From Dromaius novaehollandiae (Eukaryota; Chordata; Aves; Casuariiformes; Dromaiidae), in contig NC_088117.1 in assembly GCF_036370855.1 (NCBI RefSeq), forward strand, positions 3,596,001 through 3,660,000: a stretch of DNA of 64,000 nucleotides, given 5' to 3'. Below are positions 1 through 64,000 of this stretch, piece by piece. The position numbers and the translations under genes are program-made. The notes under the pieces were generated by a model. It had not been told where the DNA came from, ran no database searches, and saw only the letters and a list, made by a program, of their open reading frames with translations. The stretch's first letter is position 1; every line of letters begins with the position of its first letter.

Positions 1-3000
1 CACCGTCTTAGGTAAATGCTGAAGTTTCAAAACAATGACAACAACAAAAACCCTGCTCCTATTTTCTTCCAAAAACCCACGTGATTCTGGCGAACAAAGT
101 CGGGCTGTTTTGCTGGCCTGGCCTGGCGGTGTGGGGGGGCTGGATGTCAGCGATGAGGGAAGTGAAAAAGCTTTGCATTTGTGTAAGACTGCAAAATCGG
201 GTTACTAAACAGGATACATGCTGGGAGAGCAGCTGCGTGCCCGGCTGCGGTGAGCTGGGCGCTGCTCGCCGGCCGTGCTCGGGTGCATCGCTGCAGACCC
301 AGGGCACGCCGGCTCGCTGCGGCTGCTCTCAGTCGTAATTACGGTTATCATAAATACTGCTGTTTTTCTTTTCCGTGGCTCGCTGCTCGCTCCAGGGCTC
401 TGCTCAGAGTGCTTTACTGGCACGGCTCGGCCGGTTGCCAGAGCGTTGCCGATGGGTGCAGAGCTGCAGCATTTACCCACGTGGCGGGAGCAAACACAGC
501 TCGGCGAATAGCTGCTTCACACCCTCCGTACTCCTCTTCCCGTCTGGGCTCGCACCTGCTTTGGGTTTTGCGTCTCGGCGATGCTGTTTTGGAGGGGTCG
601 GGTCAGAGCTCAGCTTGGCTCTGTCTTTAGCATGCTCCAACTCGTGACTTCTTTCTTGAAAGAGATGAAAAGAAACTTCCCCTCGCGAGGCAGCGCTTGG
701 CGGCTTTGTCCAGCTCAGCCGAGCCCGCAGGCGAATCCGGCCTCTGGGCTGCTGAGAAACCCCGTGCCGAGCTGCCCAGCCCCTCCGCGCCAGCTCGCTC
801 CCCGTGCTGGAGACCGGACCCCTTTGCCTCGGCTTGCCAAGCTCACGCGCACGCCACGTCCCGTTAGGAAGCTTCATTCCCACAGGCTCTTTCCCTTTAG
901 CTTACAGTGACTGCCAGAGGGTTGAAAAGCAAATTCAAGCAAAAGCCCTGCTGTGCAAGTGCTGTTTACGTGGCCGGTTGGGGAGCGATCACACAAACGT
1001 GCGTGCGCATCCCTGAGGCTGCAAGTAACCTCCAAAATAATGTGCAAGAGCCTCCTGCAACTGGACCCCAATGCGCCTTCCGCGAAAGGAGCTGGAGCAG
1101 CCCATTAGCTACACGCTAACCCGGGAGGCTGGAGCTGAATCACTGGCTTTGCAACAGGGTTTCTCTGTGACCTTCAACAAGTCGCTTGATCATCAAGGCA
1201 GGTAAGTGCTGCAACACGTGATCTCCCAGTCACCCCTCCGCAGAGAGCTGTCCTCACCTCCCGAACCGGCCGCCAGCCGCGTTCAGCGCGTAGGAGGGCA
1301 TCCTCCGAAACAGGCTGAGCAGGAAGCTGCCAAAACCAGCCCAGGGTGACATGAGGAGGAAGGGGCAACGCTTGGCTATGCAGGTATCGGACTAATCCGA
1401 GACGAGTGCTTCATCTCTGGTGGCAAAGGTGGAGGTGGAGAGACAGGCTGCTACGCTTGCCCCAGGCCAAAATATCCCCTTGCTTGTCTTTGGAGGTTGA
1501 AGGACAAGAAAAACCTGGCTTCAACTCCTTCCTGGCCCGGTTCAAAGCGGGGGTTCAAGCCCCAGCCTCTGCTGGGCCAACGGGGAGCCCTAGCAAGACC
1601 CGGGTTCCCGTGCCTGGACCTGGCTTAGGCACCCCAGGGAAGCAGATGAAGGGACGCCCATCAAAGCCCCCACTTTGGGGCTTCTCTAGGGCAGGATCTG
1701 AGCTGCTTGTTTGCTGGCCTCGCCTGCCCTTAGCTTTACCACTGCACGCTGGTGAAATTCGGTGGGATTTAAGCCTGAGTGAGACTCCCGGCTTTCAAGG
1801 AGGAGCACAGGCGAGGTGCTTGGCTACCAAAACAGTGTTGGTGGCCACCAAAGTACCGTTTGAGTTGGGACTCTGGGTTCCCCAGGTATGAACTTCCAAC
1901 CCCGTGAGACTCCAGTACGACAGACACGAAGAATTACGGGTTTATACGTGTGTGTAGACATATAGAGATGTGAGTGTATAGAACAAGGTGTAACAGTATT
2001 ACTCGAATGAAGAGAAGGTGGTTTGGGTGCAATCATCTAGGCACAGGGGGATTTGCTGCTGCTCAAATGTGTTTTAACCGCAAGGGGAAATTTTCAGCTG
2101 GTCGGTAAGAAGAGCGTGGAAGTGAACGTGTAACGGCGACAGAGCAACGCCAGCTCACCCCAACCTGAGCGCGGTGCTGATGTCTCTGGACGGGTCGCTG
2201 TACGCATGCTCGTGCTGATGCCACCAGCGTTGTCCCTAACATGCCGATGGGATTGCCCATTAACTTATGGCACGCCGCTTATCAGCTTAAACGGAGGGGG
2301 AGCAAACATCGGGGAGAAAAAATGGATTCCTGTTTCATTACATGCTCACGCGGTGCCCGGCATTTCTCGTGCCACGGGGGGGTGAGACACCCAGCCCTGT
2401 CCTTCTGGGCGAGCGGCCGCCGGCTCCGCGGCAGGGCGGAGGGCGAGAGCCACCCGTATCCGGCAGGGCTCAGACCCCGCAGCCCCGGGGGGCCGGCTCG
2501 GAGGTCAAGGACCGGACGGTGCTGAGGGACTGGGTCGCGGAGGAAAAGGCTGTGTCACACGGTGTCGCTCTGCCTGGCCGGCAGGGCCGGCGCTGGGGCT
2601 CTCTGCTAAACCCTTAAGCACCTTATCGGGCCCACCTTTGATCGCCTCCCGCGGCATCCCGACAACGAGCAGCGTCCCCGGCGGGTTATTCCGGATCCGC
2701 CGGGCTTCCTGGCCGGGAGGAACGCGTGGCCTAATCTCAACGCTTTCTTCACTTCCAGGCCGCGGCTCCTCGCCATCTCCGCTCTTATCTGCCGCCGATG
2801 CGGCACCCCCTCGTATTTCCTCCGACACAGAAAACGCTGCCTCTTCCCGAGCGCTGCGTGCGGCAGAGCTCCCACAAACTCCGCTCCGGGTCAGCGTGCC
2901 CTCTAATCCGTTTACGATGTTTGTGGCTGGCTCCCCTGCGCCGACCCTGCTCTTTGCCTTCTCGCTAATCTACCTGCGAGCAGCGGGGGAAGGAGCCGCC

Positions 3001-5384
3001 CCGGCACACGCTGTCCCCAGACGCGCCGGGGAGATGCCGTTGCCTTGGGCTTTGCACTGGCCGATGCTCGCAAATGCTTTCGGGGGCTTTAGCCACACAA
3101 GGAGCCCGGCTGCCCTGCACGAAGGCACAGGGGAAGCCGGGGGGAAAATCCCCTCGTTCCTGACCGGTGTCCTGCTTCCGGCAGGACCGTTGAGTGCAAG
3201 CCAAGCTCTCCATCGCAGGCTGTGGTGGCTGGGCACCCCGGGGAGCTGCGGGTGGGTTAGTTGTTCAAAGCCGCCCCAGAAGGTAGGTTTGCAGGTGTTC
3301 AACGCCTTCTCGGCAAAGCGTGCCGTGCTACGGAAGTTATCCAGCCTGGGAGGGCGGCAAGGCGGGAGGCGTTCACGTCGGGGGCTCGCGGGCAACACGG
3401 TTGGGTGCAGAAGGTGCTGGTTCACGGCCATCACCCAAAAGCAGTGCTGGGAAAGGGACATCCCGGTCACCCCGGATGAGCCCATCTCCCGCCTTGCTCT
3501 CATGGGATCCCCAGGCAGGACTGCAGCGAAATCCATGCCGAGCCGCAACAGTTGACCTTCACGATGGGTTGGTAGCAACCAAACAGCAACCTGCTGCAGT
3601 TCTTCTTCCCAAATCCTTTCTCTCGGGAAAAGCCCTGTGTATCCCGCTGTGGCTTTAAACACAGCATTCCGCGCGGCTCCCTGGAGATTTAATCTGCGAC
3701 CTTTTGCTGATACAAGGACATCCCTGCTCCGTTCCTGGCTTCATCCCACCAGGCTGCCTCTGACCTTGGGCAAGTCACTTATTCCCATACTCGGTTGCCT
3801 CGTGGCGGTTAATATTTACTGTACCTGTCTCGGAGAGGAGCGGAGCAGAAGTCACTGTTTGCGGAGAACGTGGAAGGCGTTCGATGGGGCTCACTCGCTC
3901 GCAGGAGAAAATCTTCCCGTGTTAGCTGTTAGCAGGGTAATGTGGCAGCAATGCTACCAGAACTGGTGGAATTGGACCACGATAAGATAAGACTTGATCC
4001 CAAGGTGAGTAGAAAAATAGGTCCCAAACATATGGCAGAAATACATTTTTTTCCCACCTCGCGGACTTCTGACACTAAGTAATAATACCACACCGAGCAA
4101 ATATTCGATGAGCTGCCCCGTTTGGGAGGGTTTGGGGGGCAGAGCTGGACTCTGACGTACACACGTGGGCTGGAGGTGGGATCCCAGGGTGGTGCTGCCC
4201 TGAAACACCCATGGACCCCCCGCGTTTGCCTTGCTGCAGCTCGCGCCGGCTTTGAACATCTAAGAAACTAATGGTGTTTATTCCATCCTCCTGTTTGGCT
4301 ATTTTGGCCAGTTCCCATCATTCAAAAAAATGAGTTGTGCTTCCTAACTCATGAGATCGCTAATAAAAATTAATGGGGTCTGAATCCCGTAGGGCTGCTC
4401 TCTGCGTCAGAGCCCCTCGTGCTCCCGCTTTTCAAGTCTTTCTGCACCGGTGGCTGCGATTCGCAAAGCCAGGGCTTTCCCTGGAAACCAAGCGAGGTTT
4501 CTCCGGAGACGGCTGCCTCGAGGAGGCGAGCATCATGGCTCAGCCGGCTGAAGGGGAAGCGGGAAATGCGGCCGGCTGCCGATCCGTGGTGGCATCCCGA
4601 AGCACCAGCGATACCGTGCGCCGGGACGCTTGGAGCCGGAGCAGCTCCGGGAAGCGCAGCCGGCTGCAAACTCCCCCGAAGGGCCGCGGAGGGAGGTGCC
4701 CGCGGGCGGCGCAACCCGCCGGCCAAAATTGCTAGTTGGGTTTTGTTTCTGCACCCGCCGAGCTCATTTCCCGGTGCTTGTGCAATCGCACATGCTTCCG
4801 TGTCCCTTCCCCGGTGTCTATGTGCCAACGGGCCGAAAACACCTGGGGAGGGAAAACAGCCGTGCTGGGCCGCTGCCCCGCGAGGCCGCGTCTGGGCGAG
4901 GTTTACCCGCGCGGGGTGTAGTCGCCCGGGTGCAATCCCGCGGCGAGTTGGGTCTCTCCTACCCCCCTCCCGAAATAGCGGTGCTTTCAAGATAAGCTCC
5001 CAGGAGCGGACAGCGCTGGCCGCTCGCTCTGGGTTGGTCCCGGTTGGCGTGCTGGGGCGGTTTCGGTAATGCCGTATCTACAGGAAACGAAAAGCAGCGG
5101 CCTGTTTAATTAATCTAACTGGGATTTGGTTTCAGTGCGATAGCTGTAAATCACCGCTCTACTGCAATAACCTTCTGCGTAGAAATTCGCAGCTAGCTGC
5201 TCAGCTTTTTGGGCCGTAAATAATGAAAAAAAGTACGTAGACTCGCGCCCCATGGGGAGACCCTACAGCAAACACGGGGGGGACCTTGCAATAAGCACAG
5301 AGGCGAGGGCGGAGACGCAGGGCGCGGAGGGGAAGGAGGCTGGGAACGCTGTTTTCAACGAGCGACAGGGATTCCCGGCGGGGG
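1..5384. other. Upstream region, no gene identified
   Basis: I see no exon with convincing homology or splice structure here. The open frames are GC-rich chance frames without recognisable domains, including one of 305 codons at 2638-3555 (+). Two stretches are rich in CpG (about 2340-3600 and 4370-5060), and the second runs toward the glutamine synthetase promoter. They could be distal regulatory DNA or an alternative upstream exon, but nothing in the sequence proves either. A short AT-rich block at about 5090-5230 separates the upstream CpG-rich stretch from the promoter. Confidence 0.6.
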
Positions 5385-5436
5385 GAGGGCGGGGCCCGGC
5401 CCCGGGGCGGGGCGCTCCGCCGCGGGCGCCTATAAA
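5385..5436 (+). promoter_or_regulatory. Core promoter of the glutamine synthetase gene (GC boxes plus TATA box)
   Basis: Two Sp1-type GC boxes (GGGCGGGGC cores at about 5387-5395 and 5405-5413) are followed by a good TATA box, TATAAA at 5431-5436. The start of transcription should lie about 30 bases downstream, near 5460. A donor-like GTGAGC at 5484 then ends a short untranslated first exon. Canonical vertebrate GLUL promoters also have a TATA box. The exact start site is inferred, not seen. Confidence 0.75.
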
Positions 5437-5459
5437 GGGCGGCGGGAGCAGCCGGGCGC

Positions 5460-5739
5460 GTCCGGGAGCAGCGCGCAGGGCCGGTGAGCGCCAGGGCCGC
5501 GGGTTCGCGTCCCGCGGGGGGACGGTCGGGGCCGCGGGTTCGCGCCCCGTCTCAGGTTGGGGGGGCTGGGGGCGGGCTCCCCCCGTGCTGGGCTCGGCTC
5601 CGTGTACAGCACCCGGCCCGGGGGTGGCTGCTTGCTTTTAAGATCCCCCGGGGGAGGAAGCGCCCCAAAGGGTGCTGGGGGGGTGCAAGGGGGCCGAGCT
5701 CACCGGGTGCCCCTGTCCCGCTCTCGCAGGGCCGTCGCC
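5460..5739 (+). other. 5' untranslated region with a 246-bp leader intron
   Basis: The inferred untranslated exon runs from about 5460 to 5483. The intron is 5484-5729, with donor GTGAGC and an acceptor ending CTCTCGCAG. Ten untranslated bases then precede the start codon. The ATG at 5740 has a good Kozak context (GCCGTCGCC before it). The protein-level start matches the usual length of the family. Confidence 0.65.
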
Positions 5740-5905
5740 ATGTCGGTGTCGCACAGCTCCAAGCTCAACAAGCTGGTGAGGGAGCAGTACATGAAGCTGC
5801 CCCAGGGCGACCTGGTCCAGGTCACCTACGTCTGGATCGACGGCAGCGGCGAGGGCGTGCGCTGCAAGAGCCGGACCCTTGAGAAGGAGCCCAAGAGCAT
5901 CGAAG
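5740..5905 (+). CDS. Glutamine synthetase coding exon 1 (residues 1-55)
   Basis: It begins at the ATG and ends after the first base of codon 56, followed by donor GTAATG. It encodes the N-terminal helix and the first strands of the beta-grasp domain, including the YMKLPQG and VWIDGSGE motifs typical of eukaryotic glutamine synthetase. Confidence 0.95.
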
Positions 5906-8900
5906 GTAATGGCGGGCCTCTTCTCGCGGCACGCGCCGGAGGGCCCCGAGCATCGCCAGGGCGCGTGGGGCTGGCGCCTGTTCTCCCCGGGCTTTTGCAG
6001 CCTCGGTGATGCCAGCGCCAACCGTCTCGCCAGGTTGCACGGAGCGGTGTGGTAAACACCCGGCCTCCGGCGGGCTGGGGTTTGCTTAATCCCTAATCTC
6101 TGTCACTAGGGCTGGGTGGGACAGGCAAGACCAGATCCTGCCACGCAGCCCGCAGCGGTGCCAGCACCTGGCATGGATGGGCTCGGTGGCGGGGGGCGGG
6201 GGGGGGCGTTTGCGCCGTGCTGCTCTCAACGCCGCTTTCCCCCGGTCCGGCCTCGCAGACGTGCCCGAGTGGAATTTCGACGGCTCCAGCACGGCCCAGG
6301 CGGAGGGCTCCAACAGCGACATGTTCCTCGTGCCCGTCCGCATGTTCAGAGACCCCTTCTGCCTCGACCCCAACAAGCTGGTGTTGTGCGAGGTGCTGAA
6401 GTACAACCGGAAACCCGCAGGTGAGCTGGTGTACCGCGCTCCCCGCACAGCCCGTGCACCGCCCGGCTGCCGCGGGCGCCGGTGCCGCTGCTCAGCATCC
6501 CTCTGCCCAAGGGGCCGATTGCCTGGGGTCACCTTTGCCAAGGAACCGCTCAGCCGGGAAGCTGCTGCGTGGTTGGCCTGAGGCTCCAAAATTGAGATGC
6601 CGTTTGAGGCTGTTATTTGCAGGAACCTGCTCTAGCAGGTGCTGCGAAGGGCGAGGAGAAACAGTCGGACGCGGCTAGCGTTCTGCGTCAGCCCCGTCGC
6701 TAGCGGAGCGCCAGCGAGCGCCCTGGCTCGTGATCCTCAACGCCCAGCGCCTCGGGGCTGCGCGGGTGCGACGGCAGCCCCGCACGAGGCCCTCGGGAAG
6801 CGGCTGGGTCAGCGAGCCCACGCTTAGGCTTTTGTGTACGGGAAACTGCCGATAAAGCGTTCAAAACACTCGGGCGTAGAAACGGAAGGTCGTTTTAGTG
6901 CATCGTGCTTGCGGCTGCTCCCCTTGTCAGTGGGCAGCCGCTGAGAAGGAACGAGAAGCCGAGAGGGGCCGGAGCAGCGCGGTCTTGCTGTAGGATATCC
7001 TCCGGTTAAGGTGTCCGAAGTGCGCTGGAGCGTTGTCCGTATCGCCGAGGGCAGAAGTCTGCAGGCTGGGCATCGATCCCTGTCCGTCCCGTAAAGCCCC
7101 GGACCAAGGAGGGGAGCTGGGTAGGGGAAGGAGAGCTGGGACGTCGGCTGGGTGGCTCCTGGCAGCGTTACTCACCCGAGGTGTCTTCGGGCTGGCTTGG
7201 AAGCGAGGCGGGGGCCGCCGGCCAGCTGGGCCGGTGGGTGGAGTGGGGATGTTTGTGCGTCAACACGCAGCATCTTCCTGGAAGAGTGGGGGTCTGCGGG
7301 TAGCGATGGTGAAAGGCGGATTTGGTTCCTCTTAGCGCAGCAAGACGTGTTTTGGCCGTGGGGGAAGTGCTTTGGTGCTCTTGCTCTAGCCTCAGCTGAC
7401 CCAGAATGATTTTTTTCTTATTTAAAGAAAGTCCGTCATCTTGGGATCGTGTTGTTTAGTGACGTGGTATGAGCAGAGCTCAGCCCCGAGGCTCTGCCTA
7501 ATCCACGCCTGGCCAGGGCACACGGTGCTGCCGCCACTTCCCGGAGTTGGGCCCTGTTTACATTAAGGGGTGTGTGGCCTTGGGAAACTCTTTCCTTTTC
7601 TCCCGTTAATGCAAGATCTTTAGTCCCAGATCCTGGAGTTTGCCATAGCTGCTCTGGGGGCTTGTATTGTCACTTAAAGGTAGAATTTGCAGCCAAGGGG
7701 CTGCTTTTCCCCGTGACACAGGGAAAGCAATTTTTCAGCCTTGCCTCTCCCTTTAGCCAGCTGTTTTGGTCTGAACCCTCACTCCCCTTTGGCACTTTCT
7801 CCAGTTTCTGGGTCGCTCTCTGATACCCACATCTGCTTGGTGAAGCCCTGGATGCTCTGAGCCCTCCTGCTGTGAAAGGGCAAGCCAGGACGAGCTGGTT
7901 TTCTGCAAGCTGAATTGGATGCTAGCCAGAAACCTGGAGCAGTAGAAAGATGTGTCTAAGGAGAAGCAAGCTGAGGATGGTACGGAGGGTTGTAAGATGG
8001 GAGCAGAGCAGGGATGGGAGATGCACAGTTGCTGCTGTCAGATCTGCTAGGTTCCTCGGAGGATGGGGCTGGAGTATGTCTCCTAATCTCTCGGTGTGTC
8101 AGAGGAGGTAGAGGACGCTTGTGGACTGGAGGCAGCGGTTGGAGGACTGGAGGCAGCGGTTTTGGCAGTAGCCTAATTAAAACCTTCTTGGCCTGTAGCC
8201 TGATGCTGTGGTGACGGAGCTGCTCTGCCTCAGCCCTGCAGCTGCGTAGATGGATGTTTGGGGATCCCTTATGAACGCCTCAGTGGAAAGGTCTGACACC
8301 TCTCAGTCCCTAGATCTCACCAGACTTTGCTACAGTGCCTGTTTCCATGGATAAAGGAAACTGGTGAGCAGAAAACATCCCAGGAGGGGGGAATCCACTT
8401 CAGTTTCTTTAAGGCCCTCTGCTTCTGCGGGAAACACTGCAGGGGTTGAGGGCAGACCTCTGTGACTGGGATTAAGTGGAGCGTGGAGGATGTCTGCTTG
8501 CCGCAGGTGGGTCTAACGGGGGTTTCTCTCCCCTCAGAGACCAACTTGAGACACACGTGTAAGAAAGTCATGGACTTGGCTAAGGACAGCCACCCCTGGT
8601 TTGGGATGGAGCAGGAGTACACTCTGCTGGGCATCAACGGCCACCCCTACGGCTGGCCCGACAACGGCTTCCCAGGCCCCCAGGGTGAGTGCCCCTCTCC
8701 CCTTCCCCGCAGCGGGCTTCCTCGTGTTTGCCCCATGCCCACGGTCCTGCTCGCCGTGACGCTCCTGGGGGTCAGTGTCTCGGCGTCCGACCGAGCTCCC
8801 GCTCGGCTTGGGGCGAGGTGGCTCTCCCAGCCGGCTGCATCCGCGTGGTGCTGGGACCCATCAGCGCCGGGACCCTGCAGACCCGCACACCAGCGGGGAG

Positions 8901-11900
8901 AAGCCACGTGCAAAGACCTTCCAAGCCTGGACCCAGGTGCTCGGCTGGGCGAGCTCGGCTCTTCCCGCTGCCCCGGCGGCAGGCGTCCTGCTCGCTCCGT
9001 TGTCAGCCCTGCTCCCGGGCAGCTTCGGCGCAGCTTTGCCGCTGCGGCAGCCTGCGGGCAGCCGGCTCGGGGCCGGGGGGAGGTTAGGAGGTGTTTGCCG
9101 AAGGCGCTTTGTGCCCCACGGCTCACGTGAGCCGGCCGGCAGCACCGCTCCTGCCGGACCCCGATTACACAAACAGCTCGGCTGCAGGACTTGTTTGTCG
9201 AGGGCTGGAGAACTCGACCGGAAAAATCTCTCCGTGGCTGTTCATTAAAAGAGCGGCCGTGCGAAGGCCGGGTGCTGCAGCACATTTTTCCCTCCTGAAG
9301 CAGCAGAGGAGTCTGAGCACCCCGGCTGCCTCCTGGGAAAGGGCTGGGGATTTCCCAACCGAACTTAATCAGCCTTTTGTGCAGACAGACTGTTTTCAAC
9401 ATCTCCTTCCCCTAGGCGGGGAGAAGAGCTTCATTTAACTTGCTTGAATGAGGAAGAGCCATCTAAAGTAACAGCAAGCTGAATTTTCTAGGCATGAACA
9501 ATGTTAGCTGTTGTCAGAACAATCTCCTAAGCCTTAAGTGCTCAGAGGGTCAATGAAGTGCTGCAGGGCAGGCCCGGCTTTCCTTATCTCCCAGTCACCT
9601 CCCAGTTTATGCATTGCAAGTCCTATTTAACTGCCTAGATAAGGCTGAGGCTGCACAGCTGCAACCCCCTGGATTTCTGACACCGCTGGCCCTCGGAGTA
9701 GGGGCCAGTGGCCAGATGCACCATGGAGGCCAGCGTGGTTTAATTTCCTATAGATCTGCTGCAGATAATCCCACCGCTCACAGATATTGGAACCAGTGAT
9801 CACACTGGAGTGCTGCTGTTGCTCCCAAAAGCTTTACGTGGGTGTTAACTTCTGTTTCTTTTTCAGGCCCCTATTACTGCGGGGTTGGAGCCGACAAGGT
9901 GTACGGGCGTGATATCGTGGAGTCCCACTACAAGGCATGTCTCTACGCGGGGGTGAAGATCTGTGGCACCAATGCGGAGGTGATGCCCTCCCAGGTACGT
10001 GCGAGCGGCTCTCCGTGGCCCGTTGGGGAGCTGCTGGTTTCGGCCAGAAGCCAACGGGAGAGGCCACGTGTGTCTTGGCGCCTGGCAAGGCCGGGAGTGT
10101 GGGCTTGGAGATGCTGACCACGAGGATCTTGCAGATCTGCATCTCTCAGATCTCTGCTCTCCGTACCCTGTTGCCGAAAGCAATTAGAGCATTTGACCCT
10201 CTTTCCAGGAGAAAAGGGAGTTTTGGGCCCTGGGTATCAGTGGCCATCAGCAAACTGTGTAGAGGCAGCGAACGCTTGCTTCCAGAGGAGAGGAGCCCTG
10301 TGTTTCTGTGGCGCCTGGTCTCCAGAGGCAGACTGAGGCCAGGCTGATTTGTAACTTCCAGCTCCTCTGGGATGCTGGATCTAGTGGTTCCCCACGTCAG
10401 CAGAGTTTTTTGTCTAGATGAGAGCAGTTGTGCTGCTAAAGCGAGGATGTGTGGGTTGATTTTCTTCTCGCTTGCCCCAGACCAAGGGTTTGCACAGGGG
10501 TGGGTTAATCCTGGCTGTGCACCGGGCTGCAAAACTGCAGCAAGCTCTTTGCACGACGGCGGCCTGAGCTCTGGCAGCCCATGAAGAGTTGGGTGCTTTT
10601 CTCTGGTTTCCTTCAAATTCCTGAGTAGCCAAGGCAGGGCAAGTTAAAGCCCCTGCCGAAGGCTGACTGGAGATGGGAGGCCAGCAGAAGAAAGCTGTTT
10701 CGTGTCCCCAGGAGCAGGGGACCAGGAGGGGGGCAGTGCAAGCCAGGCTGAGCTGCAGGAGTAAGCGGAGCCGTGGGGGTCTGGGTCCTGCTCCTCTACC
10801 AGGGGAGCTGGGAGGCTCGTGTGGGGCCCAGCCTTGGGGAGAGCTTGGAGGGGACGTCGCTGGGCTTGATTTATTTAGGAGTTTGCCAAAGGAGTCCCTG
10901 ATTGCATTATGCAGCTGGCCAGACTGCCCGGCTGCGGCTTGGCCCTGCAGCCTGCGAATCGCTGACTCTCCCTCCGCTGATCTGGCCGTGATAAGCGGAG
11001 GCCTTATCTGCGGCGTAGCTGAGGCAGGACTTTTAACTACCCTGCTATTTGCCCGGACTTTTTCAGGGTCCTTTTTTGCTGCTTGCTGCATCCTGTGCTT
11101 AGTCTCCGCTGGGCCATGCCAGCAGATACCGTAAATGTCTCACTAGTCCCTACTTAGTCATCGTGGGTGGCGCAACCCTGTCTCTGGATGGGGGGGAAGC
11201 AGCTGAGTAAAGGCCTAGCAAGGACCTCGTTAGTCCTGTGCCCTGCTATTGCCCTGCGGGTCCTGTAATCCTGTTAGCTGGCAGCTCGAGCATTGGCTTC
11301 ATTGATAGAAACCCTCTGATTTTTCTGTAATTAGTCATAACCACTTTATTCCCATTTATCTTGTGCCAGAGCTGTCCTGTCACTTAACTAGATCCTCTCC
11401 ATCCCCCTTGTTCATTCCTAGGGGATAATCTGTAAAGCTGAGCCAGTTCCTGCCTTTCTAGTTCTTGCTGCGGTAGGTGATGGCTGGGGAGGCTCAAACC
11501 TGCCCGTTACCATCAGCAGATCCTCTCTCCCCTCCCAGTGGGAATTTCAGGTGGGCCCGTGCGAAGGCATCGAGATGGGGGATCACCTCTGGATGGCTCG
11601 CTTCATCCTGCACCGGGTCTGTGAGGACTTTGGGGTTGTGGCCACTCTGGATCCCAAACCGATGACCGGCAACTGGAACGGAGCTGGGTGTCACACCAAC
11701 TACAGCACGGAAGAAATGAGGAGAGAAGGTGGCCTCAAGTGAGTTCCGGGGGGGGATTTCTGGGGGCTGAAGGCTGTGCCCAGCAGGCTCGGGGTGAGCG
11801 ACCCGAGCTGGTGGGGAAGCTCAGCTCGTGGCTGCTTGGTGGCCTTGGTGGCCCTGCCTTAGGGCTTGTGTCTCCATGTCTGGATCGCTGCACCAGGCAG

Positions 11901-12410
11901 GACAGCCCCACCTCAGTCATGAGCATTTTATTTTAGAAGCAATCTGTCCTGTGCAGTGCCCAAGGCAAGCGCTGAGCCTGTCTCCTGGGCTGTGCTCCCC
12001 CCAGGAGCAGGGGTGACAGTCTCCCAGAAGAGGGATCTGCTCTTTAAGCAGATCCGGTGGCAACCCTGACCCCGTTCTCCTCTCTCAGGCACATCGAAGC
12101 TGCTATTGAGAAGCTGAGCAAGCGACACGACTACCACATCTGCGTGTATGACCCCCGGGGGGGCAGAGACAACTCCAGGAGGCTCACCGGCCACCACGAG
12201 ACGTCCAACATCTTCGAGTTCTCCGCCGGCGTGGCCAACCGAGGCGCCAGCATCCGCATCCCCCGGCAGGTCGGCCAGGACGGCTACGGGTACTTCGAGG
12301 ATCGGCGGCCCGCGGCCAACTGCGACCCGTACGCCGTCACGGAGGCCATCATGAGGACGACGGTGCTCAACGAGACGGGGGTGGAGACCAAAGACTATGC
12401 TGACAACTGA
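5740..12410 (+). CDS. Glutamine synthetase (GLUL-family paralogue), 374 residues, six coding exons
   Basis: The enzyme (EC 6.3.1.2) makes glutamine from glutamate, ammonia and ATP, as a decamer. Coding exons are 5740-5905, 6259-6420, 8538-8684, 9867-9994, 11539-11738 and 12089-12410. All junctions are GT-AG, phases match, and the total is 1125 nt including TGA. The beta-grasp domain spans about residues 25-105 and the catalytic domain about 112-374. In human numbering, the active-site residues E134, E136, E196, E203, H253, R299, E305, R319, R324, E338 and R340 are all present, as are the motifs WNFDGSS (60-66) and NGAGCHTN (248-255). The family's usual length is 373. The N-terminus ([16 protein letters not shown]) and C-terminus (ETKDYADN) differ from the highly conserved bird and mammal GLUL. 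This suggests a second GLUL-type gene, like those I recall from amphibians and some sauropsids, so no symbol is assigned. It looks fully functional, with no frameshift or stop. The cellular site (cytosol or mitochondria) cannot be settled from sequence. Confidence 0.96.
5906..6258 (+). other. Glutamine synthetase intron between coding exons 1 and 2
   Basis: A 353-bp GC-rich intron with donor GTAATG and an acceptor ending CCTCGCAG. A G-rich run near 6189-6208 is the only notable element. Confidence 0.9.
6259..6420 (+). CDS. Glutamine synthetase coding exon 2 (residues 56-109)
   Basis: Bounded by acceptor CTCGCAG and donor GTGAGC, phase 1 at both ends. It encodes the signature WNFDGSS and the conserved stretches EGSNSDM, MFRDPF and [10 protein letters not shown], which complete the beta-grasp domain. 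Each active site lies between neighbouring subunits, and this domain supplies part of it. Confidence 0.95.
6421..8537 (+). other. Glutamine synthetase intron between coding exons 2 and 3
   Basis: A 2,117-bp intron, GC-rich and CpG-rich at its 5' end and CpG-poor after about 7400. It contains a 21-bp tandem duplication at 8123-8163. No embedded gene or RNA is recognised. Confidence 0.9.
8123..8163. repeat. 21-bp tandem duplication in a glutamine synthetase intron
   Basis: The word GGACTGGAGGCAGCGGTT starts at 8123 and again at 8144, a period of 21 bases. It is probably a small replication-slippage duplication with no evident function. Confidence 0.8.
8538..8684 (+). CDS. Glutamine synthetase coding exon 3 (residues 110-158)
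   Basis: Bounded by acceptor CCCCTCAG and donor GTGAGT. It carries the metal-binding glutamates E134 and E136 in [12 protein letters not shown], followed by the GHPYGWP and FPGPQG stretches of the catalytic domain. Confidence 0.95.
8685..9866 (+). other. Glutamine synthetase intron between coding exons 3 and 4
   Basis: A 1,182-bp intron. Its first part (8700-9250) is CpG-rich, and the rest (9420-9840) is AT-richer. No gene, RNA or transposon is recognised. Confidence 0.9.
9867..9994 (+). CDS. Glutamine synthetase coding exon 4 (residues 159-201)
   Basis: It begins after a TTTTTCAG acceptor and ends in phase 0 before GTACGT. It encodes [15 protein letters not shown] and the metal-binding E196 in [10 protein letters not shown]. 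Confidence 0.95.
9995..11538 (+). other. Glutamine synthetase intron between coding exons 4 and 5
   Basis: A 1,544-bp intron. The part at about 11230-11420 is AT-rich with homeodomain-type TAATTA words and GATA-type TTATCT words in a GC-rich setting, so it could hold an intronic enhancer. No gene is recognised. Confidence 0.9.
11539..11738 (+). CDS. Glutamine synthetase coding exon 5 (residues 202-267)
   Basis: It carries E203 in [10 protein letters not shown] and H253 in [11 protein letters not shown], which bind metal and substrate. It ends within codon 268 (phase 2), at donor GTGAGT. Confidence 0.95.
11739..12088 (+). other. Glutamine synthetase intron between coding exons 5 and 6
   Basis: A 350-bp intron from donor GTGAGT to acceptor TCTCTCAG. 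Nothing else is recognised. Confidence 0.9.
12089..12410 (+). CDS. Glutamine synthetase coding exon 6 (residues 268-374 and stop)
   Basis: It encodes the ATP- and glutamate-binding end of the catalytic domain: R299 and E305 around RRLTGHHE, R319 and R324 in [10 protein letters not shown], and E338/R340 in GYFEDRRP. The tail after LNETG (VETKDYADN) differs from the tail of canonical GLUL. TGA is at 12408-12410. Third codon positions are strongly G/C. Confidence 0.96.
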
Positions 12411-12800
12411 GGCCGTGGGGTGGGTGGAGGTTTTTAAGTCTCCACTAGCTTCTCACGGGGGATTTGTGCCCGTGCGATATCCTCAGCATTAAGTTCAGAC
12501 TCGTTAGGAACCTCGCTTCTGGTTTTGTGAAATGTCAGCGTAGAAATATATATTTTATAGCAAGAGGGAGGGGCCAGCCTGTTTTCTCAACCACTTCTGG
12601 TTCCTGGTTTTAGATCAGACGTGGGGAGTTTTTTAAAACTTGGATTTAACTTTTTTTTTTCCGGTGGACTTTATACTGTGATGCACAGAGGTCCCTACGT
12701 GGAAGCTGCAGCTGCTGCCGTTTGAACCTGGGGAGGGTGGGTGCTTTTTTCCATATCTGTGTTGCAAGGAAATGGTAATAAAAAGTTGTCCCAGCTGCGT
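12411..12800 (+). other. 3' UTR of the glutamine synthetase gene
   Basis: Roughly 390 bases, with T-rich runs near 12650. It ends near the AATAAA signal at 12777-12782. Canonical GLUL messages usually have a longer, multi-signal 3' UTR, so further sites downstream cannot be excluded. Confidence 0.7.
12777..12782 (+). terminator. Polyadenylation signal AATAAA
   Basis: A perfect AATAAA lies 367 bases after the stop codon, with a GT-containing stretch (AAAGTTGTC) just downstream. It is the first such signal after the coding region. Confidence 0.7.
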
Positions 12801-15046
12801 GACAGCCGGGTTCCACCGTGGCAGATACGCTTGTCTGTAGCTCCTGGAGGTCTGGGGAGGATTTAATTTGGGTCTTGCTGGTGGGTTGCTGCTCGGGGCA
12901 GCCAGGGCAGCTGCTGAGCAGCCTGCGCTGGCCCTGGGCGATGCTGCAGGACCGGAGATGCTGCAGGACCTTTCATGGCAGGGGTCTGGAGCAGCAGGTT
13001 TAACTCCGTGGCTGGAAGGCAGAAGCACAGCTCTGCAGAAGACACTTCGTACCTGCAACACAGATGCCCTCTGCACCCAGGCAGCGTGGGATGCCGCATG
13101 GCAGAGCGCAGATCCTGCCTTCTCCGCGCGCGTGGATTTAACCAGCCGCTCTGGGTGGACGTGGGAGCTCAGCGCGGGGGCACGAAGAACCTCCTGGCGC
13201 CGGGTGCTCGTGAGCTTTCTGCCCCAGGGGCTGGGAGCTCATCTTCCACACGCGGCGACTGGGGGACCGAAAGGCCATCTCCCTGCGTCGTGATCCTCCG
13301 CAAGGCAAACAGAGCGGCCGGCGGGCTGAGCAAACAGCGGCTGCGGAGCAGCTGGCGGGCGTTTACACAGGGCGGGCGCTGCTGAGTCAGCAGCCGGCGG
13401 GAGCTGCGGATCTGTGCTGCCGGCACGGCCGGGGGAGCTGGCACCTGGATCCTGCCCGTGCAATCGTGGGGAAGGGGGGCCGTGTCCTCGGGTCAGAGCC
13501 TCTTCCCAAGGATGACAGCGGCTTGTCTTGAAGAAGCCAAAAGTCTAGGTGGGGTCGCACCACTGGTTGTCCCAGCGCTGGGGTCCCAGCCATGGCACCG
13601 GTGGCCGCTTACTTGGAGGTGAGCGGTGCCAGGCCGGAGCGTCGCGCCTGCTCCCGTGCAGTTGTGGGGGTTTGGATACCGGTGGGGGTGAATTTTCCTA
13701 GCAGAAATTGCCGTTCCGAGTTTCTAAACTCCTCCTCCAAAGCGCCGTGCTGGGTCTCGCTTTCTTCTCAGCCCTGTGATGATGTTGACCGTTGGGACGG
13801 TGACTGCCGGATGCAGCTGGAAAATCGATAAAGAGCTAATTCTGGAGCAAAACCATGTTCGTGGTCTTTTCCTGGAGCGTAACAGTGGTTCAGAGCACGT
13901 GAGCTGTCAGTGTGTGGTGCTGTATGGCCCTTGCTAAATCTCGGGAGTGTTTGAAGCTACGTTTCCAGCCTGCAGCTCTCTGTGGCCAGCTCCCAGAGCC
14001 CACCGTGCAAATGCTTTGCAATCATCCTGGATTTCACCCCTCAGGTAACGAACCCTCTTTTTTGAGGAGAGCAGGGGAGTCTCCGAGGCGAGCCAGGGAC
14101 TTGCCTGAGGTCAGAGCCGGAGCTTTCCCCGGAGCTGGGACCAGCCCGGCCACCCTTCGCCAGTGTCCTTGGGGGCTGGTCCCCACGTGACTGGAGCTGC
14201 TGCACGCTCGGGCACTTCCAAGCTCCCTGAGATCCTTTGCCAAAATATGTATTTTCTTCCCTGTATTTTTTTTGAGGTCAAAATCAGCCGGAAACCATAT
14301 GTCCAAGCTTTTTTTCTAATGCAGGAGAGGGGATTTCCAGCCCCAGGGCTTGACCCAGAGGGGAAGCACAGCCACCGGCTGGCTCCCCCGGGAGCTTTTC
14401 CCATGCTCTGGCGGTCGGAGGTGGCTCTGGGCCATCAGCTCGCGTGGGGTACCCGTCTGTCCCTGGGCACGGTGCGGACAGGGAGGGGTGGCCACAGCAG
14501 TGTGGGTGCCGAGGTGCCCAGAGCACCCCCTGAGCCCTTGGGAGCTGAGGGAATGCGCGAGCAAGGCGGCAGTGCGGTGGAGACACCCGGGAAAGCACTT
14601 TCTGTAGCGTTAACGCTGTGGCTGGACGCAGGCGCTGCTGCAGAGCTGAGCACCAGCAAACTGGGCTGGCAGCACTCGGGGCACCCGCTGGCTGTGCTTT
14701 GGGGGGCAGCTCCTTTCCTCCAGGCCATGTGTCCCCCAACATGAGCGCAGGGTGCTGGACTCGGCTCTAGGATGGTTTGAGCTTCATCTTTACAGGGATT
14801 TTTTCACTGTAGGGAGCACCCCAGGAGGGCCCTGCTCCGGTTCCTGCAGCTGGCCAGGAGTGGGGGGGCACGGGGGTCCCGGTGGGGCCAGGGCTGGGCT
14901 GGAGGGACCCGGTCCCGGTCCTGGGGCTGGGGAGCACCAAGGTTATGTGGGGTCTGGATGTGCTTCTTGGGGCTTTGCTGCCCTCAGCAGGCTCAGATGC
15001 AAATAGCACATGGAGCAGGCTGGGGCCTTGCCCAGGCGCTCTGCAC

Positions 15047-15210
15047 TCCCACCGCCAGCTCTGCCATCCCACCGTGGTCCCACCGCCAGCTCTGCCATCC
15101 CACCACCACCTTTCCTGTCCCACCGCGGTCCCACCACCAGCTCTGCCGTCCCACCGCCACCTTTCCTGTCCCACCGCGGTCCCACCACCAGCTTTCCTGG
15201 CCCACCACAG
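15047..15210. repeat. Minisatellite, 51-bp higher-order unit
   Basis: Pyrimidine-rich units built on TCCCACCNCC words alternate CAGCTCTGCC, ACCTTTCCTG and GCGG segments. The 51-base period is clear between 15098 and 15149, and about three copies are present with some decay. The open frames through it (HLSCPTAVPPPA-like) are repeat translations, not genes. Confidence 0.85.
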
Positions 15211-15789
15211 AGCAGCTGGCGCCATGGACAACCTGGCCCAGGCCGGTCACCAGGCACCTTTGGGGCAACAAGCTCCCTTACAGCCCCTGCAGAACCCAGG
15301 GTTAAACTTGGGGGGGCTATAAAATGTCCTAGACTAGAGGAGCAAGAGGAACCCAGGGTGACAGCACCTCTGGTGCTTCTTCCGCTTAAACCTTGGCTGA
15401 ATCGGCACCGTCTTGCTTGTGGAAGAGCTGTGGGTGGGCAATGCCGTGCACCTCGTCGACACAAACGCCTCATTTCTGCTCTGCACGGGTCCAGCTCACC
15501 CCCCAGGACCACCTTGCCCCCTTGCCCGCTGGATGTTCAAGCCTGCCTTTACCAGCGCTTGGGTTTCCATGTGAGCTTTCACCGGTGGTGGCACGTTCCC
15601 CTCCCCTGCGCCGGCGTGGGTCCACGAGGAGCAGATCCCCACCGGTCCCCGCTGGCCGGCAGGTCCCTGCCAGGAGCAGGCGAGCAGCACGCACGGCCCG
15701 GGGGTAGGAAGTGGCAGTGCCGGAGCCCACCGGTTCCTCCGCCTTCGGGTCCCTTCATCGCGCTGAATTCCATCACTTTGCAGTCGATC

Positions 15790-16130
15790 AAGGCCTTGAG
15801 GATTTGTTGGCTTTTTTTTTTTTTCTGAGCCAGTTATAAAAAAGACATTAGAATTGCAATTCTGATGCTAACAATAGCATTACACAAAGCCGCTGGCCAG
15901 AAGCGAGGAGTTCTGGGTAGAATAAAGACCTAAACTGAAATGTCAATAATAGTTTCTTCTTTCCCCCCCTCCCTGTTTTCCAGCCTGCACAATCCACTCA
16001 GGCGTCTCCATCTTTCAGCTGCACTTAACGAGCATTAAAATGGTTTCAAATTAGATCTGCTGCAAATTGAATTTTTCCCTCAGAAGGCAAAGGCCAGTGA
16101 TAATATTTTGGTTTTGTAGAAGAGCGTTGT
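15790..16130. promoter_or_regulatory. AT-rich candidate regulatory element
   Basis: About 340 AT-rich bases sit inside GC-rich flanks. They hold a 14-bp palindrome AGAATTGCAATTCT at about 15850-15863, an inverted repeat ATGCTA/TAGCAT just after it, and homeodomain-like AAATTAG and CAAATTG words. This looks like a conserved noncoding element, but conservation was not tested. Confidence 0.35.
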
Positions 16131-19100
16131 TGATCTCAGAGGCTCTCAGCCCGCGAGGAGACGTTCCTTATCACCAGCGACTCGCTGCCGTCGAAACGCA
16201 GCCACAGCCAGAGGGGGACAAGCGTCGCCGGGGGCACCTCACATGCACTGGGAGAAGCAACTTGGGCTAAACTTGCAGGAAAGTTTGAGTCTGCAGAAAA
16301 GCAGCTGCCGACGCTGAACGGCTCGAGGCAGGGATGCTGGAAAGCCTCCCGCGGCTGCCCCGGGTGACGGCAGATGCTCGCCGAGCCGGTGACGCGGCCC
16401 CTAACCTGGCAACGCACGCCGAGCTTTTTGGGCTATTTGTTCAGCTCCGCATGGCTTCGCCGCTGTTAAAACCATCTGCACGGCTGTGAGGGGAGCCGGG
16501 GCACTGCGAGGCGGAGGGGGGACGGGCGGGCGTGCGGCTTGCAGCGTGTTAGGACCCTGCGAGACCTCATGCTCGGGCTTTGCTTGGTAGAGACAGCAAT
16601 TAGACTTTCCAGGAGAACCCCGTTACCATGGCAGGGTGACTGGGAGCAGCCGGGTCGTTTAGCTCATCTGCTCAGGATGGGCCCCCCCACCAGCACCCCG
16701 GGCGGGCCCGCGGCAGCAGGGACAACGCAATCACGCGGCTGCGCCGGGTGCGCTGGAGCGAGCCGGGGGCTGGGGTGTCTCGGTGATGGGCGAGCAGGGC
16801 TGCAAGGGCAGATGGGGGGCTGTCAAGGGCCCCCTGCGAGCTGGAGGCTGGAGCTCTGCATGGGAGCCCAGGCTAAGGTGGCACCTGCACAGGGTGCTAA
16901 CAGCCCTAATGGCCCTGATCAGCATCAGCTGGGTCTCCACCTCCACCCTCTGCCCACGGGCCCAGGAACCTATTTAAGCTCAGCCTGGGGTCTTTGGTGC
17001 CTGTTCTAGCTGTGTTATAGGTCCTTAGCTCAGCTGCTCCTTGACTGCTAAGGTGTGGGGTGGAGAAGGGAAGGCTGGTGGGCCTGGCTGGAGGTCTGCA
17101 TGAAGGGTAACAGAAGGAAAGAGCAAAGCTGGAAGAGGTGGGTTTGGGGGGCTGTGGGGGTGTATGTATTACAGGGCAGATCTCCTGGGGATGGGGGTTG
17201 GAGGGTCCCCTCTGCTGTGCCATGTGCAGTGCTTGTTCATCCATTTTCACTGCGGGGTCCCTGGAGGCTGTTGTCACCATGGCTGGTACCAGTAACCAGG
17301 TGTGTGGTGTGAAGGAGGGAGATGGAGCCTTGTGTTGTGTGGGAAGGGTCAAGCTGCCATGTATGTGCTGATCTCATAGCTGGGAGAGCAGACTTTGCGC
17401 TGGTTGCTGCAGGACCAGGCTTGCTTTTGGTCTCAAGCTCTGTTGTGCTGCTTCTTTAAGCATCACTGGTACCTGTCTGGTTAACACCTGTTGAGGATGT
17501 GGCCTTGGCTTAGGAGAGGTGGGGGAATGATGGCCTGGAACTTCCTCTAGCTGCCTTTGAAGGGAGGGAAGGGCATATGCTTGGGATTGCCACTATGACA
17601 GGTCCCCCAGGGCTGTGCTGTGACACTGAGAGCAGCCAGGCTTAGATGGCCATGTGTCCCATGGGAGCCAGCTCCCCGTGGTGACATCTCATGTGCTTGT
17701 GCCCATGCGGGGAGCTGGGCAACTGGATGCGACTGCATCCATGTGCTCACACCAGAGGAATCCCCCCCCAGTATGTGTGGGGACAGGCAGTGGCAGGTTG
17801 GGGCCAGAGAGCTTAATTTTGCTTTCAAACCCCATTTCCTGCAGCTGCTGAAGTGCTGAGAAGCGAGGCTGGTAATGGGATGCCATGAGTGGGAATGTAT
17901 TTGCAGAGGATGATGAGATGCAATTGCCATTACTGTTTTTCTTTTTTTTTCAAGTCTATTTCATTTAAGCTCTTTGCCATTTATGCAGGTGCTTGGGTTG
18001 CAGCAAGGAAGGCAAGTATTAAAATTATAACAGCAAAGTTTGATAAGAGTAGGAGGGACAGGCTGAGCTGTAGTTGCACTGCAGTCAGGCAGGTGTCTGG
18101 TGGGGACATGATTCAAACCCAAATGAAGTGACTTATTCTGGTGCCACTTTAGCCTGATAATGGAAATCAGAGTTCACTGGCCTTGGTTTACGTTTGCAAG
18201 TAGGCGTTTGCACTGGTTCAGCTATGTCAGTGGCTGAAATGTCAATGTATGCAAAGCTTTTAGGAGGACGTTAAAAATAACTGTAGGTAGGGCTGTGGTT
18301 GCAATGTCCGCACACTCCTCCTGTGAGCCACCTGAAGGCAATAGGTGCTGCTGGGGAGTATAGCAGCTAGCAAAAGAGTTGAATTTTATCCTAAACCTAT
18401 CTTGGCTTAAGTTCACAGGAAACCAGAGGAAACTGGGGGAAAAAAAGTGATGTTGAAGCTCAGGGAAAGAGAAGGAAGTTCTGATGAATGTGGCAGGTGT
18501 GGATCTGCGAGATGAATTCTAGCCCCAAGGAAAATAGTGAAATGAGATAAATTTGGAGGCTTTCTCCCTGCTGCAGAGGGCTGGCTAGGGTGACTATCTT
18601 ATCCGTGGGGCATAATCCAGGACACTGACCCACACCATGCTTCCCCCTGTTCCCCCTGCTCACAGGGAATGGGAGTGTGGTGTTAACGGGCTCTTGGCCA
18701 TATTAAATCAGGCACACTGTGTCCTTTCCCCTCTTGTCCTCAGCCAAGGATCCCATGGCTTTGTTTCAAGGCTTTTCAGTGCCTTATGTGTCCTTTCCCC
18801 ATATTCCCACCCTTTTGGGGCAGTCATGCTGTTCCCTGCTGTGTGCGAGCTCTCCTTGCTGCCTGTATGTCACCTAACTGTGCCGGCTCTCGGGCCCAGT
18901 CCCAGGGCACATCCCCAGGGTGGCACGGTGGCTTAAGGACACCCTTTCCCAGCAGGGAAACTCGGGACGATGGCTTGGCAGGTTTCCTCTGCGGAGGCAG
19001 CGTGGGGGAAGCAGACGTGTGACGCTCTCCAACGCTGTGTTGCGCTTGGCTCCCACCAGCACCAGGGATGTGGAGACAGACAAAACAGCAAACACGAGCA

Positions 19101-22012
19101 GGCAGGTTTCTGCCTCCATTCGCGCAGTGGTGGCAGCTGCCGTCTGCTTGCTGACAGCACCGCTTTCCACCCAGCCCTGGGCCACCCACCCCAAAATCTG
19201 TGTTTGTCCCTTCCCAGTCACCGCCTGTATCCCCAGGGGCACCTGTGCAGCTGGGCTGGCCAGCTGTCCTGCCTATAAGAGCCAGTTCTAGGAGGCTGCT
19301 GGCAGGAACCGTGTCCTAGGAGCTGCTCCTAGAGCCTGTCATGAGCTGCTCTGTCCCCTGCTTGTGCCACCGCAGGGACAGCAGGGCTGTTTCCCTGACC
19401 GAGGGCTGCAGAGCAGCTGGCTGTGGAAGCACCAGTCCTGCCATTGCTTGGTGGAAATGAGCTGTAAAACCCCCTTAGCCACTTTGGTTGCCACCAGCTC
19501 AGGTGGCCTTGTCAAAGGCTGGTGGGAAACGACCAGTGCATGGTTTAGCACGGGCAGAGCCTGCTCTGAGCGCAGGGCATCGCTCTGCATGGTGAGGGTG
19601 GCCAGGGCGGGCATCACGGCAGCGGACTCGCTTCTTCATGACGCCTCCTGCTCAGGACCGTACAGGTTTGTCAGATGTGACTCACCGCCTCGTGATGAGT
19701 CTGGCTGGTGGCAAACCAGTGCCCTTTGAGTCTTGCGCATTAGCTCGTGGAAACTCAAATCAGTAGTGACTGAGACAAGTAAAATGTCTTACGGGGCAGT
19801 CCTGCTGTGGGCAGGAGGGTGAGGAGCTCGGGGTGAACTGGGCTGGGAACTGCAAGGTGCAAAGGGAGGTCTCTGCCCTTCCCATGGGGCCAAGCACTCT
19901 GCTCTCCCGCCCAGCACCCACTGATGATGTGCTTGGCAAGCAAAACTCTCTTTCAGGAAGAGTTACTTCATGAAGAAAAACGAGTGGCTGATCGCACCCT
20001 CCAGGCATGATGCTATAGGACATTATTCTAGCAGCTCCCAAAAGCAGCTTGAGTTGAGAGATTAACTCATTCCCCTGCACGTGTGGGTCTGCAAGCCCTC
20101 TGGTCCACCGCACAGGGCATCCTTGGGGTCAGAAGTGCTGGTGTGAGCCTGTCCCTCACCCAGGGCTGCTGGCCCTGCACTGTGGAGAAGAGCTCAGCGT
20201 ACAGGCTTAGAGCTGTGCTTTTGTTTGGGACGAGGGCCCTGAGCAGCTATTCAGCTGGTTTTGGGCTGCTCAGGCAACCGGAGCTGCTTGCAGCAGGTGG
20301 AGTTGGAGCAGGCATTGCCCTCGGCACAGCGAGCCCTGCATCCTCCAGACGTGCCCGCCCACGCACGGAGCCACAGCTTGGCTCTGTCTCGCTGGCTGCT
20401 CTGAGCGGTGGTGTTTTCTGCATTTCCTTGGGAACGGTCTCTTGGTAGTGGGAGCAGGGTGAGAGGCTGCTGGGACATGTTTCTCCATGCTGGGAATGGA
20501 TTTTTGGCCTGAACACATGGAGTGAGTGATGAGGAGCAGGAAAATGAAGTGCTTCTCTTGGCAGAGTGAGGGGGGGACATGTGTGCTGAGAAAGGGAGAG
20601 GGTTTTCCATGTGTCTGCAAAGCCCAGCCAGGCCTGGGAGAGGGGATGCAGAGGCTGTGGGGTGCCCTGACCCCCAAAACCTGCCTGGGGTGCTGACATG
20701 ATCCCTGGTGCCTGATCAGCCCTCTCCCAAATAGCTTCTCCTGGGTTGCACACAGCATTGGGGCAATCCCACCTTGGTCTGCTCATGCCTGTTAAACGGC
20801 ATCTGTCGCCTTTCCCTAGGACGGTGGTGAACCTGAGCTCACAGCAGAAGTAGCTCTACAGTGAAGGAGCAGTGCAAAATGCTGCAGTGGCACTGGGGGA
20901 ATCGGAGTCCAGCTCTTGATTTTTAATTTCACCTTGCCTTTCTGAGGCAAGGTCCCTCCAGAATCACCAGGAGAGTGAGTAAATCCTCATGTTCCCAGAG
21001 CCCGTGGGCGAACACAAATAAACTGCAGTCCCCACTCTGCCTGTGCCGAGATGCTGAACTTCGTGGGAAAGGGAGGACGGTTTTCCCACCAGCCCTTCTT
21101 CCTTTCCAGTCCCACGCTGAGTAACAGTGTCCCACAGTGAAGGAGGAGGCCAGAAATCCAGCTAGCCAGATTAGAATTGTAATAATAGTAATTAATGCCT
21201 TGCCTCTCTCTAAGGATTTTTCTAGTGAGGATTGCCAGGTGCGGTACAGGCATTAACCAATTAAAGCAATAGCACCCACGTAAGTGGGACGGGTGCCAGC
21301 TGCGTAATGGGATTGCAGTGGGTCAGCTGGGGGCCTGCTTTCTGTGCTCTGATTCTTGTTGTGGCTTGGAGATAAAAAGGAGGAGCTGGCTCAGGAGGGA
21401 TGTCCCTGAATTAGCCTCCTTCCCACAGGGTGAGGGCTAATCTGTGTGGGAAGAAGCAGGTCAGGAGCACCTGGTGTGTTACCTGTGGGTACTCATCTGT
21501 TCCCTAGCTAACAGAAATGAGTGAATTTACAGTGGGAATGCACTTGCTGTCACCACAGCCAGCGCATGTGTGCTACAGGGCCTGCGCTTACCTCTGTGTG
21601 TGCATTTGGGGTCACAACAGCCAGTGCATTAACTCCTGTCTATGCACGTGTCTATGTAGGAGGCTGTTCCTGCACACACACTTCCATAAACACACAAATG
21701 CCAGTATGTGGGCTTGCATAGACACAAGCCGGCATAATAACATGAAGGCTGGAGAAAACGCTTCACAAGGACAGACTTAAAGCGCTCATATTTAGTTTAT
21801 CAAGAAAATTGAGAGGTGTCTTCATCTGTGTGTAAGTACTGTCACAAGGAGAAGCTGCTTGGTGCTAAAGGGCTCTTTAGTATCAGAGAAAGGCATAACA
21901 AGAACCAGTGGCAGAAACTGAAACTTGACAAAGTCAGACTAAAAAGCAGGCGTGCATGTTAGTGGCAACAAGGATGTGCAATTGAAGCAAACTGCCAAGG
22001 GATGTGGTAGAA

Positions 22013-22025
22013 TTTTTTTTTTTTT
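22013..22025. repeat. T homopolymer (13)
   Basis: An uninterrupted run of 13 T in the AT-rich intergenic part. On the minus strand it could be the A tail of an old retroposed copy, but no target-site duplication is evident. Confidence 0.8.
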
Positions 22026-22153
22026 GTCCCTTGATAAAGGGCAGCCTTGTGTCATCTCCCTGGTGGAAATGCCTCAGCCAAATTATACTTTAGTCAGCCA
22101 CACAATCTGAGGCTAAATAGATATTTATTATGCTATCATGCATGCCCCTTAGA

Positions 22154-22175
22154 TTTTTTTTTTTTTTTTTTTTTT
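22154..22175. repeat. T homopolymer (22)
   Basis: An uninterrupted run of 22 T, the longest homopolymer in the window, about 130 bases from the 13-T run. A minus-strand retroposon tail is possible. No recognisable retroposon body follows. Confidence 0.85.
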
Positions 22176-22578
22176 AAACAACCTCTGGATGAGAGGTCAC
22201 TGTCTTGGGATACAGGATCTTGGGACACATCACATGGTGGCAGAGGGACGGTACCTGAAGCTGTGGCCTGGGACAACGTCTCGCTGTCTGTGAGCTGCCT
22301 TGGGGACTCATACAGCGGATGGGGGACCTCGGCTGTGACCTCCTGTCAGAGAAGTGAGGGTTGTGGAGGAGGGTTCAGCAGAACAAGTGCCATGTGAACC
22401 CTGGTCCTGATAAAAGGTGTCAGCCCTGTACAAATGAATAATAATTGCTGCTGTTGTTATCAGATGCTATGGTCAACTGGCTGGGGAATCAGCTGAGTAG
22501 TGGTGAGGTACTGAGTAAGGCAAGTGATATAGAAAAGGTAAGAAACTGAAGTATGGCATAAATATATTAGCATTATGT

Positions 22579-22612
22579 ATTTTATAGCCATACATATGTA
22601 TGGCTATAAAAT
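22579..22612. repeat. Perfect 34-bp palindrome
   Basis: Two 17-base arms meet with no spacer around the centre CATATG (22593-22598). Every pair from 22579/22612 to 22595/22596 is complementary. The arms begin ATTTTATAGCC. It lies in AT-rich intergenic DNA. Confidence 0.95.
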
Positions 22613-23429
22613 GTAGCTCTGTATTATCAGTGATACATAGTATAAATATATCAGCAGTGAGCCCTTCATGGGCTCTCTGTTTGAACGTGTGTATTTTAAT
22701 TAGAGGGAAGCTTAAGAAATTTAAGGGCCAAATACATTTTAACTTTCTTGGTCTGGCATCTCTGCTATTATCTCTCCTCTTCAGTCCCAGGGGCTCCAGT
22801 GCCTGGTGTAGCGGGAGCTTTGCTCTGTCATCACACTATAACAGAGGGACTGGAAAGCAAGATAGGCCAAGAGTGTACCTGGGGTGCCGGGCAGGCACCC
22901 TGTGAAGCTTGCCAGCCTCCCCAGCACCCACGTACCCCTGAAGCTGTGGAGCAAGTGGAAATGATCCTGCAGACTGCCCTGGAGATAACATGCTGCTGCC
23001 TCACCCAGAAGAGCTCACCTGACTGAGCTGCGTATCAGTCACTGCTTCGTTATGCACAGGCACTTCCCTGAGCCTCTCCCTGAGGACTCCTGGGCTCCTG
23101 GCAGGGTTGAGCCCAGCCAGGTGGAGATCACTGCCTCCTGCCCATGGAGGGGAAGCTGAGGCAGAGTCAGGTGGGTCTGTGCCTTGTCCGTGTCACAGGG
23201 CACAGCTGGAGGACCTCATCTGGAAGACCAAAAGAGGAACAATTTAAGTCACAGGAAAATGCCTGACTTAACCATGAAGCCTTCTGCCTCGTGTACTGCT
23301 TGTACACACAAAGTAGCACAAGACTCTGCAGCTACAGCTGCACCCCTGGTGTGTTTTGCCCAAGTGTGGGAATACCTACAGCTGTTCCCCTGGCGCCTGC
23401 TGTAGGAGCTTGTCTTGTGCTGTGAGCAC

Positions 23430-23990
23430 AGTGTGGCTCAGGTTATAAAAATATGATTTAAAAAACCCACTAGGTACAAGTACATTCTGCGTAGAGAAAA
23501 ATTTCTATTCCTTAAAATTAGTGAAGCTTGACATCTCAAAGGAAAACTGTTCTAAAACTGGGGTCGAGATTTGTTTTCCTTTTTTAAATTTCCCTTAATG
23601 AGGCAAAAAGAAAGGGAGAAGAGACTGAGAAATAAGAGGAAATGAAAGCTCCTACTATCAGAACAAAACATCCAAAACAATTTTGTTAAAAACAAAAGTG
23701 ATCCAAAATAGCAGAAAAGTTAAGTTTTGACAGCTTATCTTATCCTCAGCTTTTTTTTCCCCCACCCACTCTGAATCTCGGTGCCCAGGATCCTGTGTGC
23801 AATTAGATAACGGGGTGATTCCAGGGCACATGCAGATGAGCAGGGAGGTAGGAATGTAAATATGCATTTGACTGCCATGAGTAAAATCCTCCTCAACAGC
23901 ACACTGTCAAGACAATGCCAGGTGGACTGGCATTGCAGGGACCAAACAGACTGAATTATGCCCACCTATTTTTATCTTATAAATTGCTCA
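23430..23990. other. AT-rich block of unknown role
   Basis: CpG-poor and rich in A and T runs, with purine-rich (AAAGAAAGGGAGAAGAGA) and GATA-like words. It could be a distal enhancer or a decayed repeat. No open frame is supported. Confidence 0.4.
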
Positions 23991-25514
23991 ACGCAGCGTA
24001 GCAGTGGGGTAAGGAAAGGGTCAGTGCGTGGCATTGCTGCTGGCTGTGTCGCAAAAACAGCTCTTGTATTTCTGTAGAAAGGCGTCCGCTGCTTGTCCTG
24101 CAGCACTGTGGCTGTGCCACAGCCACGAGAGGACGTGCCAGCGGTGGCAGGCCTTCGTTCAGCTCCTGGCTTGGGATCCCTTTTTATTCGTGCTATGACC
24201 TTGGGTGAGCGCCTCTACCACGGTGAAGCCCACTCTGCCAACAAGGGGCAGAAACCTTTTTGCTTGGAGAGCTGCAGTGCGGCATAAGGGGCTCGGCTTT
24301 GGCAAAGGACTTTATGACCCCAAGCTGTCACATCTGGGCTCCTGGTGGCACTGCTCATGTGCCCCTCTGGTGCAAGTGCCAGTTAGTCCGTGCCGCTGCC
24401 GCTCCAGCGATGGGGCAGAGAGGATCTGCGGGCGCAGCGGCTCCCATCGGAGGGCTGGTCAGTGGGAAGAGGTCACAGGTCTGGAGCCGCTTTCTGCTGG
24501 GGAAGTGGAGTCGGGGAAACCCGCCGTAGCCACAGGGGACTCTTGCTCCCCTCTCGCTCGCTGCTTTTTGCTGGCAATGCCAGGCCGGAGAAGCTGAAGG
24601 GGGGAATGGACCAGAGAGACTGAGGAAAGGGGCTGTGGGCCCATCTCACAGGGAGAGACCAGGAAGATGTGGCCTACGTAGCCTGACAAAGCAAAAGCTG
24701 GGTCAGGACAAGGAGAGGGGTGTACAGGTGTATCTGAGCATATCTCATCTGCAGGAGATGAGCTACTTAAAATATAAGTGCGGGTACAAAAACATACGGG
24801 TTTGTTGGCTGTGACTATGTTCAGACTCAAAATTAGAGGTCGGTTTCTGAACACCGGAGCCCTGGCAGAGCCTCTCAGCAGGAGCCAGGCTGTGCTGGGA
24901 ATGTGCAAGCTACTTTTCCAAGGGAGCCTGGGTCTGACTAGGGATTTTACCTTGTGACGGCAGCGATTCCTGCAGCCCCGGGCTGGTGTCACTGCGGGTC
25001 TGCCGGAGGACGTCTGTCCGGCCGCGTCCGTGCTGGGTGTGCTCTGCGGATAAACAGCCCTTTTTGCACTTATTCATTCTGCCGGTGTGCACAGGCTGCC
25101 TGTCGTCAGCCGGGAGGCCTCTCGGGGAGGTGCCCTTCCCCAGCGCTGCGTGTGGTGTTTATCTGCAAAATAAAGGAATTGCAAAAGGGTGTTTTACTGA
25201 CTTTTTTTGTGTTATTAAGTCACTGGGCAATGCAAGAGGGGGGCATGCAGAAAGGATGAGGGCAGCCTGTTGCTCCCCCCCCCTCCCTGGAGCCCTGCAG
25301 CACGGTGGGAGACGTCACCCGGCCGGGCCTGGGCAGGAGCAGGGGGCAGTTGCTGTCAGCGCTGCTGCGGTGCAGCGTGTCCCTGCCTGTGTGTTTGCTT
25401 CTCGCTGGGCACCTGGAGCCATGGGGGTCGTAACACGGGGGGGGGCAGGGGAGGGAGGGGGAGCAGACTGGCAGGAGGGCCTAGCCCTGCCCCACCAGCT
25501 GCTCCTTCCCTTGC

Positions 25515-25910
25515 ACTGAGCCCTTCCCGCAGAGCCTGGCCCCACAGCAAGGCCCTTCCCGCAGAGCCCAGCCCCACAGTGTGGCCCCCACAGCACAGCC
25601 CTGTCCTTGCGCTGTGTCTGGCCCCATAGTGTAGCCCTTCCCTTAGAGCGCGGCCCCACGGTGCAGCCCTGCCCTCAGAGCTTGGCCCCATAGCGTGGCC
25701 CCACAGCACAGCCCTGCCCTCAGAGCTTTGCCCCACAGTGTGGCCCCACAGCACAGCCCTTTCCTCAGAGCCTGGCCCCACAGAGCAGCCCTGGCCTCAG
25801 AGCCCGGCCCCATAGCATGACCCACAGCACAGCCCTTTCCTCACAGCCCGGCCCCATAGTGAAGCCCTTCCCTCAGGGTCCAGCCCCACGGCGCGGCCCT
25901 GCCCTCACAC
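25515..25910. repeat. Minisatellite upstream of ARRDC1 (31-bp and about 47-bp units)
   Basis: Roughly ten diverged copies of a unit of the form AGCCCTTCCCTCAGAG followed by CNTGGCCCCACAG. Some units carry an extra 16-base TGTGGCCCCACAGCAC segment, so the period alternates. It ends about 290 bases before the ARRDC1 start codon. The 141-residue minus-strand frame through it is a repeat translation. Confidence 0.9.
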
Positions 25911-25947
25911 CGCGCGCGGCCGCCCCGCCGCCCCCCCGTCAGCGCCG

Positions 25948-25981
25948 CCCCTCCCCTCCCCTCCCCTCCCCTCCCCTCCCC
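25948..25981. repeat. (CCCCT)n pentamer tract
   Basis: 34 bases of C3-4T repeats. Seven C runs make it G-quadruplex-prone on the minus strand and i-motif-prone on the plus strand. Confidence 0.9.
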
Positions 25982-26017
25982 GCAGCGCGGCGCAGCGCGG
26001 CCCGGGCCGGGCGGGCC

Positions 26018-26071
26018 GGGAAGGGCAGGGCAGGGCAGGGCAGGGAAGGGAAGGGAAGGGAAGGGAAGGGG
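26018..26071. repeat. (GGGCA)n/(GGGAA)n pentamer tract
   Basis: Eleven GGG runs spaced every five bases on the plus strand, first with CA and then AA spacers. This is a very strong G-quadruplex candidate. Its partial complementarity to the C-rich tract 40 bases upstream would also allow a hairpin. Confidence 0.9.
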
Positions 26072-26155
26072 CGGAGCCGGCCCGCCGGGGCAGGCACAGC
26101 GCGGCGCGGGGGCGGCAGGTAGCGCTGCCTGCGGAGCGGCCCGGGGCGGCCGGAC

Positions 26156-26187
26156 GGGACGGGACGGGACGGGACGGGACGGGAGGG
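26156..26187. repeat. (GGGAC)n pentamer tract just before the ARRDC1 start codon
   Basis: Seven GGG runs, five of them spaced exactly five bases, ending 14 bases upstream of the ATG. It probably lies in the 5' UTR, where an RNA G-quadruplex could form. Confidence 0.9.
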
Positions 26188-26201
26188 CGCCAGGCGCAGC
26201 C

Positions 26202-26319
26202 ATGGGGAAGGTGCAGCTCTTCGAGATCCGCCTGGGCGAGAGCCGGGTCATCTACAGCCCCGGAGAGCCGCTGGCCGGCACCGTCACCGTGCGCCTCTCC
26301 GGCTCGCTGCAGTACCGAG
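26202..26319 (+). CDS. ARRDC1: ARRDC1 coding exon 1 (residues 1-39)
   Basis: It begins at the strong-Kozak ATG and ends after the first base of codon 40, at donor GTGAGA. It encodes MGKVQLFEIRL, then VIYSPGEPLAGTV, the first strands of the arrestin N domain. Confidence 0.96.
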
Positions 26320-29300
26320 GTGAGACCGCCGCCTCCCCCCCCCCTCCCCGGGCTGTCCCGGGCGGCCGCGCCCCCCACACCGGCCCCAGCCCCGCGGGGG
26401 GCTCCGGGGTGGCGCCCGGGCCCGGCAGCCCTTCGCCACGCGAGCCCCGGCCTGCCGCCGCCTCGCCCCGAGCGAGAGGAGCCCGGCAGCTCCCCGCCGC
26501 CGCCCCCGTCCCCTCCGCGCCGCGGGCTGCGCCTGGTCCCGGCGCCCCGCAGCCGCCGGCGCGGGGGTTGCGCGCATCGCTCTGCCTCTGCCGCAGCCCG
26601 CGAGGTCCTGGCCGGGGAGAGACGCGGGGTGATGTGAACAACCTCCCCGATTATTTCTTCCTCTGCCTCCTGTGACTTTTTTTTTTCCCCTTCTGCTTCC
26701 CCGCAAAGCCGGGCAGCACGGACTTGTTTCACGGACACGTCCAAACCCGGCCCGCGCCTCGCTGGGACGCAGGGTCAGGCGTGGCGGCGAAGGGAGGCGA
26801 CGGGCCGGGTGGCCGAGAGCGGAGCAGCGCGGTGCAGCCTTGTCCCCTGCCGCACCGCCGCGCGCCGCCCCCGGCAGCCCCGTGGCAAGGGGCCCTCGCG
26901 CGCCCCGGTCTGCCACGATGCCCGGACCCGTGTTTCATAAATACCCGCTTACGGTTCCTGGGCCGCGGCTGCCTAAAGCTGTGGCGGGGCCTCCCCAGGC
27001 TGCGGCCGGCGGTTTGGGGACGGGAGCTGCGAGGAGGCCCGGAGGAAGTGCGCAGCGCGGGGTGCGAGCTGCCCGCTGCCCCCGGTGCCGCGGGAGCTCC
27101 CGCGCAGGGACGCCTGGCCGGCCGCAAGCACAGCCCGCTGCCATCCGTCGCCAGCAACAGTCGCGTGATGCCTTCGGCGAACTTGGGTGTTGTGAGTTGT
27201 GAAGCTCCCGGTGAAGGGGGGATCTGTAGCCTGAGCGCGTGGCCCCGTCGGTGTCGGGGGGAGAAGGTCGGTAGCGCGAGCAGCTCCAAGCAGGCGTAAA
27301 ACCTCATCGCGCCTCCCTGCCGCTGCCGTTTCAGCTGCGTCCGTGGCGCAGGCGGTATCTGGAGCATGTGGGCTGCTGCGGCTCGACGGGAGATGTGGGC
27401 CCCCTCGGTGGCTGTCGCAGTCCGTCAGGAGACGGCAGGGTGGATGGACGGGGATGGACGAGGGGGAGGGCAGCTGCTCGTTTAAGATCCTCCAAACCGG
27501 GAAGGGGCGGATGATCGAGCGGGCCACGGAGGTTACGGGCTCCAAATGCCCTCTGCTCCGCCGTGACCTCGCAGATGAGCCAGCCAGCTACGGGGTCGCT
27601 CCCGCGTTGCTGGCTCCCCCACCTAGAGAGGGCCTTAGCGCTCACGGAGTAGTTTCGTGCTCAGAGCCGTGGAAACGCGGACTTATTCCTTGCTCTCGCT
27701 GAGGTCGTCTCGCTTGCTTGTCTTGTATGAACGCTTCGTGCTCTGTAACGAACTGCTGGGGGGGCAGGGAAAGGCCAAAGAACTGAAAACGCAAAGGCTC
27801 TTGAACGCAGACGTCAGCCTGGATGATGGTGCCTGGGCCAGCCGGGGCTGGGATGTTCTTGCTTTCGCGAACACTTCTCCCCATTTTCTGCAATAGCTTT
27901 TTGGAAGCTTCCTCAGGAAAAAAAACCCATCTAGGACAAGTACAGACTTGTAGGCTGTTCAACTCCTGTCACAGCAAAACAGTTGCACATCCGGAGTGTT
28001 TATCTGCTCGGAGACTACTTAGAGCAATATTTTTTTTTTCCAGTGAAGAAACTCTTAGACAAAGTGCTTGCTGACTGCCATCCTCCCTTTTCTTGGCCTG
28101 TCCCCTCCACCCTTGTCCCTGAAGGGGCCGCTTGGGCGAAATGGGAGTGTTTGGCCTTGCAAGGCTCGGCTGTGCTAGTCCCGGGTGCTGCCAGCTGGCC
28201 GGGCTAGCTGTGGTTACACCTTGCTGGTGCCCCTGGGGACCCTGCGGGCTCTCGGGTTCCCTGCGTGCCAGGTTTTCCTCTTCTGCCTCCCGGTGTGCTG
28301 CAGCTCGTTGTTGCGGGGGAGGGAGGAGGGTGTCTTTGTCCGGACCCCCCCGCCCTTCGTTCTGGAGGTGTTCCTTATTGCTCTGACTCTGGGAAACTTT
28401 AGGGTCTGGCGTAAGAGGTGGTTCTCAAGCCAGGAGAGGTTTTGCCATTGGATCTTTGTGTATAACGCTAATACAGTGATTTTGGTAACAAGCCGGGGCG
28501 GTTGAGCAGGGCTTTAGGAAAGCTGGCCGAGACCCTGGCGCTGGCAGCAGCATCTAGCCAGCTCTGAGGCGGGCTGTGCGCGGTCGTTCCTTCTCCCTCT
28601 GAGCAGAGGTGATGTGAGCTGCTGTTTCGGGCCGAGGTCCCTGCAAATCGACTTTGCCAGCTGGGACAGAAGGGGGCTTAGGAGGAAGTTCACGGATGGT
28701 GCTAGGTGCTAGCTTGCCATAACTGGTGTCTAACTCTGCCCAAATGAGCAGTGGGCTTCAAGATGTGGTGACAAGGTCTGTGAAACACAAGGTGGCTCTT
28801 TGCCGTGTGTCCTTCCTGCGGCTTCGTGTCTTACGGTCCTTGGTGTCCCGCCAACCCTAAGCAGCGAGGCCGGGGACCTCTCTCAGGTGGCACCTTCTCC
28901 TTTTGTCCAGCTAAGGAAATGTCCCACCTTCAGGAAAAGAGGAGGAAGCTCATGTATCTGCTGCAGCAACCTTCTTAGTGTGACAGCAGGCAACTACCTG
29001 CTGCACAGAGATCTTAAGACTAGGCTCCATGGAGGGCCTAGCACTAGTCAGCCGTGTTCAGCTTCACAGGTCCAGCGACGAGGGATCGGACACCCTTTAT
29101 CATGCTGTAGCTTTGTGCTGGGGTGCGGGGAGAGGTGGGTGGAGGCCTCACAACCGTGTCAGCTTGTGCTGTGAAGTATACTGCTACACCTTCTGCGACC
29201 AGCTGTAACTTTTCAGACTAATAAATATCTCCAAGGAAAAGACCTGAAATACCTGCCCTGTACAGGTCTGGCCCATGGCACCAAAGTGTTTCCCCAACTG

Positions 29301-32300
29301 GACCAGTCTGGTGTAGCTGCTCGTCTCACTATTGTGGTTCCCGAGATCCAAAATCTCGCACAAATGCAAATAAGTCTGTAGATGATTACTTCAGAGGGTA
29401 ACGTGTTTTATGGCTCTCAGAAGCTGCACCTATCAAAAGGGGAACAATAGAGGCAAACAAGGTTCATTCTGTATTGCTAAACATGCTAGAAATCTCGGGC
29501 TGTAGGAAAACATGATTGGAGACACGCCTCTTGGGATCATAAGTACCCTTATCCACACTAGCTTCCTTGCCGGCCCTGCCAGCTAGCCGTAATGGCTGTT
29601 CGGTAACCCGTAGTCCTCGGCTGACCACGCAGCAGCGTCAGGAATGATGACTCGCCTTTCGCAAACCGTACGCACCGTCCCGAGGCACGTGGGAGGAGGC
29701 ACGCTGCTCCGTGCCAGGAGGAAGGTCCTCTGCAAACTTCGAGGCCTCGGGGGAGAGCGCTGATGGAAACGCGGAGCTCCCAATTGTTGTGCCTGACTTA
29801 CCGGGTAAATCATCAAACACGTGTGTACAAAGAATAATTAATCTAACAGGAAGCGGGCGCTGGGCCAGCTGGGTATGGAGTTAATTTGGGGGGAGGGAGG
29901 AGAAGTTGAGAACATGGAAGCCGGCCTCGGTCACTGGCAGGAGCGTGCTACAACGGCGTGCTGCAACAAAGGCTCGCGCCGCTCCCCTCTGCCGGAGCAC
30001 TTTCCTCTCGACTCGAAAGCTTGCAGGGGCAATGCAGATTATTTCAGTCCTGCTGCCTCCCGTTCAGCTAGGCTCCTTGTGGGCAGACGTGTAATGTTAA
30101 AATAACAGCCCTCTCCCCCAGGTCACTACGAGTAAAGAAGCTGTGAGTGCTTTCCGAAGCAGATTTCAGCCCTGTGTTATTCTCTGCTCTGTTATTTAGC
30201 TGTCCAGGTTTATGTGGTGATGACTAGACTTTAAAATCGGTCTCTTGAACTGCAAAGCTCCAAATGGAAGTACCTGTGGCTGTTCGTGCTATAGAAGTAT
30301 CCAGGTACATAATTCCCATTTCTTCCAACCAGATAGCCTGTGCCTCACTGTTTCCTTCCCTAAATGTAGTAAATATTCTCATTTCTTGTATGGAGAGCTG
30401 AGAAAGCTGGTGGTGGAGGGTTGAAAGCAGCTCACTTGAATCCTGCGTGATGTGTCCACACCGGAAGGTCAGTTCTGCTTCCCTGGGATGGCAGTAGGAA
30501 GAAGTTTGGATTTGGTTAAGGTGGTTTTGCTGTGCATGTAACCTGTACCCTTCCTAGGGGAAAGAGGAAACACCTGTGGACTCTGTCCGTTAGCCAGGAT
30601 CCTTCATACAATTTGACTCCTGAAACAGAGGAAAATCTGTTCCAGCAGGAAGGTTGTGGCTTGGTCTGCTCAGTAGGGTGATGTTTAAAGGATGGGTTCA
30701 ATCTCTGGTTAGTAGTCTGAAGCGTGCTCTCTCCTGAGACTGAAGTTTGTCCTCTGTGAGGGTGGATTTTAAATTCCTGTGCTTGACAGCATAGGTCACC
30801 TCGTCTCATCGCATCTATAAATCATCCGGACAGCGGGGATCCCGTGGCTTGTCTCTGCTTCAGGATTCAGTCTGCGACGGAGCATGACTGCTTGAAGTGC
30901 AGTCCTGGGCACGGCCGCGGTGGGTTTGGTAGGCAGGGAAGGGTCCACAAGCTGCAGCTGTCCCCGGCGATGCTGGCGGGCCCGGTGCGGTCCTCGAGCG
31001 GGCTGGCATCCCTTAGCTGCGGCGGGCGCCGGGATGAGGCGCAGGAATGCTCATCTGTCGTTCCGCATCGCTCTGGCGGGCTGGATGGCTCCTGCTGTAG
31101 CGGCAGTGGATTAACTTTCTTTTCTCGTTGTCTGGAGCGAGACGGCGATGAGCCGTGTGGCCAAGTCTGTCTGAGACTGTGGAACAAAAGAGGGATTTCT
31201 GCCATCCTGGCCAGCTTGTTGCTAGAGCTCAGGCTCCCCTGGAGTCGATGAGTAATCGCAAGGTGGTTTGGTGTCTCCCGTCTGCCTCCCTTTGCTCTCC
31301 CCACCCCGCGCACACCTCTCGGGCTCGCCCGGAGAGCCGCGTTTGCTGCTGCCCTTGGTGAGGAGACGTGCCGTGGCCTTCCCTCCCGCGTAACAAAACA
31401 GGCAACAAGCGGAGCGGAGTTGTGCTTGTCTGATTCGCTTCCAAGTGTGACAGCCGGGGTGTGATTGCTTATTCTCTCCCCGGAGCAGCGTATTGCTGGC
31501 AGGGATGTGGCTTGTCTTTCCAAACCGGAGTCAGGTAGGCTGTAGGGAGGCTCCCTCGCTGGGAGGAATAAGTTTGTGTTTCTGCATCCATCTTTTTTGG
31601 TGGCCGCTCCCCATCCCTTCCATGGGCCCCACGTCGAGGCCTCAGAGAGGGGAGCAGCCGGGGAGGGCAACGGCTCGAGCCGGCTTTGCTGCCGAGGGAG
31701 GTGAGCGTGGCAGCACGGACACTCCTGCTCTGCCCATAGCCACCTTGGGGAACGCCTTGCTGAAGGTCCTTCTTGGATGAGAGGGGGATGAGGTGGAAGT
31801 AAATATGCAGAAGTGACATAGCTGTCCCTTGATGTGTGACCCTGGCTAGAGGCTTTCACGGCCAGGGAGAGCAGAACGGACCTTCTGTAGACCTGACCTG
31901 CCCAAAAGCGCAGAAGAGGTGCTCTGCTGGGGACTGGGGCAAGTCTTTCCTCCTCCTTCTTGGAGTGGCTGCTCCTGAAACAGCCTGACAAGCACACCAG
32001 GAGCTTTATTATTATTGTTATTTTTTTAATTTCATGCCTCTTTTCTTGAGGGCTGATTACCGAGATGGCCAGCTCATAACCTAAAGGCTATACTGCTATG
32101 ACCTCTTAAGTCTGGCTGCAGGGATTGCTGTGGAAGTTAATTATCTCTTTGTGCCACTCTTAAAATCTCTGGTGTGGAAGTGCAAAGCGCTTGGGAGAGG
32201 AAGAAACGCACAAAGGACCCAGGCTGCTGCCACTCAGCGAACTTCTCTCCCGTGTACAGTTGTGCCCGCACGTGCTCTTATTCCCTATTTTGTTTCTAGG

Positions 32301-35300
32301 ATCTGAAGATGAAACGGTTTCAGACCGTAAAGATGTTCTGGTTTCTTTCTGCCTGTGAAGACTTTTAAGAAGCAACCCCATGTCCCCTGAACTCGCTTTG
32401 ATGGTGTGGCAGTGTCAAGAGTGAGCTGGGGTTTTTGCTGTGAATAAGCTTGTGAATAAAGGCTTTTCGCCAGAGCGCGCTTAGCCATGGCTGGGTACCG
32501 CTTTGTCTAGGATCAAATACGGCCTTTAGAAGGGTGGTCAGTCCCATGCGGTTGACTTGGATCGCTTGAGCAGATGTCCGCAGAGTACTGGGACCCTGAG
32601 ATGCCAGATGACTGCAGGGAGGATAGAGGCGTAGCCTGAGGTGAGGATAGACATTGCTTTTCACCTCTCTGCAAGATGAGACTGGAAAGCTGATACCAAT
32701 TTAGAACTACTTAGAGGTCTAGTCTAAAAACACCCCCGACCTTTGAGCTCTCAGTAACACCTTAGTCTTGGTTTTAAAATTGGAGCTTATCAGGTACCCA
32801 CAGCAAAAAGCATTCTGGTGAGTCTGTTTTCAAAAAGCATGAATCATTTCTGGAGCACCAGCACTCCTGTGTGTAACTTCCAGTCCTGTGTGCTCGTTTA
32901 TGGAGCCCTGTTCTCGGTCTGTCTGGCTCCAGCACCTCGTGCCGGAGGCGATGATACTGCCGTGGTTTGCTCTCCACCCCTCCCTTACGCCCCCCCCTTA
33001 ATCCCAAATGCTCCCCACGATAAGACATGAGTCAAAGTGGCTTGGAAGGCCGCACCTCCAAGGAGGAAATCTCAACACGTGGGCATCATTTAGTGCCTTC
33101 TCGATGGGGACTCTCAGCCTCGGACTGGATGTCGGGTCCAGGGGCCCAGCTCTCGGCCCTGAATACTACATTTTCTGTCTGCAGGTGTCCAGCCTGACTG
33201 GGGGGAGTGAAGATTACCTTATGAACTTGTACCGCTCCTGGCGTAGCAGGGATTTGTTATGTATCTGGTGCTCTGGTAATAACAAGAACATAAGTCGTCT
33301 TTCCAAACTGATGATCTTGCTATAAATAGAGAATCCAGCTGCTTGCATTGAATGGCATCAAAGAAAATCATAGGAACAGCTCTTATGCAGAACAAACCGG
33401 ATTCTGGCTGTTTTCTCCGAAGATACTGGGGCCGGGGGAGGGGGTATTTCCTGACAACTGAGACGTGCGAAAGCAAGGCGTGAGAGCTCAGCGCGGTGTG
33501 TGAAATCTTCAGCCGCGAGCACGTCACGCAAGGCGGCTGGGATCTCCCGTCGCGCCGTCCCACGCTTTGCTGCCTCCCTGCCCCAACAGGAGACCTGGCT
33601 ACGCAGGTACACGGCTGTAATGAAGACTCATTAAATGCAAGGTTGCTTTATTGCCTATAAATAAGGCCGTTCAGGAAAGGCCACTTACAACCGCCTCTGC
33701 TAAGAGGAGGTGAGCTGGCTCCAGGCTCGTGCTTGGGAGCAGCAGCAGTGCCGCATCGTCTGGAGGTGTCTCAGCAGATCCTCGCTGCTGACTCGTGGGT
33801 CTGCCCGGAGGAGTGCGGCGGGGCGGACGGGTCTGAACGCAGAGTTTTGTGCAGTTGCTTGTTGCAATGCTGTTGTAGTCTTTTCTTGTACCTGAGCTCC
33901 AACCTCTTGCATCAAAACAGCTGTTTCCAGGATGCCTAAAAAGTTGTGAACTTTCTTTTTTAGTCCTCCTCACCAGCAGCTTGGAGATGGAGGCCCGGTC
34001 GGGATGCCTGGTTATGGCAATATTGGCCGTGCTGAATCATTTCAGTCCAAAGTGTGTGTGTTGGCGGGGAGTGGAGGGGGTTCAGCCTGTTAGAGACCTT
34101 TCTTTGGCCAACTGAGTGTTGAGCTGACTTTTTGCCAGGTGACTACTCATCTCCCCAAGCACAGGGAGAGTCCTGGAGAGCTGAGGCCCAGGAGCGTCCC
34201 TTGAGCTCCAGGAGGGGCCGGAGGAACATTACCTCCCCTCCTGAGTGCCTGTGCTGCGCCTGTAGGACCGATAGTTGCTGAGAAGACCTGGTGACCTGTG
34301 TCTGCCAGTGTTTTGGGTGACAGTGAGGATGTGCCGAAATGAGCATCGACCAACAGGAGCTGCTGTAGCCTCAGCTCCTGGAAAGGTGTACCTGAGAGTC
34401 CCGAAAGGTGTACCTGAGAGTCCCGAAAGGAAACGCGTCCGATTCGGTCCTGTGGCAGAGTCTGGCCCGGAGGAGCTGTTGTGCTCTGGCATTACAGCGA
34501 GCCTGTTAAGCACGAATTTCCAGACCTCTTTGAAGCCTTTATTTAGAAATAGCCTGAAAAGGGAGTAGGCCCTGGTGAATCAACCTCTTTGTGGTAAGCA
34601 GAGAAACCTGATCAGTTGGCCGTTTCTCTGCCTGCAGTGGCTTTGCGCCGAGCTTCCAGGGGGGACGCTCCCGCCACCGGAGATGCAGGTGAGAGAGTTC
34701 GTTAAAGCGGCCGCGGGGTGTGGGAAGAACAGAGCGGAGCTGGCGGTGGTCACAGACCAGCGTGTGTTCCCAGGACATCAGAGCTCTGCTGCCCGGCCGG
34801 TTATCGCGGATCTCTTGTGCTGGGTGAATAGCCGGCTTGTTCTGCCGGGTAGATGGGATAAGGTGTCTCGCTTTGTGCTCGCAGGGGAGGAAACAACGAA
34901 GAGGTAATGAGTTTAAAGGGGCAGTTTGTTACAGCATGGACCTGACTGGTCTTAAAGCACCTCACAGAGGTCTCCTGGGGCCTTTGGTGTGGTAGGATGA
35001 GGTGGGTTTTCTTGTTCAGTTCTTCCTTTTTTAGACAGGGAAGTTAAGTACACGGGAATATCTTAACTGCTCTGGCTTAAAGTAGTGCTAAGTGCCGGGT
35101 GGAAACCTATTTCTTTCTGGGCAAGCTATAAAAAAAAGTGGTTCCTCTCTCCTGTTTTAGCACTGCTCAGCTAGGCCACAGCTGCCCTGCCCCAGTCTGA
35201 CCGAGGTGTTGAGTGCTGGCAGCTCCTGGTGCCGGTCGGCATTCCCGGGAGCCGGGCGAGTGCTGGCTCCGCGCCGCTCGTCTGGCTGCACGTGGCGCCC

Positions 35301-38300
35301 GTGGGACTTGCGTTGCCCTCCCACGGGGCTCCTGGGGAGCCCAAACCCTGAGGCTTGAGGTGCTCTGACCGTTTGTGTACGTGCAGCCTTGTGCTGCTTT
35401 GAAGAGCACAGGTTGCTTAAATGCAGGTTACCCACAGCTCGCAGAAGCCAGTTTGAGTTGCCCAAGTCCCCTGAGAAGTGATGACTGTAAATGAAGATGT
35501 ACAGGGGGTCACAGGTATACCTTGCCCAGACCTTCCTGAGTTCCTAAACACGAGGTGTCTCTGCTCCTGGCCGTATTCCCAGCATTCGCCGCTCCGCGGT
35601 GCCGGGGCTGGAAGGCGATGTGCAGCCCAGCAGAGGCGGATGTCACATACTGCGTCCGCTCCTGGCAGCGGGGCGAGGGTGAGACGAGGAGCTGGGCCAT
35701 ACCAAGCTATATGGAGCTTTACGCAGAAAGGAGGGTGAGGAGGAGTGAGCCCAGGCACTGGCAGTGGACACGGTGCTTCCTTAAACGAGGTATCGTGATA
35801 CTGGTATCTCGCAGCGCGTTTGCCTGGGGCCTCCTGCTGCCGAACAGACCTTGGTCGTGGTGTTTGCGGGGATCGGCTGGGTAATGAGCTGAGCAGCTCT
35901 GACCTGGCGTGTGATTCCTGCTGTAAATCCCAGGAAAGCCCTACCTGGAGCTCTGTCATGTCGTGATGGAAACACAGCCTGCTCTCTTGTGGATGGGGTA
36001 GCAGAAGGGACCCTCAAGCACAGCTCTAGAAGGAGAGCAGGCATGTTAGTCTCAAAAGAGGTCAGACTTTACCTCTCTGAATTTCTGGCCAGATAAGTAG
36101 AAAGGAAGATTTCTTGAGACTGGAAGTTGGCATCGCGCATCAGAGCGGAGAAGTGCCTGGAGTGACTCCGCTATCCCCTCCAGCCTTCTGCTCATCTGCA
36201 GCTTCTGTGTCTCTCTCCCGACAGTCAGTGCTGGGTATGGGGAGAGGAGGCTGCGAATCCTGGCAGCGCAGCTGAGGTGGGTGGGTGGCAGGGAGGTTTT
36301 AACAGTGAGCTGTGAGATCTGTCTCTGAAAGCCGAATACCTAACTTCCTGCAGTGCCTCCTGTACTCCCGTCTGATCCGACTGTTCCCCGTGTTCAGGGG
36401 CATCTGCACGTGTCGTCCTGGTTCGGAAGGAAGAGACGTGTCCCTTAGGACGCGGCGGATGGTGCCCTGTCGCTCTGTGCATGAGGCCTCGAGGGCTAGG
36501 ATGGTGGGCTCCCATCCCGTGCGCTACGGGAGGCATTGCCTGCGGCCCACGCATCTGCTGGGCCATGCTGTGTTTGGGATGGGGCACGAGGTTGGGCTTC
36601 CAAAATTGGTCCCAGGTACTGCTTTCCTCCTTCCCCGCTTCCTCCTAAGTTGCGATCTAGGAATACTGCCTGTCCCGAATCCAGCTGGGCTGTTCTTGCC
36701 TGTGAGTATGTTGGTTGCAGGCCTTGCGCCTGTGCGTGCAGCAGGAGGGCTGGGGTAGGTGCGCGGTAAGGGGGGAGCTACAGACCCACGTGCGCAGCCT
36801 CTGCGCTGCCCGGGTGTTAGGGTACAATCGCCCCTGCAGGCCCTTGAGCCACAGACACCCGTTCCTCCCACCCCCCATCCCAGTCTCTTTGGGTGACGCA
36901 GCAGTGGGGGCTACATCTGTCTGCAGCTTAAGAATAAAAAACTTGCTTTTTTTGCAAGAGGTGGTTTTTGGGAAAGAGGGTGCTGGGGGAGCCCTTTCTG
37001 GAGGGTGTCTGGTGAGCAGCGAGGTGGCTGTGCCAGGGCAGCGGCGCGGGGCTCCGGGCTGCCGGAGCCTCTGCTGGGCCCGGTGCGCGGCTGCTGCGGC
37101 ACGCTTCATGCCTGTTGCTTGTGTCTGTTGCTAAGGAACTGCGGTTGCCTTTGGCAGCAGGGTGTAAAGAGCCAAAGCACAAATTTTGTGATATGCTGTT
37201 GTCCCCCCTCCTGGCGTCAGCGTGGCCTTGTTCGCTCTTGAGTTTTCCTCCCCAGCCTGACATGTGCAAAGACAGACTTGTTAAACGTGATCAACCGGGG
37301 AGATTTTGTTCCAGATGTTCGAGATGACCCCCATCCTCCGAGGGCAGCCTGAGTGCTGATAAAACTCTGTGATGCTATAAATAAACCTGTCAGCTTTGTA
37401 CAGGAGAAAAGCCTTTGGTTTAAACAGAAGTTTGTTCTAAACAGGAGCCCAATGGTTCAGTTCTTCCCTTGGGATGTACATAGATTCCTGATTTTGGGGG
37501 AAGGGGTGGGAAATGCTGGTTTCCCTGTTGCTCTCCATTTGTGTGATGGAAGAAAATGCTTGCAGATGGGAGAGGATCAACCTGCCTGGGAGAGGACTTG
37601 GCCAAGTCGCTGTTCTGCTTCTGTGCAGGCACACAACCTGCCAAGTCTCTCTTCTGAGACTTCTGCATTTGCTGAAACAAGAACATCCATTTAGCATGGA
37701 GATCTTACCTAGAAAGCTGACTCCTTTATTTAGGATTGAGGAAACAGCAGTGTTGCAAGGAGCAGAAACGGTAAAATGATCATGACCTGTCTCCATGGCC
37801 AGGGCGATTCAAGACCACCCTAAGCACGGAGCACCTGCTGGCTCTGGTAAGCGGGACCGCGGAGGGCCCTGTCTTGCGTGTGTAGCCGCAAGAGCACATG
37901 TGCCGTCCTGGTCCCCTCCTGGGCATCCCGGGTGTGTTGGCCCTTCCAGCAAACAGCTCTTCTGCCCCTTCCTCATCTGAGCATCTGATGCAGTTCTTTC
38001 CTCAGCCAAAAAGATGGAGAGGACAGTGCTGTTGGTTTGTCCCCCACACCCATAACCCTTCAGAACTGGGTTTAGTGAGTACTTTAGATCTGTTTTCCAG
38101 TGCTCCTTTGCTGTACGTGGGCAACAGGAATTGTGTGCTGGCCACATCTTGTTCGTGGCAGCTCTGCCTTAACAGTTCTCCTGTGTTGGCTTGATAGCAG
38201 GCCAGTACAGCCCTGTTGCTACAGCCAAGAGGAACAGGCAAACCTGGCTCACAGGACTGGTCTTGCTGAGCTTGGGAATATAGGCCTGGCTCTGCTGCCT

Positions 38301-41300
38301 TGGAAACTGGCTCACCAAAAGTTCAGGGCCAGGAAGGGAGGGATCGTCCCTTCCAGCTGCTGTGAGTGATTTGGCTGGTTCAGTCTGTTACAGGGTGCAG
38401 ATGGTGAGTGCCAACCTGGGGGAGGAATGACTGAGCAGCCAATCTCGTTCCTGGAGGCTAAATGGTGGTGAAGTCCTCACCTCTCCCCGCTCTGGAAGGA
38501 AGAGGCTGCAGGGTTGGTCCCAGAGCCTGACCTGGGCTCGTGCATGGGGAGAGCATTGCCCGTTCTGGTCAGAAGTGATGGAGCAGCACAGGGGCAAGGA
38601 TGGGTCAGACGGTAGCAATGACTGTGTTGTCACTTGGAGCCTGTCCACGGTCTCCGAGGAGGAGACTTGTGTGATGGGCTGGCTCGGCGCGTTGGAGACT
38701 CCCCCCGCCGGCTGCGGGGAGCTGTGTCCAAGGTCTCCCGTGGGCTGGAGGCTGTTATTAGTGTGGCAAATGCTGCTAGATACGTGTCAGCTTCAGACAA
38801 GTCAGCTCCTGGGACCTATTTGATTTGAGATGGGAAGGGAGATCTACATTTCTGAGGAGCTCTAGAGAGTACAGGGCTTTGCTTTTCTCCCACAGTTAGA
38901 GGCTTAATCCTCCTCTTGCCCCTGCCCCAAACTTTGGGGAAGGAAGAAAATAGAAACCTCTCTAGACAATATTTAACTTTGTGCCAAATCCGCTGCTGGC
39001 TCCAGCTTTTAATGTAAGCTGACCTCTTCCATCACTGCCTTGTGAAGTGCCCAAGACAATTTGTGTCTTGGGAACTGACAGGATAGACCTCGAAGGATTA
39101 GGACGGCTGAGAATTAATTAGGAGCTGTTGGTTTAATTAGTGGTGTCTCAGTGTATTTACACATGAGGGCTGGAGGCCAGAGGGGAGTAGCATGTCTTGT
39201 GACCTAGCCTTCCCTCCCGCTTTTCGAGGAGGAGGGCATGAGCCTTTTGTGCCTGGGGTTGTACCAGTGCCTGTCTGCATGAAAGCAAATCGGTACAAAG
39301 GCCTCATCATGCCCCTCTTGTGCTCTGAGCTTCCTTGGTGTCTGCTTTTCCCACAGCCTTTCTAGGAATAATCCTGTCTCCACAAACTGTTTGAGGGTAC
39401 CTTGTTCTCTCTGCAGGGCTCGCTGCCTCGCAGGCTTTCCAGCTCCTGCTTCCCTGGGAGCCTGGACTAACCCCAAACCCATCTTCATCTGCATTCCAGG
39501 CTGGAGCTGACGGGGGCCAGGAGGTCTTGGGGCACGCCAAAACACGTTATCTCAGTCTCTTGTGCCCAAAAGAGTCGCTCTGGGGGAAGCTGTGGTGCTG
39601 CTTGTTGAGCTGGTTCAGCCGCGTTATCTCCTCAGAGCAGACTTTTGTTTTCTCGAACTGAGGACGCTGACTGAGGGGAAAGATCCCTCCTGATCAAGAT
39701 CTTGAAAGGGAGCTGGTGGGCGTGCGGGTCACAGCGGAGTTGTTTGCACCGGGGAAGCCAGATGCAGACTTTCCTGAGGGCTGGGCTGGATGCGACCTGC
39801 CTCCCTCGTCCCCTGCCCAAGCCCCGTACGCGTTAGCCTGGTGAGTGCTTGCCCCGTGATGGGGGCCACGCCACGCCGTCGCAGCTTCACCACAGCCCGC
39901 TGAGCCTAGCGCAGGTGGGAGGAGACCCGTGCTGCTTCCAGCCCAGCCCTGAGGCCTGAGCACCCGCCTCGGTGGGGGTGGCGGACTCGCGCGCGCTTGG
40001 CTGGGGTCAAGAGCAGGGAAGGACTCTTGGCCGATGGCTGTGGTCGGCTGTGGATCTCGCTTTCCCCCCCTGAAGCGACTGGACCCAGACGCGCTGTTGC
40101 CTGGAGAACGCATCGATCCGGGAGGAGCTGCTGCCCCCTCCTCATTGACTGGGCAGTGGCCGGTGCTCGGGGCTGTTTGTCACCTCTTTCTCGTGGGGCC
40201 TTGGCGGGGGCTGTTTTTGGCCTCTCTGACTTGCTGGGCGGGGAAAGAGGGGCAGCGGGTTACCAGCGCATGGGAGGTTCTTGGGCTCTGCAGCTTGAGA
40301 GAATCTAATTAAAACGTGGTGATAGCTGCTTGCTGCTGCTCTGATGGAGAGGGGGGTGAGGAAAAGGGGCTCTGGCTAATCTCACCTGGTTTCCATGAAA
40401 TGAAGACTTATCTGATGCAGACTTGCTAGTCTTCCACGGCACTTAATCCCCCCATTACTCCCCCTGTTATCTGGATCCAGACGTGCACAAGTGCTTTTGT
40501 AAGTCTAGCGGGAAAGTGCTGTTGCGTGCTGGTACCGGAGCTCTGGACCTTTCCCCTCTCCTGCAGGGAGCTGCCCTCGATGGCGAGTCCTGTGTGCTGC
40601 TGCCTCATTTTTGCTACCGTGGCCACCACCAGCAAGGCCTAGAAACAGCTCTTGAAAGAAATGTGTTTTTCTGAAGGACATCTCAATCTCCGGGGTGTCC
40701 TTTGAGCCCCTTACAACTGTGTGCCCCGGTCGCTCGCGCTGTGCGGTCGGTGGGGACAAAGCGGGGTGGCTTTGCAGTCCGTCTTGGCCTGCGCTCGCGG
40801 GGCAGGACACCCGGTTCCCTGCAGCAGGGACAGCTGAAGGGTGCGAGTCCGCTGGAGACGCGGCTGAGGCTGCGTGCTGGCCGAGTCGGCTTCAGCTGGC
40901 AAACGTCCAGGGCTGTTGTAACGGGCTGTTCAGAGCTCGGCTGTGAGCTCTTCAGCTGTCCTTGCAGCAGCGGAGGAAGGAGAAACTGCAGGACGACGGT
41001 GGGGACATGCTAACGGGCCAGCGCCTTCGTCCTGTGTAAGCCACCGCCAAACGCAACGGCCGCTGGCCCCGGCCGCTGTAGCTGCTTTCCGCTGAGGGCT
41101 GCGGTGCTTAGACGGCCCCTGCGCAGCGCCCCATGGGCTGCCTTCCCCTCCTCCCCAAGGAAACCTCAAACAGCCGCGGTTTGTCGTCTGCATCCCTCGG
41201 CTGCCCGCGCGTGTTGCAGTAGGTGTGTAACAGAGATGGGACGGGAACCCAGACAGGTCGCTTGTGCCTGGGGCTGGTGCCGTTGCTGTTAAGTGACAGC

Positions 41301-44300
41301 CGTCTCCTGTGCTGGGTGGTAGGTGACACTGCTTGCTCGGCACGTGACTAGGTTTTGGGAGCAGGAAGGCTCTTGCCCTTCCGTCGGAGACGCGCGTGTA
41401 CAACCCGTCGCTGATGAGGAGGGGGACGTGTGTCCTTGGCTTTCTTCCTGCCAGCTCCCGCGAGGTAGGCAGCTCCCTGGTTCAACAGAGAAAAGTAATC
41501 TGAGGTCTACGGCTGCTCTCCTTAAATCACCTTGGAGGAAAACGGACGTGCCCGGCTCTTGGCATCTCTATTTTTACTTTAGTGCGGAGATGGATCTGGC
41601 TGAGCTGTCTCCTTTTATTGCCAGCGTTCGGCGAGTGCTGTAGTGCATCGCTAATGATGCGTCTGCCTGTACGCAGAGCTGCCTGCTCCCGCGCACACAG
41701 GGGGCTGCCGGGGCGAAGGGCCTTTGCCGTCTGTGGGACTTCTTAATTCGCTTCTCCACTTGCTTGTTTTCCCTTCCCCCTTGCCAATGCTTTGGCTTTT
41801 CTTTGCTTGTTCAAAGCAATCCAGGTAAACGGAGAGCAGGAGTGTGGTAACTGGGGCCACTGGTGGCATTGGATTCCAGAGACTTTTTTTTTTGGTGGGT
41901 TTCTAATAACTGAAATTGGCCTGTTCTGATGTAGAAACCTTTTTTATTTGCCATATATGTAACTGTGCACAGAGATTGCCTGGAGGGAGGTCTTGGAAAG
42001 GCTCAGCTTGTGCATATAGCTTCCTGACAGTGCTTCAAGCTAGCAGGCTTTGCGCCTCAGGTGGCTCCAGTTGCAGCAGCTCTGACAGTGCCAGTTTGCC
42101 AAACCTGCCCTGCGACTCCGTTTTTAGCTTGCAGCTGCCCCCAGGACCACGCGGCTCCGTTCTGCTTGTCAGCTGCTCCGTGTCCCTTCTCCTCTTGGTG
42201 CGCGGGAGCCCAAAACCCACAGCCAGGCAAGTTTGGCATCTTGCTCTGTCCAGCTCACAGGATGCTTGTGGGGAGGCTGATTTTACAGTGAGCTGCTCCA
42301 AAGCCTAGTTAGGGGTAAAATAAATGGTTTGAGCTGTTGAACCAGGTGCCTCTGAAACCTCTTGGATGGATTGGGGGAAACCTTAGCCCTGCAACTGCCA
42401 GACTGCAGCTGCAAGATGGACTTGCTCTGACACTAGTGGCTGTTGGGATGAAATGGTGAGGGCTGTTGGCTCACTGGGTGCCCTGGACACACAGCCCACA
42501 GCTTCAGCAGCCTGCGGGGGCCTGGGAATCCGCTGAGTCCTCCAGCTCCCTCCTAGGGTCTGGAGGATGCAGCCAAGACTCGAAGTATCTGTGCTGTAGC
42601 TGTTGTCAGCCAGTCCTAACCCGGCGGGGGTGTCACATCTGCTCGGACCTGTTGTCCACCCTGTCTCTCCGTCAGCGAGGCAGAGGGTGGAGAAGTCTCA
42701 GAGGAGGCACTCCGTGGTGAATCCTCTACAACCTAAACTGCTCCGAGTCTTGTCCTGCGTCCCAGTGATTTAGTAGTTGCAGTGATTACCCTGGTAACGG
42801 TACGCTAACAGCTTTGGGGAGTGTAGAGGAGAAGGGAGAGTTTTCCTGTTGCTGTGAAGTTACCTCCAAGCTTTTCTGCCTGGAGCGTAGGTGTTCTTGG
42901 GTGCTTTTTTGCCCCTTCATTTGCCCTCACGTGTCTGGAAGGGCAGCATAGGGCTGGCACGTGGGCCATCCCAGGGCGGCCTGCCAGGCCTCCAGTGCCG
43001 TTCCAGAAGAGCACAGGGACTGCTGAGGGGTTAAACTGCTCTCTTGTAACCAAGGCATGAGATACCTGGGTATATATAACGCCAGGGTGAGCGACCATTA
43101 GGAACGTGGCTGGAGAGGGCTGCCCTCGAGGGTGCCCAGGATTAGCACCGTTGAGAGGCCCAGCGCACTCCCTCCGGGGAACCGGGCCTTCCCTCCTCTT
43201 TAGATGCTGTCTGGCTCTGCCTGAGCTGGTTTGGGCTGTTGGTGGTGACCTGTGATGTCTTGGAGCTGATGGCTCCTGTGTCCGAGGTGGAGAACTCCTC
43301 AGCTAGCTGTAGTAGCTAGCTGGCTGTTGCCTGCAGTAAGCAGGCTTGAATTAAAGCCCATCATCCCTTTATCTGGGCATTGCAACAGATGGTGGCAGTT
43401 TATGAACTTCTCTGTGGCTTGGTGAGGGGGACCCTGCTCAGGGGCTGTTGCTCTTCGAGGCTGTAAATGTTTTCCAGTTCTTCACTGGACTTTTCTCACT
43501 CACATCCTCAGTGTATGGAAATGTGGGAGTGCTGGAGCATGGGGGCATCAGAAACCACCCGGGCAGGAGAGCCCTGAGCGCGGCAGCAGGGCATCGCAGG
43601 CACAGACGAGAGCCAACGCATCAGCCTCACTACTGTATTGAAGTTTGATTAATGAGAGCTGGCATCTGGAGCTGTTTATACCTTGCCCTTAAATACGAAA
43701 GAGCACTTTGTGATGGGCTCTGGTGTTCGAACTCATGATTGGTCTGTGCATGTGTGGCAGCAGATCTGACGGAGAGAGGCTGTTCTCCATGGCAGGGTCG
43801 AAGACTTTAAGCCCTAAGGAGCCAATTTGGCCTGAGTGCACGTAGTAAAGCATGTGTGAAGACTGGAGTAAGAACTATGCGTTTGCATGCAGAGAGGGCT
43901 GAATCTGGGTTTCTTAAATCAGTGTGGAGGACATGGCCACACTGGCAAGGCAGGTGCTCTGGAGAACTGTTTCAGGTAGTTGCAAGCAGCATCACTTACA
44001 GCTCTCAGGGTTTGGGTAGGTGGGTGGAGGTGGCAAGATGAACATAGCTGAGGAGGCTTGTGGAGTAGGGGGTGGGCTCTTAAGCCAAGGCAGGTTGGCC
44101 ACTTGCATCCCAGGAAGAGACCTGTGAGATACTGCTTGAATACAGAGAAGCAGAGCAGATGGGAGAAATGGGTCTGTCTAGTAGTTCCTGGTACCTTCCT
44201 GCAGGTGGAAATGGTCACCTGGCAAATCCAGTGAGGGAGTTCTGTGGGATCCATTAAAGCTGTTACAAAACCCGGTAAGAATCAGAAGAGGAGACGCTCA

Positions 44301-47300
44301 GGCTGGGATGACCCTGAGGGCCCAGTTTGTGCCGGAGTAGGTCTGCCTGCCCTCTCCTTGTGTGGGGTAGCAGCACAGAGCATCCCTTGCTGTGTCACAA
44401 GGCCGGTCTGTCACGTTGGTTTGTCGCTGTGATCCAGAGACGACATAAGAGCTTGAACCTGTTGTGAATTTGCCAAGGCTAATTGGAAATACCTTCTGGG
44501 CAGCTCATCTGAAAGCCACGGTGAGAGGGTGCAGAGCAAGCTCTGGGATGACTTTCCCAAAACAAGGCCTGAAGACAGCTCAAATTCCCTCCTTGCTTTG
44601 GGAGGATCAGATGGCATCTCAAATGCTTCCAGGCCTTGCTGCGCAGCTTTGCTCTGAGCCCTGTATCTCTAATAGGAAGAGGAGGGCAGTCACTGGAAGT
44701 GCTCTCTGGCTGCTGAGAAGCAATGGTCTTACCCGCATGGTCAGAGCTCTTGATGCAGGGCAAGCGTTAACAGGCAAAGTGCTTCTGCTGCGATCCTCTG
44801 AAGCAGGGACTGACCCCGGCTGTGGGGCAGGCTCCCGTGGGCTGGGGGTGGTGTATGCGGGTGGGCAGGCTGTGAACTCGAGCAGCAGCTGGGCTTGTTA
44901 ATGCCGTGCAGGGGAGACCCATTCCTTGCTGCGGCAGCAGACAGGGCTATAAACCTTGTTTAACCTGGCTAACGCCGAATGGCATAGCCCGCCCAGCCTA
45001 AGTCGGAAGGCATCAGCCTTTGGTTTGGGGAGAGGCCAGCACAAAGAGCACAAGCAGTTTTATTGTTTCGGCTGTTGTTTTCTAGCTGGCTGAAATGTTG
45101 GTGTGAGGCAGGTGTAATGGGCTGACAGGGAAAAATCTTGCTATGCTTCAGCTGCCTTCCAGCGGGCTCTTTGAAGAAACCAGAAGAGCAGGACTTAATG
45201 GTTTTTCCTGTCCTCGCTGCGTTCCTGCAAGGGTGGATACCTCCCCGGGATGCACTGCCATCTCCAGCTCTCGCAGCCGTAGTGGTGCAGAGCTGGAGCC
45301 CACGTTCTGCCCCGAGACGCTACCTGACTTTAGCTGCTGTAGTCGGCCTAGCGCAACGTGGAGCCTTTGCCAAGCGCATCTCTCTTTCCGGGGATGGAAG
45401 GATGCCCCGCTTCTTGCAGGGTGGGAGGCTGCAGAGCTGTCTGTGCACTCATCGCGGTCTGGCCAGGGACACCTGGATGTGTAGGAAGGCTTTGCTGCCA
45501 CAGATGTCCTCTGCTGTCAGCGTGAGTGCAGGGGCTGGTGCAGAAGCTGGGAGGATATTGATTCATCTAGGAGAAAATTAGGGAGAGGTTTACATCTCAG
45601 GGAGCTGAAATTGCTGCTGTTAAGGCTTTTCACAGTGCAAGGAGGCCAACACAAAGATTTTAATGATGATGACAGCTGGGAAGAGCACTAGGGTAGCAGA
45701 GAGTCTAATAGTGCTGAGAGTAACAAAGGGGAAAATGTGCCTCTGAACTGAAAGCGTGACCTGGTTCCTCTACTCCCTTTTTCCACCCTGTGTGTGTTTT
45801 CATGCTCCCATGGGAGCAAAGCTCTGTTCCTGTGCATAAGGCCCACGTACAGTACTCGAAGCAAGTCTGAACGTGAGGTTTTGCTCTCTCCCGGTGCTTA
45901 CGTATGTGCTTTCTCTTAACAGCTATCAAGGTGAGCTGCGTTGGATCCTGTGGGGTGTCTAGCAAGGTCAATGACACAGCGTGGACCGTGGAGGAGCAGT
46001 ACTTTAACAGCACGCTCTCTCTGGCAGACAAAGGTAGGATTCACAAGGAAGCAGTAGAGATCTGTGGCCGTGCTGTTTCGTGCCGGGAGGTGGGCGATTC
46101 TAGGATGGTCTGCAGAAATGCATCAGCAAGACTCGAGCATCTTGTTGATGCGAAATACCCCTTCGCAGGCTGCCTTGGCCTGTGCACAAAGGATGTGAGC
46201 CAATATTAGAAATTACAAGAGCTTAGAAGGAGCTGTGTGGAGAGGCGTCCTGAAAGGCTGCCGAACTTGGCAGCCACCTTGCAGACACTGCTTGTATCCT
46301 CTGGCCCCGGTCTGGCTGGAACGGGACTATCGGCAGCAACTTCTCCAGCGCTGGCGGGTGTCTACAAGCGCAGAGGCCCTGTGGGTTCGCTCTGCTCCAC
46401 TTCCCGCGTGCGTTGTCTCTGGAAGTCGCAAAGCACTGCTCAAGGCTGGTGGATGGAAGCCGGTTGCAGGGCAGGAGTGGTTTGACTGCACTGAAGGGAT
46501 GTGGAGGTGTTGCTTGCCCTCCAAGAGAAATGAAGGGGACATGGAGGTGTTGCTTGCTCTCCAAGAGAAACGTTGAGAGAGGCCTAGAGCAGTTAGCAGG
46601 GCACGCCCTGCAAGCCGAGATGCCTAGAGATAGTGGCTGGGTTGTATTATGCCACAGGGTAAAGTGACACCAGCAGCCTCTAGGGAATCTGGACTCGAAT
46701 GAATGCTGCCTTTCTGCTGTTAAATAGGTCAGCGTTACCACAAATAATTCATGCTGTGCTCTGGCTCCTATTGAAACCAAGAGGTGCCAGCATTCACCTG
46801 CCGAAGGCAGTGGCTGCAGCAGTAACTGTACACCAAGTGTGGCGAAAGAGCAGGCTAATAAGAGCTCTGGATGCCCTCCGATCCTGTTTTATCTAATAAC
46901 AAGAGATGGGTGAAACTGAAGTGCCGGCTCCCGCTTGCTCAGCAGTTTTTAAAGCAGAGCTTTTAGCGTCGAGGGGAGACTGACCTCATCGTCGCAGCCC
47001 TCGGAGGGAGCGCTGCTTGCTCGCGTCCCAGAGAAGGGAGGCCGCAGGCTGGCTCGCTCCGCGCGTTGGCTCCCAGCCCGGGGCTGCAGGAGAAGGCGAG
47101 GCCGCCCGGGAGGGCAGGGAGAAATGCTCCTGCCTGGTTTTGGAAACGGTGCTGATGGCAGCCGAAGAGCCCAGCTGTGAATGGGAATGGTAGCAAAATC
47201 CTAGCAGCTTTATAAGGTGCTCTGGGCAATTGAGCTTAAATGAGCTGAGAGCTGGAGGCTGTGAACTTGGATCGCGGCGTTTTGGAGAGTTGTAAACCTG

Positions 47301-50300
47301 CAAGTGCACTGCAAAACGAACCTTCCAGCTTTGTTTCTACTGTTTGATCCTTTGCGGGGGAAACCATGACATTGTGGTCGGTTCGGTTCTGGTAAAGCCG
47401 AGTTGTGGCAAAAGTGAACCATGTAGTGGGGGTGGGAAAAGCCGGGTTTGCTCTTTCTTAATTTTGCAGTCCCTGTGAAATTTTAATATCCATTTAGGCA
47501 GTCAGCTCTTGTGAGTCCTTGGAGCCATCCCTGTGACAGCTGGGGCGAATGTGGAGTGCAGTCCTGTCCCAGTCTGGGAAGGATGGAAGGAAAATATATT
47601 GATGCTTACATACTTTCATGACTGTGAAGTGACACCTTGGAAGGCCTGAGATTGAAAGGCACCCTTCCCCCAAATTTGGTATTCCCAGCTCTTAAGCTCT
47701 CCATGGAAAGCCCTAGTCTTTTTGCTCTTAATTTTCTGGGGCCCAGATTTTTGCGTCCTGCTCAGTTCAGTGTGGATATTTGTCAACTACCAGCACCGTG
47801 AACTTTGCCAGAGCCTGAGACTTGAGCACTGTGTGTTTGGGGTGGGGGTGTTGGTGCCAGCCCACTCCCTGCCCCCCGGGAGCGGGTCTCGGAGCCGGCA
47901 GCCGCCCAGTTGCGTGCCCGAGGTGTGACGGAGGCAGAACAGGCAGCTGAGCAGGCGCCCAGAGCTAACGCCGCTCCAGGCAAGCGGGAGTGAGAATCAG
48001 TGGCGCGTGACTGATCGGAGAAGTAATGAATGCAGTGAAGGAAAAATCCGTCCTGTAGAGCCACTGAGATCCCTCACGGCGCTTAGAAGCCGAGGTGTCC
48101 TGAGTGCTGATCCTGTCCTGCCTTGCAAAGGTGCAGTGCCGTTATGGCAAAAAGCCTCGTCCCCACCACCGGAAGCCCGGAGCAGCGTGCCAGATACCTG
48201 CGGTCAGCGACCCGTGGTCTGCTGCTCCTTGAGTCAGAGCTGCCGTGGACACAGCTACCGCTCTTGGTGGCTGAGACGCGTGTGCGCTCTTGAGCTGGCG
48301 AGCCTTCAGAGCGCCGCGGTCTGCCCTCCGCAGCCGCCTTTCCCAATGCTCCTTCTGACGGGCAGGTTTGCGTTTTGCTGCCCAGGTCCATCTCCTCTCG
48401 CTTGCCTTGTGCTTGTCCTCCCTGGCCTGTGGCTGAGGTCTGGTGGACCTCAATCTGTGCGACTTCCGTGCTTTGTGGGACCGCGCGGACCGGTGGGACG
48501 CAACCAGCTACCCGGCAGGCGCTGCACAGCGGGGTTACTGCCCCCGAAAACTGGTCACCCTCTCCCAGCTATGAGGAAGTGGATGTGGAAAGGGCAAGCA
48601 GTCCCTTTGCGCGGGCTCCCTGCCAAGGGCAGTGCTCGCTGGGTAGTTGTTGATCGTGTGACGGGTACGAACTTATGAGTTATTGTCTTGGACGTGCCGT
48701 GTTTGACCCATGTCCTTGTTCGGGCAGGCTTGCTCGGCCTCCGCATGGACGTGGAGGGGGCAAGCGGTGGTGTCCCCGCATGCGCGGGAGCGGGGTGGTG
48801 TCAGCGCTGGGGCCCGAGTCCTCCAGGAGAGACCGCTTTGAAGCCGTCCCTGGAAACTGCCGTGCTGGTCTGTGTGGATTTTGAAATAAAAGCCCGCCGG
48901 CTTGGCGCTGATCCAGCCTGCGGAGCAGGAGAGCAAGATAACCGTCTCCCATCAGTGGTCCTCGTGAAGGTGATGTATGGACCGGGCGGCTGGTGCTCTG
49001 AAGGCACCATCAGGGCAGGGCTTCACGCGTCTCCGGGCTGCTCCTCGGCGTCGCCCCGCCGCGGGCGCCTGTCTCCGTGGGGGGCTGGCGGTCTCCCCCG
49101 ACGGGGCCGCTAACGGCACGGTGTCCTGGCACAGCGCGCCCCGCAGCAGGACGGCGGCTGGGATTCGTTAGGGATGTCAAGCGGTAGTCTCGTTGACGAA
49201 AACAGCAAGGCAGGACCCTTGGCACCGACTCAGCTGTGCCTTTTTTGGGCTCCCCGGGAATAGCTCTCAGCTGCCGAGGCCTCCGGAGGAACATGCCTTT
49301 CCGGGACGGGGCAAGCGCGAGGTCAGGGGCAGCCGAGCTGGGGTGCGGGAGAGGCCGGGAGCAGGGAGCTGCGACCGCCCCTCGCAGCGAGCGGTTTGGG
49401 TGCCGCCGCCTCCGGGGAAACGTGCCCTGAGCTTTTGGGTGGGCGACTGCTCCCAGGGGTGCCTCCCCGTGCGCCTTGTCCCTGCTTCTGCGCCCTGCGG
49501 GTCTAAAGCCCAGCTGAGAGGGGAAACTGAGGCAGGCCTGTGCTGCTGCTTCTCGGGGTGGAGGGTGCTGAGCTGTGCGATGCTCAGTGATGGGGGATGG
49601 CAGGAGCCCTGGGTGAGGTTTGGTGCTAAAGCTGTGCTTTGTCCGGCTCCGGGAGAAGGCAGTGGGCTTCTGCCTGCCTGGCGCCAAGTGACGCCTTGCC
49701 AGCATAGCTCCCGCCCCGCGGGGCACGTCTCGGGGACGCAGGGACCTTGGGACAGTGGCGTAAAGCGCTCCCGGTGTAGCAGCAGCCATCCCGGCCTTGG
49801 AGGCCCTCCGCGCTAAAAAGGGAGTCGAAGCGGTCCCGAGCGAGGAGCCCCGCAGGAAGGTGCCTCCCGCTCCGGCCCGGCGGCTGACGGCCCCGGGCTC
49901 AAAGCGGGGAGCAACACGCGCACAGGTTGCTGCGGCTGGGAGCAAATATTGCCGCGGCGTGGGGGACGGTCCTACCACGCGTGTAAAAAAAAATATGCAG
50001 AGACCTGCAAGGGTGAATGCGTGCCTACGCCGGCAGGTAAGGACTGGCTCTCATCCGCCCTTCTTTCACGCACCCATCCCTGATAAGCAAATGGCGGGAG
50101 GGAGGATGAAGGTGGCCTGAAGCACTGCTTTTGGGCGTAGGGGCTGTTTCTGCATTGCTGGAAGAGCCTCTTATCAGCCAAGCAGGTCATCACGTCCCGG
50201 CAGCGCAAATGAGCAATGGATGGAGGCAGGTTGGTGGCATCTCCTGGGTGTGGGAGGTCCAAGGGCAAATTCTTTCTTTCCTCCTTCACTGTAGCAGGCC

Positions 50301-53300
50301 GCTGCTTCCTGCTGCGGGACGGCCCCGGCGCGGGCAGGGTGCTCGGCCCGTCCTCCGGCGTCTCCCTGCGATGGCACCCGGGGACCGGCGCGGGGGCCCC
50401 TCGAGCGGGACAGGGCTTTGTGCACCTGCAGGAGCCTCTCTGCTTCTGCGCCCTTGAGCCAAAATGAGTGAGGGGGCTGCGAGTCCTGTGCTGCATCCGC
50501 TATTGCTTGTGTTACACCCATGGGTGGGTTCTCCCCCCGCCCCAAGGTCATCTTTTCGCCAAGGGGAAAGCAAACAAATGGTGGGGGGAGGCCAAAAGCG
50601 TGAGCAGGGTTAAGTTGCCTCCCGCTGTCGGCGGTGCAGGAGATCAAGTGCACCGGTTGCGGGGAGGACAAAATGGCACCGCGTGTACCCGCTGCTCTCG
50701 GACAGAGATGTTTCTCTCGAGCCAGAATAAAGGCGTAATTCAGCTTGGCGCAGGCCTCCGGCTCCTCTCCCCCTCCCCTGCCGCGGCTCTGGCCTTATTC
50801 AGCCGCAGACGAGCAGGTCCTCCGGGCGCCTGCACCGCGCAGGGCTGTTTTCTTCGGGCATCCTGTATCTCAGCCCTCGCCCCATGGATGGGTCGTGCGT
50901 GCAAAGGTAGATTTCTTTATTTTCCTCCTTCTTTCTTTCCTTAATTCTGCTTGTACCTGAGCTGAACCCCTGCTGGGAGCTGGTTGTAATTTCCAGCTGA
51001 CCTTGCTTTTGGCAGCACGTTAGCGCGCTGCAAGGCAGCGAAGGGAATTTTTGGCTGCTCCGCGCACTTCCTCCGCTGGCACATTTCTCGCACAAAGAGC
51101 TGAAAGCGGGGAGCTGGGCATCACCTCTTCCCTGGAGCGGCTCTCTGCTGGCCTGGAGCAAGAGCTTCGCAGCCAGCAGAAGGCATGGGGTGATGCTCCT
51201 GTCTTCTAGCCTAATTAAAAGAAGTTTAATGATCTGACTGAGCAGGCAGTGAAGGACCTGGGTCTCTCGTTCTGTTCGGTGCCCAGGATCACTCCGTGGG
51301 CAGGAGGTGGCAGGCCACGCTCCTAGCCAGCCTCTGGGGGGTCGGAGCGGATGGGGGGGGACGGTGACGGGCCGTGACGGCTCGCGGGCGCCGTCTCGGC
51401 CCCACGCTGGGCTGCTGGGTTCAGGAGCGAAACTCCAGATTCGGCGCAGGCAAACCATGTGGAAGGACCTGCAGTTGCCTGGGACCGCAGCAGCTTTCTC
51501 AGCAGTTCCCGGTTTCTTGCCTCAATAGATCACTGTTAATCCTCAGTGGGTTTTGCAGCCTTGCCGTTCTGCCGGGTCCTGCTAATTCACTGCAAATGTC
51601 ACTGGAAGCTGCTGAGGCAGAGATTTGTAGGCAGCGGAGCCCTTCCCCTCAGGAGCTGCTGGGCTTTCTGCTGTGTTTGCTTCCTCTGCGCGTACCTCCT
51701 GCGTTACATCAGGGTTTATCTCGGCGGCATTAGCCGCATCCGAGCGCCGGAGGTTGTTCCCGCTTTGTGCTCGCCGTGCCTGCGAATCCGGCGCTCGGAG
51801 CCGGCCGGGCGCCCGGCTCCCGTGCTGCGGTGCAGCTCGCCCCGCTCTCCCGTAGCACGGGAGCTCTCGTTTGGGCAGAACGAAGCAGAGCTGAATGCTG
51901 AAGTCTTTCTCTGGCCGGTTTGGCTGGGCTTGCCGTCAGGTTGCTGGGCTGACCGGCTGCCGCTGAAGGTGCCCGTGTTTGTTACGGGGGTGGTACGAGG
52001 TAATACTCGCTCTTACGCTCATTCGCTGCGATTTGTAATCCCATGTATTAGCTTAATCCGCTGGCGGCTGAGCTGGAGTCCGTGTGCTAACGCCACGACG
52101 GCCCTGCGTTGCCTGAGTGCCCTGGCACAGGCAGGAGTAATGCTGCCGTGCGATGCCTCGGATGCAGCCTCCGGAGCGCAGGGAGAGCGCTGACCTTGCT
52201 TCCTTCTAATATTCAATCCGCTGGGCTGCAAAGGTCGGCGAGGAGAGACGGAGGACTGTTGGGACGACGTCGAGAGTGACGGTTCCTCCCGTCGCTGAGA
52301 AATCGGTACCCTGCAGCACAGCGCAGGGGCATCTGCCCGGTCTCCGCTCAAACGATGCCAAACCCAAACCCGCTTGTTTCCGGCTCCCCGCCGCGAAGCA
52401 GAGCCCGTCGGGCTGAGCTGTGCGTACGCAGCGCCGAGCGAGGGGCAGGGGGACCGGCGGGCACCGGCTGCCTTTCCTTGCCGGAGGATTTGGCTGGCGC
52501 GGTTAGTGCATCACTCGCTAAGTAGCCCGAGAGAAATTGCCATATGGCCAGGCCTGCTGTCCCTCACCTACGAGAACCCAAACCGGGCGCTCCAAAGGCT
52601 CGGCTCGCTCCCGCTCCAAGGCGGCAGTGTGTCTGCGTGCGCGGCAGGAGGGAGGGAGCGGGCCGGCCGCCTTCCGCTCGGCGGGTACCAGCAGGGAGAG
52701 CTGGCGGTCGGGGCAGGAGCCTGGGACGGAGCGAAGTCCTCCAGGCTCCTGGTTGTGGCTTCATAGCAAATAACACAGCGTTACACACCCTCCTCTTTGG
52801 GGATGAAGGGAGCGATACACGGGGTATGTATTTTTTTAGCCCTAGCCTAACTGTGGATGCAGCCTGGCGAGGCAGAGGTGGAGGCGTGTTACCTTACACT
52901 ACCGCTACGGTTGTCTGGCCCCGCAGACGCCTGTGTGCTCAGACATCTGGACTGTCTCTAGCAGTGCATCAGAGCATGAGATTTTTGGGGGGTGAGTAAT
53001 AAGGCTAGACTGAGCCTGTTGTGTTTGTGCGTCAGTGACCAAGGCACCTTCCTACCCCCTTCTGGCTCCTCTCCAATTCTGTGCCCCGCTGGCACCGACC
53101 TGGAGGTCCTGGCTCCGTTTCGGTCGCAGTCAGCCTGATCCGTAGCAGAAAGGCTGCTGTGCTGTGTGACTGTGTGTGTGTGTACTTCCATGCGTGGAGC
53201 TTCTGGATCTTGCGAGGATTTTGGAAGGAAATGCTGGCGCTGGGCGTGCAAACCCGGGAGGAGACGTTTGGCAGCTCTCTCTGCTGTGGCAAAGTCTCGA

Positions 53301-56300
53301 ACTTGTGGCCCAGGTAGATCTGGCCCTACCTGTCCTGTCAGACTGTTTTGCGTGGGACGCTGCGTGACCAAGGAGGTTGCAGAGCAGCCCTGCGAAGCCG
53401 GCTGCGGACGGCAGGTAGGGCTTGGCTTCCTTGTTCCCGTGCAGATGTCTCCTGATCCTGGTCCTCAGCCCTGCCTTGCTCTCCTGCAGGGACAGAGGCT
53501 GCCGGAGAACGACGTTCCCAGCCCTTGGCTGGCTGGCGTCTAGCCCCGTGCCCGTGCTGACGCAGGTGGATGTGGGTAGGTGGCTTCCCTTTCCTGGTGC
53601 CTTTGCCCGCCAGCCTCACCGGCGGTGTTGCTCTTGGAGGAACGGTGGTGCTGCAGGGCCGTCCAATTCCTCTTGCCCGTCTGCTCTGCCTGGGCAGAAA
53701 GTTGGCAGCGTTGCCTGGGGACGCTGGGCTGGTGAGAGAAGAGCTTAAGCCCTTTCAGCAACTGAACTGTAGTGGAGTAATCTCTGCTTAGCTCATTTGT
53801 TTAACAGCATAAATCCTGGCGGGTGGTAATTTCTGCCATGCCTAGTTATAACGGTGTCGGGTTTTCCCATGCCGTTGTGCCTTGAGCGGGGTGGTGGGAG
53901 CAGAGCGCTGGTTTGCAGCAAACACCCACAGACCTCCGTGGCTCAGGTCTGACTCGCCTTTGGGGACGAGAACGGTGCATCCAGCGGCGAGGCTGCCTCG
54001 GGTGCGCGGTCAGCTCGAGCTTTGCCATGGGGACCCTGGGGGACCCGGAGCAAATTCCCGAATCTCTGTCCCTGCCCTGCCCGTGACGGGTCGGCAGCGT
54101 GAGAGCAAACGTGCCCAGACCTGCAGGACGCCCGAGCCCACTACCAGCACACCATGGGCTGAGTCCTCCCCGTCGTCCCCCAGGTCAGGGAGGCCACAAC
54201 GCGGGTACAAGCAAGCAACCCCCCCGTCCCAGCGTGGAATCGGGAGGAACGGCTGAGCCACAAAAGGGAGAATCCTGTTGTTTCCAGACAGATCGCCGCT
54301 GGCAGCAAAAGCAAGAAGGGAAATCTCCAAGGACGTCCTTTGCTCTGTGCCGTGAGACGGTCCTGCTGCGCTGTCAGCTTGTCTCTGCTGTTCCTAGTCT
54401 CTGGGTGTTTTATTTTATTTATTTATTTATTTTTCCAGGCTGGGGCAGACTGTCTGGGGCAGCCACTTTGCCTTTAGGAATTTGCAGGGAGGATGTTTCC
54501 AGAGGCCGGGCGGGGGCTGGTCCCCGCTGGCTGGGCTCCTATCTGGAGCAGAGGCCGGTACAGGTACGGCCCCGTCGCGGAGCCCTGCTAATCCAGCTGC
54601 CTCCGCTGCCGGCTGGCTTGCTCAAGGTATTTTTAGCCGCCTGTAAACTTCAGGAAAAGCTTTTGTGTCTGAGCACACTGTGGCCTTTGTTCGGGCTTCT
54701 GGGAACCGTGAGGTAATGGCTCAGCCAGGCTGGGCTGACTTGCACGGCCCTTTCCCCTCGCAGCGGGTTAAGGCGGCTCTGGGAGTGCTGCAGCGTGCCG
54801 CGCGATGCCGCCGCGAGACCCCTCCGCTGCGAGGCTGAGCTCGCGCTGACCCGTTTCATGGACTCTCACGGCAGCTTGCTTCAGAAAAGCTCCTGGTACG
54901 GGAGCAGCTTGAGAAGGGGCTGCTCGTGCCAGGCAATGTTTGCATGTTGGAGTGACCGTTGCAGGAAACCTTTTCATCTCTATCTGCTGCCAACAGCGAA
55001 GTTTCTTTAGCAAAGTCAGCTCGGGTGGGGAATTAGCTCATTAAAAGTCCTGAATCTTTACTCAAAGCCCTCAGGGCTGGACGACAGGAGCAGAGCGTAG
55101 CTTCCCATGGGCTTCGTGTCCTGCTTGCCTCAGCCCCGGTTTGGGGGATCTCTGCAAGGCGCGTGTGGCTCGCTGGACACGCCTTGCCCTGTCCTGCTGC
55201 TGGTGTGGTCCTCTACTCGCTCTGCGCGCTGACGGGACCCTCTGGTGCGGGATCCCGCAGGGAAGCGAGCGGGACGCTGCAGGCAGCGTGGGGCACGTGC
55301 CCTCGGGGTGGCTACGGGGGAGGGACAGGTCGCACAAGCTGCGATGCAGGTCCAAGCCTGCGAGCGCCTGGGCCGAGCTGCCTGGGCCCGGGGCGCGGGC
55401 GGGGGCCGCACGCCTCCCCTCGCGGGGCGGGAAGGTGCCTTTCTGCTGCTGCCGCCCACGCGAGAGGTGCCGGGGTGCCGGGGCATGCCCAGCCCCTGCC
55501 CTGCCTCGGCCCGTGGCCCGTGCTCGGCCCAGGCTCGCAGGGTGCCTGGGACAGGGAAACGGCAGGTTTTCCCCATCGTAAGAAAACCGGTCGGTGCTTA
55601 GAAATGGAAATGCAGCCTTGGGAGTGGAGTTGCCAGCAAGAGAGTTTAAAAGTAGCTGCTGCCTCTTCATCGGGCCCCTGCTTGTGCCCTGCCCAGCGGA
55701 AGGGGCGACGCCGCTCCGGGCTCGCCGACTTTGCACCTGCCAAAGGCATCAGACGCGTGGCAGAAGCCCAAAATGGCTTTGTGATCCCTGGTGAGCCTCT
55801 ACTGTGATCCTGGAGCCTCCACTGTGTCCGCCCTATGGAGACAGGGCCGGAGGAATTCCTGCCGGGAGGGGCGAGCAGAGGCCGAGGGAAACGGCTTAGC
55901 CTGGGGTCACTGCTGACTGTCCATCTCCCTCCCTCCCTGGTAGAGGACGCGGGCAGGACCCAGGCTTCCCTGCAGAGTCTGCTGGCTTGTCGCTCTGCCA
56001 AGTGCTCTGGACCATGCCCATGCTTTCGCAGGAGCTTTCCATCTTGGTCAGGATCTTCTGTTTTTGCTCGTCTATTTTTATTAACCCTTGTCTCGGAAAT
56101 AGCTCTGGCGCTGAACTCCCACACCCGTTCTGCTTTCCTCGCAAACAGGCTGCTCTTAACGTCTGCTGCTGGCTGCCGAAGGCTCCTACGGCTTGGGTTG
56201 GTGCTCCCTGGCTGGACCTGGGACTGAGGGGACTCCCATGTCTTGTGCTGCTGTCTGTCTTGCCCCCGGACCGTGCTGGGCATGACTCCTCCACCAGAGA

Positions 56301-59300
56301 CCTCACCGGCTCAACCAGCCTCCGCGCTTGCAGTAACCACAAGAAATGCAGGCGTTCGGCTGGAAGGCTGGTCTCCGTGAGCGCTCGGCTGTTCGTTAGC
56401 CACGCCAGCAAGCGAAGCCGTGTGGCGCAGTGTCTGCGTGCGTGGGTAGGACCCGGGTGCTTGGCTTTTCCAGTCCCCTCTCAGCAGCCTGCTTGTGGGG
56501 CACGGGCCAATTTCTCCAGCCTGCTGTGGCCACTGGAAAATTCCTGGTACCCAGAGGATCTCTGAGCTGGCAGAAGGCTGCTCTTCCCTCTTTGGAAGAA
56601 GGGGGAAGGAGAGTGAGGGTAGGAGGGAACGGGTCTGAAAACAGGAACCACTGCTAATTGCCTGCAGCATTTCTGTGCTTAATGGAGTGGAGAATAGAGC
56701 TCGCTGCGATTTCCTGGCTCCCTGCTCAGTGCTCCACGCAGGGCTGAGGTCTGGGCTCTTGTGGCCGTAAGCCAAGCCCTACTGTGTTGCGCAAAGCCTG
56801 TGTGAGCTGCAACCTTGCAACAGGGCACACGGCTTCTTCAGCCTGGGGCAGCTCACCTTGAAGCTCAGAGCAGTCAGTTAAGAGCAGGAATGGTCTTTCA
56901 CAGCCCTCGTGGCGGCTCGTTGCAGGGGGGAGCTGCAAGAGGGCTGCAGTCTAGGAGGCAACTGTTACCTGTTAATGCTGGTGTTTAGGCTTGGTCTGAG
57001 CTATTGGGGGTGGTCCAGGCTGATCTACAGGTAGGTCTGGTCTTGTGAGTTATTCGGATGCTGGGCTACCAGGGTGGAAACTGCATCAGTGCCACGAAGT
57101 CACTTGGTGCCTCAGAGAGCCGACCCGCAACCCCCGTGAGTGGCGCTGGCCCGGCACGTTGCCCGAAAAGCGTGCTTCTTCGCTCTGTGCCACGACTGAG
57201 GACTCCTCATCTCTTGTACTGTGCAGCTCTAAGGAGCCCTGGTTTTCTGGAGAGGGTTAGTAACTGTGAACATAAAGCACTTGCAGGTTCGCTTCCAGCT
57301 TGGCTTTCTGATGGTGCGCCTGAGCTGGGCTGGAGGTAGCAGGCTCATCCCCACCTTCAGGCACGGCATCCTGCCCAGTCTTTGGCCTACAGAGCTAGGG
57401 CTTGTGATGGCAGACTTGGTTGTGGATCGAGCACGGGGAATTCTTGCGTTCAGCTTCTGCAGTTGGCTCTTCCCTACTGGGGGCAGATTAAACAGCTGTA
57501 GGCTTGACACTGGGACTCCATAGGTGACAGGTTGCACATAAAGCCAAGCTTTAATTGGTCTTTGACTGAAGTGATTTGTTAGAGCTTGCCACCTGTGCTG
57601 TAGAAGAGGGACTTTAACCCTGTGGGGTCTGGGTTATTTCCCAGGAGCCTGGAAAGGCTGGTAAGGGCTCTCAGCGGGAGACTGAGGTTCGCTGCTGGGT
57701 GTTGGGCTCCACAGGCCAGGCATCCAGCAGGTCTCCAGGTACTGGTGGAAGCCTGCTAGCCACAGCCTTTTGGGCCTACGTCTCCTGTTCAGGGAGGTGG
57801 AACAAGTCCTGTTACTGCAACGCAGAGGCTGCAAAGGAAAGTTAATGTATTTCAGCTTATTGGCTCCCTTCCTGAAAATGAGGATATTGTCTCTAGATCA
57901 AAGTTTTGAATAGCACCTAATGAAAGGCACAAATCCTTGGAGCAGCAAACAGGCGTTTGGTTAGTTGAGTCATTCAGATTAGCAAGGTTTTATGCTGTAA
58001 CCAACAAGTGAAGACACCTGCTACACCTCAATCTACCCCACGTTCCACTGGAGTGAGACTGTCCCAACGGGGGAACGGGAGAAGCTGCCCGAGACCCCCG
58101 TGCCTGTCCCAGCTCTGCAGGGCATCGAGCCTGCTCCTGCCAGGCAGTCTCAAGGCTGGCAGCAAAGGCTTTGCATTGGTATTGAATTGCTTTATGCCAC
58201 CACCTTGTGACAAGACTCGGTGTTGCATTTTAGCCTACATTCTTTGGTTTGTTTGGGGGGACGGGGAGGGAAATTGCTGGGGGTGTGCTTTAGGTGGGGT
58301 GACGGGAAGGAGCAAACCTTCTCCTCTCTTTAAGGACAATGTATATGGACATCTCTTACTTTTCTTTTCTTTCCTACGCTTGCCCATGTAGGGATACGAG
58401 ATCAGACGCTTGTCACATTATTTATTCCGCCTGCCTTTATGCTGAAGGCTGGATGCACGCTCGCTGGGGCGTCTGCAGAGCCCTGCGGCACGTCTGAGCG
58501 AGCAGAAAGGGCAGGGGGGCAGCATCTCGCAAAGGGGAGGATGGACTGAGTCAACCACCACCTAGTCCGGCTCCTACCTGGAATCGCATTGTAAAGGGGG
58601 GGGGGGGGGGGATTTACTCTCCTCCTTCCCCACCTCCCTCTGTCATGCAATCTGCTTAATCCCCTGACGAATGGGGCTCTATTACTGTCAGCTCTGTGGC
58701 GCCAATACTGCTAACAGGCAAGCTGTCTCCTCCGTCTTGCATCAACAAAACAGCAAGCCAAACTTGGAGTCCTGGTACCTCCAGCAGTAAGCCGGATCCT
58801 ACAAAGCAGAACAAATACAGCCTGATTTAATAGGTAGTCAGGTCTCCTCTCAGCACTGCCAGTTTCAGAACAAAACCTCTCATGTTTACACATATTTAAC
58901 AAATATGTATAGTCCTGTAAGTCTTAATGTTTTTTATTGACGACAACTTCAGCAGCTGAGTGATGTTTCTGGGTCACACTGTGGGCCCTGTTCAGCAGTC
59001 GCTGCTGCACTGGGAGGGAATTTGGGTGGGAAAAATGGAGAACAGATGGGCTCCTGACCTTGTAGCTGTTGCTTTAGCTGTGCACTTGGCTCTGGTCTGC
59101 TTCCTTAAGGCTGCTGCTGTAGAGTGAGACACAGTGGAACAAAACCAGTGTTGAGGCTAACTACCACCACTGCTAGAAAGCTGGGATGCAGCAGTGGGCT
59201 GGGGAGCCTGCAGCCCTCCCTCCCCCAGGTGCCCTGCTTCGTGTGCGTGAGTGCACTCCCTTGGGCTGCTAGCACAGACCCCTCTCCTAGCTGATCACAC

Positions 59301-62300
59301 CCAACTTCTTGATGCTCGTTCTTGGCTCTGTGGTTCTGCAAGGAGAGCAGGGGTCTCCTGTCGAAGAGGGACTTTGGGAGGTGGAAGATGGGACGGGGAG
59401 TGATCTCTCAGATCTGCCTAAGCGTGAAGCATCAATGAGGATGGAGCTGGGATGGGGAGCAGTGCTTGGGAGCTGCTAGTGTCACAGCCGAGGCAAAGAG
59501 CACGTGTTGTCAGCGTAAATGCTTGCACGCTCACCGCTATGGCGATACAGCTCTGCCCAGGGACAGAGTTCAGGGAATTTGTGGAAATCTTCTCATCAGC
59601 TCCTGTTGTCTACGCAGCTGGGCTGAAGTATCACAGGCCCTTTCTTGGGACCAGGATTTGAAGGGGGGATTTAGGCCTGGGAGTTTGCTCCCTGGTCGCA
59701 AAGGCTCTCTCTGGTTTCAGCTTCTGAACGCTGGGCAGTCTGTGTGGGGCAAATGAAGCTTGCTGCGCGGCAAAGGTTAAGACTATACCTGTTTGCCCAC
59801 CAGACCTTCTTGCCACCCTTGGACAGTGCTGTACTTTTTCACCTTTCCACTCACTGGCTGCAGCCCACTTGAGGAAAAATCAATGCACAGCATCCCTTCT
59901 CCAGGCCCTACATCAGTAATCTGGGACCAAGTACTTGCTCTAAAGCATACTGTGGCACTGGGGTCCCTTAAAGTCTGCTGAAACCCACCTTATTTCAAGA
60001 GTATCCTAACCTGGAACCCCTGATTGGGAGTGGAGATGTCTCCTATCCCAAGGAAAGGTGGGTGCGAGCAGTTACCACTTTGACTCAAGCACTGCTCATT
60101 GGATCTGGAGGATGAGTATGGTGTTGTCCATTGGGTGAAGGCAGCTGAATAAGTTGTGTGCTGTTCTCCAAGCCGTTGCCTGTCTCTCCAGAAGATCGCG
60201 TTCCATGTGTGCCAGTTCTGAGGTGCCACTCACTTGTCACTCTTGTTTCTGCAGGGGTCCTGACAGCTGGAGAGCACACCTTTCCCTTCCAGTTCCTGCT
60301 GCCAGGTATGACGCAGATAACAAACATCCCAAGGCTCTTGCATGCAAGCCTTGACCTTTCCAGCCTCTGGAGCTGGGCAGGGCCTTGGGCTTTGCTGCAA
60401 AGGCAGGCTGGCAGCTCTGCTTGGGGACGCTAGAGGGAGCGTAAGGTCAGCCGCTGACAGCAAAGAGCTCAGGTGGGCATGAGACCTTCTGGGTGCTGCA
60501 AAGCCATGTTGCTAACACTTCTCTAAGCTTGACCCTGGGAGCACCATGGGTGTGTGTGAGGAGATCCCAGCCTAGCCAGCCCTTCTGAACCACAGTGCAG
60601 TCAGAGAGATCTCTGCTCTTGCACCCATGGTGTGGAGGATTTTTTCTGTAAGGAGGTTTGCAGTGAGGTCTCCAAGCAAGCCAGGTGTTCAGCTCCAGGT
60701 CTTTTGGGGGGAATTGCAGTGTGCTCTGCCTTTAAGGTACTTGCAGAACTCTTCAGGTGAAGAGGAAAAATGTTTCAAGGGGCTATCTATTTCCAGTTCA
60801 GAGATGTTTGGCATGACTCAATCTTACGACACCTTTTCCTTCTCTCTCTCTGAACTCCAGCCTCTGCTCCTACGTCGTTTGAAGGCCCTTTTGGCAAGGT
60901 CCTCCATCAGGTGAAAGCTGTGATAGACACGCCTCGCTTCTCCAAGGACTACAAGTGCAGCAAGATCTTCTATGTCCTCTGCCCACTTAACTTGAATGAC
61001 ATCCCTGATATCGAGGTTAGAGCAAGGATGAGCGTGTTGGGATGTGCTTGGGCTTGTCCTTGTTACATGTGCTGTTTGTGGGATAATTGTGCAGTCAGAC
61101 AGCTCATTTTGAATCTCTGACTGTTTTCCTGGAGGCTTTCCGGCTCCCTTGAGCCAACATCTTTGTCTTCCTGTTGTCCTGCAGCAGCCCAACACTATGT
61201 CAATCACAAAGAAGTTCAACTACAAGCTTGTGAAAAGCGGCAACATTATCTTGACTGCCACCTCAGATCTCAAAGGGTACATCGTGGGGCAAGCAATTCA
61301 GCTTCGCACGGACATAGAGAACAAATCTGGCCGCGACACTGGGGCTGTGGTGGCCAGTCTGCTCCAGGTAAGCATCTGAAAGGACAATTGTACCTGTCCC
61401 GGTACTCCTCTCAGACCGATACAAAACTGGTGCAGTGCTAACCACGGCACACATCTCTGCTGTGTGTGTCTGGGAGGTAGTTGTGTCCAGACCTCTGGCT
61501 CACTCTATTTCCTCTACTTTCCTGGAGAAACAGGCAGTAGGATGTGTCTTGCTTACACCATCTCAGTGTATCATGTAATCGTAGGTTATCCTGCCCTGTA
61601 ATATGCACTATATTTGTACTTGTGCTTATTTGACAAAGCTGCCTGGTGGTTTTATGTCCTGCCTCGCATTCGTGGGAGATGGTTGATGTCTGCAGACCTT
61701 CTGCTAGCTGTTGTCTCTCTTGTCTGTACAGAAAGTGGCTTATAAATCCAAGCGCTGGATTTATGACTTGAGGACCATTGCAGAGGTGGAAGGCTCAGGA
61801 GTGAAAGCCTGGAAACATGCAGAATGGAGGGAGCAGATTCTTGTTCCGGCATTGCCCCAGTCCATTCTGCAGGGCTGTAGTCTCATCCATATTGACTACT
61901 ACATCCAAGTGAGTACCTGCATGCACCTGGGGGAACTGGATTCCAGTGGGGTCTGCCTTGGGGAGACTGTGTCATGCAGCGTATGGGGGGGCGATGCTGC
62001 TTTGAGGAACTCCGTGGGACCAGTTTCCCCAGGTTGGTGCCGATGGCTGAGGCTGTCCTTGGGTTTCTGTGTTGAGCTCTATCCCTGAGCTCGGTAGCTT
62101 TGTGGCACAAGTGGCCCTTGTATCAGGTGAACCTGGCTGTGTCCACTGCAATGTATAACGAAGAGGATGCCATTGTTTCTCTTTCTCTTCCAGGTTTCTC
62201 TGAAGTCGCCAGAGGTTTCGGTTACTCTTCCCATTTATATTGGTAACATTGCTGTGAACAGGGTCCCTCTCAGCCCCTCCCGGTCAGCCCCGCACATACC

Positions 62301-63640
62301 GTCTGCTGTGGTACCCAGTGCCCCCCCGGAGGAGGAGGAGGCTGCCGGTGGTTATCACCCGATGGACAACGTTTCAATCCCCACCAAAAGCCATTCCCAG
62401 CAGCAGCCGTTTAGCTATGCCCCAGGACTGAGCTTCCAGGAAATAAGGCTGGACTCGGAGCAGACAGGCTCCCCAAACCATCCCACGCTCTGCCTGTCAA
62501 CGGGAGCCACTGTCCCTTATTATGCTGAGGGGAACGTGGTGCCTGTTCCCACAGCCAGCTCTCTCATTTTGCCTCCGGAGTACAGCACGTGGGGCTACCC
62601 ATACGGTGAGCAGTCCTCTCCTGAGATCTGACCGGTCTGGTGGTGTGGTAGTAAATGTCCCCTATGAGAAAAGCACTAGCTGCACACCGAGTTGGAATAC
62701 AGGGATGTTCACTTGCCAGGGGACTGAAGTCAGAGAGAAACATGAGGCCGCTCTGTCTGCCTTAGCTTCAGGAGGAGTTCCCCTCTTGCAGCTGTAAATG
62801 CTGGCTGTCTGTTCCCACTTCTAAACCCCTGCTTCCTTGGGCTTGTCCTGAGAGGATCTCCCTGTTCTGAAATGAGCTTTCAGCCTCCCACTGATACAAG
62901 AACTTCTTGGCTTGTGGTGAGGCTGGCGGGAGCAGAGCCAGGAAAATGATGTAACCGAAATCTTATGTCTGACTTGGAGTGGGCCTGGATTTGGTCTGAA
63001 GACACAAGTTGTGGGGGTGGAAGCTAAGAGACTGTCCAGGACAGAAAAGCTTGGGGAAATCCCAGCGACTGGATTCCTGGAGCAGTGTTTGTCCCAGGTG
63101 GCTGCAAGGGTGGGGGGGAACTAGTGTCATGGCTCAGTCCTACCTGAACAAACCGATCTGTTAGCACAGGGGTAACGCAATGTTAACTCAGATGTGTAAT
63201 TTCACCCCCGTCTTGTGGCACATGGGGCACAGGTCCTCTGTGATCTGGAGGTGTTAGTGTGCATGATGATGCTCACGAAAGAAGGGGACAAACAGAACAG
63301 GACTTTGAGGGGCTGATTATAACCACTGTAAAGATGAGGACAGATGAGGACTGGCTGGCTCAAATCCTGTGCACCCGTACATGAACACATTTACTTCAGC
63401 AGGGTAGGTTAGGTCCTGATGGCTCCCTAGCAGGAGCTGAAGGGGAAGGAGTATGTGCATGCGTTGCATGTGTGCGTGCTAGCAGCTTGCTTCACTCTGC
63501 ACTGAGGTAGTCTAGGGTGAAGGGAACCTTGCAAACACCTGCTATAACCGCTCCTATTCTTTATTTTCCCTGCAGAGGCACCTCCATCCTATGAACAGAG
63601 CTGCAGCAGTGCCAACTCCAGCATCAGCAATGGCAACTAG
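26202..63640 (+). CDS. ARRDC1: Arrestin domain-containing protein 1, 423 residues, eight coding exons
   Basis: ARRDC1 is an alpha-arrestin at the plasma membrane. It recruits TSG101 and NEDD4-family ubiquitin ligases and drives outward budding of ARRDC1-mediated microvesicles. Coding exons are 26202-26319, 45923-46033, 60255-60305, 60861-61015, 61185-61367, 61732-61908, 62194-62605 and 63576-63640. All introns are GT-AG, phases match, and the total is 1272 nt. The arrestin N domain covers about residues 5-130 and the arrestin C domain about 155-285. The tail carries PSAP (306-309), followed by an acidic EEEE run, then PPEY (392-395) and PPSY (405-408). Human ARRDC1 is about 433 residues with the same motif order. 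The start is the only ATG in context (GCAGCCATGG, strong Kozak). No breaks were seen. Confidence 0.97.
26320..45922 (+). other. ARRDC1: ARRDC1 intron 1 (19.6 kb)
   Basis: It runs from donor GTGAGA to an acceptor ending TTAACAG. Several CpG-rich stretches occur (26.3-27.3, 31.0-31.7, 33.7-33.9 and 35.2-35.3 kb), along with a 22-bp tandem duplication at 34381. Long frames inside it, including a 376-codon minus-strand frame at 30867-31997, show no domain, splice or family signal. No nested gene is supported. Confidence 0.85.
34381..34430. repeat. 22-bp tandem duplication in ARRDC1 intron 1
   Basis: Two perfect copies of a 22-base unit starting GAAAGGTGTACC, at 34381-34402 and 34403-34424, are followed by the first six bases of a third copy. 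The identical copies suggest a recent event. Confidence 0.95.
45923..46033 (+). CDS. ARRDC1: ARRDC1 coding exon 2 (residues 40-76)
   Basis: 111 bases, phase 1 at both ends, bounded by TTAACAG and GTAGGA. It encodes AIKVSCVGSCGVSSK, then NDTAWTVEEQYFNSTLSLADK. This matches the arrestin N domain of ARRDC1 closely. Confidence 0.96.
46502..46570. repeat. 40-bp tandem duplication in ARRDC1 intron 2
   Basis: The 29-base word starting TGGAGGTGTTGC occurs at 46502-46530 and 46542-46570, differing at one base, with a period of 40. Confidence 0.9.
54408..54434. repeat. (TTTA)n microsatellite
   Basis: About 27 bases of TTTA/TTTTA repeats in ARRDC1 intron 2, just before a pyrimidine-AG that resembles a splice acceptor (TTTTTCCAG). 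Confidence 0.85.
58596..58611. repeat. G homopolymer (16)
   Basis: An uninterrupted run of 16 G in ARRDC1 intron 2. Such runs are prone to length error in sequencing and in replication. Confidence 0.85.
60255..60305 (+). CDS. ARRDC1: ARRDC1 coding exon 3 (residues 77-93)
   Basis: A 51-base exon bounded by TCTGCAG and GTATGA. It encodes the conserved GEHTFPFQFLLP strand of the arrestin N domain. Its size and phase (1 at both ends) make it skippable without a frameshift. Confidence 0.94.
60306..60860 (+). other. ARRDC1: ARRDC1 intron 3
   Basis: A 555-bp intron from donor GTATGA to acceptor AACTCCAG, preceded by a CTCTCTCTCT tract. Nothing else is recognised. Confidence 0.9.
60861..61015 (+). 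CDS. ARRDC1: ARRDC1 coding exon 4 (residues 94-145)
   Basis: It encodes TSFEGPFGKVLHQVKA, then DTPRFSKDYKCSK and LNLNDIPDIE, closing the arrestin N domain and starting the interdomain link. It ends in phase 0 at GTTAGA. Confidence 0.96.
61185..61367 (+). CDS. ARRDC1: ARRDC1 coding exon 5 (residues 146-206)
   Basis: Exactly 61 codons, phase 0 at both ends, starting with QPN after a CCTGCAG acceptor. It encodes KKFNYKLVKSG and GYIVGQAIQL at the start of the arrestin C domain. Confidence 0.96.
61368..61731 (+). other. ARRDC1: ARRDC1 intron 5
   Basis: A 364-bp intron from donor GTAAGC to acceptor CTGTACAG. Nothing else is recognised. Confidence 0.9.
61732..61908 (+). CDS. ARRDC1: ARRDC1 coding exon 6 (residues 207-265)
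   Basis: 59 codons, phase 0 at both ends. It encodes KVAYKSKRWIYDLRTIAEVE and ALPQSILQGCSLIHIDYYIQ of the arrestin C domain, and ends at donor GTGAGT. Confidence 0.96.
62194..62605 (+). CDS. ARRDC1: ARRDC1 coding exon 7 (residues 266-402)
   Basis: This largest exon ends the arrestin C domain (IYIGNIAVN) and encodes most of the proline-rich tail. PSAP lies at 62314-62325, followed at once by P and four glutamates. PPEY lies at 62572-62583 within ILPPEYSTWGYPY. It ends after one base of codon 403, at GTGAGC. Confidence 0.96.
62606..63575 (+). other. ARRDC1: ARRDC1 intron 7
   Basis: A 970-bp intron from donor GTGAGC to acceptor CCCTGCAG. If it were retained, translation would continue from the exon 7 frame through the second PYGEQSSPEI-like codons to a TGA at about 62629. 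This would lose the second PPxY motif. Confidence 0.85.
63576..63640 (+). CDS. ARRDC1: ARRDC1 coding exon 8 (residues 403-423 and stop)
   Basis: It encodes EAPPSYEQSC, with the second PPxY motif at 63581-63592, and a serine/asparagine-rich end. TAG is at 63638-63640. The PPSYEQSC match to other ARRDC1 proteins fixes this as the last coding exon. Confidence 0.96.
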
Positions 63641-64000
63641 CCTCCCTGCTTCGAGTCCCGTTGGTGCTGCCCGCCCCCAGGCACCACGGGTCACCTGCCG
63701 ACTGCGAAGTCTGGTACAGCACAAGGCGTCTTTTTATCTCTGTGGCTGCTTGGCAGGGTAAACGGTGCATCCCAACTTGGGCTTTTTTAGTCTCTTTCTT
63801 GGGAGGGAACAAAAAAAAAAAAAAAAAAACAACCAACCAAAAAGGGCAGCCAGAGCAGCCTGTGTGTGCGTAGGAGAGGTCTGGGAAACGGAGCCGCCTC
63901 CTTCTGCTGCACAGAGTGCTGCAGAACTGGTTTTGCCCCAGGGATGGCCTGTGCAGCAGCCTGCGTTTAAAATACTGTAGTCAACACTAACTGCTTTACT
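63641..64000 (+). other. ARRDC1: ARRDC1 3' UTR, continuing past the window
   Basis: No AATAAA or ATTAAA is seen between the stop codon and the window end, so the 3' UTR is incomplete here. A run of 19 A at 63811-63829, followed by ACCAACCAA, is the main feature. Confidence 0.75.
63811..63829. repeat. A homopolymer (19) in the ARRDC1 3' UTR
   Basis: An uninterrupted run of 19 A on the coding strand. It could cause internal priming in cDNA work and be mistaken for a message end. Confidence 0.85.

Follow-up and report, generated by a model that had tools for sequence, protein, structure and literature searches.

A second glutamine synthetase gene beside ARRDC1 in Dromaius novaehollandiae, most likely a whole-genome-duplication copy of GLUL

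Glutamine synthetase, which forms glutamine from glutamate, NH3 and ATP, is commonly regarded as the product of one gene in land vertebrates, and studies of birds that deal with nitrogen disposal, the retina or brain glia cite, for the most part, one GLUL. The locus presented here raises the question of what kind of gene, and of what age, is the second glutamine synthetase gene found in Dromaius novaehollandiae (assembly GCF_036370855.1, contig NC_088117.1, positions 3,596,001 to 3,660,000 of the forward strand; this whole stretch of 64,000 nt is hereafter called the window). If birds express a second, active enzyme of ancient origin in their tissues, two products may have been mixed in work with antibodies, knockdown or isotopes.

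Gene structure and protein family

The coding sequence occupies exactly positions 5740-12410 of the forward strand and consists of six coding exons: 5740-5905, beginning with the ATG at 5740 and ending in phase 1, 6259-6420, 8538-8684, 9867-9994, 11539-11738 and 12089-12410, which closes with the stop codon TGA. All five introns between them have GT..AG borders, no internal stops occur, and the product has 374 residues, so that a preliminary description of this DNA, in which an intact gene was reconstructed from the sequence, proved right to the base. Upstream, a TATA box (TATAAA, 5431-5436, forward strand) with a putative promoter role lies in CpG-rich surroundings (GC 0.752 and CpG observed/expected 0.85 over 5250-5749). 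It is followed on the same strand by a probable non-coding leader exon at 5460-5483, the 5′ end of which was placed according to the TATA box, with a donor GTGAGC at 5484 and an acceptor, ...CTCTCGCAG, ending at 5729. A polyadenylation signal motif, AATAAA, is present at 12777-12782 of the forward strand.

In regard to the protein family, a phmmer comparison with PDB glutamine synthetases revealed full-length homology far beyond chance (E 7e-213, residues 1-371 of 374), with 76-77% identity to the solved structures, among which we take 8dnu to be the human and 2uu7 the dog enzyme. Coding exon 5 matches PF00120 above the curated cut-off, and a Pfam scan of nine stretches of the window (coding exon 1 and eight open reading frames) gave a single match, to PF25131, under the curated cut-off (E 0.013). 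Of the 24 positions that we presume to form the active site through metal, glutamate and ATP binding, 23 are equal to human; the sole mismatch is K333G, at which fly glutamine synthetase also has G. As judged from its sequence, the gene is an intact, protein-coding paralog of GLUL, encoding a eukaryotic type II glutamine synthetase of the GLUL family, and it is probably a working second glutamine synthetase gene.

Comparison with canonical GLUL and phylogenetic position

A whole-genome search returned 12 matches, six on the contig of the window gene (C20) and six on contig C8, where canonical GLUL was found at a separate locus (C8:11241958-11246361); the genome thus does hold two GLUL loci. 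The two genes are alike in fold family and length, and they have all five coding intron positions (residues 55, 109, 158, 201 and 267) and phases (1, 1, 1, 0 and 2) in common, which rules out a retrocopy. In contrast, they differ in locus, in the N- and C-termini, in R14 of the window paralog for K14, and in GC3 (0.86 in the window paralog vs 0.68 in canonical GLUL). The divergence of the termini and internal positions from GLUL, as described beforehand, was borne out by identities of 284/371 (76.5%) with GLUL of the same genome and 281/371 aligned residues with human GLUL (8dnu). The accompanying notion of a nearly invariant bird and mammal GLUL was not, since GLUL of this genome and human GLUL share 331 of 371 residues.

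Between the two genes of this genome, dN and dS were 0.165 and 1.81 according to NG86, and 0.161 and 1.29 according to LWL85, giving dN/dS of about 0.09 and 0.12, respectively, values which are only rough because dS is near saturation. A pseudogene is ruled out by these ratios together with the open frame. The paralog could also be conceived as a copy that is decaying or has lost catalysis, or as a structural protein like lengsin (LGSN), and its departure, at 22 sites, from a residue common to fly and every GLUL row would suit such a fate; however, with intact frame and splice sites, the NG86 ratio given above and nearly all active-site positions kept, we regard this as scarcely probable. Lengsin, a vertebrate protein, likewise belongs to the glutamine synthetase superfamily, but the gene which we take to be lengsin in this genome is separate from the window gene and highly divergent, and resides on contig C3 as a single large exon.

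In the phylogenetic tree, which covered bird and mammal sequences and had a single, long-branched fly protein as its only outgroup, the window protein was positioned outside the clade of bird and mammal GLUL, with support of 89/91 under the mixture model and 95/96 under LG+G4. Among 363 gap-free columns, the paralog agreed with fly against all GLUL in 11, while the other two groupings were favoured by two columns each. Such a distribution suggests an older split, and it speaks against a later, bird- or sauropsid-specific GLUL duplicate that evolved fast and came to lie beside ARRDC1 by chance. Grouping of the window protein with bird GLUL was weakly rejected by the AU test under LG+G4 (p 0.035), but under the mixture model the test gave p 0.054, above 0.05, which leaves some room for a later duplicate. 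A hint of a faster rate, with 22 sites changed only in the paralog vs 11 only in GLUL (p 0.08), points in the same direction, and the outside placement may be partly an effect of rate because the paralog branch is longer. On the other hand, retention of all five intron positions argues against a later duplicate arising as a retrocopy. Altogether, placement outside the amniote GLUL clade argues with moderate support that the window gene is not the ortholog of mammalian GLUL, the evident ortholog being the C8 locus, and that the duplication predates the bird/mammal split.

Chromosomal neighbourhood and origin of the paralog

As the preliminary description had it, the gene lies beside ARRDC1, which is the next downstream gene identified, on the same strand. 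Its protein matches, obtained by tblastn, extend over 26202-62604 in seven pieces starting at 26202, 45922, 60227, 60827, 61179, 61726 and 62182. The names of this and the other neighbours follow from query sequences that we presume to represent the human proteins. A search of the window and eight flanking 10-kb pieces for ZMYND19, NRARP and the SET domain of EHMT1 found none of them. Over longer distances, ZMYND19 was located about 458 kb upstream of the window gene, and EHMT1 downstream, between ARRDC1 and a Cav2 gene which is at most 471 kb downstream of the window gene. Another Cav2 gene is present on C8, 147 kb from GLUL.

The query of the first Cav2 search was, judged by its matches (97% to contig C30), a CACNA1A segment, and identities of the Cav2 genes were set by comparing C-terminal exons with segments which we take to be CACNA1A, B and E. 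In the main C-terminal exons the gene on C20 is closest to B (81-91%) and the gene on C8 closest to E (70-100%), while the gene on C30 is closest to A in three of four exons (85-96%), with A and B nearly equal in the fourth (77 and 78%); one further exon per gene matches A, B and E about equally. Based on these exon similarities, assignment of the C20 gene to CACNA1B and of the C8 gene to CACNA1E stands. LHX3/LHX4 and ABL1/ABL2 are likewise divided between the two contigs, so that all three neighbour families tested show the division between C20 and C8 that duplication of a chromosome block predicts.

This paralogy strengthens the earlier proposal of an old GLUL duplicate. Only about 0.06% of the genome would offer a random landing site this close to CACNA1B, while GLUL lies near CACNA1E, and a later duplicate is, on all the points considered, quite unlikely. 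The gene phylogeny by itself does not distinguish genome doublings from a segmental duplication in an early vertebrate, but the division of Cav2, LHX3/4 and ABL families over the same two contigs makes segmental duplication very unlikely. The copy is most likely a product of whole-genome duplication, an ohnolog of GLUL. We therefore prefer, with considerable though not full confidence, the explanation in which an intact type II glutamine synthetase would stem from the two rounds of vertebrate genome doubling (2R), would have stayed beside ARRDC1, EHMT1 and CACNA1B, and would have been lost on the mammal line. We know of no glutamine synthetase gene in the human ARRDC1 region at 9q34.3, and the presence of the paralog in birds prompts one to ask why mammals would have been able to dispense with it.

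Related genes and predicted function

A gene of this kind is already known, as it is annotated in chicken and a bird GLUL duplication is in print. Chicken LOC417253 (ENSGALG00000008518, F1P0D2), which bears the annotation glutamine synthetase-like and is likewise a second gene of this kind in a bird, is probably the ortholog of the window gene; its orthology at this locus depends on a position on chromosome 17, which we presume to be correct. In a liver RNA-seq table this gene was 2.02-fold up (PMC7080769). Its protein is listed in a DF-1 proteome table with 0.00 in the score column, making the protein evidence weak. A GLUL duplication in Neoaves, also a duplicated glutamine synthetase gene, was tied to uric acid in a one-sentence remark (PMC10722388, J Biol Chem 2023), and no locus, ohnolog origin or analysis of the copy sequence is given in the available part of that paper. 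Within the literature found, no functional study of the chicken gene turned up beyond table entries and, in the available part of its source, the remark on bird duplication, so that the description of the gene's role as poorly described is fair. Among the matches listed, with subscription journals mostly uncovered, no paper on an ohnolog or ARRDC1-linked origin was found. New in our study are the evidence for an ohnolog and the K14R change.

The paralog would act as a cytosolic decamer and would supply glutamine next to GLUL, a part of which, in uricotelic birds, would feed purine and uric acid synthesis, for instance in liver. Alternatively, it could be the glutamine synthetase classically known from bird liver mitochondria, as its N-terminus has a net charge of +3 and a helical moment of 0.41 and transcripts of the likely counterpart in chicken occur in liver. 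However, the N-terminus of canonical GLUL suits this role equally well or better (net charge of +3, moment of 0.45), and no upstream extension was found: 5440-5483, which covers the leader, contains no ATG, and from the stop at 5485 to the start at 5740 none occurs in frame. Furthermore, in work ascribed to Campbell and Smith in 1992, the mitochondrial enzyme sequenced from chicken liver is reported to be canonical GLUL. A mitochondrial identity of the window gene thus appears distinctly improbable.

A cytosolic paralog might differ from GLUL in its regulation. Acetylation of K11 and K14 triggers cereblon-mediated degradation of GLUL at high glutamine (reviewed in PMC7915753). GLUL has both of these degron lysines, and the window paralog has K11 but R14; as a specific guess, glutamine feedback may therefore be weaker in the paralog. 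A more far-reaching scenario, rather unlikely in our opinion, is that birds kept an ohnolog which, through K14R in the cereblon degron, makes glutamine despite plenty, acting as a feedback-resistant nitrogen sink for uricotelic animals that mammals discarded.

A divergent extra GLUL paralog also occurs in zebrafish, where glulc is the third, divergent fish paralog and is 70.2% identical to glula (PMC11546858); it would be no more than a possible ortholog of the window gene.

Gene structure and glutamine synthetase complement

The second glutamine synthetase gene occupies positions 5740-12410 of the window (forward strand), where six coding exons with GT/AG borders encode an uninterrupted product of 374 residues. 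The preliminary description had reported an intact gene of this kind, which is confirmed here, and its coordinates and length proved exact. Upstream stand a TATAAA (5431) and a short leader that lacks an ATG and runs up to a GT donor (position 5484); downstream there is an AATAAA (12777), so that the whole is an ordinary vertebrate gene. Residues 1-371 of the protein are matched by solved glutamine synthetases (E 7e-213).

In a six-frame search of the 1.468 Gb genome, in which the window spans 3596001-3660000 of contig C20, the protein gave 12 matches, six of them from the window gene itself and six at 11241958-11246361 on the reverse strand of contig C8. The product of the C8 gene is a GLUL of 373 aa, identical to chicken GLUL at 367 of 373 positions, which suggests that the source is a bird; this gene equals the window gene in the positions and phases of its five coding introns. 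A Pfam search of the genome returned two matches. One is an exon of the window gene; the other, which we read as lengsin, is a divergent 398-aa open frame within a single large exon on contig C3, near 29544379-29545323 (reverse strand).

Divergence, age and genomic neighbourhood

Over 371 positions, the window protein is identical to the GLUL of the same genome at 284 and to both human and dog GLUL at 281 (PDB chains 8dnu and 2uu7, which we take to be human and dog, respectively); the bird's own GLUL and human GLUL have 331 of the 371 in common. Between the two bird genes, dN and dS were 0.165 and 1.81 (NG86) or 0.161 and 1.29 (LWL85), values that point to purifying selection, though dS is near saturation. 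A protein tree of six sequences was rooted on a single distant outgroup, the fly enzyme (7cpr, identity checked). In it the window protein diverges ahead of the separation of bird and mammal GLUL, with support of 89/91 under a mixture model and 95/96 under LG+G4. When the tree is constrained to join it to bird GLUL, the fit worsens by 5.6 log units under the mixture model (p-AU 0.054) and by 7.6 under LG+G4 (p-AU 0.035). Among 363 gap-free columns, the paralog agrees with fly against all GLUL rows in 11, while two favour its grouping with bird GLUL and two with mammal GLUL; the paralog branch is also the faster one (22 versus 11 sites, p 0.08). Given six sequences, one distant outgroup and this faster branch, the support for this early branching is moderate. 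The earlier reading of an old GLUL duplicate is supported.

Neighbouring genes were named from human queries and their identities. On the forward strand of C20, the window gene (3.60 Mb) is followed by ARRDC1 (3.62-3.66 Mb), the EHMT1 SET exons (3.78-3.80 Mb) and a Cav2 calcium-channel gene (4.08-4.13 Mb). On C8, Cav2 exons (11.075-11.095 Mb) lie 147 kb from GLUL, and LHX4-like and ABL2-like genes 605 and 942 kb from it. According to their C-terminal exons, the Cav2 genes are CACNA1B on C20, CACNA1E on C8 and CACNA1A on contig C30. All three families tested for such a split have one member on C20 (CACNA1B, LHX3 and ABL1) and a sister on C8. For a random position, about 0.06% of the genome is as near CACNA1B as the window gene is, this distance being an upper bound because the first Cav2 query, a CACNA1A segment, begins inside the channel gene. 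The pattern mirrors the paralogy of human chromosomes 1q and 9q, for which no paralogon paper was found among the best 8 of 9 literature matches. All this is most simply explained if the window gene and GLUL are ohnologs that date from the vertebrate genome doublings.

ZMYND19, which adjoins ARRDC1 in human, is here separated from the window gene by about 458 kb on the upstream side (C20:3134383-3143346, forward strand, 3.13-3.14 Mb), so the interval has been rearranged or expanded in one lineage. A GC-rich tandem array (window 25519-25889, 77-bp period, 4.8 copies) lies just before the first matched ARRDC1 coding exon (26202), and a gap of about 19.6 kb (26322-45921) follows that exon before the next ARRDC1 coding piece with a match.

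Probable function and previous records

Synthesis of glutamine from glutamate and ammonia is the most likely activity of the window protein, as 23 of 24 checked active-site positions equal those of human; the sole mismatch, G at position 333, is shared with the fly enzyme. Chicken LOC417253, which we take to be on chromosome 17, is its likely counterpart. LOC417253 ("Glutamine synthetase-like") is 2.02-fold up in liver RNA-seq (PMC7080769), and the counterpart's Ensembl id stands without a name in a differential-expression table (PMC10003191). F1P0D2, "Glutamine synthetase (Fragment)", is listed in a fibroblast-line proteome table with 0.00 in the score column, so the proteome evidence is weak (PMC4302370). 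According to a review, high glutamine leads to acetylation of K11 and K14 of glutamine synthetase and to cereblon-directed degradation (PMC7915753). Both lysines are present in the bird's own GLUL; the window protein keeps K11 and carries R at position 14. Given this substitution, glutamine feedback could be weaker on the window protein than on GLUL, which we offer as a testable guess, not a result.

One sentence in the section on Neoaves of a J Biol Chem 2023 article states that the glutamine synthetase gene is duplicated and ties this to uric acid (PMC10722388). Zebrafish has three glutamine synthetase genes, with glulc, a candidate ortholog of the window gene, 70.2% identical to glula (PMC11546858). 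A second glutamine synthetase gene in birds was thus already on record. If the present bird is a palaeognath, the gene extends beyond Neoaves. The literature matches listed (for some searches, the best 8 or best 20) included no description at locus level, no evidence of an ohnolog origin and no mention of the degron difference.

Finally, contigs C33 and C35 share six pairs of equal-score matches whose offset hardly varies (13.68-13.70 Mb). This suggests two collinear, near-identical large chromosomes, such as Z and W with little differentiation, as in a ratite-like bird, or an assembly-duplicated haplotype. One C35 match, at 16068941, has no C33 partner.
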